Origin: Cryomorphaceae bacterium
Lineage (GTDB): Bacteria > Bacteroidota > Bacteroidia > Flavobacteriales > ECT2AJA-044
Reading direction: 5' to 3'
Assembly (NCBI GenBank): GCA_017798125.1
Contig: CP059070.1
Span: 248,001-312,000 of the forward strand
Length of the DNA: 64,000 nt
Shown here: positions 1-64,000 of the stretch, piece after piece
Layout of the letters: each line of letters starts with the position of its first letter
How positions within the stretch are numbered: position 1 is the first letter of the stretch
Notes under the pieces: generated by a model
Database searches by the model: none
Told to the model about the DNA's origin: nothing
The model's input: only the letters and a program-made list of their open reading frames with translations
Made by a program: the position numbers and the translations under genes

Positions 1-1763
1 AAGATGCTGGTTCCACCTTGAACCCATGTGTAGGTGTATCCACCTGCTCCACCACTCAAAGTCACATCAATGCTTCCGTCTGCGTTTCCGTTACACGTTA
101 CATTGTTAATATCTGTCGCTGTAACTGAAATCGCATCTGGCTCAACAACCGTTACGTTAACCGTAGATGGTCCACAGCCATTTGCATCCTGCACTTGGAA
201 AGCGTACTGTCCGGCACTTACCGTTACAGTAAAGCTTGAACCTGTTACTGGGTTAGCACTTCCTGGGGCCAACAATGGCTCACCCCATACATATGGTGCA
301 GTACCTCCAGAAATCGACACAGTCACTTGACCGTCTGAGTCTCCGTTACAGGTTACGTCAATTACGTTCGTCACAGAAGCAGACAACAAACCTGGCTCCG
401 TAAACGTGAATCCAAACTCTTGTGGAGGACATGCGCCACCACTGTTGTCGCTAACTGTTACTTCATAGATACCTGGTGCCAATCCTGAAATACTCGTTAC
501 TCCATTTGCACCAGTACTCCACTCGTATGTATATGGCATTGAACCTCCACTTGCAGTCACTGCTGCAGTAGCTGTTCCACCAAAACAATCAATCTCTTGT
601 GTATTTGCATTGTCAATTCCTGCAGCAAATGCATTCGCAGGCTCATTAACAGTATACGTCTCTACAACAGTACAGCTTCCGCTTGTTACTGTTACGGTAT
701 AGTCACCGGCCAACAAGCCAGCAATCGCATCCGTGTTTCCACCATTACTCCAAGCGTAAGTGAAACCTCCAACACCACCACTCGCAGTAATTGCAACCGC
801 ACCAGTCGGCTGACCAGCACATGCTACATCTGTAATATCTACATTAGAAACAACCAAAGCCGGAGCAGGCTACTGTCTCTGGCCCGTAGTTCACACTACA
901 TCCATTGGCATCCGTAATAACTACGCTGTAGTCTCCAGGTGCCAATCCAGTCAGATCTTCTGTCGTTGCTCCGTTGTCCCAAGCAAATGTGAAACCTCCG
1001 GCTCCACCACCAACAAGAATGTCAATAGTCCCGTCATTCAAACAAGGCTCTGTTTGATCCGTAACCGTTGTAGTGGATACTGTGATCGAAGGCGGCTCGC
1101 TCAAGGTTACTGAAGCTGTAGCCGCTGGACATCCATTTACATCTGTTACTGTCAAATCGTACGTTCCAGCTGCCAACCCACTTGGGTTCGCACCGGCCGC
1201 TCCGTTTGTCCAGGTATAGGTGTATGGTGCCGTACCTCCGCTACTGTAGTCGAGATAGATCCTGAATTGTCTCCATTACAAGCCAAGTCAGTTCCAGCTG
1301 CGATTACCGCAATTGCATCCGGTTGGGTTACCGTTACCGACATCGCTACAGCTGTTCCCGCTGCATTGTCTGTCACTGTAACACTGTAAACCCCGGCAGC
1401 AACTCCTGTACGTGTCGAACCAAACAAAGAGAAGGTTGACCCGTCCGGCGCTACTGTACCATCAGGTGTGTTTTGATCTGAAGTCGCACCGTCACTCCAT
1501 GCATAGGAATAAGGTACTGGACCGCCTGAAGCAGTCAAACGAATGATACCGTCCGTGCCACCGTTACAGGTGACATCCTGGTCCACAAACAAAGTAGCAG
1601 CTAACTGCGCGTGGGCTACATTTCCCACTAACAGAAAGAATGCCATAGCCAAAAAGCTAGTAAAGCCTTTTGACAATACAGATCCTCTGTTTTTCGACGA
1701 AACGGTTCCTGGATCGCCCGTTGGACTTGATCCGCTTGAAACCTGATAGTAGAGGTTACTCAT
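1..1763 (-). CDS. SprB-repeat adhesin, 5' part, frame disrupted twice
   Basis: A secreted multi-repeat surface adhesin, probably a T9SS cargo used in gliding or attachment; the C-terminus lies beyond base 1. It starts at ATG 1763. Residues 1-53 make a long signal peptide: a ~33-residue charged N-region, the hydrophobic run FTSFLAMAFFLLVG and a cut after AHAQ. Seven SprB-type repeats follow (the last partial), each with Cys plus a Gly-rich turn (CNGGTDG, CNGDNSG), then SGG..PY.Y.W..G and AG.Y.V.VTD..GC. The frame shifts near 1243 and returns to the first frame near 870, so a single continuous product needs two corrections; bases 844-1242 read in the shifted frame. The repeat pattern continues in frame from 869 to base 1. 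Family assignment is firm; whether the shifts are real or sequencing errors cannot be told here. Confidence 0.8.
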
Positions 1764-1810
1764 GATGATTTAGATATTAATTAAATGGTGTTTCCTACTA
1801 TACCAATACA

Positions 1811-1836
1811 TCTCGGCAAGGCGTACCTCCCCGAGA
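1811..1836 (-). promoter_or_regulatory. Leader stem-loop of the adhesin gene
   Basis: On the minus strand TCTCGG pairs with CCGAGA, with an inner AGG-TACG-CCT stem. It begins only a few bases after the predicted transcription start and ends about 50 bases before the adhesin ATG. It may stabilise or regulate the mRNA; no known riboswitch class is recognised. Confidence 0.4.
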
Positions 1837-1844
1837 ATTTGGGA

Positions 1845-1873
1845 CAAAGATAATCTTATTTAGTAAACTACAA
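1845..1873 (-). promoter_or_regulatory. Bacteroidota-type promoter of the adhesin gene
   Basis: On the minus strand a TTG (-33) at 1873-1871 is followed after 18 bases by TATCTTTG at 1852-1845, which fits the TAnnTTTG -7 box. Transcription would start near 1838, giving a leader of about 75 bases. Confidence 0.55.
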
Positions 1874-2300
1874 AAACTCTCATCCAGCAAAATAATCGCA
1901 CGAATCCCTTGATATACAAAGGAATCCTGCAATCTTAACTTTTGATTAACCATGATATAACGATTATTATCCGTCATAAAAATGCTAGAAGGGAGAATAA
2001 AATTTTCTCTCAATTAAGCCAAATATAAGGTATCCTACCTGCACGCACAGGCATGAATCTCTAACTTATTAAAAAATCCTTGTTAATAACCCCGCCCGAA
2101 GCACTCAATACAATAAACCACAAAGAGAATATGCACCAAATTGAGAAATAAGTCTTAATACGCTGTTTTTCAGGAACTTAGCTTATAAAATTATCGAAGC
2201 TCTGGAATGTACTCTAATAAACCTAATCGGCTTTTAAATCATATCATTCTATAGAGACCATTTACGCGCCTGTAGATGCCTAAATTATGTTTTTCATTTA
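1874..2300. other. AT-rich gap without a supported gene
   Basis: Between the adhesin promoter and the ABC-F gene I see no convincing gene. A second perfect -7 box, TATATTTG, lies at 2027-2020 on the minus strand but has no TTG at the usual distance. A 71-codon frame at 1798-2013 starts with TTG, matches nothing I recognise and crosses the adhesin promoter and leader hairpin. Confidence 0.4.
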
Positions 2301-4226
2301 TTATGTTAATTCTTCGCTCTTAATGCTCCAAATTGTCCATTCTTCTTCAGCTTTTTCTAATGCTGAGACTGATTCTTCGTGCTGGACGTAGTGCTTTTGT
2401 TGTTCCGAAAAGTCGAGGGCTCCAAATTCATCCGAAGTCATTCGTGCTTCCATCTCTTTGACCGTCGATGACAATTCTTCCACTTTCTTTTCCCACTTAC
2501 TCAAATTTCTAAGGATTTGCTTTCGCTCCTTATAAGATGGACCGGCATTTTTTGCGGCCTCTTTTACTACAGTGGCTTTTTCTTCAACTGACCGCTTCTC
2601 TACTTCTCGCATATCGGAAGCCTTTCGCTCCGAAAGGAAATATTCAATATCTCCGAGGTGGGGTTTCACCGAGCCATCACTGAATTCAAGGACTCTATCT
2701 GTTAGCCCCTTCAAGAAATGGCGGTCGTGGCTAACGACGAGCAAAGTCCCTTCAAAAGTGAGTAGCGCTTCCTTCAAGGCATCCTTGGAAATCATATCCA
2801 AGTGGTTGGTTGGCTCATCGAGGACCAAGAAATTGACAGGTTTAGTCAAAAGCCGACACATAGCTAGTCGAGCTCGCTCACCACCACTGAGAACAGACAC
2901 CTTCTTGTCGACCGTTTCGCCGCTAAAAAGAAACGCTCCGAGCATGGCCCGGACACGAGGTCGCACATCGTTGGGAGCAACAGACTCCACAGACTCCAAT
3001 ACGGTTTGATTGGGGTCCAGACTTTCGGCCTGATCTTGAGCGTAATAGGCTAGATGAACATTGGTCCCGAGGTTGCGATTTCCGGCATCGGCCCGTAGGG
3101 CCCCAACAATAATTTTAGCTAGCGTAGTTTTTCCTTGACCGTTCTGGCCAACAAAGGCCCATCGATCCCCGCGGAGAAGTTCGAAATCGACATGTTCGAG
3201 CACCCAGCGATCAGAGTAGTTCTTACCGACTTCTTCAAGCTTGATAACGTCCTTACCGGAACGCGGGACTTCAGGGAAGGTGAAGCGCACAGATTTCTGG
3301 TGGTAATCATCGACCTCAATACGTTCAAGCTTGTCGAGTTTCTTGATCAAGCTCTGGGCAAAGGCGGCCTTTGAATCCTTGTAGCGGAATTTCTCGATGA
3401 GCTGTTTCTGACGTTCGATGTCCTTGTCTTGATTCTTCTTGGCCTGAATGAGCTTCTCGCGACGTTCTTCTCTGAGCACGAGGTACTTCGAGTAATGTGC
3501 TGAGTAATCTTCGATTCCTCCGTTGATGATTTCAATGGTGCGCTTGGTGACGGCATCGAGGAACTGTCGGTCGTGAGAAATCATCATGATGGCGCCCTCG
3601 TGATCCTTTAGGAAGTCTTCGAGCCAAAGGATGGCCTCGATGTCGAGGTGGTTGGTAGGCTCATCGAGCAGTAAGAGATCGTGCTTTGAAAGTAAGAGCT
3701 TTGCGAGTTCTACGCGCATGCGCCATCCTCCCGAAAAGGTCGAAAGTGATCGATCCAATTCGTTGGACTTGAAGCCTAAACCAAATAGGACCTTTTCCAG
3801 TTGCTCTTCGACTTGGTCACCACCGATTAAATGAAAACGCTCTTGGGTATTGGTCAGTTCTTGAATGAGCTCCATGTAGCTGTCGGATTCGTAGTCGGTT
3901 CGCTCCAGGAGTTCTTGGTTAATTTGCTCAATGCGCTCATTCATTTCTTTAATGCCGGCAAAGGCCAGGCCGGCTTCCTCACGGACAGTACGCTCTCCTT
4001 CAGGAGTGATGTCCTGGGGTAAGTAGCCAATGGTGAACTCACGAGGTTTACTGATGGAGCCCGCGGATGGGCTCATCCAGCCCGCAAGGAGCTTGAGCAG
4101 AGTGGACTTTCCAGCTCCGTTCTTTCCTGTGAGACCAATTCGGTCTGCAGGTTTCACTTGGAAGCTGACCTCTTTGAATAAAGCGTCTCCGCCGAATTCA
4201 TGACGGAGTTGTGTGACTGATATCAT
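2301..4226 (-). CDS. ABC-F family ATPase
   Basis: A soluble twin-ATPase of the ABC-F family (EttA/Uup/YdiF relatives), which act on the ribosome rather than as transporters. The 641 residues hold two nucleotide-binding domains. The first has Walker A GKNGAGKS (34-41), signature FSGGWRMRVELA and Walker B LLLLDEPTNHLD. The second has Walker A GQNGQGKTT near residue 360, LSGGERARLAM and LVLDEPTNHLD. The linker between them is rich in Lys/Glu helix, as in the family, and the C-terminus (about 540-641) is a predicted coiled coil. No membrane segments. The ATG at 4226 puts the first beta strand at the normal place. Which ABC-F subgroup it belongs to is not settled by eye. Confidence 0.93.
   Translation of the reverse strand: MISVTQLRHEFGGDALFKEVSFQVKPADRIGLTGKNGAGKSTLLKLLAGWMSPSAGSISKPREFTIGYLPQDITPEGERTVREEAGLAFAGIKEMNERIEQINQELLERTDYESDSYMELIQELTNTQERFHLIGGDQVEEQLEKVLFGLGFKSNELDRSLSTFSGGWRMRVELAKLLLSKHDLLLLDEPTNHLDIEAILWLEDFLKDHEGAIMMISHDRQFLDAVTKRTIEIINGGIEDYSAHYSKYLVLREERREKLIQAKKNQDKDIERQKQLIEKFRYKDSKAAFAQSLIKKLDKLERIEVDDYHQKSVRFTFPEVPRSGKDVIKLEEVGKNYSDRWVLEHVDFELLRGDRWAFVGQNGQGKTTLAKIIVGALRADAGNRNLGTNVHLAYYAQDQAESLDPNQTVLESVESVAPNDVRPRVRAMLGAFLFSGETVDKKVSVLSGGERARLAMCRLLTKPVNFLVLDEPTNHLDMISKDALKEALLTFEGTLLVVSHDRHFLKGLTDRVLEFSDGSVKPHLGDIEYFLSERKASDMREVEKRSVEEKATVVKEAAKNAGPSYKERKQILRNLSKWEKKVEELSSTVKEMEARMTSDEFGALDFSEQQKHYVQHEESVSALEKAEEEWTIWSIKSEELT
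3090..3102 (+). repeat. Dispersed hairpin motif, copy 1
   Basis: ATC then GGCCC-GTA-GGGCC, a perfect 5 bp stem inside the ABC-F gene. See the finding on the dispersed palindrome family. Confidence 0.55.
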
Positions 4227-4259
4227 GGACTAACCAACAATTTCTTATTCTCTTTGGCG

Positions 4260-4267
4260 TAACTTTG
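4260..4267 (+). promoter_or_regulatory. -7 box for the DUF983 gene
   Basis: TAACTTTG fits TAnnTTTG and lies 19 bases before ATG 4287, in the 60-base divergent gap. No TTG is seen at the usual -33 distance. Confidence 0.4.
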
Positions 4268-4286
4268 ACGCTCAAATTCCCAATAT

Positions 4287-4667
4287 ATGTTCAAGAAGGG
4301 ATCCCGCTTGTTCAGCATCTTTCGAAATCGATGTCCCCGATGTCACAATGGACATATTTATCAATCGAAGAATCCGTATGCCTTGAGCAGGATGACGCAA
4401 ATGTACGAAAGGTGCAGCCACTGTGATTTGAAATACGAAATGGAACCTGCCTTTTGGTATGGTTCTATGTATGTGGCCTACGGGCTGGCAGTGGCCGTGA
4501 GTGTTGGGATGTTCGTGGCGACTGAAGTGCTGTTCGATTTGACCATTACCGAATACCTTATATATAATGGTATAGTTCTTTTGGTATTGATCCCTGTTAT
4601 GTGGAGAGCCTCGCGGCTGGTCTGGATCAATTTATTTGTGAGCTATAAGAAAGAGTTCGATCAGTAG
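4287..4667 (+). CDS. DUF983 membrane protein
   Basis: A 126-residue inner-membrane protein of the DUF983 family, function unknown. Two cysteine pairs form a zinc-ribbon-like N-terminal part: RCPRCHNGH near residue 18 and RCSHCDLKYE near residue 43. They are followed by the family hallmark PAFWYGSMYVAYGLAV and two hydrophobic segments (about 60-80 and 88-108). Its 3' end overlaps the convergent oxidoreductase gene by 7 bases. It is transcribed alone and diverges from the ABC-F gene. Confidence 0.85.
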   Translation: MFKKGSRLFSIFRNRCPRCHNGHIYQSKNPYALSRMTQMYERCSHCDLKYEMEPAFWYGSMYVAYGLAVAVSVGMFVATEVLFDLTITEYLIYNGIVLLVLIPVMWRASRLVWINLFVSYKKEFDQ

Positions 4668-5665
4668 AATCGGGCAATGTCAACATCGGGCCGTAGGCCC
4701 ATCCCATCCAGCAAATGGTCGGCAAGTTCGCTGGCAAGCAGTGGAGCCATAAGTACACCGCGGCTTCCCAATCCATTGAAGAATACGTCTCTTTCATTTT
4801 GACTAGATCTACCTAGAATGGGGCGGCGATCCTTGGTGGTCGGTCGAATGCCCCACTCGCGTCCGATGATTTCATATGGGGCGTCAATGAGATTCCGGAC
4901 CTGCTCCTCTAAATAGGATTGCCCCTTTTCCGAAATGGTAGGGGATAGATCAAAATGATCATAGGTAGCGCCGATTCTGAGTTCTCGCTCCCCTATGGGT
5001 AAGATGAAAACTCCAGCCTTGATGATCGCCTTGGTCCTCCACGGTTTTTCGAGCCGAATCCTCAGAAGTTCTCCTTTACTCGGGCGAAGCGCATCTGTAG
5101 GAAAACCACCGATTGATTGAGCGCGAACCCCAATCGCCCAGATCACTAAATCGAAGTCAGAAGATGTAGATTCGTCGATTTCGACATACTTGAATCGATT
5201 CAAGGAGGAGAAGTAAATGCGCACCGCATCCATGAAGGCCTGTGTATCGAACCATCCGGCATGATTAACTTTGCCCATACCATGAGCTCCCTGTAGCCCT
5301 GGCGGCAGTGGCTTAAGATCAGGGCTCAAGTACTCACTGAATCCTGCAGTACCGCTGATTTCCATCCATTGATTCTGTTCGGCAATATCGTGGAAGCGAC
5401 GATAAACAGGTACACTATGTCGCCAATACCCACCTAGGCGTTCCTGCCAATCAGCATAGAACTGCTCCTGAAAAGGAACGAATTCATCAGCCCGCCAAAC
5501 CTTTTTCATACGCTTGAGGACCAGTGGATTCACTAATCCTGCTGCGACAGATGTCGATTGATTTCGCTCTTGAAAGTCTGCAAGATGTACCTCGACACCC
5601 CGATCGACTAGAGTGAGCGCCATACAAGAACCCGCCAAACCCTGGCCAACAACGAGCACCTTCAT
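4661..5665 (-). CDS. FAD-dependent oxidoreductase (DAO family)
   Basis: A 334-residue flavoenzyme of the D-amino-acid-oxidase (DAO) superfamily. The N-terminal dinucleotide-binding fold carries GQGLAG (GxGxxG, residues 7-12) directly after the first beta strand and an acidic residue ending the second strand (VHLAD). The C-terminal NGLGSRGVLMAPLLA is the second FAD-contact motif typical of DAO and MnmC-C-like enzymes. No signal peptide, so cytoplasmic. The substrate is not readable; the length and the end motif resemble stand-alone MnmC-C-like proteins. Its ATG overlaps the stop codon of the upstream barrel gene (ATGA), so the two are probably co-translated. Confidence 0.85.
   Translation of the reverse strand: MKVLVVGQGLAGSCMALTLVDRGVEVHLADFQERNQSTSVAAGLVNPLVLKRMKKVWRADEFVPFQEQFYADWQERLGGYWRHSVPVYRRFHDIAEQNQWMEISGTAGFSEYLSPDLKPLPPGLQGAHGMGKVNHAGWFDTQAFMDAVRIYFSSLNRFKYVEIDESTSSDFDLVIWAIGVRAQSIGGFPTDALRPSKGELLRIRLEKPWRTKAIIKAGVFILPIGERELRIGATYDHFDLSPTISEKGQSYLEEQVRNLIDAPYEIIGREWGIRPTTKDRRPILGRSSQNERDVFFNGLGSRGVLMAPLLASELADHLLDGMGLRPDVDIARFY
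4688..4700 (+). repeat. Dispersed hairpin motif, copy 2
   Basis: ATC then GGGCC-GTA-GGCCC, a perfect 5 bp stem near the 3' end of the oxidoreductase gene; the coding strand reads Gly-Leu-Arg-Pro-Asp. Confidence 0.55.
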
Positions 5666-6225
5666 CGAAACAAATATCGAAGATTCAAGCCGAGATCAGC
5701 AAGCAGATTTGGGCCGGTACTCCCACCACCGGTGATTTGGGTGTCCGCCATGAAATGGTAATCAACCCCCAATGAAAATGGAATATGCTCAAACCGATAC
5801 TCGAAACCCATACCGCCGTCAAGTCCGCCACCACTTCCTTCGTATAGTGGAGATTCATCGCCATAGGCTCCATAATGCAATCCTAGACTCAAGTATCCTT
5901 CAAAATTCCCGGTCCCGATGTTTAGGGGTTTGGTGAAATCGGTATGCCACTCCCAAAGACCTGTCATAAGTACCCCGTTCCAACTGGTCGTTAACATGAC
6001 TTCGAGCGCCTGACGAGGTTTGATATAGGCTTTGTAGTTTATTCCATTCGTGACGCCGAGGCGCACACCAACGGAATTCCGGTATTGGGCATTTGCTTGA
6101 TTTGGCCAGCAGGTCAGAACTAGCGCGACCGCAAGGATCAGCACCAAAGAAAAAGAACTCCTACGCGAGGCGCAGGAGTTCCTTAAATTTTTGCTTCCGA
6201 ATGAATCAATATTCCCAGAGATCAT
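5662..6225 (-). CDS. Small outer-membrane beta-barrel protein
   Basis: A 187-residue predicted outer-membrane protein. A hydrophobic run (LVLILAVALVLTC) ends in a signal-peptidase-like site at NQANAQ, and the rest alternates aromatic and polar residues with Gly-rich turns (GVRLGVTNGINYKAYI, GYLSLGLHYGAYG), ending in LNLRYLFR, as small barrels do. Its role is unknown. The ATG at 6225 overlaps the gldN 3' end by 20 bases. A strong terminator hairpin lies inside codons 15-24, so either the true start is TTG 6147 or GTG 6144, or the gene begins within the terminator region. The later starts would leave a signal peptide without a basic N-region, which favours ATG 6225. It overlaps the oxidoreductase start by 4 bases. 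Confidence 0.65.
   Translation of the reverse strand: MISGNIDSFGSKNLRNSCASRRSSFSLVLILAVALVLTCWPNQANAQYRNSVGVRLGVTNGINYKAYIKPRQALEVMLTTSWNGVLMTGLWEWHTDFTKPLNIGTGNFEGYLSLGLHYGAYGDESPLYEGSGGGLDGGMGFEYRFEHIPFSLGVDYHFMADTQITGGGSTGPNLLADLGLNLRYLFR
6155..6181 (-). terminator. Rho-independent terminator after gldN
   Basis: On the minus strand GAACTCCTGCGC pairs with GCGTAGGAGTTC (12 bp with one G-U, loop CTC) and is followed by TTTTTCTTT. It ends the gldKLMN unit but lies inside the first codons of the next gene. Confidence 0.75.
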
Positions 6226-7069
6226 GCTCGAAATTACGAATCTCTTCTTTGATTTTCTCCGCTTCTAAGAGTTGCTCCATTTGAGAATAGCGCTTGTAAT
6301 CATAAACCAATCGGTCATATACGTTATTCTCTTTTGTAATGTAGCTGTGGAAAATGCGCTTATGGAAAATCTCATCAAATGTGCGACGCTCCGCGTCATT
6401 CATTCGATTAAAGGTTTCGTGATTCGCGAGTACCGGGCGGGTTTCCGGGAACCACAACCAGAATAGCTGCTCTTTCTCAATCTGACCTGTCGCTTGATTC
6501 TCTTTGTACGCTACAGGGCAAATTCCGAGAATCCGAACTTCCATAACGGAGCGTTCTTTATCAAAGAACCAGTCTTCTTTAAGCAGATACTCCAAGACGT
6601 CACGGCTTTCTACCTTAATGGTATCCAACCGCCAGAACGGCTCTCCAGTATTGATATCAAAATCCTGAACACTGTCTACAGAGAAGATCTTTGCCGAAAC
6701 TTCTTGCGGGGTCAATGTCCGTTTGAATTCATCATCCGCATAAGCAGTAATGGATCCTTCGTTGACTACGGCTTGGAACAAAACTTCTGAAAGCGACTTA
6801 CGATCCTTGATCGGTACGATCGGATAATAAAGTGGGTGATTCAGCTTCTGCTTCAAGTCGATTTTTTGCCAATAGCGCTTCATCCACATGACATCCGCCT
6901 CACGCAAGTGGTGATAAGGGATCACGCGATTTTCTTTGAAGTGATGCTTGATGAATACCGCATCATCTTCAGCTGTCGGCTGTCGGTTGTAGTCCAATAC
7001 GGTCTGCGCACTCGCAACGGAGGCGATACCGATCATGGTGGCTACTAAGAATCCTTTTACTGACTTCAT
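6206..7069 (-). CDS. gldN: T9SS/gliding motility protein GldN
   Basis: A 287-residue periplasmic component of the type IX secretion system. With the lipoprotein GldK it builds the ring under the outer membrane in well-studied species (PorN/PorK in Porphyromonas). A signal peptide (residues 1-21, ending ASVASA) is followed by the conserved GldN core: NRVIPYHHLREADVMWMKRYW, then KHPLYYP-like NHPLYYPIVP, and the LFWLWFPETRPVLANHE stretch. The length fits the family. It follows gldM by 12 bases as the last gene of gldKLMN, and a terminator follows it. Confidence 0.96.
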   Translation of the reverse strand: MKSVKGFLVATMIGIASVASAQTVLDYNRQPTAEDDAVFIKHHFKENRVIPYHHLREADVMWMKRYWQKIDLKQKLNHPLYYPIVPIKDRKSLSEVLFQAVVNEGSITAYADDEFKRTLTPQEVSAKIFSVDSVQDFDINTGEPFWRLDTIKVESRDVLEYLLKEDWFFDKERSVMEVRILGICPVAYKENQATGQIEKEQLFWLWFPETRPVLANHETFNRMNDAERRTFDEIFHKRIFHSYITKENNVYDRLVYDYKRYSQMEQLLEAEKIKEEIRNFEHDLWEY

Positions 7070-7081
7070 GGTACTTAACTA

Positions 7082-8638
7082 TTACTGTACTGTGAAAACG
7101 ATGGCTCCACAGTTTTTCGTGCCATCCGGGCCTTTTGCCTGAATATTTGTGAAGGAAATATCTGAACCCGGCTTCATATCCTGAATCAAACTTCTTACTT
7201 CACCATTAAACTGGTTTCCGGTTACTCGTACCGTTTGTGTGTATTCCCCTTTTTGGGCACGAACGGTAAACGACGTTACACGGTAGTTAATATCGAATGG
7301 GAAATCCTGCAAGAAGGCTCCAATACCTTGAGTTCCTCCTAGCGCAGATTTCGAAATCTTTCCTTCTGTCTTACCAGCGATCATTGCGGTTGGTGGTGGA
7401 ATACGCTTCACACGGAACTTCATATCTCCGATGTTCTTCATTTTTCCATTCACCTCTGCAGCTACTTTAATGGTAGCCTCAGTTCCTGTTTTAGCTGCCT
7501 TTGCAACATATGATCCCTTTGATCCAGAAATAGAGCATCCAGCACATGAAACTTGCAACTTATCTGGTGCAATTCCAGGTACAGACACATCAATTGGATT
7601 GTCCACACCTCGATAGATTACGTTCATCTTCGTTGGCGAGATTACCGCCGCAGAACGCGCTACTTGATAGGTACGAGGGGCAACTCCATAGCTCTGTACA
7701 CCGGATGGTCCATCAATTTCAATTGCTCCACCCCAAGTGAAAGCTCCCTCAGAAGTAGCGGGTACTTCGTAGATTCCTTTACCGTTGCGGACCGGAACTT
7801 GAATTCCCTCTCCAATTGGATTTCCTTCTTCGTCATACTCATTGTAAACCGTAACTACCGGTTGTTTGGTAGAGTCAAATGCCGCGATGAAAATCTCAGC
7901 ACGGAAGGTGTCTCCAGTAAAAACGTATGAGTTTGGCACAATAGCCGTTGCCTCGAGTGCATTTACCTTCACGTCCGTTGCTCCAATCTTGGCTTGCAAA
8001 TAAGAGATTACATCACTTTCCGTTGCACGTACATCAGATTGCATTTTCGTCAAGAAGGTTACAATCGCCATTAGTGGATAATGCTCAAAGTTGGCATCTT
8101 CCCAGCTGGCTTGTACATCTCCAACTTTCTGCTTACCGGTATCGAAAATGGAGGTAATGTTGGCTTGCAAGCGATCGCTTCCTTGAGAGTTTTGCAACAA
8201 TACTTCACGGTAGCTATCGAGCTTCCCTTTAAGTTCAGTTGCCTTTTTCTCTTTCACCAACAAGTAACTCGCCGCAACCTCGCGGTTGTCCATTTTCTTA
8301 GGCTTGTTCTCATCGTCAACACCACCGGAGCGCTCAATGAGGGTATTCTTCAAATCCTCAATGTACTTGTCCATGGCGTCAGCCTCAGCTTTCACGGCGT
8401 AAGCGGCATCGCGCCACTGTTTCGTTTTCACTGGGTTGTCCTGCATCGCCGCGTCAAACGAGGCGTATACACCACTGTTCTTTTCCTCTACCTTGATATT
8501 CGTGGTGCTCATAGAGTTGTTCACCTTTACGAATGCATCGAGGATTTCCTTAGATACGTTCAAGGCCAAAAGAGCGGTCAACACGAGGTACATCATGTTG
8601 ATCATCTTCTGTCTTGGTGTTAATTTTCCACCTGCCAT
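7082..8638 (-). CDS. gldM: T9SS motor protein GldM
   Basis: A 518-residue inner-membrane protein. Family knowledge: GldM dimers and GldL pentamers form the proton-driven rotary motor of the type IX secretion system, and the periplasmic part of GldM spans to the GldK/GldN ring. The sequence shows the standard N-terminus MAGGKLTPRQKMINMMYLV, one membrane helix at about 14-33, and a long periplasmic region of helical domain (about 35-220) then beta-rich domains with TAMIAGKTEGKISK. The family's two Cys lie in VSCAGCSISG. It follows gldL by 32 bases. Confidence 0.97.
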   Translation of the reverse strand: MAGGKLTPRQKMINMMYLVLTALLALNVSKEILDAFVKVNNSMSTTNIKVEEKNSGVYASFDAAMQDNPVKTKQWRDAAYAVKAEADAMDKYIEDLKNTLIERSGGVDDENKPKKMDNREVAASYLLVKEKKATELKGKLDSYREVLLQNSQGSDRLQANITSIFDTGKQKVGDVQASWEDANFEHYPLMAIVTFLTKMQSDVRATESDVISYLQAKIGATDVKVNALEATAIVPNSYVFTGDTFRAEIFIAAFDSTKQPVVTVYNEYDEEGNPIGEGIQVPVRNGKGIYEVPATSEGAFTWGGAIEIDGPSGVQSYGVAPRTYQVARSAAVISPTKMNVIYRGVDNPIDVSVPGIAPDKLQVSCAGCSISGSKGSYVAKAAKTGTEATIKVAAEVNGKMKNIGDMKFRVKRIPPPTAMIAGKTEGKISKSALGGTQGIGAFLQDFPFDINYRVTSFTVRAQKGEYTQTVRVTGNQFNGEVRSLIQDMKPGSDISFTNIQAKGPDGTKNCGAIVFTVQ

Positions 8639-8670
8639 CCTAGTTCTTTTTTATCGATTAAAGATTAGGA

Positions 8671-9339
8671 TTAAGCATTGTTGCCGCCACCCATGGCTGA
8701 CAACATGTTGCCGTAAACGTTGTTAAGTGCTCCGAGATTTTGAGCCAATGCAGCCACCTCAGCTTGCAAGCGCTTGCTGTCTTCAGCAGTCGTTGCCAAA
8801 TTCTCAACCAATGCCTGAGAAGCCTCAGATTGACGATTAGTCGATTGCAATTGAACTTCGTACAAGGCATTCAAAGACTCCATGTTCTTGGCTGCCTTAG
8901 AAACCTCATCGTTGTAGTGTTGCGTTGCCGCAGCAGCTTCGATGGTTTCATTCAATTTAGAAGCAGCTTCTCCAAAGTTGGTCAGACCTTGTCCCAAGCT
9001 TTCGATCAATGCGCCATCGATTTTTGCTTCTTCCAACATGTTATCCAACTCTTGAGTTGGAGTCAAGTTGCTTTTCTTTTTCTTATCGTCGCCGTCGCTG
9101 TCCATTCCTGCTAATTCAGGATAAACCAAGCTCCAATCCACTTCTTCATGTGGTTTTTCAAAAGCGGAAAAGAAGAAGATCACCGACTCCGTTCCCAATC
9201 CCACGATCAACATGATATCTGCTCCGGGCAAGTGCAAAATCTTGAAAAGTGCTCCCAAGATTACAACAGATGCACCCCATCCGTAGAGCTTCGCCATGTT
9301 ATTCTTCCATCTTCTAGAGTTTACGTTGAAAAGCGCCAT
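8671..9339 (-). CDS. gldL: T9SS motor protein GldL
   Basis: A 222-residue inner-membrane protein, partner of GldM in the T9SS/gliding motor. Two membrane helices lie near 18-36 and 41-60, joined by the short loop HLPGAD. The acidic residue in the second helix (Glu51 in GLGTES) corresponds by context to the protonatable Glu of the motor. The following FEKPHEEVDWSLVYPEL and the long helical C-terminus (about 100-215) are cytoplasmic. It lies between gldK (52-base gap) and gldM. Confidence 0.96.
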   Translation of the reverse strand: MALFNVNSRRWKNNMAKLYGWGASVVILGALFKILHLPGADIMLIVGLGTESVIFFFSAFEKPHEEVDWSLVYPELAGMDSDGDDKKKKSNLTPTQELDNMLEEAKIDGALIESLGQGLTNFGEAASKLNETIEAAAATQHYNDEVSKAAKNMESLNALYEVQLQSTNRQSEASQALVENLATTAEDSKRLQAEVAALAQNLGALNNVYGNMLSAMGGGNNA

Positions 9340-9391
9340 TTTTAGTAGTACTGATTTGTGTTAGGTTAAATGTAAATTAAGTAGAGTAGTC

Positions 9392-10717
9392 TTATTGGAA
9401 ATCAGCGAGGTCACGTCCCATAAAGGACTGAACCGTGCGGAATCCAATGTAACACTTGGCGGTATCCTGGTACTCGAAATCGCGAGTAGCCACCTCCAAG
9501 TAGTAACCAATATCTTTCCAAGATCCACCGCGAATGACTTTTCGCTTCAATGCGGGAGGATCGCTGTCCTTAGCATCGTATTGGAAGTCCGAATTCATGT
9601 CGTGTTGGAACTGGTATGCTTGAGGATCGTAGGCATTTACGGTCCACTCTGCTACGTTTCCAGCCATGCAGTACAAACCGTATTGGTTTGGCCAGTAGCT
9701 CGTAGTCTTAACTGTTTGGAATCCTCCATCATCCACGTAGTTTCCACGAAGCGGCTTGAAGTTTCCGAGGAAGCATCCGCGGCTGTTGCGGATATACGGT
9801 CCTCCCCATGGGAACATGTTATTGTCGAGACCACCACGCGCCGCATACTCCCATTCGGCTTCTGTTGGCAATCTAAATTCTTGCTCGTATGGCTGCTTAT
9901 CTGATTCCAAATAAGCATCACGATAGCGCGAACGCCAGTTGGCAAAGGCGCGCGCTTGATGCCAGGTCACCCCAACTACAGGATACTCATCGAACGCAGG
10001 ATGCCAGAAGTATTTATCGTGCATCGGTTCGTTGAAACTGTACGAGTAATCGTGAATCCAAGCCAAAGTATCTGGATATACAGGCAGTTCGCGTTCCTCA
10101 ATGAACTCGGCGCGAGAATCAATTCCACCACCGTACTCACCCGTTCTCCAGTCGTAACGATTCTTTTTCAACGCCGCTTTACGCTTGTTGATGTAGAAAT
10201 AGCGGTATATCAATTTCCGCGGATCAACATAACGACGTCCGTAGAATTGCTCTTCAGGAGTGAAGTACATTTCTTCAAGCGCATAGCGGAAATCCTCGTC
10301 GTCTGAGTCGTAGCGCAGAGGCTCTTCCCAATTGAGGCGCGGCTCATCCAAGAAGTTTCCGTATTCGTCTTCTTCAATTAGGTCATATCCTTCAACTCCA
10401 TTTTCACCTAAGAGAAGGCGAGCAATCGAGTCGCGTACCCAGAATACGAATTGACGGTACTCGTTGTTGGTGATTTCCGTTTGGTCCATGTAGAACGCTG
10501 CTACAGAAACCGTGCGGCTTGTGTTGGTAAGGCCGTAAGGCACATCTTCATCGTTTGCACCCATGTTAAAACTACCCATTGGAATGTAAACCATTCCATA
10601 AGGGTCGCTTGGGTACCACGTTTGACGATTTTGTACACCCACCAGCTCTCCGTGGTCAGAACCCGCACAACCGACGAGCAGTAAACCTACGAGGGAGGAA
10701 AGAATGAGTTTTCTCAT
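9392..10717 (-). CDS. gldK: T9SS/gliding lipoprotein GldK
   Basis: A 441-residue lipoprotein with the lipobox LLLVGC (Cys17). The rest is a formylglycine-generating-enzyme-like (SUMF1) fold: YIPMGSFNMGAND near the start, FRLPTEAEWEYAARGG in the middle, then YCMAGNVAEWTVNAYDP and VIRGGSWKDIGYY. In the T9SS this fold is structural, not enzymatic, and GldK (PorK) forms the periplasmic ring with GldN. First gene of gldKLMN, 125 bases after the PorP/SprF gene, from which a terminator separates it, so it needs its own promoter; I could not pin one down. Confidence 0.96.
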   Translation of the reverse strand: MRKLILSSLVGLLLVGCAGSDHGELVGVQNRQTWYPSDPYGMVYIPMGSFNMGANDEDVPYGLTNTSRTVSVAAFYMDQTEITNNEYRQFVFWVRDSIARLLLGENGVEGYDLIEEDEYGNFLDEPRLNWEEPLRYDSDDEDFRYALEEMYFTPEEQFYGRRYVDPRKLIYRYFYINKRKAALKKNRYDWRTGEYGGGIDSRAEFIEERELPVYPDTLAWIHDYSYSFNEPMHDKYFWHPAFDEYPVVGVTWHQARAFANWRSRYRDAYLESDKQPYEQEFRLPTEAEWEYAARGGLDNNMFPWGGPYIRNSRGCFLGNFKPLRGNYVDDGGFQTVKTTSYWPNQYGLYCMAGNVAEWTVNAYDPQAYQFQHDMNSDFQYDAKDSDPPALKRKVIRGGSWKDIGYYLEVATRDFEYQDTAKCYIGFRTVQSFMGRDLADFQ

Positions 10718-10785
10718 TGCGCTTATAATTAATTCAATCCGCTTACGCTTCTTGAAATATTCGGAGCCTCTTCAATCAAAACAGA

Positions 10786-10816
10786 AAATCATCGGCTGGC
10801 TTGAAGTCGATGATTT
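10786..10816 (-). terminator. Terminator after the PorP/SprF gene
   Basis: On the minus strand AAATCATCG pairs with CGATGATTT (9 bp, 13-base loop), followed by TCTGTTTTG. It lies 26 bases downstream of the PorP/SprF stop and separates that gene from gldK. Confidence 0.6.
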
Positions 10817-10842
10817 CCTCTCATATACTGAGAACGACAAAC

Positions 10843-11775
10843 TTACAAAAATCTTACGTTCCGGTATCGAGTAGGTTCCTTTGGAGGAATCTCAATGGTG
10901 AAGCAATAGTTCACAAATGCCTCAAAACTTCCACTCGAATTGTTTCCACTCAGTGCGCTTGTACCAATGTCGTACGAAGCACCGAAGCGCAGCTGGTCAT
11001 TCAACTGATAACCAAGCAATACCGGAATACCATCCTCGAGCCTATAGCTAACGCCGGCCCAAAACTTGTTATTGTACATCGCGAGTACGGTTGCATCGAA
11101 ACTGATCGAAGCCAAATCGTACTTGATCAAGGCTGAAGGCATCAACGTCCACTCAGGCGTCAATTCCCAATCATATCCCCCGGTAAAATAGAGGTGTTGT
11201 GACTGTGTCAAATTCGTTGCTGCCCCAATTTGGTTATCCAAACCAGGAAGGTGTGTAATACTAATTCCCGCATACCAGTTGGTGGCGCGGTACATGGCAC
11301 CGATTCCGGCATCCATCGCAATGGCGTTTCCGTCACCCTGAGGAATAACGGCATCTCCTGATCCGTTCCCCCCGTTTGGATCAACCCATTCAGCACCCGT
11401 AATTCCGGCATCTAAGAATCCGAAATACGCCCCAATTCCAAGCTTTCCATCTCCTGCATCTAGGTGATAGCTGTAACTGAGTTTAACATTTGTTCGGGTT
11501 AAGAAGCCTTCTTCGTCTCGCATGAGACCGAGTGCCAATCCGCCGTGAAGAACGTCAATAGGCATCGAAGCATTGAGGTTCATCGTTGTTGGTGCTCCCT
11601 CGAAACCCATCCATTGAGAACGGTATAAACCATTCACACAAATCGAACCATCTAAGCCGGCAGCTCCCGGATTGTAGTTCACTTGGTTGAACATGTAGTG
11701 GGTCCACTGAGGATCTTGCTGTGCCCAGGCGGTCATGACGCAAGCAATCAATCCAAGCGTAAGAATTCTTTTCAT
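10843..11775 (-). CDS. PorP/SprF family type IX secretion outer-membrane protein
   Basis: A 310-residue outer-membrane barrel of the PorP/SprF family, which links T9SS cargo or ring components to the outer membrane. A signal peptide (1-18, TAWAQ) leads into the hallmark QDPQWTHYMFNQVNYNPGAAG, then GLYRSQWMGFEGAPTT and repeated barrel strands such as LKLSYSYHL-like and YDLASISFDA. The C-terminal RNVRFL ends in aromatic/hydrophobic residues. It lies just upstream of gldK, the usual place for the PorP of the core machine, but its terminator and promoter make it a separate transcription unit. Confidence 0.92.
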   Translation of the reverse strand: MKRILTLGLIACVMTAWAQQDPQWTHYMFNQVNYNPGAAGLDGSICVNGLYRSQWMGFEGAPTTMNLNASMPIDVLHGGLALGLMRDEEGFLTRTNVKLSYSYHLDAGDGKLGIGAYFGFLDAGITGAEWVDPNGGNGSGDAVIPQGDGNAIAMDAGIGAMYRATNWYAGISITHLPGLDNQIGAATNLTQSQHLYFTGGYDWELTPEWTLMPSALIKYDLASISFDATVLAMYNNKFWAGVSYRLEDGIPVLLGYQLNDQLRFGASYDIGTSALSGNNSSGSFEAFVNYCFTIEIPPKEPTRYRNVRFL

Positions 11776-11825
11776 AGGTCCGTTTTAGCCCAGTAATCGC
11801 GCTGAAAAGCACGAATACAAGCGGT

Positions 11826-11833
11826 TAAAGGTA
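11826..11833 (-). promoter_or_regulatory. Possible -7 box for the PorP/SprF gene
   Basis: TACCTTTA on the minus strand matches TAnnTTTG except the last base and lies 50 bases before the ATG. No -33 TTG at the usual spacing. Confidence 0.3.
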
Positions 11834-11928
11834 ACGAAAAATAATTTGCACTCTCCCTTTAGGTTAATGACAAAGGCTGTTGAGTAACGTCAAAAATAAA
11901 AGAATTCTGGCAGTAGCAAAATGCTTCT

Positions 11929-13098
11929 TCAGGAAAGCTTGCGAAAAGCTCGCATCCAACGATCGGGAATCTCGTCTTCTGCAGCCTGCAAATAATCATT
12001 ATAACTGCAAGGTATTAGCGCATGGCGCTTGTGGAAAATGGAGGGGTCACCATGAAGCGGCACCTCTATCCACCAGCGGCCCGATCGATCGCTTTTGTAG
12101 AAATGCAGTTCCTGATCCAAAACGGAGTTTGGAACAATGTACTTAGCGTAAGTGGATCGATCACCGAACGGAAAATCATTTTTACGCACACTCACCCCTT
12201 CCAAGAAGTACCAAATCATTTGAGCCGCTAACCGAGCCGTCTGATCGTGCCGATCATACTGAGGATTGTATTCATAGATCCCAAAGCTCGTTAGCTTATC
12301 ACTCATGCCTGAATAGCGGGCCAAAGCACAGGCTTGTTCCCCGTACCATCCGTTCGGAGATCCGTGTCGATTGGCTGGGGCGTCGCTGTGCCGAATACTG
12401 CGCACATCAAAACTTACGATGTCCGCATCGCGCAAAATAGGCTCTGCTTCAGCAATGTTCGAATGAAAGTTCCCAATACGGTGACGTTCGAAATGCAGAC
12501 TCTCCATCAGGTCGATCTCTTCTTGATGAACGTAATACGTCTGAAATCCTAGGCTTGAATAATTGAAAAGGATATTTGGCTTTTCGAGGATGATGTGCGA
12601 AAGAAAAGTCTCATTGGACATTTCCTGATTATTCACTCCCAAATCGAAACGACTATCGATGGAGCAAATATTGACACTCTGTTCCAGTTTCTCGTAGGCT
12701 TTGTAATTGGCAAAGGTCAAATCTTGGCTTCCTCCTATTATAATAGGTATACAGTTTCCTCGAATAAGCTCATGCACAACCGTACTCAAAGCAAAATACG
12801 TATCGTCTACTCGATTTCCCGGTTCTATGTTGCCTAAGTCGACAATATCAAAAGACCAACGACCGTAGAAGAGGTCATATAACTCCCGGCGGATGTAATC
12901 CACACCTTCCCCGCAACCGTCATTACGGCGGGCCCGTCGATCTTCTTTCACACCAATCAGTGCGATGCGCGCGGATGACCAGGAAGGGAATTCTCCTTCT
13001 TCCACAAAGGCCTCTATCCTCGAACCAACCGACGCCGGATGCTTATTGGTCCATTCCTCAGCAAAATCAGCACGCAGGGGTCGAAAGAATTCACGCAT
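11929..13098 (-). CDS. Arginase/formimidoylglutamase-fold protein lacking metal ligands
   Basis: A 389-residue cytoplasmic protein of the ureohydrolase (arginase/agmatinase/formimidoylglutamase) fold, recognisable from ARIALIGVKED, IPIIIGGSQDLTFANYKAY, the SIDSRFDLG stretch and IVSFDVRSIRHSDAP. In true enzymes these places read GGDH, DAHxD and SxDxDxxDP, whose His/Asp residues hold two Mn ions. Here the first His is Gln, the second His is Arg and the second Asp of the last motif is Arg, so metal-dependent hydrolysis is doubtful. Genes of this type commonly sit between topA and the gld genes in Flavobacteriia, suggesting a role tied to that neighbourhood rather than arginine or histidine breakdown. 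Ends 9 bases after topA. Confidence 0.8.
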   Translation of the reverse strand: MREFFRPLRADFAEEWTNKHPASVGSRIEAFVEEGEFPSWSSARIALIGVKEDRRARRNDGCGEGVDYIRRELYDLFYGRWSFDIVDLGNIEPGNRVDDTYFALSTVVHELIRGNCIPIIIGGSQDLTFANYKAYEKLEQSVNICSIDSRFDLGVNNQEMSNETFLSHIILEKPNILFNYSSLGFQTYYVHQEEIDLMESLHFERHRIGNFHSNIAEAEPILRDADIVSFDVRSIRHSDAPANRHGSPNGWYGEQACALARYSGMSDKLTSFGIYEYNPQYDRHDQTARLAAQMIWYFLEGVSVRKNDFPFGDRSTYAKYIVPNSVLDQELHFYKSDRSGRWWIEVPLHGDPSIFHKRHALIPCSYNDYLQAAEDEIPDRWMRAFRKLS

Positions 13099-13107
13099 GA
13101 GCCAAAC

Positions 13108-15429
13108 TTAGCTTTTTTTGGTTCTGCGGGCACCTCCCCGCTTCTTGGTTTTAGGCGCCTCCGCCTGCAAGCGCAGACACTCTTCTCGAGTTAGCGACTT
13201 GGGATCCACATCTTTTGGAATCTTAATGTTCTGGCGTCCTATTTTGATATACGGGCCATATCGGCCATTGAGTACCTGAACCACAGGCTCTTCATCGTCG
13301 AAAACATGGATAAACTTATTCTTATCCGCCTCTTTCTTGGCTTCAATAAGCTCAATAGCTCGTTCCAGGGTCACACTCATAGGATCCTCCTCCTTGGGTA
13401 AGGAAGCAAAAAGACGTGCTTGCTGAACATATGGTCCAAAGCGACCGATGTTGGCTTTGATCACCTCACCTTCATACTCGCCGAGTTCCCGTGGAAGCTT
13501 AAACAACTCCATCGCCTCTTCAAAGGTGATGGTTTCAATGTGTTGATCCTTGCGAAGACTAGCAAAGCGCGGCTTTTCCTCATCGTCTACAGAACCGATT
13601 TGAATCATTGGACCAAAGCGACCAATACGAGCGATGACCGGCTTACCAGATTTTGGATCCTCTCCTAGCTGACGCTCTCCGGTGGCCCGTTCCGCATTCT
13701 CTTGAACGTCTTGAACGGTATCGTGGAAAGGTTTATAGAAGTCCTGGATCATATTGTTCCACTCCTCCTGACCTTGAGCAATTTTATCAAACTCTTCTTC
13801 TACATGGGCGGTAAAGTGCAGGTCGAGAATATTCCCGAACTCTTGGACCAAGAAGTCCGTCACCACCATCCCAATATCCGTAGGGAATAACTTGTTCTTT
13901 TCAGCACCGGTAATTTCTGTAGCCGTTTCTGTGCGTACTGCGCCATTTTCCATGGTCATGATTTCGTACGCGCGCTCCACTCCTTGCTTCTCTGTCTTCT
14001 CAACGTAGTTTCGAGCGAGGATGGTCGAAATAGTCGGTGCATAGGTGGAAGGACGTCCGATACCGAGCTCCTCTAATTTCTTCACCAGACTGGCTTCCGT
14101 ATAACGGGGAGGGTGCTTGGAAAAACGCTCCGTGGCCGTAATCCGTTCCACATTTAAGGTTTCGCCTTCGCTCATTCGAGGCAACATTCCAGCTTGCTCC
14201 TCACCTTCGTCGTCCGTCCCTTCGAGGTAGACTTTTAAGAATCCATCAAAAACGAGCACCTCACCTTTGGCCGTAAATCCAGGAGCATCTCCAGATCCAA
14301 CGACTTTTACAGTGGTCCGTTCCAATTTTGCCTCACTCATTTGAGAAGCAATAGTTCGCTTCCAGATCAGTTCGTACAAACGCTCTTGATTGCGATCCGC
14401 TCCTGCTGAATGACGATTCATGTACGTTGGACGGATAGCCTCGTGCGCTTCCTGTGCATTATCGGACTTCGTCGTGTATTGACGTGTCTTGCTGTACTCT
14501 TCACCGTAGGCCGACTTGATCTCGGCTGCCGCGGCACCTAGCGCATCTTGACTCAAGTTGGTACTGTCCGTACGCATATAGGTAATCAGACCACTCTCAT
14601 AGAGGCGCTGTGCTACAGACATCGTTTGAGCCACCGAGAAGCCGAGCTTTCGGGCAGCCTCTTGCTGAAGTGTAGATGTTGTAAATGGCGCAGCCGGTTT
14701 CTTGGTTCCTGGTCGTTTCTCAACGCTGTTCACTGTAAACGTCGCAGAGACGCAGGCTTGTAGTGCTTGTTCTGCGCCCTCACGGGCCGATGGACGTGTC
14801 GGTGCCTCTGCCTGAAACGCTACACCTTCGCTGTTCTTGAAGAATCCTTGGATCCGAAAGCTATTCTCTGGGGTAAAAGCAATAATCTCGCGCTCCCGCT
14901 CAACCAATACGCGAACGGCAACAGATTGAACACGGCCTGCAGACAAGCCCGTTTTGACTTTGCGCCAAAGCACCGGCGATACTTCAAAGCCCACGAGGCG
15001 ATCCAAGACGCGACGCGCTTGCTGAGCATTGACCAAATTAATGTCAATCTCCCGCGGGTTTTCCACGGCTCTAATAATGGCATTCTTGGTGATCTCGTGA
15101 AATACGATTCGCTTGGTATTCGCAGGCTTCAACCCGAGGGTCTCATACAAGTGCCAAGCAATGGCCTCTCCTTCGCGGTCCTCATCCGTCGCTAACCATA
15201 CGATTTCGGCATCCTTAGCTAACTTCTTGAGTTCACTGACGGTCTTCTTCTTGTCCGTACTCACTTCGTACTTCGGTTGAAAACCGTTCTCGATGTCGAT
15301 TCCCATGTCCTTTTTGGGGAGGTCTCGAATATGTCCAATACTCGATTTGACGAGGTAGTCTTTACCTAAAAAACCTTCAATGGTTTTCGCCTTTGCGGGG
15401 GACTCGACGATCACTAAATTCTTTACCAT
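13108..15429 (-). CDS. topA: DNA topoisomerase I
   Basis: A 773-residue type IA topoisomerase that relaxes negatively supercoiled DNA. The TOPRIM domain opens the protein (LVIVESPAKAKTIEGFLG, with DEDREGEAIAWHL further on). The catalytic Tyr is Tyr284 in GLITYMRTDSTN. SAGRVQSVAVRVL and GIGRPSTYAPTISTI mark the core. Instead of C-terminal zinc fingers it has three or four repeats of the topoisomerase C-terminal type (IARIGRFGPMIQIG, ANIGRFGPYVQ, NGRYGPYIKIG) and a Lys/Arg-rich tail (KTKKRGGARRTKKS) that probably binds DNA. It diverges from miaB. Confidence 0.97.
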   Translation of the reverse strand: MVKNLVIVESPAKAKTIEGFLGKDYLVKSSIGHIRDLPKKDMGIDIENGFQPKYEVSTDKKKTVSELKKLAKDAEIVWLATDEDREGEAIAWHLYETLGLKPANTKRIVFHEITKNAIIRAVENPREIDINLVNAQQARRVLDRLVGFEVSPVLWRKVKTGLSAGRVQSVAVRVLVEREREIIAFTPENSFRIQGFFKNSEGVAFQAEAPTRPSAREGAEQALQACVSATFTVNSVEKRPGTKKPAAPFTTSTLQQEAARKLGFSVAQTMSVAQRLYESGLITYMRTDSTNLSQDALGAAAAEIKSAYGEEYSKTRQYTTKSDNAQEAHEAIRPTYMNRHSAGADRNQERLYELIWKRTIASQMSEAKLERTTVKVVGSGDAPGFTAKGEVLVFDGFLKVYLEGTDDEGEEQAGMLPRMSEGETLNVERITATERFSKHPPRYTEASLVKKLEELGIGRPSTYAPTISTILARNYVEKTEKQGVERAYEIMTMENGAVRTETATEITGAEKNKLFPTDIGMVVTDFLVQEFGNILDLHFTAHVEEEFDKIAQGQEEWNNMIQDFYKPFHDTVQDVQENAERATGERQLGEDPKSGKPVIARIGRFGPMIQIGSVDDEEKPRFASLRKDQHIETITFEEAMELFKLPRELGEYEGEVIKANIGRFGPYVQQARLFASLPKEEDPMSVTLERAIELIEAKKEADKNKFIHVFDDEEPVVQVLNGRYGPYIKIGRQNIKIPKDVDPKSLTREECLRLQAEAPKTKKRGGARRTKKS
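14775..14788 (-). repeat. Dispersed hairpin motif, copy 3
   Basis: On the minus strand ATC then GGCCC-GTGA-GGGCG: 4 bp inner stem, outer pair mismatched, inside topA. Confidence 0.4.
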
Positions 15430-15541
15430 AATGTCAAATTATGCAGCGTAAGGGGCTTGCAAATTAAAGGAATAATACCCGCATCAAAACAAAGCCAGTT
15501 TTAAATCGTTCCCCTAATCGATGAAAATTGAACCTGCCATA

Positions 15542-15573
15542 TTGGCACTCGCTTGCTGGTTTTCATACCTTTG
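15542..15573 (+). promoter_or_regulatory. Promoter of the miaB operon
   Basis: TTG at 15542-15544 and TACCTTTG at 15566-15573 with 21 bases between fit the Bacteroidota -33/-7 pattern. Transcription would start near 15580, about 10 bases before ATG 15590. Confidence 0.6.
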
Positions 15574-15589
15574 CAGGCCTAACGAATAA

Positions 15590-17062
15590 GTGATGAACGA
15601 AGTACATTTCGGCAATAAGGTAATCGACGAAGGACGGCAAGGAGAGGCGGTAATGCTCGAAACAGAGGAGCTCGGAAAAGGGCGCAAACTGTACATCGAA
15701 AGCTACGGCTGCCAAATGAACTTTTCGGACAGTGAAATCGTCGCCTCCATTTTGGGAGACAACGGATTTGAAACCACGCGCAACATCGAAGAGGCGGATG
15801 TGGTCTTTGTAAACACCTGCTCCATTCGTGAGAAGGCCGAACAAACGGTCCGCAATCGATTGAGCCATTTCCACAAGGCCAAAGAAGCCAAACCAGAGAT
15901 GATCATTGGAGTACTCGGCTGCATGGCTGAGCGTATGAAAGAGACGCTGCTCGAAGAAGAAAAACTCGTGGACATGGTTGTTGGACCAGATGCCTACCGA
16001 GATCTTCCCGAACTCATTAAAGAAGTGGACGGCGGAAGAAAAGCCGTAAACGTCATCTTGAGTAAGGAGGAGACCTATGCCGATATTGCTCCCGTTCGTC
16101 TTGGTGGAAATGGAGTCACTTCCTTTGTGACCATTATGCGTGGATGCGACAACATGTGCACGTTCTGCGTGGTTCCTTTCACCCGAGGTCGTGAGCGCAG
16201 TCGTGACCCACAAACCATCGTCAATGAGGTAAAAGACCTGGCGGCAAAAGGATATAAGGAAGTCACCCTATTGGGTCAGAATGTGGACTCTTATCTATGG
16301 TATGGAGGAGGACTCAAGAAGGACTTCAAACAACTAACAGAAGAAGAGCAGGCTCAGGCCGTGTCCTTCGCTGATTTGCTTGAAAAAGTCGCTTTAGCTG
16401 CTCCCCAAATGCGCGTCCGATTCAGTACTTCTCACCCAAAGGATATGTTGGACGATGTGCTGCACACCATCGCCAAGCACGATAATATTTGCAACTACAT
16501 CCACTTGCCCTTCCAAAGCGGTAGCAACCGAATTCTGGAATTGATGAATCGCGGGCATACACGGGAATGGTACAAGCAACGCATCGATCGAATTCGCGAG
16601 ATCATTCCAGACTGTGGAATCTCTCACGATATTATTTCCGGTTTTTGTACAGAAACCGAAGAAGACCACGCGGACACTTTGGAGCTCATGGATTACGTAA
16701 ACTACGATTTCGGCTTCATGTTCAACTACAGCGAGCGCCCCAACACCATGGCTCAGCGCAAATTTGAAGATGACGTACCTACTGAGGTCAAAAAGCGCCG
16801 CCTTCAAGAAATTATCGCGAAGCAACAAGAGCACAGCCGCGTTCGAAATCAAGGCTATGTAGGAAAGACGCATCGCGTACTGGTTGAAGGAACATCCAAA
16901 CGAAGCGAAGAGCAACTCTTCGGACGAACGACGCAGAACACCGTTGTGGTATTTGATCGCGAAGACTACGCTCCAGGAGATTACGTTGATGTAGCGGTAC
17001 ATGACTGCACCGCAGCGACACTCTTGGGTAAAGCCGTTGGGAAAGCAGACGGACCTGCTTAA
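15590..17062 (+). CDS. miaB: tRNA-2-methylthio-N6-dimethylallyladenosine synthase
   Basis: A 490-residue radical-SAM enzyme that adds a methylthio group to i6A at tRNA position 37. The N-terminal UPF0004 domain holds the three cysteines of the auxiliary Fe-S cluster ([29 protein letters not shown]). The radical-SAM CxxxCxxC is [12 protein letters not shown], followed by RGRERSRDP. The TRAM domain ([19 protein letters not shown]) ends the protein. The start ATG 15590 gives a short N-terminal extension; Met at residue 22 is an alternative. First gene of the unit with the sigma-54 activator and lptE. Confidence 0.96.
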
Positions 17063-17097
17063 TCAAGCCTTAGAACAGAGAATAAAAAAGAGAACAC

Positions 17098-18348
17098 TTG
17101 GAATTACAATCGGTCAAACAACGCTTTGAAATCATCGGGAATAGCCCGCTGCTGAATCGTGCCATGGAAAAGGCCGTTCAGGTGGCACCCACTGATATTT
17201 CCGTACTGGTGACCGGTGAGAGTGGCGTTGGTAAAGAGAGTATTCCTCGAATCATTCACAGCCAATCAGCTCGGAAGCACAATCCCTACATCGCAGTGAA
17301 TTGTGGAGCCATTCCCGAAGGAACGATTGACAGTGAACTCTTCGGTCACGAAAAGGGAAGTTTTACCGGAGCAACGGCTGCGCGAAAAGGGTATTTCGAA
17401 GAAGCCAATACCGGAACCATCTTTTTGGACGAAGTGGCGGAATTACCACTATCCACACAAGTAAGGCTCCTTCGTGTGCTGGAAACCGGAGAGTACATTA
17501 AAGTGGGGTCCAGCAAGCCGCAAAAGACAGATGTTCGAATTGTGGCCGCGACCAACGTAGACATGGAAGAGGCTATTCGAAAAGGCCAGTTCCGTGAGGA
17601 TCTTTACTACCGAATGAATACGGTAGAAATTCACTTACCCTCACTTCGGGAGCGCGCGGGCGACATTCACTTACTCTTCCGAAAATTTGCCTCGGATTTT
17701 GCCAACAAATACCACATGCCAGTTCTCCAGCTGAATTCGGAAGCAGTGGATTTGATCAATCACTACCGCTGGCCGGGAAACATTAGACAGCTCAAGAATT
17801 TCACGGAGGAAATGAGTGTCATTGAGACGGAAAGACTCGTCACGGCGGAAACAGTACGTCGCTATCTTCCGGAAAGTGGACGCTCTAACCTACCGATGAT
17901 CTATCGCGATCAGCCGGGCGTGAAAAGTGAGAGCGACTTCAGTTCAGAGCGCGACATTCTGTACAAGGTGCTCTTCGACATGAAGAACGACATCAACGAC
18001 CTCAAGAAATTGACCATGGAGTTGATGAAAGAAGGCGGTCAAGCCGATGAAGAATTCCGTCAAGAAAACGCCCAGCTCCTCGCTAAGGTCTACGAAGATT
18101 ACGATGCAGGGACCACCTTGGAAATTCCAGACACTCCTAGTGCAACGCCAGCACCAACCAAGACCATCAATACGGAGATCTACGCCGATGAAGATGTCAT
18201 TGAAGAGCGATTAACGCTTCAAGACAAGGAAATCGAGATGATCCGCAAGGCCCTGGATCGCAATGCGGGAAAACGCAAAGACGCCGCCAAGGAACTCGGT
18301 ATATCTGAGCGAACACTGTATCGGAAAATCAAACAATACGACCTATGA
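17098..18348 (+). CDS. Sigma-54-dependent transcriptional activator without sensor domain
   Basis: A 416-residue activator of RpoN RNA polymerase. It starts at TTG 17098, directly at the AAA+ domain: Walker [15 protein letters not shown] in place of the usual GAFTGA loop that touches sigma-54, Walker [12 protein letters not shown], arginine-finger region [10 protein letters not shown]. There is no receiver or GAF domain in front. The C-terminal Fis-type helix-turn-helix is [20 protein letters not shown]. The stretch between (about 270-370) is acidic and poorly conserved. Activity is therefore controlled by amount or partner proteins, not phosphorylation of its own receiver. It follows miaB by 35 bases and overlaps lptE by 4. 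A sigma-54-like element precedes groES downstream. Confidence 0.92.
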
Positions 18349-18845
18349 TCCGTCGCTTCATTTTGATTTGTGCGATCGCCCTCACGGGCGGATGCGGGGG
18401 TGGCTACTCCTTCACTGGAGCGAGTATTTCCCCAGACGTCAAGACCGTTTCGGTGGCCTATTTCGAAAACTACGCACCGCTGATCAACCCTACCCTGAGT
18501 CAGGTGGTCACGGAAAAATTGAAGGACATCTTCTTGGTGCAAACCAGTTTGGAAGTGGTACAAATGGACGGTGATCTCCAATTTGAGGGAGCCATTGTCG
18601 ACTACAACGTGCGACCCCTGGCGATTCAGGCCGATGAGCAAGCGGCGCAGAACCGTTTGACCATAACTATGGCCGTGACCTATACGAACACCAACGATCC
18701 AGAAAAGGACTACGAATCACGATTTACGCGTTTTGGCGATTTCGACTCAAATGAAGACCTTGCCTCTGTCGAGGAAGAACTCGTAGAACAAATCACTACG
18801 GAACTGGTCCAAGACATCTTCAACAAGGCCGTAGTTAATTGGTAA
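18345..18845 (+). CDS. lptE: LPS assembly lipoprotein LptE
   Basis: A 166-residue outer-membrane lipoprotein that in its family plugs the LptD barrel and helps insert lipopolysaccharide. The N-terminus is a lipoprotein signal with the lipobox-like ALTGGC. The mature part opens with the LptE pattern [35 protein letters not shown] and a TEKLKDIF helix. Overlap ATGA with the sigma-54 activator and 3 bases to the next gene indicate one operon. Confidence 0.88.
18377..18390 (-). repeat. Dispersed hairpin motif, copy 4
   Basis: On the minus strand ATC then CGCCC-GTGA-GGGCG, a perfect 5 bp stem within the signal-peptide codons of lptE. Confidence 0.5.
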
Positions 18846-18848
18846 AGT

Positions 18849-19709
18849 ATGGAAGCAGGACGCCTGCTTGAATGGATCGATGACCCCGCGCAGCTCAACG
18901 GAGCAGCCGCTGAGTCCTTGAACGACATACTCGACTCCTTCCCGTACTTCGTACCTGCCCGTATGCTTCAACTCAAAGCGCTGGAGCAGGAAAACAGCTT
19001 CCGCTACAACGGTCAACTCAAGAAAACAGCGGCATACGTCCCAGACAGAACCGTACTGTTTGACTTCATTACGAAGGCGAGCATCGCGCCGCAGGCGCCG
19101 ACCGAAGAAAGCCAGGAAGAAGTTCTCGAAACGTCTTCTCCGAACATGGCACCTTCTGCGGAACGGCAGTTAGAGGACGTGTTGGAGGAACCTGAAGAGA
19201 ATACGGAAATTGAAGAGGCTATTCGAGAAGCCGGTGATGCCGAGCCGGTGATTGGCCGACCGCTCAAATTTGATCGCAGCGAACGACATTCCTTTGCCCA
19301 GTGGCTGAAGCTGACCAGTATGAAGCCGATCGATCGAGACACGGAAAACGCTGAGCCAGCCGTGGAACAAGATAATTCCACGGAGGAATTGCCGGATACT
19401 AAGCTCGAAGAGTCCACAGAAGAGGAACGTCCCATTAGTCGTCAAGACCTTATTGATCGCTTCTTGGCGGAATCGCCTCGGATGAGCCCTCCTCAGAAGA
19501 TGGCCCTCGGAAAGGGCAACATCGCTCGCGCCAGTTTGGAAGAGGACGACTCATTGATGACCGAGACCCTGGCACGCGTCTACACAGAGCAGGGATTGTA
19601 CGATAAGGCCATTAAAGCCTACCGTTTACTGAGCTTGAAATATCCCGAAAAAAGTGGTTACTTTGCCGACCGAATTAACGAGATCAACGATCTGAAAGAG
19701 AGAAAATAA
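18849..19709 (+). CDS. Acidic protein with C-terminal TPR-like helices, unknown function
   Basis: A 286-residue protein with no signal peptide or membrane segment. The N-terminus (about 1-75) has a conserved-looking domain (LLEWIDDPAQLNGAAAESLNDILDSFPYFVPARMLQLKAL). The middle (about 80-200) is highly acidic and probably disordered. The end (about 210-280) carries one TPR-like helix pair (TETLARVYTEQGLYDKAIKA, YRLLSLKYPEKSGYFADRI). It sits between lptE and secG with gaps of 3 and 1 bases, so a role in envelope assembly or protein export is suggested by context only. Confidence 0.75.
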   Translation: MEAGRLLEWIDDPAQLNGAAAESLNDILDSFPYFVPARMLQLKALEQENSFRYNGQLKKTAAYVPDRTVLFDFITKASIAPQAPTEESQEEVLETSSPNMAPSAERQLEDVLEEPEENTEIEEAIREAGDAEPVIGRPLKFDRSERHSFAQWLKLTSMKPIDRDTENAEPAVEQDNSTEELPDTKLEESTEEERPISRQDLIDRFLAESPRMSPPQKMALGKGNIARASLEEDDSLMTETLARVYTEQGLYDKAIKAYRLLSLKYPEKSGYFADRINEINDLKERK

Positions 19710-19710
19710 G

Positions 19711-20070
19711 ATGTACACGTTGTTTGCAGTTTTGATCATCATCACTTGTATCCTACTCGTTCTGGTGATTTTGGTTCAGAACCCGAAGGGAGGAGGATTG
19801 TCATCTACGTTTGGTGGAGGAAATCAAATGTTCGGCGTTCAAAAAACGACCGACTTCTTGGATAAAGCGACTTGGACCTTGGCTGGTGTTTTACTCGCCT
19901 TGACCTTGTTGAGCAACTTTGCTATTGACCGCGGAGAAGGAACCTTGAACGAAGGTTCTCGCGTACAAGACCAAGTCGAAGATGTGGCGCCAATCGTTCC
20001 ACAAGCTCCTGCCGGAGGCGCAGGCGACTTGAACCAGATCCCTACTGAGGGAGACGGAGCAGCAGAATAA
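19711..20070 (+). CDS. secG: Preprotein translocase subunit SecG
   Basis: A 119-residue small inner-membrane subunit of the SecYEG channel. Two hydrophobic segments (3-22 and about 53-71) flank the family loop LVQNPKGGGLSSTFGGGNQMFG. A Gly/Pro/Glu-rich tail of ~45 residues follows, longer than in E. coli SecG but usual in this phylum. Starts 2 bases after the previous stop and ends the operon at a terminator. Confidence 0.93.
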   Translation: MYTLFAVLIIITCILLVLVILVQNPKGGGLSSTFGGGNQMFGVQKTTDFLDKATWTLAGVLLALTLLSNFAIDRGEGTLNEGSRVQDQVEDVAPIVPQAPAGGAGDLNQIPTEGDGAAE

Positions 20071-20096
20071 GCGCACCGTTTACAAAACTTTTAAAA

Positions 20097-20127
20097 TGCC
20101 AGTCTGACAATCGGACTGGCATTTTTT
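20097..20127 (+). terminator. Rho-independent terminator after secG
   Basis: TGCCAGTCTGA pairs with TCGGACTGGCA (11 bp, one G-U, loop CAA), followed by six T. It closes the miaB-secG unit and isolates groES-groEL. Confidence 0.85.
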
Positions 20128-20154
20128 ATTGAACCCTGTCAGGAATTCCGCGTT

Positions 20155-20199
20155 GTGGAACTGACAAAATGTACGTTCCACGCCTTGGCACAGTTTTGG
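20155..20199 (+). promoter_or_regulatory. Dyad plus sigma-54-like element before groES
   Basis: An inverted repeat GTGGAAC-N13-GTTCCAC (20155-20181) is followed by TTGGCACAGTTTTGG (20185-20199), whose first half is a perfect sigma-54 -24 box. The -12 half is imperfect (TTGG one base early instead of TTGC). A second dyad, GTCAG..CTGAC, overlaps the left side (20138-20165). The element ends 55 bases before the groES ATG. A heat-shock or sigma-54 role is inferred. Confidence 0.4.
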
Positions 20200-20254
20200 T
20201 CCAACGCGGGGTGAAGAAACTCGAAAATAAGTTTAACTCATAACCCAAGTAGAA

Positions 20255-20533
20255 ATGTCAGAAGTAAACATCAAGCCATTGGCTGATCGCGTGCTCGTTG
20301 AGCCAGCTCCTGCCGAAACCACCACTTCTTCTGGTATCATTATTCCGGATACCGCTCAGGAGAAACCACAGCGCGGGACTGTCGTTGCTGTTGGAAACGG
20401 AAAGCCAGACGAGCCCTTGACCGTGAAAGTAGGCGATAGCGTCTTGTACGGTAAGTACTCTGGAACAGAATTGTCTTACGAAGGCAAAGACTACATGATC
20501 ATGCGTGAATCAGACATTTACGCGATCCTCTAA
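20255..20533 (+). CDS. groES: Co-chaperonin GroES
   Basis: A 92-residue cytoplasmic co-chaperonin that caps the GroEL ring. The family pattern is complete: [22 protein letters not shown] at the start, the mobile loop [15 protein letters not shown], then [10 protein letters not shown] and [31 protein letters not shown]. First gene of the groESL pair, 34 bases before groEL. Confidence 0.97.
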
Positions 20534-20552
20534 TCTGAATTTCAAACCTTAA

Positions 20553-22202
<1,650 letters not shown>

Positions 22203-22240
22203 GCGGAGCACCGCTTTAAAACATAGGCGAAAGCCAAACA

Positions 22241-22277
22241 AAAAAAGCCCCGGAACGCATATTCCGGGGCTTTTTTA
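22241..22277. terminator. Bidirectional terminator between groEL and yqeY
   Basis: AAAAAAGCCCCGGAA pairs with TTCCGGGGCTTTTTT around the loop CGCATA. A/T tracts on both sides allow it to stop transcription from groEL (plus) and from yqeY (minus). Confidence 0.9.
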
Positions 22278-22282
22278 TTTCG

Positions 22283-22295
22283 TGCCGTAGGCACT
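22283..22295 (+). repeat. Dispersed hairpin motif, copy 5 (intergenic)
   Basis: TTC then GTGCC-GTA-GGCAC, a perfect 5 bp stem between the groEL/yqeY terminator and the yqeY stop. It lies outside any gene, so codon usage cannot explain it. Confidence 0.55.
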
Positions 22296-22302
22296 AAAAC
22301 AC

Positions 22303-22755
22303 TTAACTCATTAGCTTGCTCTTGACCAAGTCAGCGACGGTTTTTCCTTCCGCGCGACCTGCAGCCTGTGCATTGACCATGCCCATAACCTTGCCCATGT
22401 CGCCCATTCCTGAAGCACCAGTCTTGGCGATGGCCTCGTCCACGATGGAAGCCAATTCTTCGGCGCTGAGGGGCTCTGGCAAGTAGCCTTCGATCACAGC
22501 GAGCTGTGCGGCTTCTTCCTCGGCCAAATCGGCACGACCCTGTTCGGTGTAGGTCGCCATACTGTCCTTGCGCTGCTTTTGAAGCTTCTGGAGGAGTTTT
22601 ATCTCATCGTCCTCACTCATTCCCGCTCCAGCGCCTTTTTCGGTCTCAGCGAGCATGATAGCGCTCTTAATGGCACGCACACTTTCCAAGCGAACCTTGT
22701 CTTTGGCCTTCATGGCCTCCTTCATATCCTGGGTGATCTTATCCTTTAAGCTCAT
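22303..22755 (-). CDS. GatB/YqeY domain protein
   Basis: A 150-residue YqeY-type protein: an all-helical domain that resembles the tRNA-binding tail of GatB but stands alone. MSLKDKITQDMKEAMKAKDKVRLESVRAI opens the protein; EGYLPEPLSAEELASIVDEAI and MGKVMGMVNAQAAGRAEG are the family blocks. Exact function unknown. It follows ftsZ by 36 bases and may be co-transcribed, but has its own -7 box. Confidence 0.92.
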   Translation of the reverse strand: MSLKDKITQDMKEAMKAKDKVRLESVRAIKSAIMLAETEKGAGAGMSEDDEIKLLQKLQKQRKDSMATYTEQGRADLAEEEAAQLAVIEGYLPEPLSAEELASIVDEAIAKTGASGMGDMGKVMGMVNAQAAGRAEGKTVADLVKSKLMS

Positions 22756-22771
22756 AATCTCAGATTTGTAG

Positions 22772-22779
22772 CAAAGATA
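22772..22779 (-). promoter_or_regulatory. -7 box for yqeY
   Basis: TATCTTTG on the minus strand, 16 bases before the ATG at 22755, in the gap after ftsZ. No -33 TTG at the usual distance. Confidence 0.35.
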
Positions 22780-22791
22780 CGACCCGTGGTC

Positions 22792-24858
22792 TTAGTCCAC
22801 GTTATCGTGTAAGAAGGAATTCTTCGACTTGATTTCAGCGCTTCCGTCCTCTTCAGACTCCCCCAAGGTATAGCGCGATATCGGCGCTTCCGAAGAGTGA
22901 GGTACGTGCTCCAAATCAACACCCTTGCGCTTGTACGCCGGCTCGTTCTCCAAATCTTCGAGACCGTTAGGTACATTCTTAAAGCGATAATTAAAGGCCT
23001 TCAAGCGCGCCTTGCGCTCACGGGCTTTCTGGATTTGAAGGTCTGCCAAGGACTGCTCCGAGGCGTCTTCATCCATTTGCTCCTCGTCCGGAGTAGCAGT
23101 GGAGACCTCTCGGTCTTCCACTGCTTGTTCTTCAGCGCGGCCCTCCTCAAAGGACACTTCCTCTTGCACTTCATCGAACAACGAGTGTACGATGGTTCCA
23201 TCTTCTGAGCGCTGCTCTGGTTGCGAACGAAGGTAATTGGGCGTCTCCTCGATGGAACCATCTAATCCTAGATGATCCTCCAAACGAGGTTCTGCAGGTT
23301 CAGTTTCTTGAATCGGCTCAGCCGGAGCGAACGTCATAACCACCTCTTCTTCGACTTCCTCGTCGACGATGGCCGGCGCAGCATCTACCTGCTCCACTTC
23401 ATCCTCTACGCGAAGTTCAAAAGTGATCGAATGATCGTTCTGGGTCTCTTCTTCATCAGGTCGTTCTGCGGTGTCCGCCTGAGCCACGGTAAAATCCTCT
23501 TCCTCATCCTCGTCGATATCCAAAGTGAAGATGACGCGATCCTCATCCTCAGCTTCGACTTCCTCATCCAGGCTATGGACGATCGGAGCCTGCGGCTCGA
23601 TGTGCACTTCCGCTTCCACCTCAGGCATTTCAACTTCTGAAAGAACTTCAGGAGCCTCTTCGACCATCCCTTGGGGCTCCACCTCAAAGATGGACGCCTC
23701 CGCTTCTGGTTCGGCCGGTGCCGGAGGTTCAACTATTGGCGATTCCATGACCGCGGGCTCCTCTACCTTCGGCGCAATCGGCGCTTCTGGTGTAATGGGC
23801 CCACTCAAGGGACTTGGCGTTGAATCTTCCAGCGTATGGACAATCTTCTTCGGCTCTTTCGGCACGATGTGTACCTGCTCGTCGGTATTAAACCCGGTGG
23901 CAATCACGGTCACGCTGATGTGATCTCCCAGGGTTTCGTCTTCTCCGATACCCATGATGATGTTCGCGGATCCGCCCGCTTCGCGCTGGATAAAGTCATT
24001 GATTTCACCTATCTCATCGATGGTGATTTCTTCGTTACCACTCACAATCAAGAGCAATACGTTGTTGGCTCCGCGGATCTTGTTGTCGTTCAAGAGCGGC
24101 GAGTCCAAGGCGCTGTTGATGGCCTCCAGCGCGCGCTGCTCTCCTTTGGCCTGGCCAGAACCCATGATGGCCGTTCCACTGTCGGCCAGAACGGTACGCG
24201 CATCGCGCAAATCGATGTTCTGCGTGTAGTGATGCGTAATAACTTCCGCAATTCCGCGGCTGGCCGTAGCGAGTACTTCATCCGCTTTGGAGAAGCCTGC
24301 CTTGAAGCCGAGGTTTCCGTAGACCTCGCGCAGTTTATTGTTGTTGATGACAATCAGGGAGTCGACATTTTGTCGAAGAGCTTCAACCCCTTTCTCCGCC
24401 TGATTCATCCGCATGTTGCCTTCGAAGCTGAAGGGAATGGTCACGATTCCTACGGTCAGGATGCCCATCTCCTTGGCCACGCGGGCCACTACTGGCGCAG
24501 CTCCTGTTCCCGTTCCACCGCCCATTCCAGCGGTCACAAAGATCATCTTGGTATTCTTCTCCAAGATGCCTTCAATTTCATCGATGCTCTCCATCGCCGC
24601 GCGTTCCCCAACCTCGGGGTTAGCACCGGCGCCGAGTCCTTCGGTTAGGGTCACACCCAACTGCACCTTCAAGGGGACCGGGCTGTTGTTCAACGCCTGC
24701 GCATCCGTGTTGCACACCACAAAGTCTACCCCGCGGATGCCCTGCTCGTACATGTAGTTGACCGCGTTACTTCCGCCGCCACCAACACCGACCACCTTGA
24801 TTACCGAACTGCTGTTCTTCGGTAAGTCGAAACTCAAATTTTGATTCATTTCCTCCAT
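22792..24858 (-). CDS. ftsZ: Cell division GTPase FtsZ with long acidic C-terminal extension
   Basis: A 688-residue tubulin homologue that forms the division ring. The GTPase part (about 15-330) shows [13 protein letters not shown], the tubulin signature GGGTGTG (113-119) and [13 protein letters not shown]. The remaining ~350 residues are a linker very rich in Glu, Asp and Pro, ending in a basic patch ([16 protein letters not shown]) and the C-terminal peptide [10 protein letters not shown]. coli FtsZ has 383 residues; members of this phylum are longer, and this one is at the long end. ATG 24858 and ATG 24849 are both possible starts. It lies 25 bases after ftsA, last of the division genes. 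Confidence 0.97.
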
Positions 24859-24883
24859 GTTCCCTGTTTTTCCCTGAACGTCC

Positions 24884-26233
24884 CTATTCGTCGTTTGCTA
24901 AAAATTTCAAAAACTTGTCTACCCAACGGTCGAAGTAGCTCTTCTTCTTGCCGTCGTCCTCGGCCAGCTCTTCTCCCTCTACCGGCTCTGGTGCCTCACC
25001 TCCATCGATCTCTGGAACGGTCGCCTCGGCGCTGTCCAGTTCGGCTTGATGCATCTTGCTCAGCTCCACTTCTTTTTGCTCCCAACCGCGCATCACCAAT
25101 CCGACGGCCGTTGCGAAAAGCGGACTGCTCAAATCTTCACCAGACTCCTTGGCCAAATGCTCGTTGGGGTATCCAATCCGGGTGTCCATACCCGTCACGT
25201 ACTCCACCAACTGCTTAATGTGCTTGAGCTGGGCTCCGCCACCGGTCAAAACGATTCCGGCGATGAGTTTCTTCTTGCGGTCTTCGTAACCGTAATTCTT
25301 GATCTCGAGGTGAACCTGCTCTACGATCTCCACCACGCGGGCGTGGATGATGCGCGATAGGTTCTTGAGTGAGATTTCCTTGGGCTCACGACCGCGCAGG
25401 CCTGGAATGCTCACGATTTCGTTATCCTTATTTTCCCCCGGCCACGCGGATCCGAACTTGATCTTCAACTGCTCGGCCTGCTTTTCGATGATACTGCAGC
25501 CCTCTTTGATGTCCTCCGTAATGACGTTTCCACCGAATGGGATAACAGCTGTATGTCGAATGATACCGTCTTTGAAAATGGCCACGTCTGTGGTACCTCC
25601 ACCGATATCGACCAATACCACACCGGCTTCTTTTTCTTCATCGGAGAGAACGGCATCTGCTGAGGCCAATGGCTCCAGGGTAATACCGCCTACTTCGAGC
25701 TCCGAATTTTTGACGCAGCGACCGATGTTCCGGATGGCGCTGACCTGTCCCACCACAATGTGGAAGTTGGCCTCCAGACGTCCACCATACATGCCTCGCG
25801 GCTCTTTGATTTCCGCCTGACCGTCTACTTTGTATTCTTGAGGAAGTACGTGGATGATTTCCTCTCCTGGAAGCATCACGAGCTTGTGGACATTGTCGAT
25901 CAAGTCCTTGATGTCTTTGTCACCGATAACCTCGTCCGGATTGTCCCGGGTGATGTAATCGCTGTGCTGCAAGCTGCGGATGTGCTGTCCGGCGATACCG
26001 ACCACCACTTCCTTGATCTTCACTCCGGAAGTCGCTTCGGCTTCCGTGATCGCATGTTGAATGGATTCGATCGTCTGGACGATGTTCGAGACCACTCCTC
26101 GTTGAACCCCCAGGGACTTGGCTTTACCCAACCCAAGGACTTCAACCTTTCCGTATTCATTGCGACGGCCCACCATGGCCACGATCTTCGTGGTCCCGAT
26201 GTCTAAGCCAACCGCTATTTCCTGTGCTTCCAT
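24884..26233 (-). CDS. ftsA: Cell division protein FtsA
   Basis: A 449-residue actin-fold ATPase that ties FtsZ filaments to the membrane. The first phosphate loop is VGLDIGTTKIVAMVG; the 1C domain contains VVGIAGQHIRS; the second phosphate loop is LVDIGGGTTDVAIFKDG, and the adenosine motif is GIVLTGGGAQLKHI. The C-terminus is a helix with basic and hydrophobic residues (KKKSYFDRWVDKFLKFLAN), fit for membrane attachment. 4 bases after ftsQ. Confidence 0.97.
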   Translation of the reverse strand: MEAQEIAVGLDIGTTKIVAMVGRRNEYGKVEVLGLGKAKSLGVQRGVVSNIVQTIESIQHAITEAEATSGVKIKEVVVGIAGQHIRSLQHSDYITRDNPDEVIGDKDIKDLIDNVHKLVMLPGEEIIHVLPQEYKVDGQAEIKEPRGMYGGRLEANFHIVVGQVSAIRNIGRCVKNSELEVGGITLEPLASADAVLSDEEKEAGVVLVDIGGGTTDVAIFKDGIIRHTAVIPFGGNVITEDIKEGCSIIEKQAEQLKIKFGSAWPGENKDNEIVSIPGLRGREPKEISLKNLSRIIHARVVEIVEQVHLEIKNYGYEDRKKKLIAGIVLTGGGAQLKHIKQLVEYVTGMDTRIGYPNEHLAKESGEDLSSPLFATAVGLVMRGWEQKEVELSKMHQAELDSAEATVPEIDGGEAPEPVEGEELAEDDGKKKSYFDRWVDKFLKFLANDE

Positions 26234-26237
26234 AGGT

Positions 26238-26954
26238 CTATTTCGTTGAACACACCACTTGTCCGGCGTATTTCAGATTCACTGTCGAGTACTTGTTCCA
26301 GCCCACTTGAGGGATGGTTTTTTCATAAAAGAGCTGCAAGCGCTCCATCTTTTCTTCAAACTGGTCCGCAGAACCCAAGACGATTCGGTGACGCCCTTTG
26401 CGGGCTGTAAAGACGTAGTCCTCACCTTCCTCGCTGATGCCCGATATATGGGCGCAGCAGAACTCATCGGCCCGTAGGGCCATTACCAAATCATACAGTT
26501 CGGCGGTATCTGATGGCGCTCCGTAAAACAGCGGCACATGGGCCGTGTAGTGCTCAGAAAGCGGCATCTTTTCCCCCTCTTCATCCCAGTAGAACTGTTC
26601 CTCCCCGTCAAAGAACCTCAGAATGGGCTCGCGCTGGCTCACTTCCAGATAGAGTACACCATTCCAATCGAAATATACCTCGGCCTTCTGCACCATAGGA
26701 TGGGCACTTAACTTTTCTTCTAACAATCCACTGTTAATTTCCTCGAGGTAAATTCCTCGGAATGAGTCGGTTTCAGAATCGAGGTGCTGCAAGAGCTCCG
26801 TTGGGGTGGTAAAGAGACCGCCTACGGCGGGATGCACCAACACCTCGACACGCTGAACCTGACGCTGGGCGTGCCTTTGCTCGGTGAATCCAACCAAGAG
26901 TCCAATCAGGATCAGTCCCAAGACAGCGGTGCCGTATTTCTTGATCAGCTTCAT
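26238..26954 (-). CDS. ftsQ: Cell division protein FtsQ
   Basis: A 238-residue bitopic inner-membrane protein. One membrane helix (YGTAVLGLILIGLLVGF, about 6-22) is followed by a periplasmic part with a POTRA-like stretch and the beta domain VNLKYAGQVVCSTK at the end. YLEVSQREPILRFF is the block seen in Bacteroidota FtsQ. Its start overlaps the murC stop by 4 bases (ATGA), and it connects the murein synthases to ftsA/ftsZ. Similarity to the E. coli protein is weak, so context carries much of the call. Confidence 0.88.
   Translation of the reverse strand: MKLIKKYGTAVLGLILIGLLVGFTEQRHAQRQVQRVEVLVHPAVGGLFTTPTELLQHLDSETDSFRGIYLEEINSGLLEEKLSAHPMVQKAEVYFDWNGVLYLEVSQREPILRFFDGEEQFYWDEEGEKMPLSEHYTAHVPLFYGAPSDTAELYDLVMALRADEFCCAHISGISEEGEDYVFTARKGRHRIVLGSADQFEEKMERLQLFYEKTIPQVGWNKYSTVNLKYAGQVVCSTK
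26469..26481 (+). repeat. Dispersed hairpin motif, copy 6
   Basis: ATC then GGCCC-GTA-GGGCC inside ftsQ; the coding strand reads Ala-Leu-Arg-Ala-Asp. Confidence 0.55.
26818..26830 (-). repeat. Dispersed hairpin motif, copy 7
   Basis: On the minus strand ATC then CCGCC-GTA-GGCGG, a perfect 5 bp stem in ftsQ, with stem bases different from copy 6. Confidence 0.5.
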
Positions 26955-28318
26955 TTTCGCGTCTTTAAGATTTCGGTGATCGGTTCTACGAGTTGGTCAA
27001 TATCGCCGGCCCCAAGGGTCATCAAGACCTCAACGTCGCGTGTTTCCATCTGGCGCAGCAGCTCTTCCTTGTCCCAATAGTCCTTCTTGGGAGCCGTAAT
27101 GCGCTCCAAAAGGGCTGGACTCGAGATTCCATCAATAGGCTCTTCACGGGCCGGGTAGATGTCCAGTAGGATCACTTCGTCAAGCTTGCTCAAGCTCTGG
27201 GCAAAACCGTCCATAAAGTCCCGAGTGCGGCTGTAGAGATGGGGTTGAAAAATACCCGTCAAGCGCTGTTCGGGATAAAGCTCTCGAACGGAGCCAATGA
27301 CCGCTTCCAGCTCGGCGGGATGGTGGGCGTAGTCATCCATGTAAACCACACCTTTGTGGCGGAGTTGGATGTCGAATCGGCGAATCACGCCCAAGAAGGT
27401 GCGCAGTCCCTTCTTAATTTCTTCGGCAGAAAAGCCGTATTGGTGACATACGGCAATGGCTCCTAGCGCATTTTCTAAGTTGTGTCGACCCGGGTACATC
27501 AAGCTGAAATCGCCGAAATACTCGCCTTTGAATTCCACTTCAAAGTGGAAGGCGCCTTTGTCGATTTCGAGTCGGGAAACGTGGTAGTCCGCCTCCGCAT
27601 CGTCCAATGCGTAGGTCAGGGCATTTCCTTCCAGCGTGCCCTTTTTCACGATCAATTGACCTTCAGGACGGACGCGTGTAGCGAAGATTTCAAAACCTTC
27701 GCGGAAAACGCGCTCGTCTTCGTAGATGTCTAAATGATCCGGATCAACGGAGCTGATCAGGGCGATGTTGGGTCGTAGGTGGAGAAAGCTGCGATCGAAT
27801 TCATCGGCCTCGGTGACGAAAACGTTCTCTCGTCCCAAGACCAAATTACTGCCAAAGTTCTTTGCAATGCCCCCAAGAAACCCGGTGCAAAACAGGGCGT
27901 TTTGGTGCATGATATGGGTGACCATGGAAGAAATGGTCGTTTTGCCGTGCGTCCCGGCAATCGCAATGTTGTATCCGCTTTGGGCGATGTCCCCGAGGAC
28001 TTCGGCCCGTTTGTGGAATTCGTACCCCTCTTCCTTGAGGTACTGGTAGACCTTATTCGATTCCGGAACGGCCGGAGTGTAGACCACACGGCAATGCGCT
28101 CGCATGTCTGGGTCCGAGAATACCGTTGGAATCTGGGCCGGATCATCTTCGTATTGGATGTCCATACCCTGCTTGCTCAAATCTCGGGTCAAGCGCGTTT
28201 CCGTACGGTCGTACCCAGAAGCCTGAATACCGCGCGCGTGGAAGTATCGCGCAAGGCCACTCATACCGATGCCGCCGATACCCACAAAAAAGATGAATTT
28301 GACGTCTTTAAGATCCAC
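26951..28318 (-). CDS. murC: UDP-N-acetylmuramate--L-alanine ligase
   Basis: A 455-residue cytoplasmic Mur ligase that adds L-Ala to UDP-MurNAc. The N-terminal Rossmann domain opens with FFVGIGGIGMSGLARYF; the ATP loop is GTHGKTTISSMV; then DEFDRSFLHLRP, HNLENALGAIAV and YDDYAHHP-like MDDYAHHPAELEAV. Length normal. Overlaps murG by 11 bases and ftsQ by 4. Confidence 0.97.
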   Translation of the reverse strand: MDLKDVKFIFFVGIGGIGMSGLARYFHARGIQASGYDRTETRLTRDLSKQGMDIQYEDDPAQIPTVFSDPDMRAHCRVVYTPAVPESNKVYQYLKEEGYEFHKRAEVLGDIAQSGYNIAIAGTHGKTTISSMVTHIMHQNALFCTGFLGGIAKNFGSNLVLGRENVFVTEADEFDRSFLHLRPNIALISSVDPDHLDIYEDERVFREGFEIFATRVRPEGQLIVKKGTLEGNALTYALDDAEADYHVSRLEIDKGAFHFEVEFKGEYFGDFSLMYPGRHNLENALGAIAVCHQYGFSAEEIKKGLRTFLGVIRRFDIQLRHKGVVYMDDYAHHPAELEAVIGSVRELYPEQRLTGIFQPHLYSRTRDFMDGFAQSLSKLDEVILLDIYPAREEPIDGISSPALLERITAPKKDYWDKEELLRQMETRDVEVLMTLGAGDIDQLVEPITEILKTRK

Positions 28319-29420
28319 GGTGAATTAGGTTTTTTATTTCTTCTACAATGTCTTTGGTCGCATTTGGCTTCGCGAGTTTGACAATATTCTCACTCAAGCG
28401 ACGCTGTAATTTTTGATCGTTCAAGACCTCCCCCAAGGTCCATCCGGTCAGAGATCCGTCGGTCCAAGAATGCTCTTCGACCATCATGGCCGCGTTCTTC
28501 TCTACCAATGCCAGTGCATTCTTCTTCTGGTGATCCTCTGCCACATTTGGAGAAGGAATTAGAAGAACGGGCTTCCCGACTAGAGCGAGCTCAGACAGCG
28601 TTCCTGCCCCAGCCCGACTAACAATGAAATCCGCTGCCGCAAAGGCCAAATCCATGCGCTCCAAAAACGGGTGAACCTGAACATTGTCAAATTCCTTGGC
28701 CGCTCTGCGGCATTGATCTTCATACAGCTTGCCGCATTGCCAGATCAGCTGACCTTGAACAGCGGAAAGTTCGACCAGGCGTTGAGTCAGGTGCTCGTTT
28801 ATGGCTCTCGCCCCTAGACTTCCCCCAATGACCAGCAGCGTTTTCATACCCGGCTGGAGGCCAAAGTATTCGACGGCCTCCTGCTTTTTATCGCTTACAT
28901 CAAAGAGGTCCACCCGAACTGGATTCCCGGTGAAGACGATCTTTTCTTTTGGGAAGTACTTTTCGAGTCCTTCATAGGCCACACAGATCTTGTCTACGGA
29001 TTTCGCCAGCAGTTTATTGGTAATCCCTGGGTACGAGTTCTGCTCTTGAATCAAGGTCGGTACGCCTGCTTTTTGCGCTGCCCACAGCGTCGGACCGCTC
29101 GCATATCCTCCCGTACCGATGGCTACATCCGGCTTAAAGTCCTTGACAATCTTACGCGCCTTAATCATGCTGTCGACCAGCTTGAAAGGAAAGGCGAGAT
29201 TGCGTCGACTCAACGATCGCTGAAATCCCGCTATGTTCAGGCCAATAATTTCGTAACCGGCTTTGGGTACCCGGTCCATCTCCATGCGATCGCGCGCCCC
29301 GACAAAAAGAAAATGTGCGTCTGGATATTGCGCGCGCAGTTCATTGGCAATACTCAGGGCTGGATAGATATGCCCGCCGGTGCCACCACCACTAATCAGT
29401 ATGCGGGGAGCCTTAGCCAT
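28308..29420 (-). CDS. murG: Undecaprenyl-PP-MurNAc-pentapeptide GlcNAc transferase
   Basis: A 370-residue GT-B glycosyltransferase that turns lipid I into lipid II at the inner face of the membrane. The first glycine-rich loop is ISGGGTGGHIYPALSIA, the second GTGGYASGP, the third VIGGSLGARAINEH; the donor site contains VSRAGAGTLSELALVGKP and the lipid-facing FLERMDLAFAAAD. Full length. Overlaps ftsW by 8 bases. Confidence 0.97.
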   Translation of the reverse strand: MAKAPRILISGGGTGGHIYPALSIANELRAQYPDAHFLFVGARDRMEMDRVPKAGYEIIGLNIAGFQRSLSRRNLAFPFKLVDSMIKARKIVKDFKPDVAIGTGGYASGPTLWAAQKAGVPTLIQEQNSYPGITNKLLAKSVDKICVAYEGLEKYFPKEKIVFTGNPVRVDLFDVSDKKQEAVEYFGLQPGMKTLLVIGGSLGARAINEHLTQRLVELSAVQGQLIWQCGKLYEDQCRRAAKEFDNVQVHPFLERMDLAFAAADFIVSRAGAGTLSELALVGKPVLLIPSPNVAEDHQKKNALALVEKNAAMMVEEHSWTDGSLTGWTLGEVLNDQKLQRRLSENIVKLAKPNATKDIVEEIKNLIHRGS

Positions 29421-30594
29421 GAGCGAGCTCTATTTCGGGTTCTACATGGACGGTCTCCACCTTCGTTTCCAGATTACGGCTAACACCGAGAATAACGCCT
29501 AAAGCCACACTGGTCATCCAAATGGAGGATCCACCGGAACTCAAAAGTGGCAGAGTCTGACCTGTCACGGGGAGCAAGTTCACTGCTACTCCCATGTTGA
29601 TGAAGGCTTGAAAAACAATGGCCATTCCGAATCCCACCGCCAAGAGCGCCTGAAATAAATCCACGGCCTTGGTAGCGATGATCATGATTCGAATCAAGAT
29701 GAGCAGGTAGATCAAGATGATTCCCAGTCCTCCAAAGAGGCCAAATTCTTCGACAATAATGGCGTAGATAAAGTCACTGCTCGATTGCGGCAAAAAGTTC
29801 TTCTGAATGCTCTTCCCAGGCCCCTTGCCCACCAGACCTCCAGAGGCTATGGCCATCTTGGCCTTGGTGACTTGATAATTGGCCTCTTCATTACCCGAGC
29901 TGTAGTTTTCAATTCGAGCCTTCCACGTATCCACGCGGTTGCTGATGTTTGGGAATGCAATCACCACGAGGATAAACAAGGCCAAACCAGCCACCCCCAT
30001 TCCAATGAGGTAAGCCATATGCTTTAAGGGATATTTACCGACGAACATGAGTCCGAGACACAGTGTAAAAATCAATGCTGTAGTGGAGAAGTTTGCCGGC
30101 AGAATTAAAGCACATACGGCACCTATGGGGACCACTAGCCCTAAGAAGGTCTTTTTGAAGTCCCCTAGGGTCTCTTGATTCTGGGTCAAGTATCGAGCGA
30201 CGAACAAGAGCAAGGCAAACTTGGCCAATTCCGAGGTCTGAAAAGAAACCCCGATAAACGGCACGCGAATCCAACGACTGGCATTGGCATCGCCAATAGT
30301 CGTCCCAATCGCAAGTGTGATCATCAACAAGACGATGACAACAGGCAGCAGGATCATGGGTAGATTTCGGTAGTACTTGGGATTAACCTTATGAACCGAG
30401 TACATGAGGACAAAACCAAAACCCAAATGAATCGCATGCTTGATCAGAAAGCGCACGGTGTTGCCGCCGGAGTAGCTGTAGGCCAGGTTACTGCTTGCGC
30501 TGTAGACGGGCAAAAAGCTAAAGAGCCCGAGCAATAGAAGCAGGAACCACAAGGCCCGATCGCCTTCGAGATATGTCATCCAACGACGAATCAC
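29413..30594 (-). CDS. ftsW: Septal peptidoglycan polymerase FtsW
   Basis: A 393-residue inner-membrane SEDS glycosyltransferase that works with FtsI at the septum. About ten hydrophobic segments; SEDS markers include RWIRVPFIGVSFQTSELAKFA, the large extracellular loop with YQVTKAKMAIASGGLVGKGPGKS, FIYAIIVEEFGLFGG and LPVTGQTLPLLSSGGSS. The position between murD and murG marks it as FtsW rather than RodA. Overlaps 4 bases with murD. Confidence 0.95.
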   Translation of the reverse strand: MIRRWMTYLEGDRALWFLLLLLGLFSFLPVYSASSNLAYSYSGGNTVRFLIKHAIHLGFGFVLMYSVHKVNPKYYRNLPMILLPVVIVLLMITLAIGTTIGDANASRWIRVPFIGVSFQTSELAKFALLLFVARYLTQNQETLGDFKKTFLGLVVPIGAVCALILPANFSTTALIFTLCLGLMFVGKYPLKHMAYLIGMGVAGLALFILVVIAFPNISNRVDTWKARIENYSSGNEEANYQVTKAKMAIASGGLVGKGPGKSIQKNFLPQSSSDFIYAIIVEEFGLFGGLGIILIYLLILIRIMIIATKAVDLFQALLAVGFGMAIVFQAFINMGVAVNLLPVTGQTLPLLSSGGSSIWMTSVALGVILGVSRNLETKVETVHVEPEIELAHG

Positions 30595-31931
30595 AACTTG
30601 CGCACTTCCTCTTTAAATTGACGACCGCGGTCTTCGTAATTCTCGAACAAATCAAAGCTGGCACAAGCTGGAGACAAAAGCACGGTTTGTCCTTTTTGCG
30701 CAACTCCGTAAGCGGCTTTAACGGCTTCAGCCATCGATCCCGCTTCAATCATTTGATCAACGGACTCCCCAAAGGCTGAAATGATTTTCCCATTGTCCGT
30801 TCCAAGGCAAATGATGGCTGCGACCTTCTCTTCAGCCAAAGCTTTGAGCTGCTCGTAGTCGTTTCCTTTGTCCACACCACCGACGATCCATACGACCGGC
30901 GTATTCATGCTTTCCAAGGCATACCAGGTGCTGTTCACATTCGTGGCTTTGGAGTCGTTAACGTACTCCACTCCGTGAACCTGAAGTACAGGCTCTAAAC
31001 GATGCTCCACTTCTTGAAAGTCACTCAGACTTTCGCGGATGGTTTCTTTGCGCACGCCCAAGAGTTTGGCAGCCATACCTGCGGCCAATGAGTTATAGGC
31101 GTTGTGCTTGCCCGAAAGGGCGAGGTCATGAATCGACATAGATAGAGGTTCATTATTAAGGTTAATCACAAGGTCTTCCCCGTCGAGGTAGGCCTCGACA
31201 TCTCCTTTCTTAGGAGGGTGTATACTGAAAGCCCTCTTTTGCGCCTTGATGCGGCGGCGTGTCAGCAGATTCTCGATGATCGGATCATCTGCATTGTAGA
31301 GGAAGTGGTCACCTTCGCTTTGGTGCTCGCCAATTTTAAACTTGGCCGCCGCGTAGGTGTAGATATCGTTGTTGTAGCGATCGAGGTGATCCGCTGTAAT
31401 ATTGAGGATCACGGACACATCAGGTCTAAAGCTGGTGATTTCATCCAGCTGGAAGGAACTGATCTCCAAGACGTAGTGGTCGTAATTCTCTTCGGCTACT
31501 TGGGCTGCAAAACTGTGCCCTACATTGCCCGCCAATCCCACGTGGTAGCCCGCGCGTTTGAGGATGTGATGCGTGAGAAGAGTGGTTGTCGTTTTTCCGT
31601 TCGTACCGGTAATTCCAACGATTTTGGCATCGGTATATCGAGAAGCGAACTCTATCTCGCTGATGAGCTCAATATCTTGTTCGAGAATAGCCTGAACGAC
31701 AGGGACACGGTTGGCGATACCTGGACTTTTCACGACTACATCCGCATCCAGGATTCGCGAAAAAGTATGGGTGCCCATTTCAAAGGCGAGCTGATGTTCT
31801 TCCAAAGTCCGGCGGTACGGATCCGCAATTTGGCCGTAGTCGGAAACGAAGACGTCATAACCTTGGGCACGTCCCAATAGGGCCGCCCCAACGCCACTTT
31901 CGCCTGCCCCTAAAACGACCAACTTTTTCAT
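30591..31931 (-). CDS. murD: UDP-N-acetylmuramoylalanine--D-glutamate ligase
   Basis: A 446-residue Mur ligase adding D-Glu. I chose ATG 31931 because [20 protein letters not shown] then starts at the usual Rossmann strand and overlaps the mraY stop (ATGA); an upstream TTG-type start at 31985 would add 18 unrelated residues inside mraY. The ATP loop is [15 protein letters not shown], with [10 protein letters not shown] and [16 protein letters not shown]. The end motif is [22 protein letters not shown]. Confidence 0.96.
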
Positions 31932-33157
31932 CGGAGCTTGAGGGTTACGAAGGTGAGTACAGCGAGCATGATTCCGACAATCCAAAACCGCGTGACGATT
32001 TTGGCCTCGTGGAAACCACCCTTTTGGTAATGATGGTGTAAGGGAGACATGCGGAAGATGCGCCGACCCTCACCGAATTTTTTCTTGGTGTACTTGAAAT
32101 AGCTCACCTGCATGATGACCGATAGATTCTCCGCCAGAAAAATCCCACACACGATCGGAATCAAGAGCTCTTTGCGAATGGCAATGGCAAACACGGCGAT
32201 GATCCCACCGATGCTCAAAGACCCCGTGTCGCCCATAAAAACCTGAGCGGGATAAGCATTGTACCACAGGAAGCCAACGCAGGCTCCCACAAAGGCCGCT
32301 ATGAAAATCACAAGCTCCCCGGAATCGGGTATGTACATGATGTTCAGGTAGTCTGCGAAGAAGATGTTACCGCTGACATAGGCGAAGATTCCCAGGGTGA
32401 CCCCAATGATCGCCGAAGTTCCTGTAGCCAGCCCGTCGATACCATCGGTGAGGTTTGCACCATTGCTGACCGCCGTAATGATGAAAATGACGATGGGAAT
32501 GAAGATCAGCCAAGCCCAATCCTTCAGATCCTTATTGATCCAAGTGACGGCCTTGCTGTAGTCCAACTCATTGTTCTTGAAGAACGGAATGGTGGTCTTC
32601 ATGGACTTCTCCGCCTCTCCAAAGACAGGTAAATCGCGTTCTGAGCTGATTTCCGTTTGTGCCGGAGTGGTAGACTTTTGCTTAATGGTCACATCAGGAT
32701 GGAAATACAGAATGCTTCCGACAATCAGCCCGAGTCCCACTTGACCCATCACCTTGAACTTACCGCGTAAGCCCTCTTTGTTTTTCTTAAAGACTTTGAT
32801 GTAATCGTCAATGAACCCGATAATCCCCATCCACACGGTGGTGATGAGCAGCAGAATGACGTAGATGTTATCCAACTTGGCTACCAAGAGCGTTGGGATC
32901 AGAATCGCCGACAGAATGATCAGTCCACCCATGGTCGGGGTTCCCGCCTTCTCTGCTTGTCCTTCTAGACCCAGGTCACGTATGGTTTCTCCGACCTGCT
33001 TCCGTTGGATGAACCGGATGATGCTCTTTCCAAAGACCAAGGAAATCAGCAAGGACAAAATCACCGCCAAGGCTGCGCGGAAGGTGATGTATTGGAATAC
33101 TCCGGCTCCCGGGAAGTCATACTGTTGGTCCAAAAATGTGAACAGGTAGTAGAGCAT
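31928..33157 (-). CDS. mraY: Phospho-MurNAc-pentapeptide transferase
   Basis: A 409-residue inner-membrane enzyme with ten predicted helices that makes lipid I from undecaprenyl phosphate. Catalytic-site patterns: [13 protein letters not shown], the double Asp in [21 protein letters not shown] and [11 protein letters not shown], and the HHHY at [12 protein letters not shown]. It is about 50 residues longer than E. coli MraY because of a loop near 150-200 ([16 protein letters not shown]), a feature of Bacteroidota. Shares one base with murE. Confidence 0.97.
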
Positions 33158-34617
33158 CAGGCTTGAGGTTTTAAGGTTTCGTTCAAAATCTCGAGGTCGT
33201 CGAAGGGATGCTTCACCCCTTGTATTTCTTGGTATTTCTCATGGCCTTTTCCGGCCACAAGGATGATGTCCCCGGCCTGCGCCAGGCTACAAGCTGTTCT
33301 GATCGCCTCACGGCGCGATGTGATCGCCAGCGTTTTACGTGTCGTCGTAGGGTCTAATCCAGCCTTCATATCCTTTAAGATCTCCTCTGGATCTTCACTC
33401 CGAGGATTGTCGCTGGTCAGAACCACTCGATCGCTAAAGCGGGCCGCAATCTTGGCCATCTCTGGACGCTTGGTCTTGTCTCGATCCCCGCCGGCACCGA
33501 CGACCGTAATGACTTGCTCATTTCCCCCTCTGATTTGCGCAATGGTCTCCAGGACGTTCTTCAACGCATCGGGCGTATGCGCGTAATCCACTATTCCGGT
33601 AATGCCTTCAGGTGTTCTCAGGTACTGGAATCTGCCGGGAGCCGTGCTCAATGTGGACAGCGTGGTCAGGGCTGAAATTTGATCGATGCCCAAGAGGTCA
33701 CTCACCCCGTAAACTGCCGCCAAATTGTAGGCATTGAACTTGCCGATGAGCTTGGTGTAGAGCTCGTGCTCGTTCATCTTCAAAACGAGTCCGCTGAAGG
33801 TGTTTTCCAAGACGCGCACCTTGTAATCAGCCTCCCCTTTGAGTCCAAAGCGGTAGGTCTTAGCACGCGTGTTCATCACCATGGTTTCGCCGTGCTTATC
33901 GTCCCGATTCACCAAGGCGTAGGCTTTAGGGGTCAGATCGTCAAAGAGCTTTTTCTTGGCCTTGATGTACTCGTTGAAATCACCGTGGTAGTCGAGGTGA
34001 TCGTGGGTGATGTTCGTGAAGACAGCAATATCCAGGTCCAAACCAGCCATACGTTCCTGGTGGATGGCATGTGAACTGGCCTCCATAAAGCAGTACTTAA
34101 TACCCTTCTCGACCATCAAGGCCATGGTCTTGTTGATGGCAATCGCATCTGGGGTCGTGTGCGTTGCTTCGAGCACCTCATTGTCAATGCGAACATCGAC
34201 CGTACTCAAAAGTCCCGTTTTATGACCCATACCCTTCATGAGGCGATACAGCATGGTGACCACCGAAGTCTTACCATTGGTTCCCGTAACGGCGATCAGC
34301 TTGAGTTTCTCGCTGGGGTGATCGTAGAAGGCCGAAGAGATCACTCCGAGTGCGAAGGCACTGCTGCGCACGACGACGTAGGTGACGCGCTGGTCAATGA
34401 CTTCGGGCAGCGTTTCACAGACTATGGCGAGCGCACCCGATTCAATGGCTGAATCGATGAAATGATGTCCGTCCACCTGAGTACCGGGAACAGCGACAAA
34501 AACACAGTCCTTGGTCACCTTCCGAGAGTCGAATTGCACTTCGGTAATGGCGATGTTCGTGTTGCCCACGACTTCTTCGATGCCCGCTTTGTAGAGGATG
34601 TCCTTCAACAATTTCAT
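33157..34617 (-). CDS. murE: UDP-MurNAc-tripeptide synthetase, DAP-adding type
   Basis: A 486-residue Mur ligase that adds the third amino acid. The ATP loop is [15 protein letters not shown], with [12 protein letters not shown] and the carbamylated-Lys region AKKKLFDDL. The substrate motif is [12 protein letters not shown] selects meso-diaminopimelate rather than lysine, so the cell wall is DAP-type. Overlaps ftsI by 4 bases. Confidence 0.97.
33303..33316 (-). repeat. Dispersed hairpin motif, copy 8
   Basis: On the minus strand ATC then GCGCC-GTGA-GGCGA: 4 bp stem, outer pair mismatched, inside murE. Confidence 0.4.
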
Positions 34618-36602
34618 AGACCCAATTCGAGTGTCAAGTGATCAATCAATTCCACGCGTTCGCCGGAGCGAATGCTCTGGCGCTTAACTTTTCCCTTTCC
34701 TTTTAAGGTGACGGCGATGCCGTGATTTTCGAGCCAGTAGACCGCGTCCATCGCATCCCATCCGCGCAGATCGGGCAGGGCGTCACCGGTGAGCGTGGCC
34801 AGATGGTCGGGTGGGGCTTGTTCGGCTGTAGCCATCGCGCCGTGAGGCGCTAAAGAATCCACCGGCAATTGAAGCGCCGGATCGTTGGTGTAAAGGCGAT
34901 GAGCGATTTCCGCAAAGACCGGAGCGGCGACGCGGTTTCCGTAGTAGCCCGTGCTGTTGTTTGGCTTGGCGACCACGACGATGCAGGAATAGCGCGGCGC
35001 ATCGGCGGGGAAATACCCAGCGAAGCTGGCTTGATATTCCGGATACTCGTCCTTCTTCCAGTAGTTGAGTTTGCAGGTTCCCGTTTTGCCGGCCATAGCG
35101 AAACGATCCGTGCGGATATTGGTCGCGGTACCGCGTTGAACCACCCCTTCCAACAAGGCTTGAACCTTATTCAGCGTATTCTCCGAGCAGATCATCGGAT
35201 GCACCACTTCCGGCTCAAAGCTTCGGATCATCTTTCCGTTTCTCTGTATGCCGGCCACCAAGTACGGCTGCATCATTTGCCCGTCATTGGCTACGGCGTT
35301 GTAGAAGTTTAGGACCTGAAGTGGAGTCATGGATACCGCATAGCCATGCGACATCCAAGGGAGGGTAATCCCACTCCAAGCGGCATCGCCTGGAGTGGGA
35401 ATCATTGGTTTGCCTTCACCCGGAATTTCAATACCGCACTGGTCGGCCAAGCCCATCTTGTACAGGCGGTCGACAAATTTGCTTGGCCGGTCTTCGTAAT
35501 GTTCGTTGATAACACGGGAAATCCCCACGTTGGAACTCACCTCAAAGGCACGTCCCAAACTGATGACTCCGTACCCGCCTTTTCGGGAATCGCGCACCGG
35601 AGTCCCGTAGAATTTGTACACCCCGCCGTTGGTATTGACTTGTTCAGAGGTATCGACCACCCCATCCTCCAAAGCAGCCATCAACGCGGGAAGTTTGAAT
35701 GTAGATCCGGGCTCTGTGCTCTCCCAAACAGCGTAGTTTCGCTTCTCGTAATATTTCCCGTCTTCGGTGCGGCCGAGGTTGACCATGGCCTTAATGGCAC
35801 CGGTCTCCACCTCCATCAAGACCGCGCAGCCGTGATCGGCCTCGTGGATTTCCAATCGACGAAGCAGAGCCTGATGGGCAATGTCTTGCATTTGTGGATC
35901 AATGGTGGTAACCAAGTCCGATCCATCCCGAGGCTCCACACGATTTCCGTCGTTGAGAGGCTTCCAGTGTCCCCCGGCAATTTTTTGGTTCAGTCGGCGT
36001 CCTTCGCGTCCGCTCAATTCATCGTTAAAGGCGCCTTCTAATCCAACCTTCAATCCTGCACGCTCATAGCCAATGGTGCGCTCCGCCATTTTCTTGAAGG
36101 GCATTTCACGCGTGTTGACCTGCTGAGCAATAAGACCTCCACGGTATTTTCCCGCCTTCAAAATGGGTGCTTGACGGAGTTGCTGATACTGGATAAAGTC
36201 CACGTCCTTCGCCAAGAAGAGGTAGCGGTTTCCAGCGTTTCGCGCTTGACGGAGGTAACGCTCGTATTCGGTCGTTGTCTTGTATCCGAGAATTCTGTTT
36301 AGGGAGCGCGCCAAACCCGAGACTTCCGATTGGAAGAGGTCTTCCGATACCGTCATCACATCCATTCGCACCTCATACTTGGGCATAGAGGTCGCCAGAA
36401 GCGAGCCGTCCGAAGCGTAGATGTTTCCGCGCGTCGCCTCTACCTCAATCTGCTTGACCACCGTTTCTTCCGCCTTCGCCATCAAGGCCTCGCCTTCCTG
36501 AACCTGAATCCAGATCAGCTTGCCAGAGACCGCCAAAGCAAAGACCAGCAGGAGGGCTCCTGCGAAGTACAAGCGTTTGAGTATGTCCGAACGTTCTTTC
36601 AT
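34614..36602 (-). CDS. ftsI: Septal penicillin-binding protein FtsI with PASTA domain
   Basis: A 662-residue class B penicillin-binding protein that cross-links septal peptidoglycan with FtsW. One membrane helix near the N-terminus (LYFAGALLLVFALAVSG, 10-26), a dimerisation domain (VEATRGNIYASDGSLLATS), then the transpeptidase with SxxK as STFK (EPGSTFKLPAL), SxN as SSN (EVSSNVGISR) and KTG as AGKTGTCKL. A C-terminal PASTA domain (LPDLRGWDAMDAVYWLENHG) is present, as in Bacteroidota and Gram-positive homologues but not in E. coli FtsI. Overlaps the FtsL-like gene by 4 bases. Confidence 0.95.
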   Translation of the reverse strand: MKERSDILKRLYFAGALLLVFALAVSGKLIWIQVQEGEALMAKAEETVVKQIEVEATRGNIYASDGSLLATSMPKYEVRMDVMTVSEDLFQSEVSGLARSLNRILGYKTTTEYERYLRQARNAGNRYLFLAKDVDFIQYQQLRQAPILKAGKYRGGLIAQQVNTREMPFKKMAERTIGYERAGLKVGLEGAFNDELSGREGRRLNQKIAGGHWKPLNDGNRVEPRDGSDLVTTIDPQMQDIAHQALLRRLEIHEADHGCAVLMEVETGAIKAMVNLGRTEDGKYYEKRNYAVWESTEPGSTFKLPALMAALEDGVVDTSEQVNTNGGVYKFYGTPVRDSRKGGYGVISLGRAFEVSSNVGISRVINEHYEDRPSKFVDRLYKMGLADQCGIEIPGEGKPMIPTPGDAAWSGITLPWMSHGYAVSMTPLQVLNFYNAVANDGQMMQPYLVAGIQRNGKMIRSFEPEVVHPMICSENTLNKVQALLEGVVQRGTATNIRTDRFAMAGKTGTCKLNYWKKDEYPEYQASFAGYFPADAPRYSCIVVVAKPNNSTGYYGNRVAAPVFAEIAHRLYTNDPALQLPVDSLAPHGAMATAEQAPPDHLATLTGDALPDLRGWDAMDAVYWLENHGIAVTLKGKGKVKRQSIRSGERVELIDHLTLELGL
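34837..34850 (+). repeat. Dispersed hairpin motif, copy 9
   Basis: ATC then GCGCC-GTGA-GGCGC, a perfect 5 bp stem in ftsI, in the low-complexity codons before the PASTA domain. Confidence 0.5.
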
Positions 36603-36937
36603 TCTTTTTCGGCGTAGATCACATAGGCGGACTCAGCACTTTGGCTCAACCCCTGTTCATTCACTTTCTCACTCACCACGGACAACTTGGTCGCGTTCAT
36701 GAGTTGGGAGCGCGTACTGACGTACTGCGACTTCAACTCTTTGAGCTCGGTCTGCAACTCGGCAATGCGAAAAACCTTGCGGTCTGCAGAATGCGCACTG
36801 TAGATGCTGATGAGCGCCAACAGTCCGAGGTAAAGCAGAAATGGCCAGTGAACTGCGTTGCGTTCATCGGCCAAGAAGCTTCCGCGGAGCCATTTCCCCA
36901 CGTTCCATTTTTGCTCTACGTTTTGCTCTTCAGTCAT
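36599..36937 (-). CDS. FtsL-like cell division protein
   Basis: A 112-residue bitopic membrane protein: short cytoplasmic start, one membrane helix (WPFLLYLGLLALISIYSA, about 29-46) and a periplasmic coiled coil (ELQTELKELKSQYVSTRSQL). Position between rsmH and ftsI is where ftsL sits in most bacteria, and the architecture fits; direct sequence similarity to E. coli FtsL is not evident. FtsL would join FtsQ and FtsB to activate FtsW-FtsI. Overlaps both neighbours by 4 bases. Confidence 0.85.
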   Translation of the reverse strand: MTEEQNVEQKWNVGKWLRGSFLADERNAVHWPFLLYLGLLALISIYSAHSADRKVFRIAELQTELKELKSQYVSTRSQLMNATKLSVVSEKVNEQGLSQSAESAYVIYAEKE

Positions 36938-37833
36938 ATCCGCTCAGCGACGCGCAATTTTGCGCTCCGGGCTCTGTTATTTCGTTCTACTTCTTCCTCT
37001 GTCGGCACTAGTGGCTTCCGGTTCATCACCTTGAACGGAACCAATCGGTTGCCGAAAAAATCGCGCTCCGCCTCACCGTCAAGCTTGCCTTCGCGCATAA
37101 AATTCTTCACCATGCGATCTTCCAGACTGTGGTAGCTGATCACTGCCAAGCGACCGCCCGTCTTCAGAATCTCCACACTTTGCAAGAGCATCTGCTCCAA
37201 TGCCCCCAGCTCGTCGTTTACCTCAATGCGCAGCGCCTGAAAGACCTGCGCATAGAACTTGTGCTCCTTCAACTTTGGAGCGAGAGGAGCTATCGTTTCC
37301 TTGAGTTGGTTGACGCGGTCAAAGGCCTGGCCCTCACGGGCCGATATAATCATCCGCGCCAATCGCATCGCAGGACGCACCTCTCCGTACCGACGGAAGA
37401 TGTGACAGAGCTGCTCTTCCTCGTATTCGTTGAGGATTTGTGCAGCCGTCGTTTGCGCCTGCTCGCTCATCCGCATGTCCAGAGGTCCATCTTCACGAAG
37501 ACTGAAGCCTCGGTCCGGAGTGTCGAACTGATGAAAACTCACGCCCAGGTCGGCCAAGATTCCATCCACCAGTTTGACACCGTGCATGCGCAGGAAATTC
37601 TTCATGTAGCGGAAGTCCTGAGGCACAAAGACCAATCGGTCGTGCTCGGGAACATTGCGCTTGGCGTCTTCGTCTTTGTCAAAGGCGTACAAAGTGCCTG
37701 TAGTCAGTTGGTCAAGGATCGCTTTCGAGTGGCCACCGCCGCCAAACGTGCAATCGACATACGTACCCTCAGGCTTGATCTTGAGTCCCCGGAGCGACTC
37801 TTTCAACAGCGCAGGTACGTGGTAATCACTCAT
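36934..37833 (-). CDS. rsmH: 16S rRNA (cytosine1402-N4)-methyltransferase
   Basis: A 299-residue SAM-dependent methyltransferase (formerly MraW). The SAM site contains VDCTFGGGGHSKAIL; GVKLVDGILADLGVSFHQFD and RGFSLREDGPLDMRMS are family blocks, and LAVISYHSLEDRMVKNFM closes the fold. ATG 37833 (MSDYHVPALLKE) is preferred, with an ATGAGTGA overlap with mraZ; a start at 37872 would add 13 unrelated residues within mraZ. Confidence 0.97.
   Translation of the reverse strand: MSDYHVPALLKESLRGLKIKPEGTYVDCTFGGGGHSKAILDQLTTGTLYAFDKDEDAKRNVPEHDRLVFVPQDFRYMKNFLRMHGVKLVDGILADLGVSFHQFDTPDRGFSLREDGPLDMRMSEQAQTTAAQILNEYEEEQLCHIFRRYGEVRPAMRLARMIISAREGQAFDRVNQLKETIAPLAPKLKEHKFYAQVFQALRIEVNDELGALEQMLLQSVEILKTGGRLAVISYHSLEDRMVKNFMREGKLDGEAERDFFGNRLVPFKVMNRKPLVPTEEEVERNNRARSAKLRVAERI
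37329..37342 (-). repeat. Dispersed hairpin motif, copy 10
   Basis: On the minus strand ATC then GGCCC-GTGA-GGGCC, a perfect 5 bp stem inside rsmH (codons Ser-Ala-Arg-Glu-Gly). Confidence 0.5.
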
Positions 37834-38293
37834 CGTCGCCCGGAGTTGGTCCGCCCATGACTTCTTCAGCAAGCGCTGCGAAGTCGAGGTCCGGATCGTT
37901 CAACACCGTTTCGTATTTGTCTTTGCCCCACACCTCGACCATGTTGATCGAGCTGGACAGCACCACTTCTTTTTCCAGTTCGGCGAAATTCATCAAGTCC
38001 TTGGGCACCAAGAGACGTCCACTGGCGTCCGGCTCTACAATCCGAACTCCTGCCGTGAAAAGGCGAATGAAGTCGTTGTTCTTCTTCACAAAGCGATTCA
38101 GCTTGTTCATCCGCTCCATCACCTTCTTCCACTCCGTCATCGGGTGAATCTCCAAGCACTGGTGAAAAACACTGCGCTTGATGACAAAGCCTTCGCCCCA
38201 AACCGGCAAAAGCTGCTTCTTCAAATCTGAAGGAAGCAGCATTCGACCCTTTGCGTCGAGCTTGCATTCATGTACGCCAATCAAGCTGATCAT
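37826..38293 (-). CDS. mraZ: Transcriptional regulator MraZ
   Basis: A 155-residue DNA-binding protein with two SpoVT/AbrB-type halves, first gene of the division and cell-wall cluster and known in other bacteria to control that cluster. First half: GVHECKLDAKGRMLLPSDLKKQL; second half: RIVEPDASGRLLVPKDLMNFA; both carry the D/E-x-x-GR motif. Four GTGG sites lie 40-90 bases upstream of its start, a likely operator. The ATG at 38293 gives the standard N-terminus. Confidence 0.96.
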   Translation of the reverse strand: MISLIGVHECKLDAKGRMLLPSDLKKQLLPVWGEGFVIKRSVFHQCLEIHPMTEWKKVMERMNKLNRFVKKNNDFIRLFTAGVRIVEPDASGRLLVPKDLMNFAELEKEVVLSSSINMVEVWGKDKYETVLNDPDLDFAALAEEVMGGPTPGDDE

Positions 38294-38315
38294 CAGTGTT
38301 TTCGCTTATTGAAGT

Positions 38316-38323
38316 CAAATATA
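38316..38323 (-). promoter_or_regulatory. -7 box of the mraZ (dcw) operon
   Basis: TATATTTG on the minus strand, 22 bases before the mraZ ATG. The usual -33 TTG is missing; the GTGG repeats occupy that place, as expected for a regulated promoter. Confidence 0.55.
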
Positions 38324-38335
38324 GAGCTAAATACT

Positions 38336-38380
38336 CCACTTTTTACCACTTCTTCCCACTTGTTGATAACTTTTAACCAC
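38336..38380 (-). promoter_or_regulatory. Probable MraZ operator: GTGG repeats at 10-base period
   Basis: On the minus strand GTGG occurs at 38359, 38349 and 38339 (GTGGGAAGAA, GTGGTAAAAA, GTGGAGTATT), exactly 10 bases apart, and a further GTGGTTAAAA begins at 38380, 21 bases upstream. MraZ proteins bind direct GTGG-type repeats with 10-base period in front of their own operon in E. coli and Mycoplasma. Confidence 0.7.
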
Positions 38381-38464
38381 AAATTGGGTCAAAAATTGCC
38401 CTGAACGCCTAAAAACACTGATGATGCAGAGGTGGGAGAGATAGGGGAAAAGCGTGGATAAATC

Positions 38465-38477
38465 GTGCCGCAGGCAC
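38465..38477 (+). repeat. Dispersed hairpin motif, copy 11 (intergenic)
   Basis: ATC then GTGCC-GCA-GGCAC, a perfect 5 bp stem in the gap between mraZ and the hydrolase gene, just upstream of the hydrolase -7 box. Confidence 0.55.
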
Positions 38478-38493
38478 ATTCCCTCAAAAAGTC

Positions 38494-38501
38494 TATTTTT
38501 G
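38494..38501 (+). promoter_or_regulatory. -7 box of the hydrolase gene
   Basis: TATTTTTG fits TAnnTTTG and lies 16 bases before ATG 38518, leaving a leader of about 10 bases. Confidence 0.45.
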
Positions 38502-38517
38502 GTGCAAACTGAGTAGG

Positions 38518-39282
38518 ATGTCGCCACAACTAATTGAAGACGGGAAGTACAGCTATCTAGCTGCAGGTGAAGGGAAGCCGCTGATCGTGTTGCACGGGCT
38601 CATGGGCGCACTCAGCAACTTCGACGGAGTGGTCAATTTCTTTTCGAAAGAAGGTCATCAAGTACTGATTCCGCAATTGCCGATCTACGATCTTCCTCTG
38701 ATCAAAACGAACGTCAAAAACATCGCCAAATTCGTACACGGATTCATGGACCATATGGGCTTCGAAAAGGCCAGCTTTATGGGGAATTCATTGGGCGGAC
38801 ATGTAGCGCTGGTCTACGCTCTAGGGCATCCGGACCGAGTTGACAAACTCATCCTGACCGGCTCTTCTGGGCTCTACGAAAAGGCCTTTGGGGACACCTT
38901 CCCTCGCCGTGAAGACAAGGAGTACGTACGGGTTAAAACTCAGGATGTTTTTTACCATCCGGAAATCGCTACCGACGAACTCGTTGACGATGTATTCGAA
39001 ACCATCAACGACCGCGGTAAACTGGTTCGCATTCTGGCTATTGCCAAGAGCGCAATTCGCCACAACATGGCGAAAGACGTTCCCAACATTAAGGCGCATA
39101 CATGCTTGATTTGGGGAAAGCAAGATAACGTGACCCCTCCTGATGTAGCGGAAGAATTCAACCGTCTGCTGCCCAATTCGGATCTGTTCTGGATCGATGA
39201 ATGTGGACACGCACCCATGATGGAACACCCCGACGAATTCAACCGCATCTTGCACGCCTGGTTCAACGACCAAGAAGGATGA
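38518..39282 (+). CDS. Alpha/beta-fold hydrolase
   Basis: A 254-residue cytoplasmic hydrolase. Catalytic triad candidates: Ser91 in the nucleophile elbow GNSLGGH, the Asp in WGKQDNVTPP and the His in DECGHAPMMEHP. The oxyanion loop is HGLMGALSNF. The substrate is unknown; this gene commonly sits beside mraZ and engB in Flavobacteriia. Its stop overlaps the engB ATG (ATGA), so the two are co-translated. Confidence 0.92.
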   Translation: MSPQLIEDGKYSYLAAGEGKPLIVLHGLMGALSNFDGVVNFFSKEGHQVLIPQLPIYDLPLIKTNVKNIAKFVHGFMDHMGFEKASFMGNSLGGHVALVYALGHPDRVDKLILTGSSGLYEKAFGDTFPRREDKEYVRVKTQDVFYHPEIATDELVDDVFETINDRGKLVRILAIAKSAIRHNMAKDVPNIKAHTCLIWGKQDNVTPPDVAEEFNRLLPNSDLFWIDECGHAPMMEHPDEFNRILHAWFNDQEG

Positions 39283-39899
39283 TCATACGCGACGTCAAAT
39301 TCGTCAAGAGCTCCCAAAAGATTAATCAATGCCCCGATCCGGATCGTCCGGAATACGCGTTCATTGGGCGGTCTAATGTGGGAAAGAGTTCACTCATCAA
39401 CATGCTGATGAGCCGCAACAAACTGGCCAAAGTCTCTGGAAAACCCGGAAAAACTCAGCTGATCAATCATTTCGCCGTCAATGATGAATCATGGTATTTG
39501 GTTGATTTGCCCGGTTACGGTTATGCCAAGGTGAGCAAAACCCAGCGCCAAGAATTTCAGTCCATCATCACGGACTACATCAGCAAGCGCAAGAACCTCG
39601 TGAACCTATTTGTTTTGGTGGATTCTCGCCACGAACCGCAAAAGATTGATCTGGCGTTCATGGAATGGCTTGGGGAATCGCAAATCCCCTTTTCTATTGT
39701 CTTCACCAAGATTGACAAAATGAGCTCCAATGAGCTTCAAAAAAGCCTCGCCCGGTATCGGAAAATCATGTTGTTGGAATGGGAGGAACTCCCGCCAAAC
39801 TTCCGCAGCTCAGCAACAAGCGCCATCGGGCGCGAAGAAATCCTCAGCTACATCAATAGCCTGAATGAGGAAATGGGGGACTACTTTAAAAAAGCTTAG
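39279..39899 (+). CDS. engB: Ribosome-biogenesis GTPase EngB/YsxC
   Basis: A 206-residue GTPase needed for large-subunit assembly in studied bacteria. ATG 39279 is chosen because MIIRDVKFVKSSQ begins the family N-terminus and the ATG overlaps the hydrolase stop. G motifs: G1 GRSNVGKSSL, G3 DLPGYGYAK, G4 TKID, G5 SATS. Its stop overlaps the convergent gldC stop by 4 bases. Confidence 0.96.
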   Translation: MIIRDVKFVKSSQKINQCPDPDRPEYAFIGRSNVGKSSLINMLMSRNKLAKVSGKPGKTQLINHFAVNDESWYLVDLPGYGYAKVSKTQRQEFQSIITDYISKRKNLVNLFVLVDSRHEPQKIDLAFMEWLGESQIPFSIVFTKIDKMSSNELQKSLARYRKIMLLEWEELPPNFRSSATSAIGREEILSYINSLNEEMGDYFKKA

Positions 39900-40225
39900 T
39901 CCTTGATCCCGATGCGCTTGGCAAAGTCTTCGGCGAACATGCGCATGCCTTCAGCCACTTCTTTTTCGTTTGAAGCGCGCTCAAAACTATCGGCCATGCC
40001 CATGAGGGTTTGGTGATAGAAGATCTTCATTTCATCCAAGAGCATATCCTTGGTCCACAAGTCAATGCGCAGGGTTTCTTTGGATTTCGGATCCCAAACC
40101 GACATCATAACGGCTTTGGTGTCTTCATTTTCCACACCTCCATCTGAGGCATCCCAGCTCATTTGTTCGGGCACTTTGTTCTCGTCGAGGGTTACGTTGA
40201 TCTTTATTTCGGATTGATGACTCAT
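39896..40225 (-). CDS. gldC: Gliding motility protein GldC
   Basis: A 109-residue soluble protein without signal peptide. It matches GldC throughout: SEIKINVTLDENKVPEQMSW, KAVMMSVWDPKSKETLRIDLWT and KDMLLDEMKIFYHQTLMGMADSFERA. GldC is not essential for gliding in Flavobacterium johnsoniae but improves it; its biochemical role is unknown. ATGA overlap with gldB upstream. Confidence 0.93.
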   Translation of the reverse strand: MSHQSEIKINVTLDENKVPEQMSWDASDGGVENEDTKAVMMSVWDPKSKETLRIDLWTKDMLLDEMKIFYHQTLMGMADSFERASNEKEVAEGMRMFAEDFAKRIGIKD

Positions 40226-41211
40226 TGGAAGGGTTTGTATTGAGCATTCTTAAACAACTCCTGAGCATCGCTCATTTGAGCCAGCTCAGGGAGGGTGGTT
40301 TCGGGATGGGCGGCCATGTAGGATCGTACAATTTGCCAGCCCAACCATCGGCCAATGCGGCCAGGGCTTTCTTGGTCTACTTTTTTGAAAAACTTAGAGA
40401 AAGGCGCTTCGGCAATAAACCGGTCGTACAGCCCATTGTCGTTGCTGAACAGCAGTTCACCTTCGACAAAGAAGGTCCAGATCTCCTCTTCGTTTCCCTC
40501 ACACCAGCTCAATTCCTCTGGCGTATATTCCATAATCAGGTGCTTCTCCGCATCGGGCATGAAAGCCTCCATGAGATACAGAACGCGCCCTTCGTAGAGC
40601 ATTTGGGTCAGGAATGACGTACTCTGACGTTGTATGGCCACAAGGGGCTCAGCAAGTTGTCGTGCAAATTTCGGCGCGAGGTACTCGGGAGAAAATCGAG
40701 CCGCGATATACCTCGGAAATTGACCGTATGAACTGTCTGGTCCAAGGAATAGATCAAGCCCAATGAAGTACAAGGAGTCCGCGGCGATGATGGGATATTC
40801 CCAATCCAATCCGGAAATATAGGTGATGACTCGAGCCTTCGAAGGGGCCATGGGGTAGTAGAAATTTCGGTGCTCGAGGATCGAAGTAATATCGGGCCGT
40901 AGGCCCTCGAGATCAGGATAAACATCGGCGACCTTAGAGTACAAATCATTGAGCAGGGGGTCCTGATGCACGGCGATCCACTCTTGGTCTGTTTGGCTGG
41001 TCAAAAAGAATTCTGGAAAATCCTCTTGAATCTGCGGAAGCTCCGACGGCAATTGCTCGGCAGGAGTGCCGAAAAAAGCCTGATCAAAACGTGCGAATTC
41101 CATATCGACGGAAACCCGAGAAGTATCCACCTGCAGCGGGTCACGCTGACAGCTCAATAGAGTCATGACCCCGAGGGTCAAAGCGAACAATTTTTGAGAA
41201 AAATGTGTCAT
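40222..41211 (-). CDS. gldB: Gliding motility lipoprotein GldB
   Basis: A 329-residue lipoprotein required for gliding in Flavobacterium. ATG 41211 is preferred over 41232 because the promoter -7 box TACCTTTG (41225-41218) lies between them. MTHFSQKLFALTLGVMTLLSC is the signal peptide with lipobox Cys. The mature protein has VSVDMEFARFDQAFF, GLDLFLGPDSSYGQFPRYIA and RIGRWLGWQIVRSYM. The overall layout resembles DUF2268-type zinc proteases but no HExxH is present. Precedes gldC with a 4-base overlap. Confidence 0.92.
   Translation of the reverse strand: MTHFSQKLFALTLGVMTLLSCQRDPLQVDTSRVSVDMEFARFDQAFFGTPAEQLPSELPQIQEDFPEFFLTSQTDQEWIAVHQDPLLNDLYSKVADVYPDLEGLRPDITSILEHRNFYYPMAPSKARVITYISGLDWEYPIIAADSLYFIGLDLFLGPDSSYGQFPRYIAARFSPEYLAPKFARQLAEPLVAIQRQSTSFLTQMLYEGRVLYLMEAFMPDAEKHLIMEYTPEELSWCEGNEEEIWTFFVEGELLFSNDNGLYDRFIAEAPFSKFFKKVDQESPGRIGRWLGWQIVRSYMAAHPETTLPELAQMSDAQELFKNAQYKPFQ
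40894..40906 (+). repeat. Dispersed hairpin motif, copy 12
   Basis: ATC then GGGCC-GTA-GGCCC in gldB, the same stem and the same peptide (Gly-Leu-Arg-Pro-Asp) as copy 2 in an unrelated gene. Confidence 0.55.
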
Positions 41212-41217
41212 GGTCGG

Positions 41218-41225
41218 CAAAGGTA
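41218..41225 (-). promoter_or_regulatory. -7 box of gldBC
   Basis: TACCTTTG on the minus strand, six bases before ATG 41211, so the mRNA is probably leaderless. It decides the gldB start. Confidence 0.5.
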
Positions 41226-41239
41226 AGGACAATGCGTGT

Positions 41240-41247
41240 TAAACTTG
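41240..41247 (+). promoter_or_regulatory. Possible -7 box of the DUF3817 gene
   Basis: TAAACTTG (one mismatch to TAnnTTTG) ends four bases before ATG 41252; the transcript would start at or beside the ATG. Confidence 0.3.
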
Positions 41248-41251
41248 CGGT

Positions 41252-41536
41252 ATGAATAAGAAGACCATCAGTACCATAGCGATCGCAGAGGCGATTTCGT
41301 ATATCACCTTTGCCATTACCATGCCTTTGAAGTACGGGCTGGACATTTATTGGCCGAACAAAATAGTCGGATGGGCCCACGGCGGACTCTTCATTTTGTA
41401 CATCGTCGCTATGCTGATCGGATGGAGGCGCTACGGCTGGACAATGGGGCAAACCTTCTTGGCCCTGGCGGCCAGTCTCATTCCATTTGCGCCTTTCTGG
41501 GTCGAAAAACGCATTATTCAACCGTCAGAGGATTAG
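41252..41536 (+). CDS. DUF3817 small membrane protein
   Basis: A 94-residue inner-membrane protein of the DUF3817 family (function unknown). Three hydrophobic segments; family blocks AEAISYITFAITMPLKYGL, VGWAHGGLFILYIVAMLIG and the conserved ALAASLIPFAPFWVEKRI. It diverges from gldB and is followed by a second small membrane protein 64 bases later. Confidence 0.85.
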   Translation: MNKKTISTIAIAEAISYITFAITMPLKYGLDIYWPNKIVGWAHGGLFILYIVAMLIGWRRYGWTMGQTFLALAASLIPFAPFWVEKRIIQPSED

Positions 41537-41600
41537 GATATTGGTTCGGGTTCAGGCAATTTTTTGGACCTCTATGCCGTTCAAGGTGAAAACCTGAACC

Positions 41601-41897
41601 ATGGAATCTGTTGCTGCAAAACCCGCGAAGCTCAAGCACACCTACCTGCTGCTCGCCACTTTCCTCATCACCAATTTCTTGTTCTTCATTGATGAGGGGT
41701 ACTTCAATCTGAACTGGATGAAGCATTGGGGGAATTGGGTCATGTTTGGGATTTACTTTCTCTTCATTTACCTCGGGCAGTTTGCCTTCACGGCTCTGGC
41801 TTGGAGGTTTGACCGAACACCACTCGCCTATCTATTCGGGATCACCATGGGTACCTTTATTGGCGCTGGCGGCCTTATTCTGATTCTCCTCTCCTGA
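41601..41897 (+). CDS. Small three-helix membrane protein, unknown
   Basis: A 98-residue protein with three hydrophobic segments (about 12-30, 42-60, 72-97) and a short polar N-terminus (MESVAAKPAKLKH). I recognise no family. The ATG at 41601 is the only good start. It sits between the DUF3817 gene and the HExxH protein on the same strand, possibly in one unit. Confidence 0.7.
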   Translation: MESVAAKPAKLKHTYLLLATFLITNFLFFIDEGYFNLNWMKHWGNWVMFGIYFLFIYLGQFAFTALAWRFDRTPLAYLFGITMGTFIGAGGLILILLS

Positions 41898-41936
41898 GGA
41901 AAAAAGTATCTTGGGACTTCTCTTTTGTCTTTATCT

Positions 41937-42884
41937 ATGAGATTGGTCTTCATCTTCACGATGCTTTGCGCGACTCTTGTTCACGGTCAATCAGTGGTCA
42001 CTGATGACATTGCACGCTATTTTCAAATGGTCGATAGTCTGGGCTATCAACAAAACCGGTCCGACAGCCTAGCTTGGGTGCAAAAAGCCTATCTGGACCG
42101 CGCTTCTGAAGGGTTTAAGAAGTTTCAAAAAGTGAGAGATCTCAACCCCGAATACTACTTGCGAAACTTGGAGCGGTATCCGGAGTTCTGGCGCACCATC
42201 CGGCCAAAATTAGAGGCATTGCCCAACCGGGTTGGAGAAGTAGATTCGGTGCTCGATGCCTTTGAAGCTCGTTTGCCCAAATTTAAACGACCTCGTGTCT
42301 GCTTCGCCGTTGGCGTACTATCCACCGGAGGAACGATTAAAGGAGATTGGCTCCTCATCGGTGCCGAGATTGTGATCAGCGATTCTACCACAGATAAAAG
42401 CGAATTGAATTCCTGGCTCCAAAGCGTGATGTACGAGGAAGATCAATTGGAACCCTTCATTGCTCACGAGGCCATCCATACACAGCAAAAAATTACGCCC
42501 TCCGTGGTTTGGGGATATCTGTTTAAATCAAAAGCCACCATGACTGTTGTCGAGGGCAGCGCTGATTATATTCCAAGGGCGGTATTGGGGTACATGACCA
42601 TCAATCCGCGGATTTACGAATACGGCTATGCCCACGAAGTCGAATTAAAAAAAGAATACGCCGCAGACTTAAAAACAAACGACTATTCCGATTGGCTTTA
42701 CAACGGTAATCAATCTGTTGGACGCCCTGCTGACCTCGGCTACTTCATCGGACATCAGATTTGTGCCGCTTATGTTGCTCAAGCCAAGGATCCTGAAAAG
42801 GCCATTCAAGATGTTATTTATTGTCGGAAGCCGTGGAAAATTCTGAAAAAGAGCGGTTACCTTAGTACTCCTCAATCGAACTAA
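41937..42884 (+). CDS. Secreted DUF2268-like HExxH protein
   Basis: A 315-residue exported protein with a putative gluzincin site: HEAIH in EPFIAHEAIHTQQ, and a downstream Glu in VVEGSADYIPR that could be the third zinc ligand; ADLGYFIGHQICAAYV is a later DUF2268-like block. A signal peptide (MRLVFIFTMLCATLVHGQ) follows ATG 41937; the TTG at 41925 would only add four residues. It may be a protease. Neighbouring gldB seems to share the fold but without the zinc motif. No lipobox. Confidence 0.7.
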   Translation: MRLVFIFTMLCATLVHGQSVVTDDIARYFQMVDSLGYQQNRSDSLAWVQKAYLDRASEGFKKFQKVRDLNPEYYLRNLERYPEFWRTIRPKLEALPNRVGEVDSVLDAFEARLPKFKRPRVCFAVGVLSTGGTIKGDWLLIGAEIVISDSTTDKSELNSWLQSVMYEEDQLEPFIAHEAIHTQQKITPSVVWGYLFKSKATMTVVEGSADYIPRAVLGYMTINPRIYEYGYAHEVELKKEYAADLKTNDYSDWLYNGNQSVGRPADLGYFIGHQICAAYVAQAKDPEKAIQDVIYCRKPWKILKKSGYLSTPQSN

Positions 42885-42886
42885 TT

Positions 42887-45127
42887 ATGCGCACGTTATT
42901 CACCGCTCTGTTTTGCACTATTGTCGTTAGCCTATGGGCTCAAGAATCGAGTGCTCCTCCTACGACCTGGCCACAAGAGATTGCGACCAAAAACGGGGTA
43001 GCGACCGTCTATCAGCCACAGCTCGAAGAACTCAATGGAAATACACTTTCAGGCAGAGCGGCGATCTCCTATAAAGCAGAAGGATCAACCGATCTTGATT
43101 TCGGTGCCTTTTGGTTCGAGTCCACCTTGGATGTCAACAAAGAAGAGCGAATTGCTATCATCCAAGACGTCCGAGTCATTCAACTCAACTTTCCTGCGAT
43201 TGAAGATGAAGAAAAGCTCGAAAAGGCCCGATCTGGTCTTGAAGCGGAAATGAACGGCTGGGACATCGTAACCTCATACGATCACCTACTTGGCTCCTTG
43301 GCAGATGCAGATCAAGAGATCGTGATGGAGAGTCAATTGAACAATGACTCGCCGGAAATCTACTTTCGAAATGAGCCCGCTGTATTGGTTTCCATAGACG
43401 GAGAGCCGGTGGTCAAAGACACCGACGACAAGAAACTGAGCTACGTGGTGAATTCTCCTTTCTTTCTGGTCCGAGACAATAAGACGCAGAACTTCTACCT
43501 CAAAGGGGGAGAGTACTGGTACACAACAACGGACCCAATTGGAGATTGGGATGCAACCTCTAACATTCCTCGAGACATTGCCTCCTTCGAAGAGAAAAAC
43601 AGACCTGAATCCTCAGGCACTGACTCGGCAGCTGCAGCTATGGACGGCCCTCCCGCCATCATTGTGACCACCACTCCAAGTGAATTGATTTTGATCGATG
43701 GTGAACCCGATTACGGAAGTCTTGAGGGCACGCAACTCCTGTTCGTGAAAAACACCGAAAGCGATGTGATCGTAGAAATAGGGAGTCAGAAGCACTTTGT
43801 TCTTTTGGCCGGTCGTTGGTACTCTTCGACTTCCCTGAAGGATGGCGAATGGGATTTTGTAGATCCCGTAAATCTGCCTGAAGACTTTGCCAAGATCTCA
43901 GCGGAATCCGAAATGGCCCATGTCCTTATAAGCGTCCCAGGAACGGCCCAGGCTCAAGACGCTTTATTGTCTCAGAGCATTCCGGAAACGGCCGCAGTGA
44001 ACCGGAAAGAGACCAAGGTGGACGTCAATTTCGACGGGGAACCTAAATTCGAGAAGGTGGATAACACAGAGGTCGCCTATGCGCTCAACTCAGACAAAAC
44101 CATCCTCAGAATTCAAAACAAGTACTACTGTGTAGATAACGGTATATGGTTTGTTTCTAGCGCACCTGCTGGACCCTACGAAGTCAGCGATACTCGTCCC
44201 GACGAGGTCGATGATTTACCACCTGATTCTCCTGTATACAACACTAAATACGTGTACATCTACGATTCAACACCTGAAGTGGTGTACGTCGGATACACGC
44301 CTGGATACATGTATAGCTATTCCTATAGTGGCGTCGTGGTTTACGGCACAGGTTACCATTATCCCTATTGGTACGGCAGTGTGTATTACCCAAGACCTGT
44401 GACCTTCGGATGGGGTGTGCATTACAACCCCTGGACTGGATGGGGTTTCAGTATTGGCTTTAGCTACGGCTGGGTTGGTTGGGGCTATCATCCATACTAC
44501 CGCCCATATTGGGGGCCTGCGGGATATCATGCGGGATATCGTCATGGTTATCACCACGGCTACAACAACGGATATCGTCATGGGTACCACAACGGGTATC
44601 GAGCTGGGTATGCAGCGGCAAAAAGAGACAATGCTCGTCGAAACGTGTACAACAACAATCGTGCAGGCGTAAAACCGACAAGCCGGCCTACGACAGCAAG
44701 TCGCCCGAGTATGAAAGCTCGTCCTTCGAACCGTCAGAATAATGTATATACCGATCGGTCTGGGAACGTCTATCAACGGAACAACAACGGTCAGTGGAAT
44801 CAAAAAACCAACGGCTCCACCCGACCTGCGAACCGTCCCAGCACACAACCCTCAACACGACCAGGAAGTCGCCCGAGTACACAACCAAGCACGCGCCCGA
44901 GTACGCGTCCAAGCACGCAACCAAGCACGCGCCCGAGCACGCGCCCGAGCACCAATCAGTACAATCGCCAAGAGCAGTTAAATCGCAGCTATCAAAACAG
45001 ACAGCGTAGCCAGAACAACTACAATCAATACCAAAGAAGTGGTTCAGGCGGCAGATATTCCCGTCCAAGCGGAGGCGGTGCTCGCCCTGCAGGACGTCCT
45101 GCTGGTGGTGGCGGTCGCAGACGATAA
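42887..45127 (+). CDS. Large secreted repeat protein with Gly/Tyr/His-rich and RPST regions
   Basis: A 746-residue exported protein, function unknown. Residues 1-19 are a signal peptide (VSLWAQ). Roughly 160-440 hold three repeats of ~85-100 residues with the pattern IDGEP..., then V.N....F.....YY or FY, then W(F/Y)..S...GPW-like (YWYTTTDPIGDW; RWYSSTSLKDGEWD; IWFVSSAPAGPYE). About 455-580 is Tyr/Gly/His/Trp-rich (VGYTPGYMYSYSYSG, then RHGY/HHGY/NNGY units). The end (about 600-746) is Arg/Pro/Ser/Thr/Gln-rich and basic. Similar proteins are often labelled carbohydrate-binding without proof. It lies 2 bases after the HExxH gene and is probably co-transcribed. Confidence 0.75.
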   Translation: MRTLFTALFCTIVVSLWAQESSAPPTTWPQEIATKNGVATVYQPQLEELNGNTLSGRAAISYKAEGSTDLDFGAFWFESTLDVNKEERIAIIQDVRVIQLNFPAIEDEEKLEKARSGLEAEMNGWDIVTSYDHLLGSLADADQEIVMESQLNNDSPEIYFRNEPAVLVSIDGEPVVKDTDDKKLSYVVNSPFFLVRDNKTQNFYLKGGEYWYTTTDPIGDWDATSNIPRDIASFEEKNRPESSGTDSAAAAMDGPPAIIVTTTPSELILIDGEPDYGSLEGTQLLFVKNTESDVIVEIGSQKHFVLLAGRWYSSTSLKDGEWDFVDPVNLPEDFAKISAESEMAHVLISVPGTAQAQDALLSQSIPETAAVNRKETKVDVNFDGEPKFEKVDNTEVAYALNSDKTILRIQNKYYCVDNGIWFVSSAPAGPYEVSDTRPDEVDDLPPDSPVYNTKYVYIYDSTPEVVYVGYTPGYMYSYSYSGVVVYGTGYHYPYWYGSVYYPRPVTFGWGVHYNPWTGWGFSIGFSYGWVGWGYHPYYRPYWGPAGYHAGYRHGYHHGYNNGYRHGYHNGYRAGYAAAKRDNARRNVYNNNRAGVKPTSRPTTASRPSMKARPSNRQNNVYTDRSGNVYQRNNNGQWNQKTNGSTRPANRPSTQPSTRPGSRPSTQPSTRPSTRPSTQPSTRPSTRPSTNQYNRQEQLNRSYQNRQRSQNNYNQYQRSGSGGRYSRPSGGGARPAGRPAGGGGRRR
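44834..44953 (+). repeat. 12-base tandem repeat coding RPST/QPST
   Basis: Ten 12-base units in frame encode RPST or QPST (one RPGS variant). It is a coding minisatellite that could change copy number without breaking the frame. Confidence 0.85.
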
Positions 45128-45169
45128 GCTGGCACGGTGCTTGCACCCCATCCATGCACTCAAATCGGA

Positions 45170-45889
45170 ATGAAGAAAGGATTACTCATAGCACTTGGTA
45201 TACTGTTGGGAAGCGCGGCCTTCGGCCAAAGCTCCAGTATCTTTTGGCGACCAGGGCTTCAAATTGACCCTTGGACACCTTCTATGACCGTTACACCCTT
45301 TCCTGAATTAGGGACCATCCGGTATTCATGGGAGCTCAACGGGGGGCTACACTTAATCGACACGGATGCGCAAAACCACGACGGTAAGGTCCGTCTAGGT
45401 TGGGGTATGCGGTTTATGCGACATCGACACATCACTCGGGGAATCTCAGCGGAATATGGTTTGGGGTGGCAGCGTTCCAAAGCTGCTTTTGAATTGAACG
45501 ACACCACGTATAAGGTACGCTCAGATTGGCTTGAAATTCCATTGGGTATGACCTTTCGATATCGCCAACTCGGTTATTGGACCCCTTACGTTCAGCCGCA
45601 ATTCATCCCTGGCTTCAAACTGACCGAGGAGTTTCGAAGAGAAGAGTCCGAATCAACAGACGTTTTGATTCGCGGTAATGAGGCGTGGGCCGGAATTAGA
45701 CTGGACCTTAGACTGGCCGCGGGGTGTGAATTTGAACTCGGCCCAAAATGGACTGCTTTTACCCAAGTCCAATGGCGTCGATCCATCACGAACATCGTCA
45801 ACCTGGAATCCATTCTGGATGTAGAGAATAACGAAAACCTATACTTCGGTCAGGTTAACATTGCCGCAGGTTTTATTTTTACCCCATGA
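45170..45889 (+). CDS. Outer-membrane beta-barrel protein
   Basis: A 239-residue predicted outer-membrane protein. ATG 45170 gives a clean signal peptide (MKKGLLIALGILLGSAAFGQ); the GTG at 45137 would add 11 residues without purpose. The mature part alternates strands such as IRYSWELNGGLHLI, VRLGWGMRFM and WLEIPLGMTFRYR, and ends VNIAAGFIFTP. Function unknown. The stop overlaps the nadE ATG (ATGA). Confidence 0.75.
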   Translation: MKKGLLIALGILLGSAAFGQSSSIFWRPGLQIDPWTPSMTVTPFPELGTIRYSWELNGGLHLIDTDAQNHDGKVRLGWGMRFMRHRHITRGISAEYGLGWQRSKAAFELNDTTYKVRSDWLEIPLGMTFRYRQLGYWTPYVQPQFIPGFKLTEEFRREESESTDVLIRGNEAWAGIRLDLRLAAGCEFELGPKWTAFTQVQWRRSITNIVNLESILDVENNENLYFGQVNIAAGFIFTP

Positions 45890-46668
45890 AGACACTAGAA
45901 GTCGCGGACCACATTACCAAGTGGATTAAGGACTACGCGGAACAATCACATTGCAAAGGCTTTGTCATAGGGGTTAGCGGGGGTATCGACTCAGCAACCT
46001 CATCTACCCTAGCCGCTCGAACGGGATTACCTCTCATTTGTGTCGAGATGCCCATACATCAAGCAGCCAATCAGGTATCCCGAGCCATGAATCATATTGC
46101 TTGGCTGAAGGAGCATTTTCCGAACGTCTCCTCCGTCGAAGTTGAGCTTACAGACATTTTTGACTCGTTTGTCGGCGCACTGCCACCCGTCACGGGAAGT
46201 AAAGATCTACACGACCATTCGCTGGTGAACACGCGGGCTCGTTTTCGCATGACCACTCTATACTATTTTGCCGCTCTTCACGGGTATTTGGTCGTTGGAA
46301 CCGGAAACAAGGTAGAAGACTTCGGTATTGGGTTCTACACCAAATATGGAGACGGTGGTGTCGACCTTTCTCCCATTGCGGATTTAATGAAGACCGATGT
46401 GTATGCCATCGCTGAAGCCCTGGGCGTAAATCAAGAAATTTTGGATGCTCCTCCAACGGATGGCCTATGGGGTGATGATCGTACCGATGAAGATCAGATT
46501 GGAGCCAGTTACCCTGAACTCGAATGGGCCATGGACTATTCCGGTGATGAATCCGATCTCAACGAAAGACAAAAGGAAGTTCTGAGCATTTACAGACGCT
46601 TAAACCGGGCCAATCAACATAAGATGGAGCCTATCCCAGTCTGTGTGATTCCCGAAGACCTGCGCTAG
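45886..46668 (+). CDS. nadE: Ammonia-dependent NAD+ synthetase
   Basis: A 260-residue enzyme that amidates deamido-NAD to NAD. The PP-loop is SGGIDS (31-36); TGNKVEDFGIGFYTKYGDGGVDLSP and LGVNQEILDAPPTDGLWGDDRTDEDQIG are the substrate-binding blocks. There is no glutaminase domain, so it uses free ammonia. It ends one base before the convergent oxidoreductase stop. nadE near gldB/gldC is usual in Flavobacteriia. Confidence 0.96.
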   Translation: MKTLEVADHITKWIKDYAEQSHCKGFVIGVSGGIDSATSSTLAARTGLPLICVEMPIHQAANQVSRAMNHIAWLKEHFPNVSSVEVELTDIFDSFVGALPPVTGSKDLHDHSLVNTRARFRMTTLYYFAALHGYLVVGTGNKVEDFGIGFYTKYGDGGVDLSPIADLMKTDVYAIAEALGVNQEILDAPPTDGLWGDDRTDEDQIGASYPELEWAMDYSGDESDLNERQKEVLSIYRRLNRANQHKMEPIPVCVIPEDLR

Positions 46669-46669
46669 G

Positions 46670-47698
46670 TCAGTCTATGACCCAAGTATTGTTTCCGCGG
46701 AGGAGTGCGTCCAAGTCCCCAGAACCGCTTTCCTCAATGTGCGCTTCGAGCTGCTCGTTCAAGGCATCATCGTAAGTAAATCGATCCTCTTGGTAGAAGA
46801 TTCCGAATGGGCGTGGGAAATTCCCTTCAATATTCGGGTCATCAAAGAATCGAACCAACATATCTGCTTTGATGCGATCAGAAGAATCGTGGATCCAGAG
46901 ATCGTCAGCGGAAACCTCATCCAACGAAACCATCTTAGGTTTATATCCATCTAATACGATCCCCTTATCGCGCTGCTCACCGTAAATCAAGGGCTGTCCT
47001 TCTTCCAGCATGATCGTGTTTTCAAGCTTTGTCCGCTTATCGCTAAACAGCTCAAAAGCACCGTCATTAAACACGTTGCAATTCTGATAGATCTCGATCA
47101 TTGAGGCCCCTTTATGCTCATTCGCCTTCTTGAGTATCTCGCGAAGGTGAATAGGATCGCGGTCAAGTGATCGAGCCACAAAAGTCGCATCGGCACCCAT
47201 GGTCAGAGACAGTGGATTAAAGGGGTGATCCACCGAACCCAATGGAGTGCTCTTGGTTCGCTTACCCAATTCCGAAGTTGGCGAGTATTGACCCTTGGTC
47301 AAGCCATAAATCTGATTGTTGAACATCAAGATGTTCACGTCAAAGTTTCGTCTCAAGAGGTGAATCAAGTGATTACCTCCGATGGAAAGAGAGTCCCCAT
47401 CACCGGTGATGATCCAAACACTGAGTTCTGGACGCGTCGCTTTTAGCCCACTGGCAACTGCAGTCGCACGACCGTGAATCGAGTGCATTCCGTAAGTATT
47501 CATGTAATACGGGAACCGGCTACTGCAACCAATTCCGGAGATGAATACCATGTCCTCACGCTCTACACCGATGTCCGGCATGACACTCTGGACCTGCTTG
47601 AGAATGGAATAGTCTCCACAACCTGGGCACCAACGTACATCTTGGTCCGTCTTAAGGTCTTTCGCCGTTAAGGGAGTCGGATTCTTTTCAGTGGTCAT
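46670..47698 (-). CDS. korB: 2-oxoacid:ferredoxin oxidoreductase, beta subunit
   Basis: A 342-residue thiamine-diphosphate subunit. RWCPGCGDYSIL supplies two cluster cysteines (24 and 27), with further Cys in ISGIGCSSRFPYYM and IYQNCNVF; the TPP motif is GDGDSLSIGGNH followed by NNQIYGLTKGQ. Likely reaction: oxidative decarboxylation of 2-oxoglutarate (or reverse) with ferredoxin. The substrate is inferred. ATGA overlap with the alpha subunit. Confidence 0.92.
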   Translation of the reverse strand: MTTEKNPTPLTAKDLKTDQDVRWCPGCGDYSILKQVQSVMPDIGVEREDMVFISGIGCSSRFPYYMNTYGMHSIHGRATAVASGLKATRPELSVWIITGDGDSLSIGGNHLIHLLRRNFDVNILMFNNQIYGLTKGQYSPTSELGKRTKSTPLGSVDHPFNPLSLTMGADATFVARSLDRDPIHLREILKKANEHKGASMIEIYQNCNVFNDGAFELFSDKRTKLENTIMLEEGQPLIYGEQRDKGIVLDGYKPKMVSLDEVSADDLWIHDSSDRIKADMLVRFFDDPNIEGNFPRPFGIFYQEDRFTYDDALNEQLEAHIEESGSGDLDALLRGNNTWVID

Positions 47699-49542
47699 GA
47701 CGTATATATTTCGGCGACTTTATTCTTGATTTCTGCAGCGGTAAACGGAATCCCTTTTACCTTGTTGAAGGCCTTCGCATCCACGAGGAACTTGTCCCGA
47801 ATGATGCGAACGAGCTGACCATTGTTCATCTCAGGAATAAGGACGTGGTCGTATCTTCCCAGGACTTCTGCAAGGTTCTTCGGGAAAGGATTTAAGTAGC
47901 GCAAGTGCGCGTGCCCTACTTCATATCCCTCAGCCACGAGTTCCAAAACGGCCGTCTTGATGGCCCCAAAGGTAGACCCCCACCCGAGGACAAGCACCTT
48001 TCCTTTTTCCAGACCATTGTCAATGGCTTGCTCCGGAATATAGTCTGCTATCTTATCCACCTTGGCTTGACGGGTATCCGTCATGTGTTGGTGGTTATCC
48101 GGATCGTAACTTACATTTCCCGTTCCGTCTTCTTTCTCTAAGCCACCAATACGGTGCTCTAGATCCCGAATTCCTGGAATAGCCCATTCTCGCACGAGTT
48201 TCTCATCTCGTTCATAGGGCAAATACTCTTTTCCTTCGACTGGCTTGGCAAACTTGGGGTGAATTTCCGCCAAATCATCCGCACTGGGGTACATCCAAGG
48301 CTCTGCACCATTAGCCAAATACCCATCGCTTAAAAAGAAGACGGGGGTCATGTGCTCAACAGCGATCCGCGTGGCCTCATAAACGGTAGCAAAGCAATCG
48401 CTCGGTGTACGCGCCGCTAGGACAGGAATGGGTGCCTCCCCATTGCGGCCGTATACGGCTTGCATGAGGTCAGCTTGCTCCGTCTTTGTCGGCAATCCTG
48501 TTGAAGGGCCACCGCGCTGTACATTAATCACAAGCAATGGAAGCTCCAACATCACGGCCAATCCAAGGGCCTCCGTCTTTAAAGCAATACCTGGGCCCGA
48601 AGATGCGGTTACACCTAGGTGACCACCGAAGCTGGCCCCAATAGCCGAACAAATTCCGGCGATTTCGTCCTCCGCTTGGAAAGTGCGGACCCCGTAGTTT
48701 TTATGCTTAGACAATTCATGAAGAATGTCCGATGCTGGTGTAATGGGGTAACCGCCGTAGAAGATTTCAAGCCCGGCTTTTCGGCCGGCAGCAATTACTC
48801 CAATCGCGGTGGCTTGATTTCCCATGACGTTTCGATAGGTGCCTGGAGCCATTTTGGCCGGACGCACCTCAAACCGATTGCTAAAAGTCTCGCTCGTCTC
48901 TCCAAAAGCATATCCCGCTTTCAAAACCGCAATGTTGGCTTCGGCAATTTCGGGAGCCCGTTTTCCGAACTTACTCTGGATAAAGTCGATGGTTACGTCT
49001 AGTTTTCTGTTGTACATCCAGTACACAAAACCCAAGACGAACATATTCTTGGAGCGATCTTTCTCCTTCATACCCAAGGAAGTCTCCTTGAGGCAATCCC
49101 GAGTCAACTTGGTCACATCCATCTGAACCAAATTGTAATCGTCCAGCGTTCCGTCGGTAATGGGGTTTTCTTCTGCCTCGTATCCAGCTAAGCTTAGATT
49201 GCGCTTATCGAAACCGGCGACATTGAGGATCACAGAACCTCTCGGTTTGAGCCGATTTAAATTCTTTTTAAGGGCCGCAGCGTTCATCACTACGAGCACA
49301 TCGCTTTCATCCCCGGGTGTGTAGATGTCCGTGCTTCCAAAATTGATTTGAAAGCCCGAAACCCCTGCTACCGTGCCAATTGGAGCTCTAATTTCCGCCG
49401 GAAAATCTGGGAATGTACTGAGGTCGTTTCCGTAAAGCGCCGCAGTGTTGGAGAATTGGCTTCCCGTCAACTGAATTCCATCGCCAGAGTCACCGGCGAA
49501 CAGAATGGTGACTTTTTCTACTTCTTGGGCCGTGTTGCTCAT
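47695..49542 (-). CDS. korA: 2-oxoacid:ferredoxin oxidoreductase, fused gamma-alpha subunit
   Basis: A 615-residue subunit that joins the gamma domain (about 1-200: ILFAGDSGDGIQLTGSQFSNTAA) to the alpha pyrimidine-binding domain (about 225-600: GGYPITPASDILHELSKH, FQAEDEIAGICSAIGASFGG, ASSGPGIALKTEALGLAV). This two-gene form without separate gamma and delta subunits needs an external ferredoxin. It lies directly after the Nfu gene (1 base), which suits an Fe-S enzyme. Confidence 0.93.
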   Translation of the reverse strand: MSNTAQEVEKVTILFAGDSGDGIQLTGSQFSNTAALYGNDLSTFPDFPAEIRAPIGTVAGVSGFQINFGSTDIYTPGDESDVLVVMNAAALKKNLNRLKPRGSVILNVAGFDKRNLSLAGYEAEENPITDGTLDDYNLVQMDVTKLTRDCLKETSLGMKEKDRSKNMFVLGFVYWMYNRKLDVTIDFIQSKFGKRAPEIAEANIAVLKAGYAFGETSETFSNRFEVRPAKMAPGTYRNVMGNQATAIGVIAAGRKAGLEIFYGGYPITPASDILHELSKHKNYGVRTFQAEDEIAGICSAIGASFGGHLGVTASSGPGIALKTEALGLAVMLELPLLVINVQRGGPSTGLPTKTEQADLMQAVYGRNGEAPIPVLAARTPSDCFATVYEATRIAVEHMTPVFFLSDGYLANGAEPWMYPSADDLAEIHPKFAKPVEGKEYLPYERDEKLVREWAIPGIRDLEHRIGGLEKEDGTGNVSYDPDNHQHMTDTRQAKVDKIADYIPEQAIDNGLEKGKVLVLGWGSTFGAIKTAVLELVAEGYEVGHAHLRYLNPFPKNLAEVLGRYDHVLIPEMNNGQLVRIIRDKFLVDAKAFNKVKGIPFTAAEIKNKVAEIYTS

Positions 49543-49543
49543 C

Positions 49544-49801
49544 TTAAGCCGTTTCCGTTAGACCGATTTCATGAACTGCAACCACTTCAGGCGCATGTCT
49601 TTTTACGGTCATTTCAACCCCGTTCTTCAGGGTCATTTGATTCACTGAACAGTCCACACATGTTCCGTGCAACTGAACGCGTACGATCATTTCCGGTGTG
49701 ATTTCAATCAAGCTAATATCACCTCCATCGGAGGCCAAGAAAGGGCGAATCTCGTCGAGAGCTGCCTCTACGCGTTGGGTTAAATCGCTTTCTGTTGCCA
49801 T
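49544..49801 (-). CDS. NifU C-terminal domain (Nfu-type) iron-sulfur protein
   Basis: An 85-residue stand-alone Nfu domain that carries Fe-S clusters to target proteins. The cluster motif CxxC is CVDC (Cys48, Cys51) in HGTCVDCSVNQMTLKNGVE. DGGDISLIEITPEMIV is the other conserved block. Located between mrp (3-base gap) and the oxidoreductase subunits (1 base). Confidence 0.93.
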   Translation of the reverse strand: MATESDLTQRVEAALDEIRPFLASDGGDISLIEITPEMIVRVQLHGTCVDCSVNQMTLKNGVEMTVKRHAPEVVAVHEIGLTETA

Positions 49802-49804
49802 AGC

Positions 49805-50935
49805 TTAATTCTTAACGGCCGAACACCCGGCCATGTTTGTGATCTCGACCTTTTGGGTCGGAGATAGTTTCTCGTTTCGTTCCACCAACTGCTCCACCAT
49901 ATTTCTGGTTGCATTGATAAAGGCCTCCGCTGCAAGTGTATTTTGCTGCAGTACGGCAGGTCGTCCAACATCCCCAGCTTCGCGGATCGATTGCACGAGC
50001 GGAATCTCACCGAGGAAAGGAACACCGATATCATCGCTTAAGTTGCGCGCACCGCTCTTTCCAAAGATGTAGTACTTGTTTTCAGGAAGCTCTTCAGGCG
50101 TGAAGTAGCTCATGTTTTCCACGATACCCAATACCGGAACGTTGATGGCATCCATCTTAAACATCCCAACTCCTTTGCGTGCATCGGCCAGAGCTACGTT
50201 CTGTGGCGTACTTACAATCACGGCTCCGGTCACTGGAACGGCCTGTACCAAGCTCAGGTGAATATCTCCTGTTCCAGGAGGCAAATCAATGAGCAGGAAA
50301 TCCAAATCTCCCCAATGTGCGTCCTTGATCAGCTGGTTCAAAGCCTTTGAGGCCATAGGACCTCGCCATACCACCGCTTGGTTTGCTCCGGCAAAAAAGC
50401 CGATGGACAAAACCTTCACTCCGTGGCTCATGATGGGTTCCATCATGGAACGTCCTCCAACTTCAATACTCTTGGGGCGTGCGAATTCGACGTCGAACAT
50501 CATGGGCACGGATGGCCCATAGATATCCGCATCTACCAAACCCACTTTAAAGCCCATATCGGCCAAAGCCACGGCCATGTTGGCGGTAACCGTAGATTTC
50601 CCTACTCCTCCTTTACCAGAGGCCACGGCCACGACGTTTTTCACGCCTGGCAATTCCGGTCCTTTTATTTCTGGAGCCTTTTCGGGTTGTTCTACGCGAA
50701 CGTTGACCTTGACCACTGCCTTTTCATACAGCTCGTCGTGGATCAATTTGATGATATCAACCTCCAGCTTTTTCTTCACGTGAAGGGCAGGGGTTGTTAT
50801 AGTGACGTCTACGTCGATCTCCTCGCCAAAGACCTGTACATTCTTCAATGCACCCGATTCCACCAAGTTGGTTCCAATGCCGGGTGTGGCGATTTTATGG
50901 AGCACGCGTGTGACGTTTTCCTTAGTCAATTTCAT
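49805..50935 (-). CDS. mrp: Mrp/ApbC family Fe-S carrier ATPase
   Basis: A 376-residue P-loop ATPase that loads Fe-S clusters on apo-proteins. An N-terminal MIP18-like domain (1-80) precedes the deviant Walker A GKGGVGKSTV (107-116), then LVDADIYGPSVPMMFD, DFLLIDLPPGTGDIHLS and the ENMSYFTPEEL stretch. The usual cluster CxxC after ENMS is not seen; a single Cys lies near the C-terminus (MAGCSAVKN). Probably starts a sub-transcript from its own -7 box. Confidence 0.94.
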   Translation of the reverse strand: MKLTKENVTRVLHKIATPGIGTNLVESGALKNVQVFGEEIDVDVTITTPALHVKKKLEVDIIKLIHDELYEKAVVKVNVRVEQPEKAPEIKGPELPGVKNVVAVASGKGGVGKSTVTANMAVALADMGFKVGLVDADIYGPSVPMMFDVEFARPKSIEVGGRSMMEPIMSHGVKVLSIGFFAGANQAVVWRGPMASKALNQLIKDAHWGDLDFLLIDLPPGTGDIHLSLVQAVPVTGAVIVSTPQNVALADARKGVGMFKMDAINVPVLGIVENMSYFTPEELPENKYYIFGKSGARNLSDDIGVPFLGEIPLVQSIREAGDVGRPAVLQQNTLAAEAFINATRNMVEQLVERNEKLSPTQKVEITNMAGCSAVKN

Positions 50936-50940
50936 AGGGA

Positions 50941-50948
50941 CAAAGATA
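50941..50948 (-). promoter_or_regulatory. -7 box of mrp
   Basis: TATCTTTG on the minus strand ends five bases before ATG 50935; the transcript would begin at the ATG (leaderless). No -33 TTG at the usual spacing. Confidence 0.4.
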
Positions 50949-50955
50949 CGCTAAT

Positions 50956-51315
50956 TTAAAGCCGTTCTAATTTAGATTCCTCCGGCAATTCGATAACCGG
51001 ATCCCAGTAGTGTTGTTCAAAACGCTGCACTTGATCGTCGATAACTTCGACGCCTTCGCGCTCCAACAATTGCTCCATGACGTTCACTCCGAGGAAGTGA
51101 TGTTTACCGGTCAATAGTCCTTTTCGATTCACGACCCGATGCGCGGGCACATCGTCTTGACCGTGGGAGGCGTTCATGGCCCAGCCGACCATGCGGGAGG
51201 ATCGTGCCGCGCCCAAGTATTTGGCAATGGATCCATAACTGGTCACCCGCCCTTCGGGTATCAAGCGAACCACGCGGTACACCCGCTGAAAAAAGTCCTC
51301 ACTCTTAGCGCTCAC
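50956..51315 (-). CDS. Alkyltransferase-like protein (Ogt/MGMT fold without catalytic Cys)
   Basis: A 119-residue protein of the O6-alkylguanine DNA alkyltransferase fold. The active-site PCHR is PAHR here (residues 57-60), so the acceptor Cys is Ala58, the mark of alkyltransferase-like (ATL) proteins. ATLs bind O6-alkylguanine and pass the lesion to nucleotide excision repair instead of repairing it. The helix-turn-helix VTSYGSIAKYLGAARSSRMVGWAMNAS is intact. Its 5' end overlaps trmB by 11 bases. Confidence 0.88.
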   Translation of the reverse strand: MSAKSEDFFQRVYRVVRLIPEGRVTSYGSIAKYLGAARSSRMVGWAMNASHGQDDVPAHRVVNRKGLLTGKHHFLGVNVMEQLLEREGVEVIDDQVQRFEQHYWDPVIELPEESKLERL

Positions 51316-51976
51316 CGAGTTGAAATTTTAGGTAGGTAATAGGCTTGCCCTCAGCTAGCCACTTCTCTTCGTAGTAGGTCTTGATGTCCAACGCGGAATC
51401 GCGCTGGGGATTTCTGTAGATGTCGTGATTCGACTCCAATACAGGCCAGCCCCACGCTTCCAAAAGGCCCAACGTATACCCGTGCAAGAATTCACTGTCC
51501 GATTTCAAGTGAATAATTCCGCCGGGCTTCAAAATTCGTCGATAGCGTTCTAAAAAAAGCGGATGGGTCAGGCGGTGCTTCGCTCGCCGGTATTTAATCT
51601 GTGGATCGGGGAAGGTGATCCAAATCTCCGAAACCTCATCGGGTCCGAAACACTGGTCGATGAGCTCAATCTGGGTCCGCAGAAATCCAATATTATTCAA
51701 GCCTTCTTCACGTGCCGTTTTTGCACCGCGCCAAATTCGGGCCCCTTTGATGTCTACCCCGACGAAGTTCGCATCACGCCGTAGGCGCCCAAGATTGACC
51801 GTATAATCGCCGTGTCCGCAGCCTAATTCCAGAACGATCGGCTGTTCTTCCGGAAAAAAATCGGCGTTCCAACGACCGCGCAATTGAAGCCCCTGCTCCA
51901 CTTCCTCACGGGTCGGCTGGACCACGTGTTCGAAGTCTTCCATCTCGGCAAATCGGCGCAGTTTATCCTTTCCCAC
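51305..51976 (-). CDS. trmB: tRNA (guanine46-N7)-methyltransferase
   Basis: A 223-residue SAM-dependent enzyme that makes m7G46 in tRNA. The SAM loop is VLELGCGHGDYTVNLG; ITFPDPQIKYRRAKHRLTHPLF is the catalytic block and GGIIHLKSDSEFL the next. It starts at GTG 51976 (GKDKLRRFAE), the usual N-terminus in this phylum. First gene of the run down to korB. Confidence 0.95.
   Translation of the reverse strand: MGKDKLRRFAEMEDFEHVVQPTREEVEQGLQLRGRWNADFFPEEQPIVLELGCGHGDYTVNLGRLRRDANFVGVDIKGARIWRGAKTAREEGLNNIGFLRTQIELIDQCFGPDEVSEIWITFPDPQIKYRRAKHRLTHPLFLERYRRILKPGGIIHLKSDSEFLHGYTLGLLEAWGWPVLESNHDIYRNPQRDSALDIKTYYEEKWLAEGKPITYLKFQLGER
51776..51788 (+). repeat. Dispersed hairpin motif, copy 13
   Basis: ATC then ACGCC-GTA-GGCGC: 4 bp stem, outer pair mismatched, inside trmB (codons Arg-Leu-Arg-Arg-Asp). 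Confidence 0.4.
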
Positions 51977-51990
51977 GTTGTGCTTTTGGG

Positions 51991-51998
51991 CAAAGGTA
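51991..51998 (-). promoter_or_regulatory. -7 box of trmB
   Basis: TACCTTTG on the minus strand, 14 bases before GTG 51976, in the divergent gap. Confidence 0.45.
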
Positions 51999-52055
51999 AT
52001 TCGAAGATTTAATTATCGCTTAATCCCATTCTCCGGATTTGTTCGCTGCCTGCCC

Positions 52056-52063
52056 TATCTTCG
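52056..52063 (+). promoter_or_regulatory. Possible -7 box of the glycosyltransferase gene
   Basis: TATCTTCG (one mismatch) ends six bases before ATG 52070; another candidate for a leaderless transcript. Confidence 0.35.
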
Positions 52064-52069
52064 CACGTG

Positions 52070-53134
52070 ATGCAGTCGAAGAGAATTTTGGTTTGCCCGC
52101 TGAATTGGGGGCTGGGGCATGCGACGCGTTGTATTCCGATTATTCAAGCCCTACGGGCCGATGGATATACGCCGGTAATTGCTACAAGTGGCCGAGCTTT
52201 ATACCTCTTACGCGAAGAATTTCCAGAGCTTGAATTCATTGAGCTCCCGGATTATCAAATTACCTATCAAAAAAACGGATCGTTTGCCCTAAACCTCGTG
52301 AAACTGGTTCCGTCCGTAATGGCCAAAATCAGGCAGGAGCACAAAGTGCTTCAACGTATAATTGATGAACAGGATATTCACGGGGTTATCAGTGATAATC
52401 GATTTGGTCTTCACACCCACAAGGTTCCGACTGCTTTTGTCAGCAACCAAATTCGAATCCTAGCTCCCATGGGACAGTGGTTCGTAAGCCAGGTAAATCA
52501 GAGCTTCGTCAAGCGTTTTGACGAGTGTTGGATTCCAGATTTCGAAGATGAAAATAATTTGTGTGGGTACTTAACTCAGGGCTTTAGCTCGTCTATCAAA
52601 GCTAAGTACCTAGGCCCCCTGAGTCGTTTTACTCAGATGGCCGAAAAGAAGGAGCATACCTATCGGATCCTGGCCTTGATTTCAGGTCCAGAACCTCAGC
52701 GGAGTTATTTTGAGAAAATTGTGCGTAATCAGCTCATCGATTCAGGGATTAAAGCGGTCATGGTCAGAGGGGTGCCCGAGGAAGAAAAAATGACGACTCA
52801 TGAAGGAAACACGACGATTCATTCATACTGCACAGCGAATGAACTCCTCGACTTGATTTACGATTCGGAACTGGTGATTAGTCGTTCGGGTTACAGTACC
52901 GTTTCTGATCTTACTGCCATTGGTAAGAAAGCTGTTTTCTGCCCCACTCCAGGACAAACGGAACAGGAATTTTTAGCTCGCCGCCTTGACGAAAAGGGCT
53001 TTGTGCCCATGTACGAGCAATCCGAATTCAACCTAGAAGAAGCGCGAATAAAAGCCGAAGACTACTCTGGTCTTCCTTTCTTGGACACGAGCCATCGAAA
53101 CTGGTCGGAGCTCTTTAAGCTTTTTGAAGGGTAA
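52070..53134 (+). CDS. Glycosyltransferase, GT-B fold, MurG/GT28-like
   Basis: A 354-residue cytoplasmic glycosyltransferase. The N-terminal domain begins RILVCPLNWGLGHATRCIPII, with the glycine/His acceptor loop; the C-terminal donor domain shows LISGPEPQRSYFEKIV, HSYCTANELLDLIYDSELVISRSGYSTVSDL and PTPGQTEQEFLARRLDEKG, as in GT28-type enzymes. Donor and acceptor are unknown; a surface polysaccharide or lipid role is plausible. GTG 52067 is an alternative start. Its 3' end overlaps the convergent kinase gene by 20 bases. Confidence 0.85.
   Translation: MQSKRILVCPLNWGLGHATRCIPIIQALRADGYTPVIATSGRALYLLREEFPELEFIELPDYQITYQKNGSFALNLVKLVPSVMAKIRQEHKVLQRIIDEQDIHGVISDNRFGLHTHKVPTAFVSNQIRILAPMGQWFVSQVNQSFVKRFDECWIPDFEDENNLCGYLTQGFSSSIKAKYLGPLSRFTQMAEKKEHTYRILALISGPEPQRSYFEKIVRNQLIDSGIKAVMVRGVPEEEKMTTHEGNTTIHSYCTANELLDLIYDSELVISRSGYSTVSDLTAIGKKAVFCPTPGQTEQEFLARRLDEKGFVPMYEQSEFNLEEARIKAEDYSGLPFLDTSHRNWSELFKLFEG
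52147..52159 (-). repeat. Dispersed hairpin motif, copy 14
   Basis: On the minus strand ATC then GGCCC-GTA-GGGCT: 4 bp plus a terminal G-U, inside the glycosyltransferase gene (Ala-Leu-Arg-Ala-Asp, as in copies 1 and 6). Confidence 0.45.
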
Positions 53135-54152
53135 AGGCGAAGGTAGATCCCACTCCGGGCTTGCTTCGGACCGTGATGGACTGCTTGTGCGCCTCGACGA
53201 TGTGTTTTACAATTGCCAATCCCAAACCCGTACCTCCTTGCTCCCGAGAACGGCTCTTATCAACCCGATAGAAACGCTCAAACAGTCGCGGGAGATCCTC
53301 TTCCGGGATTCCCAATCCATTATCCGTTATCTCGATTAAGATTTGACTGCCCAGATCCGTAAAGTCCAGCTCCACAAAGCCTTCGTCGTCGTTGGAATAA
53401 TTTATCCCGTTGACCATCAAATTGGTGAAAACCTGCTTGACACGCTCGCTATCACATAGGAGCTTAATGGACTTCTGAGCTTTATTCTTGAAGCGCAACT
53501 GGACACCCTTTTTCTTGGCCTTTAGCTCAAGTGTATCCATAACTTCTTGTGCGAGCTCCACTATATCCACTGGACTTACATTCATTTGCAGCGCACCTGC
53601 TTCGAGCTTGGTAATGGTCTCCAGATCATGAACCAAGCGAATCATTCGCTCAACGCTCTTATTCGCACGCAACAGATAGGCGCGATTGATTTCTTCGTCT
53701 TCAAGCGCTCCGTCTAGTAGGGTAAGGATATATCCTTGAATGTTGAAAATGGGGGTCTTGAGCTCATGACTCACATTCCCAATGAATTCTTTTCGGTACG
53801 ATTCCCGCACCTTGAGCTGAGCAATTTCCTCACGTTGGTTCTCCGCCCATTCGCTGACTTCGCGGCTTACCTCGTCCAGATCCGTGGTCACCTCATCCTC
53901 TTCGAAATCCCCGGATCGAATGGCGTGAATATTCTTGTAGAGCAGTTCTACTTTTCGATAGATAAACTGGTAAACGGCGTAGCGAAAAATGAGGAAGCCA
54001 ACAATTAACGTAACTCCTGACACCGCTAGGTTTGCCACAATATTGACCTCCGTTCCCGAAAGACGGGCGGCCAACCAAAAGCTGAACAGAACAAAAATAC
54101 TGGTGATCAGACTCGCAAAAAAGGCGAGCTGATCGGGTCGATCAAATCGCAT
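53115..54152 (-). CDS. phoR: PhoR-type sensor histidine kinase
   Basis: A 345-residue inner-membrane kinase. Two membrane helices (about 9-30 and 38-58) with almost no periplasmic loop, as in PhoR-type sensors that read a partner protein rather than a ligand; then a HAMP-like linker, HisKA with His129 in NVSHELKTPIFNIQGY, and an ATPase domain with N box VNGINYSND, G1 DNGLGI, F box LFERFYRVD and G2 GGTGLGLAIVKHIV. It shares one base with the regulator upstream (TAATG), so they are coupled. Confidence 0.92.
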   Translation of the reverse strand: MRFDRPDQLAFFASLITSIFVLFSFWLAARLSGTEVNIVANLAVSGVTLIVGFLIFRYAVYQFIYRKVELLYKNIHAIRSGDFEEDEVTTDLDEVSREVSEWAENQREEIAQLKVRESYRKEFIGNVSHELKTPIFNIQGYILTLLDGALEDEEINRAYLLRANKSVERMIRLVHDLETITKLEAGALQMNVSPVDIVELAQEVMDTLELKAKKKGVQLRFKNKAQKSIKLLCDSERVKQVFTNLMVNGINYSNDDEGFVELDFTDLGSQILIEITDNGLGIPEEDLPRLFERFYRVDKSRSREQGGTGLGLAIVKHIVEAHKQSITVRSKPGVGSTFAFTLQKA

Positions 54153-54835
54153 TAGGCTTCGAACTTGTAGCCTACGCCCTTGACGGTTTTGATGTATCCT
54201 TCACCGATTTTCTCACGGAGTTTTCGAACGTGGACATCAATGGTACGACCTCCCACAATTACTTCGCTTCCCCAGATCTTATCCAGGATCTCATCGCGGT
54301 TGAATACTTTACCAGGGCGACTGGCCAATAAACTTAAAAGCTCGAATTCTTTGCGTGGAAGCTCTATGCGGTCCCCATCTTTGGTCACCTGGTACTTTTC
54401 CTTATCGATATGCAAGTCTGAGACCTCGATGACAGAATCCAGCTCCATCTTGGACCCAAAACGTCTCAAAAGGGCCCCAACTCGACTAACCAGTACTTTG
54501 GGTTTAATCGGTTTGGTAATGTAGTCATCCGCACCTGCGTCAAAGCCGGCTACTTGACTGTAGTCTTCACCCCGTGCGGTTAAAAATGCGATGAGCACAT
54601 TTGCCGTCTCGGGCGTACTACGCAACACATCACAAACCTCAATGCCGTCCATTCCAGGCATCATCACATCCAAGATTATGAGGTGAGGTACTTCTTTCTT
54701 CGCGAGTTCAACGGCCTCCTGGCCATTGTTCGAGGTGAATACAGTATATCCCTCTTTTCTCAGGTTGTACCCAATGAATTCGAGGATATCTTCCTCGTCG
54801 TCAACCAATAGAAGTTTGTAACCGTTAGGGCTCAT
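54152..54835 (-). CDS. phoP: PhoP/PhoB-type (OmpR family) response regulator
   Basis: A 227-residue regulator. The receiver has the acid pair DDEED (12-16), phospho-acceptor Asp56 in LIILDVMMPGMDG, conserved Thr in FLTARG and Lys in ITKPIKPK. The winged helix (about 130-227) ends GEGYIKTVKGVGYKFEA. A row of TTAAC-like repeats lies in the gap upstream, shared with the TonB receptor gene, and is the likely binding site. A phosphate role is inferred from that array, the PhoR-like partner and the Na/Pi transporter downstream. Confidence 0.92.
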   Translation of the reverse strand: MSPNGYKLLLVDDEEDILEFIGYNLRKEGYTVFTSNNGQEAVELAKKEVPHLIILDVMMPGMDGIEVCDVLRSTPETANVLIAFLTARGEDYSQVAGFDAGADDYITKPIKPKVLVSRVGALLRRFGSKMELDSVIEVSDLHIDKEKYQVTKDGDRIELPRKEFELLSLLASRPGKVFNRDEILDKIWGSEVIVGGRTIDVHVRKLREKIGEGYIKTVKGVGYKFEA

Positions 54836-54887
54836 GGCTTGCAGATTTTGCGGTAAAATTAACTATAAAACCATGCTGTCTTAAACA

Positions 54888-54935
54888 TTAACCAAAGGTT
54901 AATAACCTTAACTCAAGGGTAACAAGGCATTAACT
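54888..54935 (+). promoter_or_regulatory. Pho-box-like array of TTAAC repeats
   Basis: Repeats start at 54888 (TTAACC), 54899 (TTAATA), 54908 (TTAACT), 54919 (GTAACA) and 54930 (TTAACT): spacings 11, 9, 11, 11. This resembles PhoP boxes of Bacillus (TTAACA every 11 bases) and the 11-base half-sites of PhoB. The last unit sits where the -33 box of the receptor promoter would be. Confidence 0.6.
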
Positions 54936-54955
54936 ATCCGCTTACTTCAAGACCG

Positions 54956-54963
54956 TTCCTTTG
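54956..54963 (+). promoter_or_regulatory. -7 box of the TonB-receptor gene
   Basis: TTCCTTTG (one mismatch to TAnnTTTG), 16 bases before ATG 54980 and 20 bases after the last TTAACT unit. The weak box and the missing -33 TTG fit activator-dependent transcription. Confidence 0.4.
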
Positions 54964-54979
54964 CAAAAAATTACTGAGC

Positions 54980-57799
54980 ATGCGTAAGTTACACATTTCA
55001 ATGTTGTTGACCTGTTTGGTATTCCATTCTGTAAGCACATTTGGGCAGGGGAATGGAACCATCTCAGGTACCGTCTTGGACGGAGCTAACGACAACGAGC
55101 CGATGGCCTTCGCCAACGTTGTAACCGTAGGATCCAGCATTGGATCCACCACCGATTTCGATGGAAATTATTCGTTTAGCGCTCCAGCTGGAACCTACGA
55201 TGTCATTATTTCCTTCATCGGTTACAATGTCGACACCGTCAAAGGGGTTCGCGTAACTGCCGGAGAAACAACTACCCTTAATCACACTTTGAACCAAGGC
55301 TCCGTTGCCTTGACAACGGTGGACGTCGTGACTAAGGCCAATAAAGAGTCTGAAGCACAACTCTTGTTGGAGCGAAAAGAGGCTTCCGGAATCGTTCAAA
55401 ACATCGGGGCCCAAAAGCTAAAGGAAACAGGTTCCGCAGATGTTGCGGAAGGATTGACCAAGGTGGCGGGGTTGTCCGTTGTAGGAGGTCAAAATGTATT
55501 TGTTCGAGGTATGGGAGACCGCTACAACAGCGCCTATTTGAATGGGATGCCCATCGCATCTCCGGACCCAGACTTAAAAGTCATCCCCCTGAACATTTTC
55601 CGCACCGCTATCATTCAAAATTTGAATGTTCAGAAAGCCTTCGAAGCGCCTTTATATGGGGATTTTGCCGGTGGGGCCATTAACATTGCCACCAAGGACT
55701 ACCCAACCGAGCCTCTACTTCAAGTGCGTATGGGATTCGGAATCAACACCCAACGCAACGGCGGAGATTTCTACACCTACCAAGGTGGAAACGCCGACTA
55801 CTGGGGATTTGATGATGGTACCCGAGCATACCCTGACGATCTGCGTGGTGAGGAGTTCTATAACAGTCGTATTCAGGGGCAATACAACGAATTCCCTTAC
55901 CTCTTTAACCGCCAAACGATTACCACGCCAATCAACACAGCTTTTGGCGTGACGGCTGGAAACTACATCCCCAATAAAGAAAAAGAAGGAGGATTTGGCT
56001 TCTTGATCTCTTTGGATCACCGGAACAAGGCTTCTTACCAACCGGGAATTTACCGCTTGGTTAACCGCCAAAACGACTTCCAGATCGATTACGATGTTCA
56101 GTCATGGCAGCAAGAAACCAACACTTCCGCCTTGGCCAATGCAGCGTACGAGATTGACAACAACAACAAGATTTCATACAACTTCCTATTCGTCAACCTC
56201 AGCACGGATAATTTCCGTGAGACGGGTGCTGAAACGGGTTTCCACTTTGACTACAACTCTCCCATCTTTACACGTCGATACACTTGGCGTCAAAATGACT
56301 TGATGGTCAATCAGATCTTTGGCGAGCACGAATTCGGCAATTGGAAAATCCGTTGGGACGGATCTTGGAACCGTGCTACATCCACAGAACCGGATCGTCG
56401 TCAATTCGTTTACCTCCGTCAAGGAGATGATTTCCTGATCAACACGCTTGACTTCAACGAAAACCATCGCTTTTACTCTGAGCTAGTAGAAGATGAATAC
56501 AATGCTCGTGTGATGGCTACCTACACCATTAAAATGGACGATAAAGGCAATTCGCTTTGGGATGTTGTCTTTGGTGGTGAAATCAAAAGAAAAGAACGTG
56601 AGTTCGACTATTGGCAGGTTAATATTGATTTCCAGAACTACGTGAATGAAGACGGTGATGTTATGGACCCTAACAATATGGAAGCCGTAATTACCGAAGA
56701 GAATTTTGAGAATGACAAGATTGCCTATCGCGAAATCGCGGGTCCGGCATCCCTCTATACGGCGAATTTGAACATCAATTCGTTCTACGCGCAAACGAGC
56801 GGAAAACTTGGACCGCGTGCAGAAGGTATGATTGGTCTTCGTATTGAGGACGGTCTTCAGACCTTGGACTACCGGGATCAAGTTCAACCGGGAATTCCTA
56901 AACAAGAAACACTAGATCAAATTGCCTTGATGCCAACAGCGTCCTTCAAGTACGATGTCAATGAGAACAGTGCCCTCCGAGCCAGCGCTTCTCGTACAAT
57001 CTCTCGTCCAGCTTACCGAGAGGTCGGACCATTCCAGTACATCGAGTTTTTTGCTGGTCGCCAAAGCATTGGTAACCCAGAACTTCAAAATGGAGCCAAC
57101 TACAACGTCGACGTCCGCTTTGAGACCTACCCTCAACCAGGGAACTTGGTCGCCTTTACTGTCTTCGGAAAATACTTAGACAACCCGATTGAGCGCGTAC
57201 TTGTCGCGACGGCTTCCGGTCAATTGGAATCCTTCATCAATACCGAAAGCGCCGTTGTCGCAGGAATCGAGTTTGAATACTTGCAAAATCTAGGGCGATG
57301 GTTCGGTGAAGAGACAGGATGGAAAAACCTGAGCTTGGGCTTCAATGCCTCAGCGATGTACACCGATGTCACGATTAATCAAGACGCAACCGTAGGAGGA
57401 TCCTCCGTTATATCGACCAACGCGAGTCGCCCGCTTCAGGGAGCATCTCCATATTTGGTCAATGCGGACTTAACCTATACCAAGCGATTCGGGAAGGATG
57501 ATATGCGCAAAACAACAGCCACTTTGAGTTACAATGTCTTTGGACCTCGAATCTTCTCTGCGGGTGCCCAAGGGATCGGAGACATTTACGAACGCCCTGT
57601 GAATACCTTGAATTTCTCTTGGAGAAATCAAATCAGCGATCATTGGTCGGTGAACTTCTACGCACGAAACCTTATGAATCCACTGATTCTTCAGAAGCAA
57701 GAGTCGGATCCAAGCTTGAGCAATGCAGAGCCCGTTATCGTCAATCAGTACAGACAAGGAGTTGATTTCAGCATTTCCATTTCCTACGACGTCTTCTGA
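54980..57799 (+). CDS. TonB-dependent receptor with carboxypeptidase-regulatory-like N-terminus
   Basis: A 939-residue outer-membrane receptor for energised uptake. A signal peptide (1-23, STFGQ) is followed by a carboxypeptidase-regulatory-like domain (about 25-110: GTISGTVLDGANDNEPMAFA, FDGNYSFSAPAGTYDVIISF), a plug (about 115-240: VAEGLTKVAGLSVVGGQNVFVRG, YGDFAGGAINIATKDY) and a 22-strand-type barrel ending ISISYDVF with terminal Phe. It is not followed by a SusD gene, so a glycan role is unlikely. The Pho-box-like array upstream suggests phosphate or organophosphate uptake. A hairpin terminator follows. Confidence 0.93.
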   Translation: MRKLHISMLLTCLVFHSVSTFGQGNGTISGTVLDGANDNEPMAFANVVTVGSSIGSTTDFDGNYSFSAPAGTYDVIISFIGYNVDTVKGVRVTAGETTTLNHTLNQGSVALTTVDVVTKANKESEAQLLLERKEASGIVQNIGAQKLKETGSADVAEGLTKVAGLSVVGGQNVFVRGMGDRYNSAYLNGMPIASPDPDLKVIPLNIFRTAIIQNLNVQKAFEAPLYGDFAGGAINIATKDYPTEPLLQVRMGFGINTQRNGGDFYTYQGGNADYWGFDDGTRAYPDDLRGEEFYNSRIQGQYNEFPYLFNRQTITTPINTAFGVTAGNYIPNKEKEGGFGFLISLDHRNKASYQPGIYRLVNRQNDFQIDYDVQSWQQETNTSALANAAYEIDNNNKISYNFLFVNLSTDNFRETGAETGFHFDYNSPIFTRRYTWRQNDLMVNQIFGEHEFGNWKIRWDGSWNRATSTEPDRRQFVYLRQGDDFLINTLDFNENHRFYSELVEDEYNARVMATYTIKMDDKGNSLWDVVFGGEIKRKEREFDYWQVNIDFQNYVNEDGDVMDPNNMEAVITEENFENDKIAYREIAGPASLYTANLNINSFYAQTSGKLGPRAEGMIGLRIEDGLQTLDYRDQVQPGIPKQETLDQIALMPTASFKYDVNENSALRASASRTISRPAYREVGPFQYIEFFAGRQSIGNPELQNGANYNVDVRFETYPQPGNLVAFTVFGKYLDNPIERVLVATASGQLESFINTESAVVAGIEFEYLQNLGRWFGEETGWKNLSLGFNASAMYTDVTINQDATVGGSSVISTNASRPLQGASPYLVNADLTYTKRFGKDDMRKTTATLSYNVFGPRIFSAGAQGIGDIYERPVNTLNFSWRNQISDHWSVNFYARNLMNPLILQKQESDPSLSNAEPVIVNQYRQGVDFSISISYDVF

Positions 57800-57830
57800 T
57801 TAATACTGCCATAACAATAAGGCCTGTTCC

Positions 57831-57847
57831 TTAACACATTATTAAAA
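57831..57847 (+). promoter_or_regulatory. Weak second Pho-like pair
   Basis: TTAACA at 57831 and TTAAAA at 57842 are 11 bases apart, upstream of the lipoprotein gene, but a terminator lies between them and that gene. Speculative. Confidence 0.2.
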
Positions 57848-57854
57848 ATAACGA

Positions 57855-57879
57855 AAACGCCCCGTTGAACGGGGCGTTT
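57855..57879 (+). terminator. Rho-independent terminator after the TonB-receptor gene
   Basis: AAACGCCCCG pairs with CGGGGCGTTT (10 bp, loop TTGAA), followed by AGTTTTG. Confidence 0.75.
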
Positions 57880-57921
57880 AGTTTTGTCGCAAGAAATTCA
57901 ACTTCTAAACCCGTAACTATA

Positions 57922-59199
57922 ATGAAACAATTGAAGTTCAACCGAATGCTCGCAGTTGCCTTGGCACTCGGTGTAACATTGTCCGCGTGTGATAACGATG
58001 ACGATGACGACAACAACAATGGAAATGCTACTTACACCATTACCGACGTAACTAAGAACGGTGTGGACTACAAAGAGGTAGCCGGTAACATCAACCAAAA
58101 TGTAACCTTTAGCGCCAGCAATAACTACCTATTGAAAGATGGAGTATTTGTGATGGACGGTTCAACCTTGACCATCGAGCCAGGTACTAGCGTATTCGGC
58201 GACAATACAGATGGGGTTGACTTTTTGACCATCAACCAAGGTGCAATGATCAATGCCTGTGGTACAGCTGAGTTACCGATCGTTATGTCTGCCTTGCAGA
58301 GCACAAAAGGTTCTTGGGGTGGTTTGATCATCAACGGTTACGGGGAGATCAACAACGGTTCAACAGCGACAGCTGAATGTAACTCTGGAACCTACGGCGG
58401 TAACGACAATACCGATAACTCAGGTACTTTGTGCTACGTTCGTATTGAGTACGCAGGATTCATCTGCGCAACGGACGACGAGTTGAACGGGTTGACCTTG
58501 AACGCGGTTGGATCAGGTACATCTATCGAGCACGTTCAAATCTTCCGTGGAGCTGACGACGGTATCGAGTGGTTTGGTGGAGCGGCTCAAGTGAAGTACG
58601 CTATCGTAACCGGAGCTCGTGACGATTCTTTTGACTGTACACACGGTTGGGCTGGAAAAGGTCAGTTCTTCGTGGCGCATCAAGACAGCGAGTCCGGAGA
58701 CCGTGGATTTGAGTTTGACAACAACGGAGACGATAACTCTGCTCTTCCTTGGACGAACCCAACTATCTCTAACGTAACACTAGTTGGAGAGGATGATGGT
58801 GATGCTGAGAATACAGGAATGCGTTTGCGTGAAGGTGCTAAATTCCGCATCTGGAACGCCTTGGTGACCAACTTCCCTAAGCACGGTATCCGCGTATCTG
58901 ACTCCATTACCTTGGTTCACGTTGACAATGACGAAGCTTTCGTAAGCAACGCAAGTGTCTTTGGGCTCGGTGGTGGCGGAGACGCGTACCGCGACTGTGC
59001 AAAATTCACAACCGACTACGACTGCGATGAAGCTGCTGTAAATCTTAGCGGTTTCGTAGGAACTAGTTCTTCCAACGCAGATCCAAACGGCGTAGACACT
59101 TGGTTTACCTCAGCTCAATACCGCGGAGCATGTGAGACTGGCGGAAGCTGGTGGACTGGCGGATGGGCTAAAGATGTAGATGGAGACATCATGCAGTAA
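57922..59199 (+). CDS. Surface-exposed beta-helix-like lipoprotein
   Basis: A 425-residue lipoprotein. ATG 57922 (MKQLKFNRMLAVALALGVTLSAC) gives the lipobox LSAC; a start at 57865 would run through the terminator. After the Cys comes DNDDDDDNNN, an acidic stretch like the export signal that sends Bacteroidota lipoproteins to the outside. The body repeats beta-helix-like turns (GSTLTIEPGTSVFGDNTDG, GSWGGLIINGYGEI, LCYVRIEYAGF, TSIEHVQIFRGADDGIEWFGG). Homologues of this pattern are widespread next to TonB receptors and are sometimes mislabelled multidrug transporter; it has no membrane helices. Probably a partner of the receptor upstream; the ligand is unknown. Confidence 0.8.
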   Translation: MKQLKFNRMLAVALALGVTLSACDNDDDDDNNNGNATYTITDVTKNGVDYKEVAGNINQNVTFSASNNYLLKDGVFVMDGSTLTIEPGTSVFGDNTDGVDFLTINQGAMINACGTAELPIVMSALQSTKGSWGGLIINGYGEINNGSTATAECNSGTYGGNDNTDNSGTLCYVRIEYAGFICATDDELNGLTLNAVGSGTSIEHVQIFRGADDGIEWFGGAAQVKYAIVTGARDDSFDCTHGWAGKGQFFVAHQDSESGDRGFEFDNNGDDNSALPWTNPTISNVTLVGEDDGDAENTGMRLREGAKFRIWNALVTNFPKHGIRVSDSITLVHVDNDEAFVSNASVFGLGGGGDAYRDCAKFTTDYDCDEAAVNLSGFVGTSSSNADPNGVDTWFTSAQYRGACETGGSWWTGGWAKDVDGDIMQ

Positions 59200-59220
59200 G
59201 GCATTATCCAATAACAACAT

Positions 59221-59253
59221 AAAAAAGGGTTGCTCTTCGGGTAACCCTTTTTT
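59221..59253 (+). terminator. Rho-independent terminator after the lipoprotein gene
   Basis: AAAAAAGGGTTGC pairs with GTAACCCTTTTTT (13 bp with one G-U, loop TCTTCGG). A and T tracts on either side make it bidirectional. Confidence 0.85.
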
Positions 59254-59307
59254 ATTCTCCATCACTTTAATTGTGTTCCGTACCTTGAAGCTTCAAAATT
59301 TCACCCG

Positions 59308-61740
59308 ATGAAAAAGCACTACTTCTTCTTTGTTGTCTTACTATTTGCTTCCAGCATCATGATGGCCACAACCCATCAAGTGGATCTGGGAGGCCCTAAC
59401 GGAAACACATTCAATCCAGCGACCCTGACCGTCTTTGCAGGGGACACGGTCAACTGGACGAATTTGGGTGGGTTTCACAACGTAAACGGGAACACCGGAA
59501 CCTTCCCAGGAAATCCTGCCTCTTTTGGAAATTCGACTTCTTCTTCCGCATGGAATTATTCCTTCGTTTTTACGTCTCCAGGAACCTACAACTATCAATG
59601 TGACCCTCACGCGGGGCTAGGTATGACCGGGACGGTAACAGTACTACCAGCACCCGCTGTTTCTACGGTAAATTTCACGACATCCAGTCAAGGTGTTTCT
59701 GAAGGAATAGGAGTCGTTCGCATTAGTCTCTCTATTTCACCAGCAACCACAAGCGCTGACACCATTGTTGTTACTGTTACCCCTGGTGCAGGCCTGGATA
59801 CCACGGACGGGACTTCCACACCTCCGACTGACCCAATTACGGGAGAGATCATCCTCGCTCTAGCGGCAGGAGCGGACTCTACCTTTATCGACCTCAGCAT
59901 CAACGATGACAACCTTGTTGAAACTAGCGAAACAGCCTCCTTTGACATTACATATGTGTCTTCTGGATTGACCATTGGAACTAGCACAAACGTGAATATT
60001 ACAATTTTGGATAATGATCCGGCCGTTCCGACTTGCGCTGATCTCTTCTTCAGCGAATACATCGAAGGATCTGGAAACAATAAAGGGCTTGAGCTTTTCA
60101 ACCCTACTCCCAACACCATCGACCTCACCAATTACTTGGTGATTGAAAGCGGCAATGGCGGAAGCTTTGTCGATACGCTGGATATATCCGGAACCCTGGC
60201 ACCCTACGCCACCTACAGACTTTGCACGGACCAAGCCGATCCAGTTATGCTTGCCGTGGCCGATACGATTCTGTCCTTCCCAAGTGTGGCTCACTTCAAC
60301 GGAGACGATGCACTCATCTTGTGGAATGGAACCGATACCCTAGACATTATTGGAGAGCCTGGAGTAGATCCAGGATCCAGTTGGCCGGTGGGTTCAGGGA
60401 GCACACAAAACCACACACTTGTTCGTAAGATTAATATACAAGGTGGTTCCTTAGATTGGACCTCAGGAGCGAATGAATGGGATGTCTATCCTCAAAACAC
60501 CTTTGGTTTGTATGGGTGGCACACCTTCAATCCATGCGGTATTAGCACTCCAGTTCTATCATTTGCCTCTGCCGCCCAACTTGTGGATGAAAGTGCCGGC
60601 ACTGCCACCTTTGATGTAGGTATTGCAAATCCAGACCCCAACAACCCGACAAGCGTTCAAGTCTTTGTCACAGGGGGTACGGCAACCAGCGGACAGGATT
60701 ATGTCATCTCATCGCCAACCATTGTCACTTTCCCCGCCGGCAGCTCAGCTTTGCAGCCCGTGAGCATCGCGATCGTGGACGACAACATCGCAGAAGGGAA
60801 TGAACTAATTTCATTTGGCCTTTCAAATGCGACCAATGGGGGAACCATTATTGGGCCCACCTTCTTTATTTCCATTTTGGATAATGATGTGCCCATACCT
60901 ATGTATTCAGTCGCCGATGTAACCACCAATAATGCCGCTGGCGAACCAGATTCCAACGGAGTATTCTGCTCCTTGGAAGGTGTTGTACTAGGGGGCAACC
61001 TGCGCAGCGGAGGCCTGCAGTTCACCTTGCACGACGGGACAGGCGGTATTGGAACGTTTGCCGATACTCCGCTCAATAATTACACGGTCACCGAAGGTGA
61101 TTTAGTTCGCGTATATGGGGACGTTGGATTCTTTAACGGCCTCACGCAGCTCTACATGGACAGCGTCATCTTGATCAGTCAAGGAAACCCCTTGCCGACC
61201 CCAACCATTGTGACGTTCCTGGATGAAACTACAGAGTCTGAATTGGTGCGCATCGACAATTTAACCTTAGTAGACCCCGCTCAGTGGACGGGTTCGGGAA
61301 GTGGTTTCAATGTTGAAGTCACCGACGGATTAAGCACCTACGATATGCGTATTGACAACGATGTCGACTTGTACAGTCAGCCTGCTCCATCTGGACCGTT
61401 CCACGCCATAGGAATAGGAGGCCAATTTGACTTTGACTCGCCCTACGACGAGGGATATCAATTCTTGCCCCGCTCTTCAGCGGACATCATTTCGACCATT
61501 GGAATTGATGAGAAGCGTTCAGATTTCAAAGCTTATCCGGTTCCCTTCACTGATCGTCTGATCATTGAAGTTGAAAAGGAAGCTGAAATCCGAGTTTGGG
61601 GTGCCGACGGAAGGCTAGTCTACAGCGCTCATATTTCGGGAACGACTCCCTTAAATACCTCGACTTGGGCCATAGGAGTTTACTCTATGGAACTTCGAAC
61701 AGAACACGGGTCTTCTTTAAGATCAATTATCAAGCAATAA
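59308..61740 (+). CDS. T9SS cargo with cupredoxin, Calx-beta, lamin-tail and sorting domains
   Basis: An 810-residue secreted protein. Signal peptide 1-20. Residues about 22-113 form a plastocyanin-like cupredoxin with all four type-1 copper ligands: His57 (GGFHNV), Cys98, His101 (YQCDPHAG) and Met106. Then a Calx-beta domain (about 115-235), a lamin-tail-like domain (about 240-400: FFSEYIEGSGNNKGLELFNP), a second Calx-beta domain (about 410-525), an OB-fold-like stretch (about 530-725) and a type A T9SS C-terminal domain (about 735-810: KAYPVPFTDRLIIEVEKE, WAIGVYSMELRTEHG). A secreted copper protein fused to adhesion domains; an electron-transfer or copper role is possible. It starts a separate unit after the terminator. 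Confidence 0.85.
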   Translation: MKKHYFFFVVLLFASSIMMATTHQVDLGGPNGNTFNPATLTVFAGDTVNWTNLGGFHNVNGNTGTFPGNPASFGNSTSSSAWNYSFVFTSPGTYNYQCDPHAGLGMTGTVTVLPAPAVSTVNFTTSSQGVSEGIGVVRISLSISPATTSADTIVVTVTPGAGLDTTDGTSTPPTDPITGEIILALAAGADSTFIDLSINDDNLVETSETASFDITYVSSGLTIGTSTNVNITILDNDPAVPTCADLFFSEYIEGSGNNKGLELFNPTPNTIDLTNYLVIESGNGGSFVDTLDISGTLAPYATYRLCTDQADPVMLAVADTILSFPSVAHFNGDDALILWNGTDTLDIIGEPGVDPGSSWPVGSGSTQNHTLVRKINIQGGSLDWTSGANEWDVYPQNTFGLYGWHTFNPCGISTPVLSFASAAQLVDESAGTATFDVGIANPDPNNPTSVQVFVTGGTATSGQDYVISSPTIVTFPAGSSALQPVSIAIVDDNIAEGNELISFGLSNATNGGTIIGPTFFISILDNDVPIPMYSVADVTTNNAAGEPDSNGVFCSLEGVVLGGNLRSGGLQFTLHDGTGGIGTFADTPLNNYTVTEGDLVRVYGDVGFFNGLTQLYMDSVILISQGNPLPTPTIVTFLDETTESELVRIDNLTLVDPAQWTGSGSGFNVEVTDGLSTYDMRIDNDVDLYSQPAPSGPFHAIGIGGQFDFDSPYDEGYQFLPRSSADIISTIGIDEKRSDFKAYPVPFTDRLIIEVEKEAEIRVWGADGRLVYSAHISGTTPLNTSTWAIGVYSMELRTEHGSSLRSIIKQ

Positions 61741-61754
61741 GTTAGTCCAAAACC

Positions 61755-61762
61755 TATATTTG
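61755..61762 (+). promoter_or_regulatory. -7 box of the Na/Pi transporter gene
   Basis: TATATTTG fits TAnnTTTG and ends 17 bases before ATG 61780. No TTAAC repeats precede it. Confidence 0.45.
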
Positions 61763-61779
61763 CTCGCAAATTCGCGGTC

Positions 61780-63735
61780 ATGAATTACTCTCTTTTCGAT
61801 TTCTTGTCGTTGGTTGGTGCCCTAGGCTTTTTCATCTACGGCATGAAGGTTATGAGCGACGGCATCCAAAAGGTTGCCGGCAATCGTATGCGCAAGATTT
61901 TGAGCGCGATGACCTCCAATCGCTTGTTTGGAGTTTTTACCGGATTCTTCATTACCTCATTGGTTCAGTCCTCTTCCGCCACTACTGTAATGGTGGTGAG
62001 TTTCGTGAATGCGGGCTTGCTTTCACTGGTAGAGTCGATCGGCGTAATTATGGGAGCAAATATTGGAACGACCTTGACCGCATGGCTCATCTCTATTTTC
62101 GGCTTCAAAGTGAAGATTTCAGCGATGGCCCTTCCGATTATTGCGTTCGGATTCCCAATGCTGTTTTCCTCGAAAAGCACCGTGAAATCTTGGGGGGAAG
62201 TACTCATTGGTTTTGCCCTACTTTTTATGGGCTTGGAGTTCTTGAAAGGCAGTGTTCCCGACCTTCAATCCAATCCAGAGGTCCTGGAATTCCTGAGCCA
62301 CTATACGGATAAAGGCGTACTCTCCACCCTCATCTTCATTGGTGTCGGTAGTATTATTACCGTCGTGGTCCAGTCCTCGTCGGCAGCCATGGCCCTAACT
62401 CTTGTGATGTGCTATCAGGGCTGGATTCCATTCCCAATGGCCGCAGCCATGATTATGGGTGAGAACATTGGAACAACCATCACGGCCAATTTAGCGGCAC
62501 TGGTAGCCAACGTTCATGCTAAGAGAGCTGCCCGCGCGCATTTTCTCTTCAATGTTTTTGGCGTAGTCTGGATGATCATTGCCTTCCCGCTGTTCATCAA
62601 CAACATCAACAACTACATGGCGGACAACCCGACCATGAGCGGTGTAGGAGGACGAACTTATTCATTCAATGAAGCCCCAGAAGAAGAAGCCTTCAATCAA
62701 AATGTGACTACTCGTTTGGGAGAAGCCGCAGACTTTGTTTCATGGGATTGGTCGGAGCCTCAACGGCTCGATGTTCACTACGAGCTATTCAAAGCCTCAG
62801 AAAACAACATCAATATTGATTCGGTCGCCCGCATTGCGTTCCAGGAAGAATTGAATGCGGCTGGACTGATCGCCGGTCAATACGAGGTTCAAAATGTCGG
62901 GGCGCGCCCTATGGAAGAAGCCAGCGCCATTCCTATTGCCCTTTCCATCTTCCACACAACCTTCAACATTCTCAATGTACTTCTACTCGTCTGGTTCGTG
63001 CCCTTTATCGCGCGAATCGTGACTCGATTCCTTCCCGCAAAAGGAGTGGATGACGAAGTATTCCAGCTCAGCTTTATTGGCAGCGGCATGATGGGTACGG
63101 CAGAACTCTCCATCATAGAGGCGCGTAAAGAAATCAGCAAATTCGGTGAGATCACGGCAAAACTCTACGACGCTGTTCCTCAATTGTTGCACGCCACTGA
63201 AGAAAAGAAGTTCAAGAAGCTTCTGAAGCGCGTCGCCAAGTATGAGGACATGACCGACCGTATGGAATTGGAGATTGCCAAGTATTTGAGTAAGGCTTCT
63301 GAAAACGAGCTTTCCAAGGATGCATCGCGCAGAGTGCGCAGCATGCTCAGCATCATTTCGGATCTCGAGACCATTGGTGACTTGTGCTACCAGATTGCGC
63401 AGAACATGGAGCGTCGTCGGGAAACAAAGGCCTACTTCACCCCAGAACTGCGTCAAAAATCAGAACAGATGTTCCATGCTGTGGAGCGCTCTATTGAGTT
63501 GATGACAAAGAATCTGAACCAGGACTACGAAAAGGTCTCTTTGACCGAGGCTAAAGACTTGGAAGAAGAGATCAACGAATTGAGAAATCAACTTCGCAAT
63601 GAGCATCTCGAGAACATCGAAAAGGGACTCTACCCCATTCATTCTGGGATGTACTACAACGACCTCATCCACAGCTTGGAAAAGATCGGCGACCATGCCT
63701 TCGACGTATCGGAGGCCATTGTCCTAGAAGCTTAA
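61780..63735 (+). CDS. Na+/phosphate cotransporter (PNaS family) with PhoU-like domain
   Basis: A 651-residue inner-membrane symporter. The two inverted Na/Pi repeats carry the QSSS signature: SLVQSSSATTVMVVSFVNAG near residue 60 and VVVQSSSAAMALTLVMCYQG near residue 200, each followed by GANIGTT or GENIGTT. A non-cytoplasmic insert (about 280-385) is polar, then more helices, then a PhoU-like helical domain (about 430-640: FKKLLKRVAKYEDMTDRMELEIAKYL, IISDLETIGDLCYQIA). PhoU domains link phosphate flux to PhoR signalling. It ends 4 bases into the convergent gene at the right edge. Confidence 0.94.
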   Translation: MNYSLFDFLSLVGALGFFIYGMKVMSDGIQKVAGNRMRKILSAMTSNRLFGVFTGFFITSLVQSSSATTVMVVSFVNAGLLSLVESIGVIMGANIGTTLTAWLISIFGFKVKISAMALPIIAFGFPMLFSSKSTVKSWGEVLIGFALLFMGLEFLKGSVPDLQSNPEVLEFLSHYTDKGVLSTLIFIGVGSIITVVVQSSSAAMALTLVMCYQGWIPFPMAAAMIMGENIGTTITANLAALVANVHAKRAARAHFLFNVFGVVWMIIAFPLFINNINNYMADNPTMSGVGGRTYSFNEAPEEEAFNQNVTTRLGEAADFVSWDWSEPQRLDVHYELFKASENNINIDSVARIAFQEELNAAGLIAGQYEVQNVGARPMEEASAIPIALSIFHTTFNILNVLLLVWFVPFIARIVTRFLPAKGVDDEVFQLSFIGSGMMGTAELSIIEARKEISKFGEITAKLYDAVPQLLHATEEKKFKKLLKRVAKYEDMTDRMELEIAKYLSKASENELSKDASRRVRSMLSIISDLETIGDLCYQIAQNMERRRETKAYFTPELRQKSEQMFHAVERSIELMTKNLNQDYEKVSLTEAKDLEEEINELRNQLRNEHLENIEKGLYPIHSGMYYNDLIHSLEKIGDHAFDVSEAIVLEA

Positions 63736-64000
63736 TTGATAATTATTGCGGGGGACTCAACCAAGTTACTCTCGGTAAAGTCTCGATCCACTAATCGAAA
63801 ATCGAAACGAATGGTATCACTTCCCGTGAAGGAAACATTCATGTCATAAACGATTTCGCCTTTCAGTGTCTTGTTCTTTCCTTCCGGAGTCAAATAAGGA
63901 ATACGCGCGCTAAAAGAAGGATCCAGATCGTCGATTAAATCGAAACTCCCTGTGGTGTCATTCCATTCGTAGTAATCGACCAATAAATTGTGGTAATACA
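63732..64000 (-). CDS. Unknown protein, C-terminal part, cut by the window edge
   Basis: The last ~89 residues of a protein read from the right edge without a stop (YYHNLLVDYYEWN at the edge). The end contains GSDTIRFDFRLVDRDFTES and two IP/YL strands typical of a beta-rich domain. No family is recognised, and nothing can be said of the N-terminus. An apparent TTG start at 63983 is internal. The stop overlaps the Na/Pi transporter stop by 4 bases. Confidence 0.6.
   Translation of the reverse strand, partial: YYHNLLVDYYEWNDTTGSFDLIDDLDPSFSARIPYLTPEGKNKTLKGEIVYDMNVSFTGSDTIRFDFRLVDRDFTESNLVESPAIIIN

Follow-up and report, generated by a model that had tools for sequence, protein, structure and literature searches.

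Our findings indicate that the stretch of DNA analysed here (the window, 64,000 nucleotides of a single-contig genome of 2.84 Mb that is 96% complete) very probably contains the phosphate-starvation (Pho) control locus of a flavobacterial relative, in which a TonB-dependent receptor and a surface lipoprotein would be switched by an array of direct repeats. This reading draws on direct observation of the gene content, the synteny, the conservation and register of the array, and its presence before other phosphate genes. A preliminary description had proposed a phosphate-response locus made of six open reading frames in a row, encoding a kinase and regulator pair, a receptor, a lipoprotein, a cupredoxin-containing T9SS protein and a Na/Pi cotransporter with PhoU domains; the ORF list and domain searches confirm all six with the domains ascribed to them (Table 1), and both synteny with the phoBR locus of Flavobacterium johnsoniae and the array before porin, PiT and pstS genes favor the phosphate assignment. 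The glycosyltransferase gene to the left of the kinase gene had been overlooked. A homologue accompanies 46 of 96 such loci, and upstream of the window's own gene lies a degenerate pair, TTAAT-11-TTAAT (within 52006-52026), that is kept in the sister species.

Table 1. Features of the locus, in window coordinates.
Feature	Position	Strand	Basis or remark
Glycosyltransferase (PF04101/PF13528)	52067-53134	+	Pfam; left edge of conserved locus
PhoR-type histidine kinase, HisKA/HATPase, two membrane segments	53115-54152	-	ORF and domain search
PhoB-type OmpR-family response regulator	54152-54835	-	ORF and domain search
Putative Pho box array	54888-54945	+	Units, spacing, matrix
Receptor promoter -7 element TTCCTTTG	54956-54963	+	TTTG 19 bp past start of last unit; without -33 TTG
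TonB-dependent receptor, carboxypeptidase-like N-terminal domain and plug	54980-57799	+	ORF, domains and homologues
Putative lipoprotein promoter: TTAAC 57831, TTAAA 57842, -7 box TAGTTTTG at 57879-57886	57830-57886	+	Pair and -7 box kept in sister species
Intercistronic hairpin CGCCCCGTTGAACGGGGCG in receptor/lipoprotein gap	57858-57876	+	Sister species: different, shorter stem at same place
Surface lipoprotein: signal peptide, lipobox Cys, acidic tract, beta-helix	57922-59199	+	Sequence, structure model and neighbourhood
Predicted terminator hairpin ending receptor-lipoprotein transcript	59226-59248	+	Terminator at same place in sister species
Cupredoxin / Calx-beta / LTD protein with T9SS tail; fast evolving, predicted separate unit, without array	59308-61740	+	Domains, comparison
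Na/Pi cotransporter with C-terminal PhoU domains; -7 box TATATTTG at 61755-61762, without array	61780-63735	+	Domains, promoter scan

The array ahead of the receptor gene consists of the units TTAAC (54888), TTAAT (54899), TTAAC (54908), GTAAC (54919), TTAAC (54930) and CTTAC (54941), spaced by 11, 9, 11, 11 and 11 bp, with the 9-bp step between 54899 and 54908. All five TTAAC-like units described previously as lying mainly 11 bases apart are real, though the sixth, which sets the register, had escaped notice; it starts exactly 19 bp ahead of the TTTGC at 54960 in the -7 box, for which the flavobacterial consensus is TAnnTTTG (PMC9723704). No TTG was found at the -33 position of the receptor promoter, as had been stated, and 11-bp direct repeats stand in place of the -35/-33 element at a fixed distance from the -10/-7 element. 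A matrix trained without this genus gave the receptor site a score of 39.7, the highest in the 64 kb on both strands, followed by the lipoprotein promoter at only 4.8. This ranking, together with the 19-bp register to the receptor's -7 box, agrees with the claim that the 11-bp array serves the receptor, and it identifies the weak pair of units reported at 57831 as a real, second-best site. In the suggested genome-wide search for 11-bp TTAAC arrays, plain patterns were not enriched in the organism's own genome relative to reversed controls (TTAAC-N6-TTAAC, 13 vs 10; three units, 10 vs 18), whereas an anchored pattern of three units and TTTG in register has a single exact match in the 2.84-Mb genome, at the receptor site; the sister species likewise has a single perfect match, in the corresponding position. 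Given the lack of enrichment of the plain patterns, the array has to be considered along with its promoter register. A second exact three-unit match in the window (1936-1961) was rejected for want of a suitable downstream gene on its strand.

The same arrangement is found in receptor promoters from 79 named loci, which together with those of the window and its sister form a set of 81. This set contains 90 TAAC pairs at a distance of 11 bp, compared to 1.1 ± 1.1 in dinucleotide shuffles, with additional spacing peaks at 22, 33, 44 and 55 bp, and no excess is seen on the opposite strand. After dereplication to 38 promoters, 38 pairs at 11 bp remain, and in 72 of the 81 promoters the last unit stands 19 bp ahead of TTTG. 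The array exceeds chance expectation.

Genes were also compared by class, using a matrix from which the -7 columns were omitted and, as threshold, the 95th percentile of other genes. This threshold was exceeded by 18 of 24 promoters of phosphate porins (porin O/P), 8 of 14 of PiT transporters, 3 of 4 of pstS and 31 of 61 of the lipoprotein gene, but by none of 20 kinase gene promoters; the genes in this test and in that of plcP lie around the locus, where phosphate genes are over-represented, and it is the contrast with other genes there that counts. The array recurs before known phosphate genes (porin O/P, PiT and pstS), and we infer that it is a Pho box to which the regulator would bind. The expectation of arrays before phosphatase, pstS and porin genes held in relatives for the porins and pstS, and more modestly for plcP, where 5 of 30 promoters of relatives exceed the 95th percentile for control genes. 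Loose matches in the genomes of this organism, its sister species and Flavobacterium hibernum fall ahead of the same PlcP-like phosphoesterase gene, as do the best remaining matches in the own and sister genomes. The plcP promoters score strongly against shuffles with a modest excess over real promoters, so plcP is only a probable member, carrying the array more weakly than the porin, PiT and pstS genes. The porin gene adjoining phoR has array-like units in several Flavobacterium; that of F. johnsoniae was not induced on phosphate depletion (-1.3 log2, not significant; PMC8115612).

The array-driven unit is predicted to end with the lipoprotein gene, leaving the cupredoxin and Na/Pi genes as transcription units separate from that of the receptor and lipoprotein. 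The lipoprotein gene itself is probably transcribed also from a weaker Pho-type promoter of its own, which has two weak units: past the hairpin at 57858-57876 stands a -7 box (TAGTTTTG) that is conserved in the sister species. An alternative, that the whole row from 54152 to 63735 is one phosphate regulon in which the cupredoxin and Na/Pi genes are induced with the receptor, could appeal to the gene order kept in the sister species and to two uncultured Flavobacteriales in which a Na/Pi-PhoU gene comes after the receptor and lipoprotein genes and seems to share an operon with a phosphate porin. We consider it unlikely, given that a terminator lies past the lipoprotein gene in both species of the genus, that the Na/Pi gene has its own -7 box (TATATTTG), and that no array was found before either this gene or the cupredoxin gene. 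The same features bear out the view that the downstream genes have their own promoters and argue against including them in the unit that the array drives. The identity of the transporter is well supported, with 180.1 bits against a cut-off of 50 for the Na/Pi symporter model NF037997 and two (duplicated) PF02690 stretches.

In most relatives the regulator has a homologue of 63-69% identity, divergent from the receptor, and the regulator lies inside the flank of 62 of 80 named loci, mostly directly divergent from the receptor. The PhoB models TIGR02154 (227.8 of 296.2 bits) and NF053854 (214.5 of 270 bits) are its two best NCBIfam models, both below cut-off, and the kinase is likewise below the cut-offs of the PhoR models TIGR02966 (235.7 of 334.2 bits) and NF053855 (173.1 of 500 bits). 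These sub-threshold scores would suit a regulator that answers some other envelope signal (redox or aerotolerance, as proposed for Riemerella PhoPR), with a receptor importing a non-phosphorus compound such as a glycan or metal. So would the cupredoxin gene nearby, the beta-helix folds typical of carbohydrate-active proteins, and the broad regulon and ArcA-like motif of Riemerella PhoP (PMC9603813). However, genes for phosphate porins, PiT and pstS are preceded by the same array, and the matching F. johnsoniae locus is strongly induced by phosphate depletion and not under N or Fe limitation (PMC8115612), which leaves this reading with a slim chance of being correct. We find it scarcely credible that a different, dyad-symmetric regulator binds ATTAACC-AAA-GGTTAAT or AAGGTTAATAACCTT, two inverted repeats that overlap distal array units in the window, as neither dyad survives intact in the sister species, which does retain the direct 11-bp units, and only TAAC is in excess over the 81 promoters (TAAC 335 vs GTTA 124, shuffled 134). 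The repeat ATTAACC-AAA-GGTTAAT was rejected as an operator and is probably incidental, since it is not conserved in the sister species.

Under the preferred reading of phosphate control, the means of sensing deserves comment. The kinase has a short loop between its two membrane segments, and the domain search found no recognised sensor domain in it. Searches of the organism's own genome returned no PstC, and PhoU domains occur in it only as the two fused to the Na/Pi transporter. Neither PhoU nor PstC was above cut-off in 11 of 16 searched genomes, every one of them carrying the phoBR pair at the locus, while one Flavobacterium has both within a few kb of it. Such genomes without either above cut-off sharpen the question of how their PhoR senses phosphate. 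It is a rather doubtful proposal that in this lineage PhoU fused to the Na/Pi cotransporter takes over from PstSCAB-PhoU in sensing phosphate for PhoR; if true, a kinase without a recognised sensor domain of its own would learn of phosphate flux from the transporter itself.

The lipoprotein gene adjoins the receptor gene in 80 of 80 named loci. Receptor searches place the pair, mostly with a divergent regulator, throughout the order Flavobacteriales, and also in Pedobacter and Proteiniphilum. From its lipobox Cys the lipoprotein continues as CDNDDDDDNNN, and an acidic tract in this position is a trait of surface-exposed Bacteroidota lipoproteins. The protein has no Pfam match, and its AlphaFold2 model is a right-handed beta-helix (mean pLDDT 79.7, pTM 0.84), for which Foldseek returned weak matches only. 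VIA-align of the model gave Z scores of about 22 to the alginate epimerases AlgE/AlgG and to PL6 lyases (rmsd 3-4 A over 260-296 residues at 10-15% identity); a beta-helix fold common to the modelled lipoprotein and these enzymes does not indicate function. The pair does not fit the SusCD / PusCD transporter type, as the receptor scores 39.6 of 368 bits with the SusC-type model TIGR04056, below its cut-off, and the predicted beta-helix of the lipoprotein is not SusD-like.

For regulator binding, phosphate induction and the receptor substrate in this organism, we infer the following sequence of events. At low phosphate the kinase would phosphorylate the regulator, and tandem regulator molecules would sit on the 11-bp repeats, all on the same face of the helix and with the last where the -33 element would otherwise stand. 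The bound regulator may then recruit RNA polymerase to a promoter with only a -7 element, turning on the receptor and the beta-helix lipoprotein, which together would bind a compound containing phosphorus, probably an organic one, and bring it in. The glycosyltransferase and the PlcP phospholipase encoded elsewhere probably make phosphorus-free lipids, and the Na/Pi protein may carry phosphate over the inner membrane.

The gene set is already known in kind from F. johnsoniae, and its conserved core across Flavobacteriales comprises the regulator, the kinase, the divergent receptor and the lipoprotein. Judged by gene order and domains alone, the locus matches the phoBR locus (PUSIV) of that species, Fjoh_0541-0546 (PMC8115612): in both, a PhoR-PhoB pair is divergent from a TonB receptor that is followed by a beta-helix-type lipoprotein (FII, IPR011050 in F. 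johnsoniae), with a pf04101 glycosyltransferase on the kinase side. An OprP porin lies between glycosyltransferase and PhoR there and is absent here, whereas here the cupredoxin and Na/Pi-PhoU genes come after the lipoprotein. Phosphate depletion in F. johnsoniae raised the receptor by 8.0, the lipoprotein by 9.9, PhoB by 3.1, the glycosyltransferase Fjoh_0541 by 5.4 and an unlinked PlcP by 8.6 log2 units (PMC8115612). By position and domain, the glycosyltransferase at 52067 is the predicted counterpart of Fjoh_0541, and the surface parts, previously regarded as a new set, are the same receptor-lipoprotein pair by phoBR as was measured there. The main text of that study contains neither the word promoter nor motif; it states a kinship of the F. 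johnsoniae FI-FIII family with ElpS, a phosphate-starvation lipoprotein of Caulobacter crescentus (PMC2996285), and the likeness of ElpS to the lipoprotein here is by this stated relation only (PMC8115612).

As for the operator, the Bacteroidota regulator PhoP of Riemerella anatipestifer has a similar DAP-seq core motif, TTTAACA, a likeness by motif that does not imply orthology. It is reported as a regulator of virulence and was found to bind the promoter of a TonB receptor in vitro; no description of unit spacing or promoter register was found in the part of that report consulted (PMC9603813). We found no earlier description of this operator in the literature searched, in which subscription journals are sparsely covered. 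The DNA switch can now be precisely written for the order as 11-bp TAAC units 19 bp from TTTGC; from an operator of this precision the Pho regulons of Flavobacteriales should be predictable from sequence, and few operators are known in the phylum Bacteroidota, where this one is testable. The Pho boxes of Escherichia coli PhoB and Bacillus subtilis PhoP are direct repeats of 11-bp period that replace the upstream promoter element, with TTAACA as the B. subtilis unit. The array described here shares the 11-bp direct repeats, and its TTAAC resembles the B. subtilis unit, but it differs in being set on the Bacteroidota -7 TTTG promoter, in its 19-bp register and in having six or more units.

Outside the window, the predicted Pho box recurs in its anchored form (three TAAC-like units with TTTG in register), with one mismatch, in the promoter of a gene for a PlcP-like phosphoesterase, and in the sister species and F. 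hibernum the array match falls at this same gene. The plcP-like gene of some Flavobacterium sits next to the phoBR locus together with the glycosyltransferase gene, the end of one meeting the start of the other, an arrangement that suggests a lipid-remodelling operon. The genome's second exact TAAC-N7-TAAC-N7-TAAC match has no suitable gene downstream on the same strand and is probably due to chance.

Array-like units also lie upstream of pstS in the single Flavobacterium genome, among those searched, that carries pstC and phoU, with both genes a few kb away from the phoBR locus there. Separately, in five Aquimarina loci TAAC units 11 bp apart precede a chromate-transporter gene that stands close to a phosphate porin gene.

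Positions of the features discussed
Feature	Sequence	Position
plcP-like gene	G000:C1 (L184)	2147022-2147966
plcP-like gene and glycosyltransferase	L165, L166, L143, L170	around 4200-6100
Second exact match	window	1936-1961
pstC and phoU	G225:C1	807140-811728
Units before pstS	L092 (G225)	17140
Units before chromate-transporter gene	L112, L114, L118, L119, L179	near 5860-7100
Hairpin	window	57858-57876
Lipoprotein to Na/Pi-PhoU row	L122	10901-15317
Lipoprotein to Na/Pi-PhoU row	L160	10974-15333

A strong GC hairpin separates the receptor and lipoprotein genes. Because the sister species carries a different stem at the same place, its position rather than its sequence may be what counts, whether for attenuation or for transcript stability. 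In two uncultured Flavobacteriales, the receptor is followed in a row by genes for the lipoprotein, a phosphate porin and a Na/Pi-PhoU transporter, the last two 15-22 bp apart.
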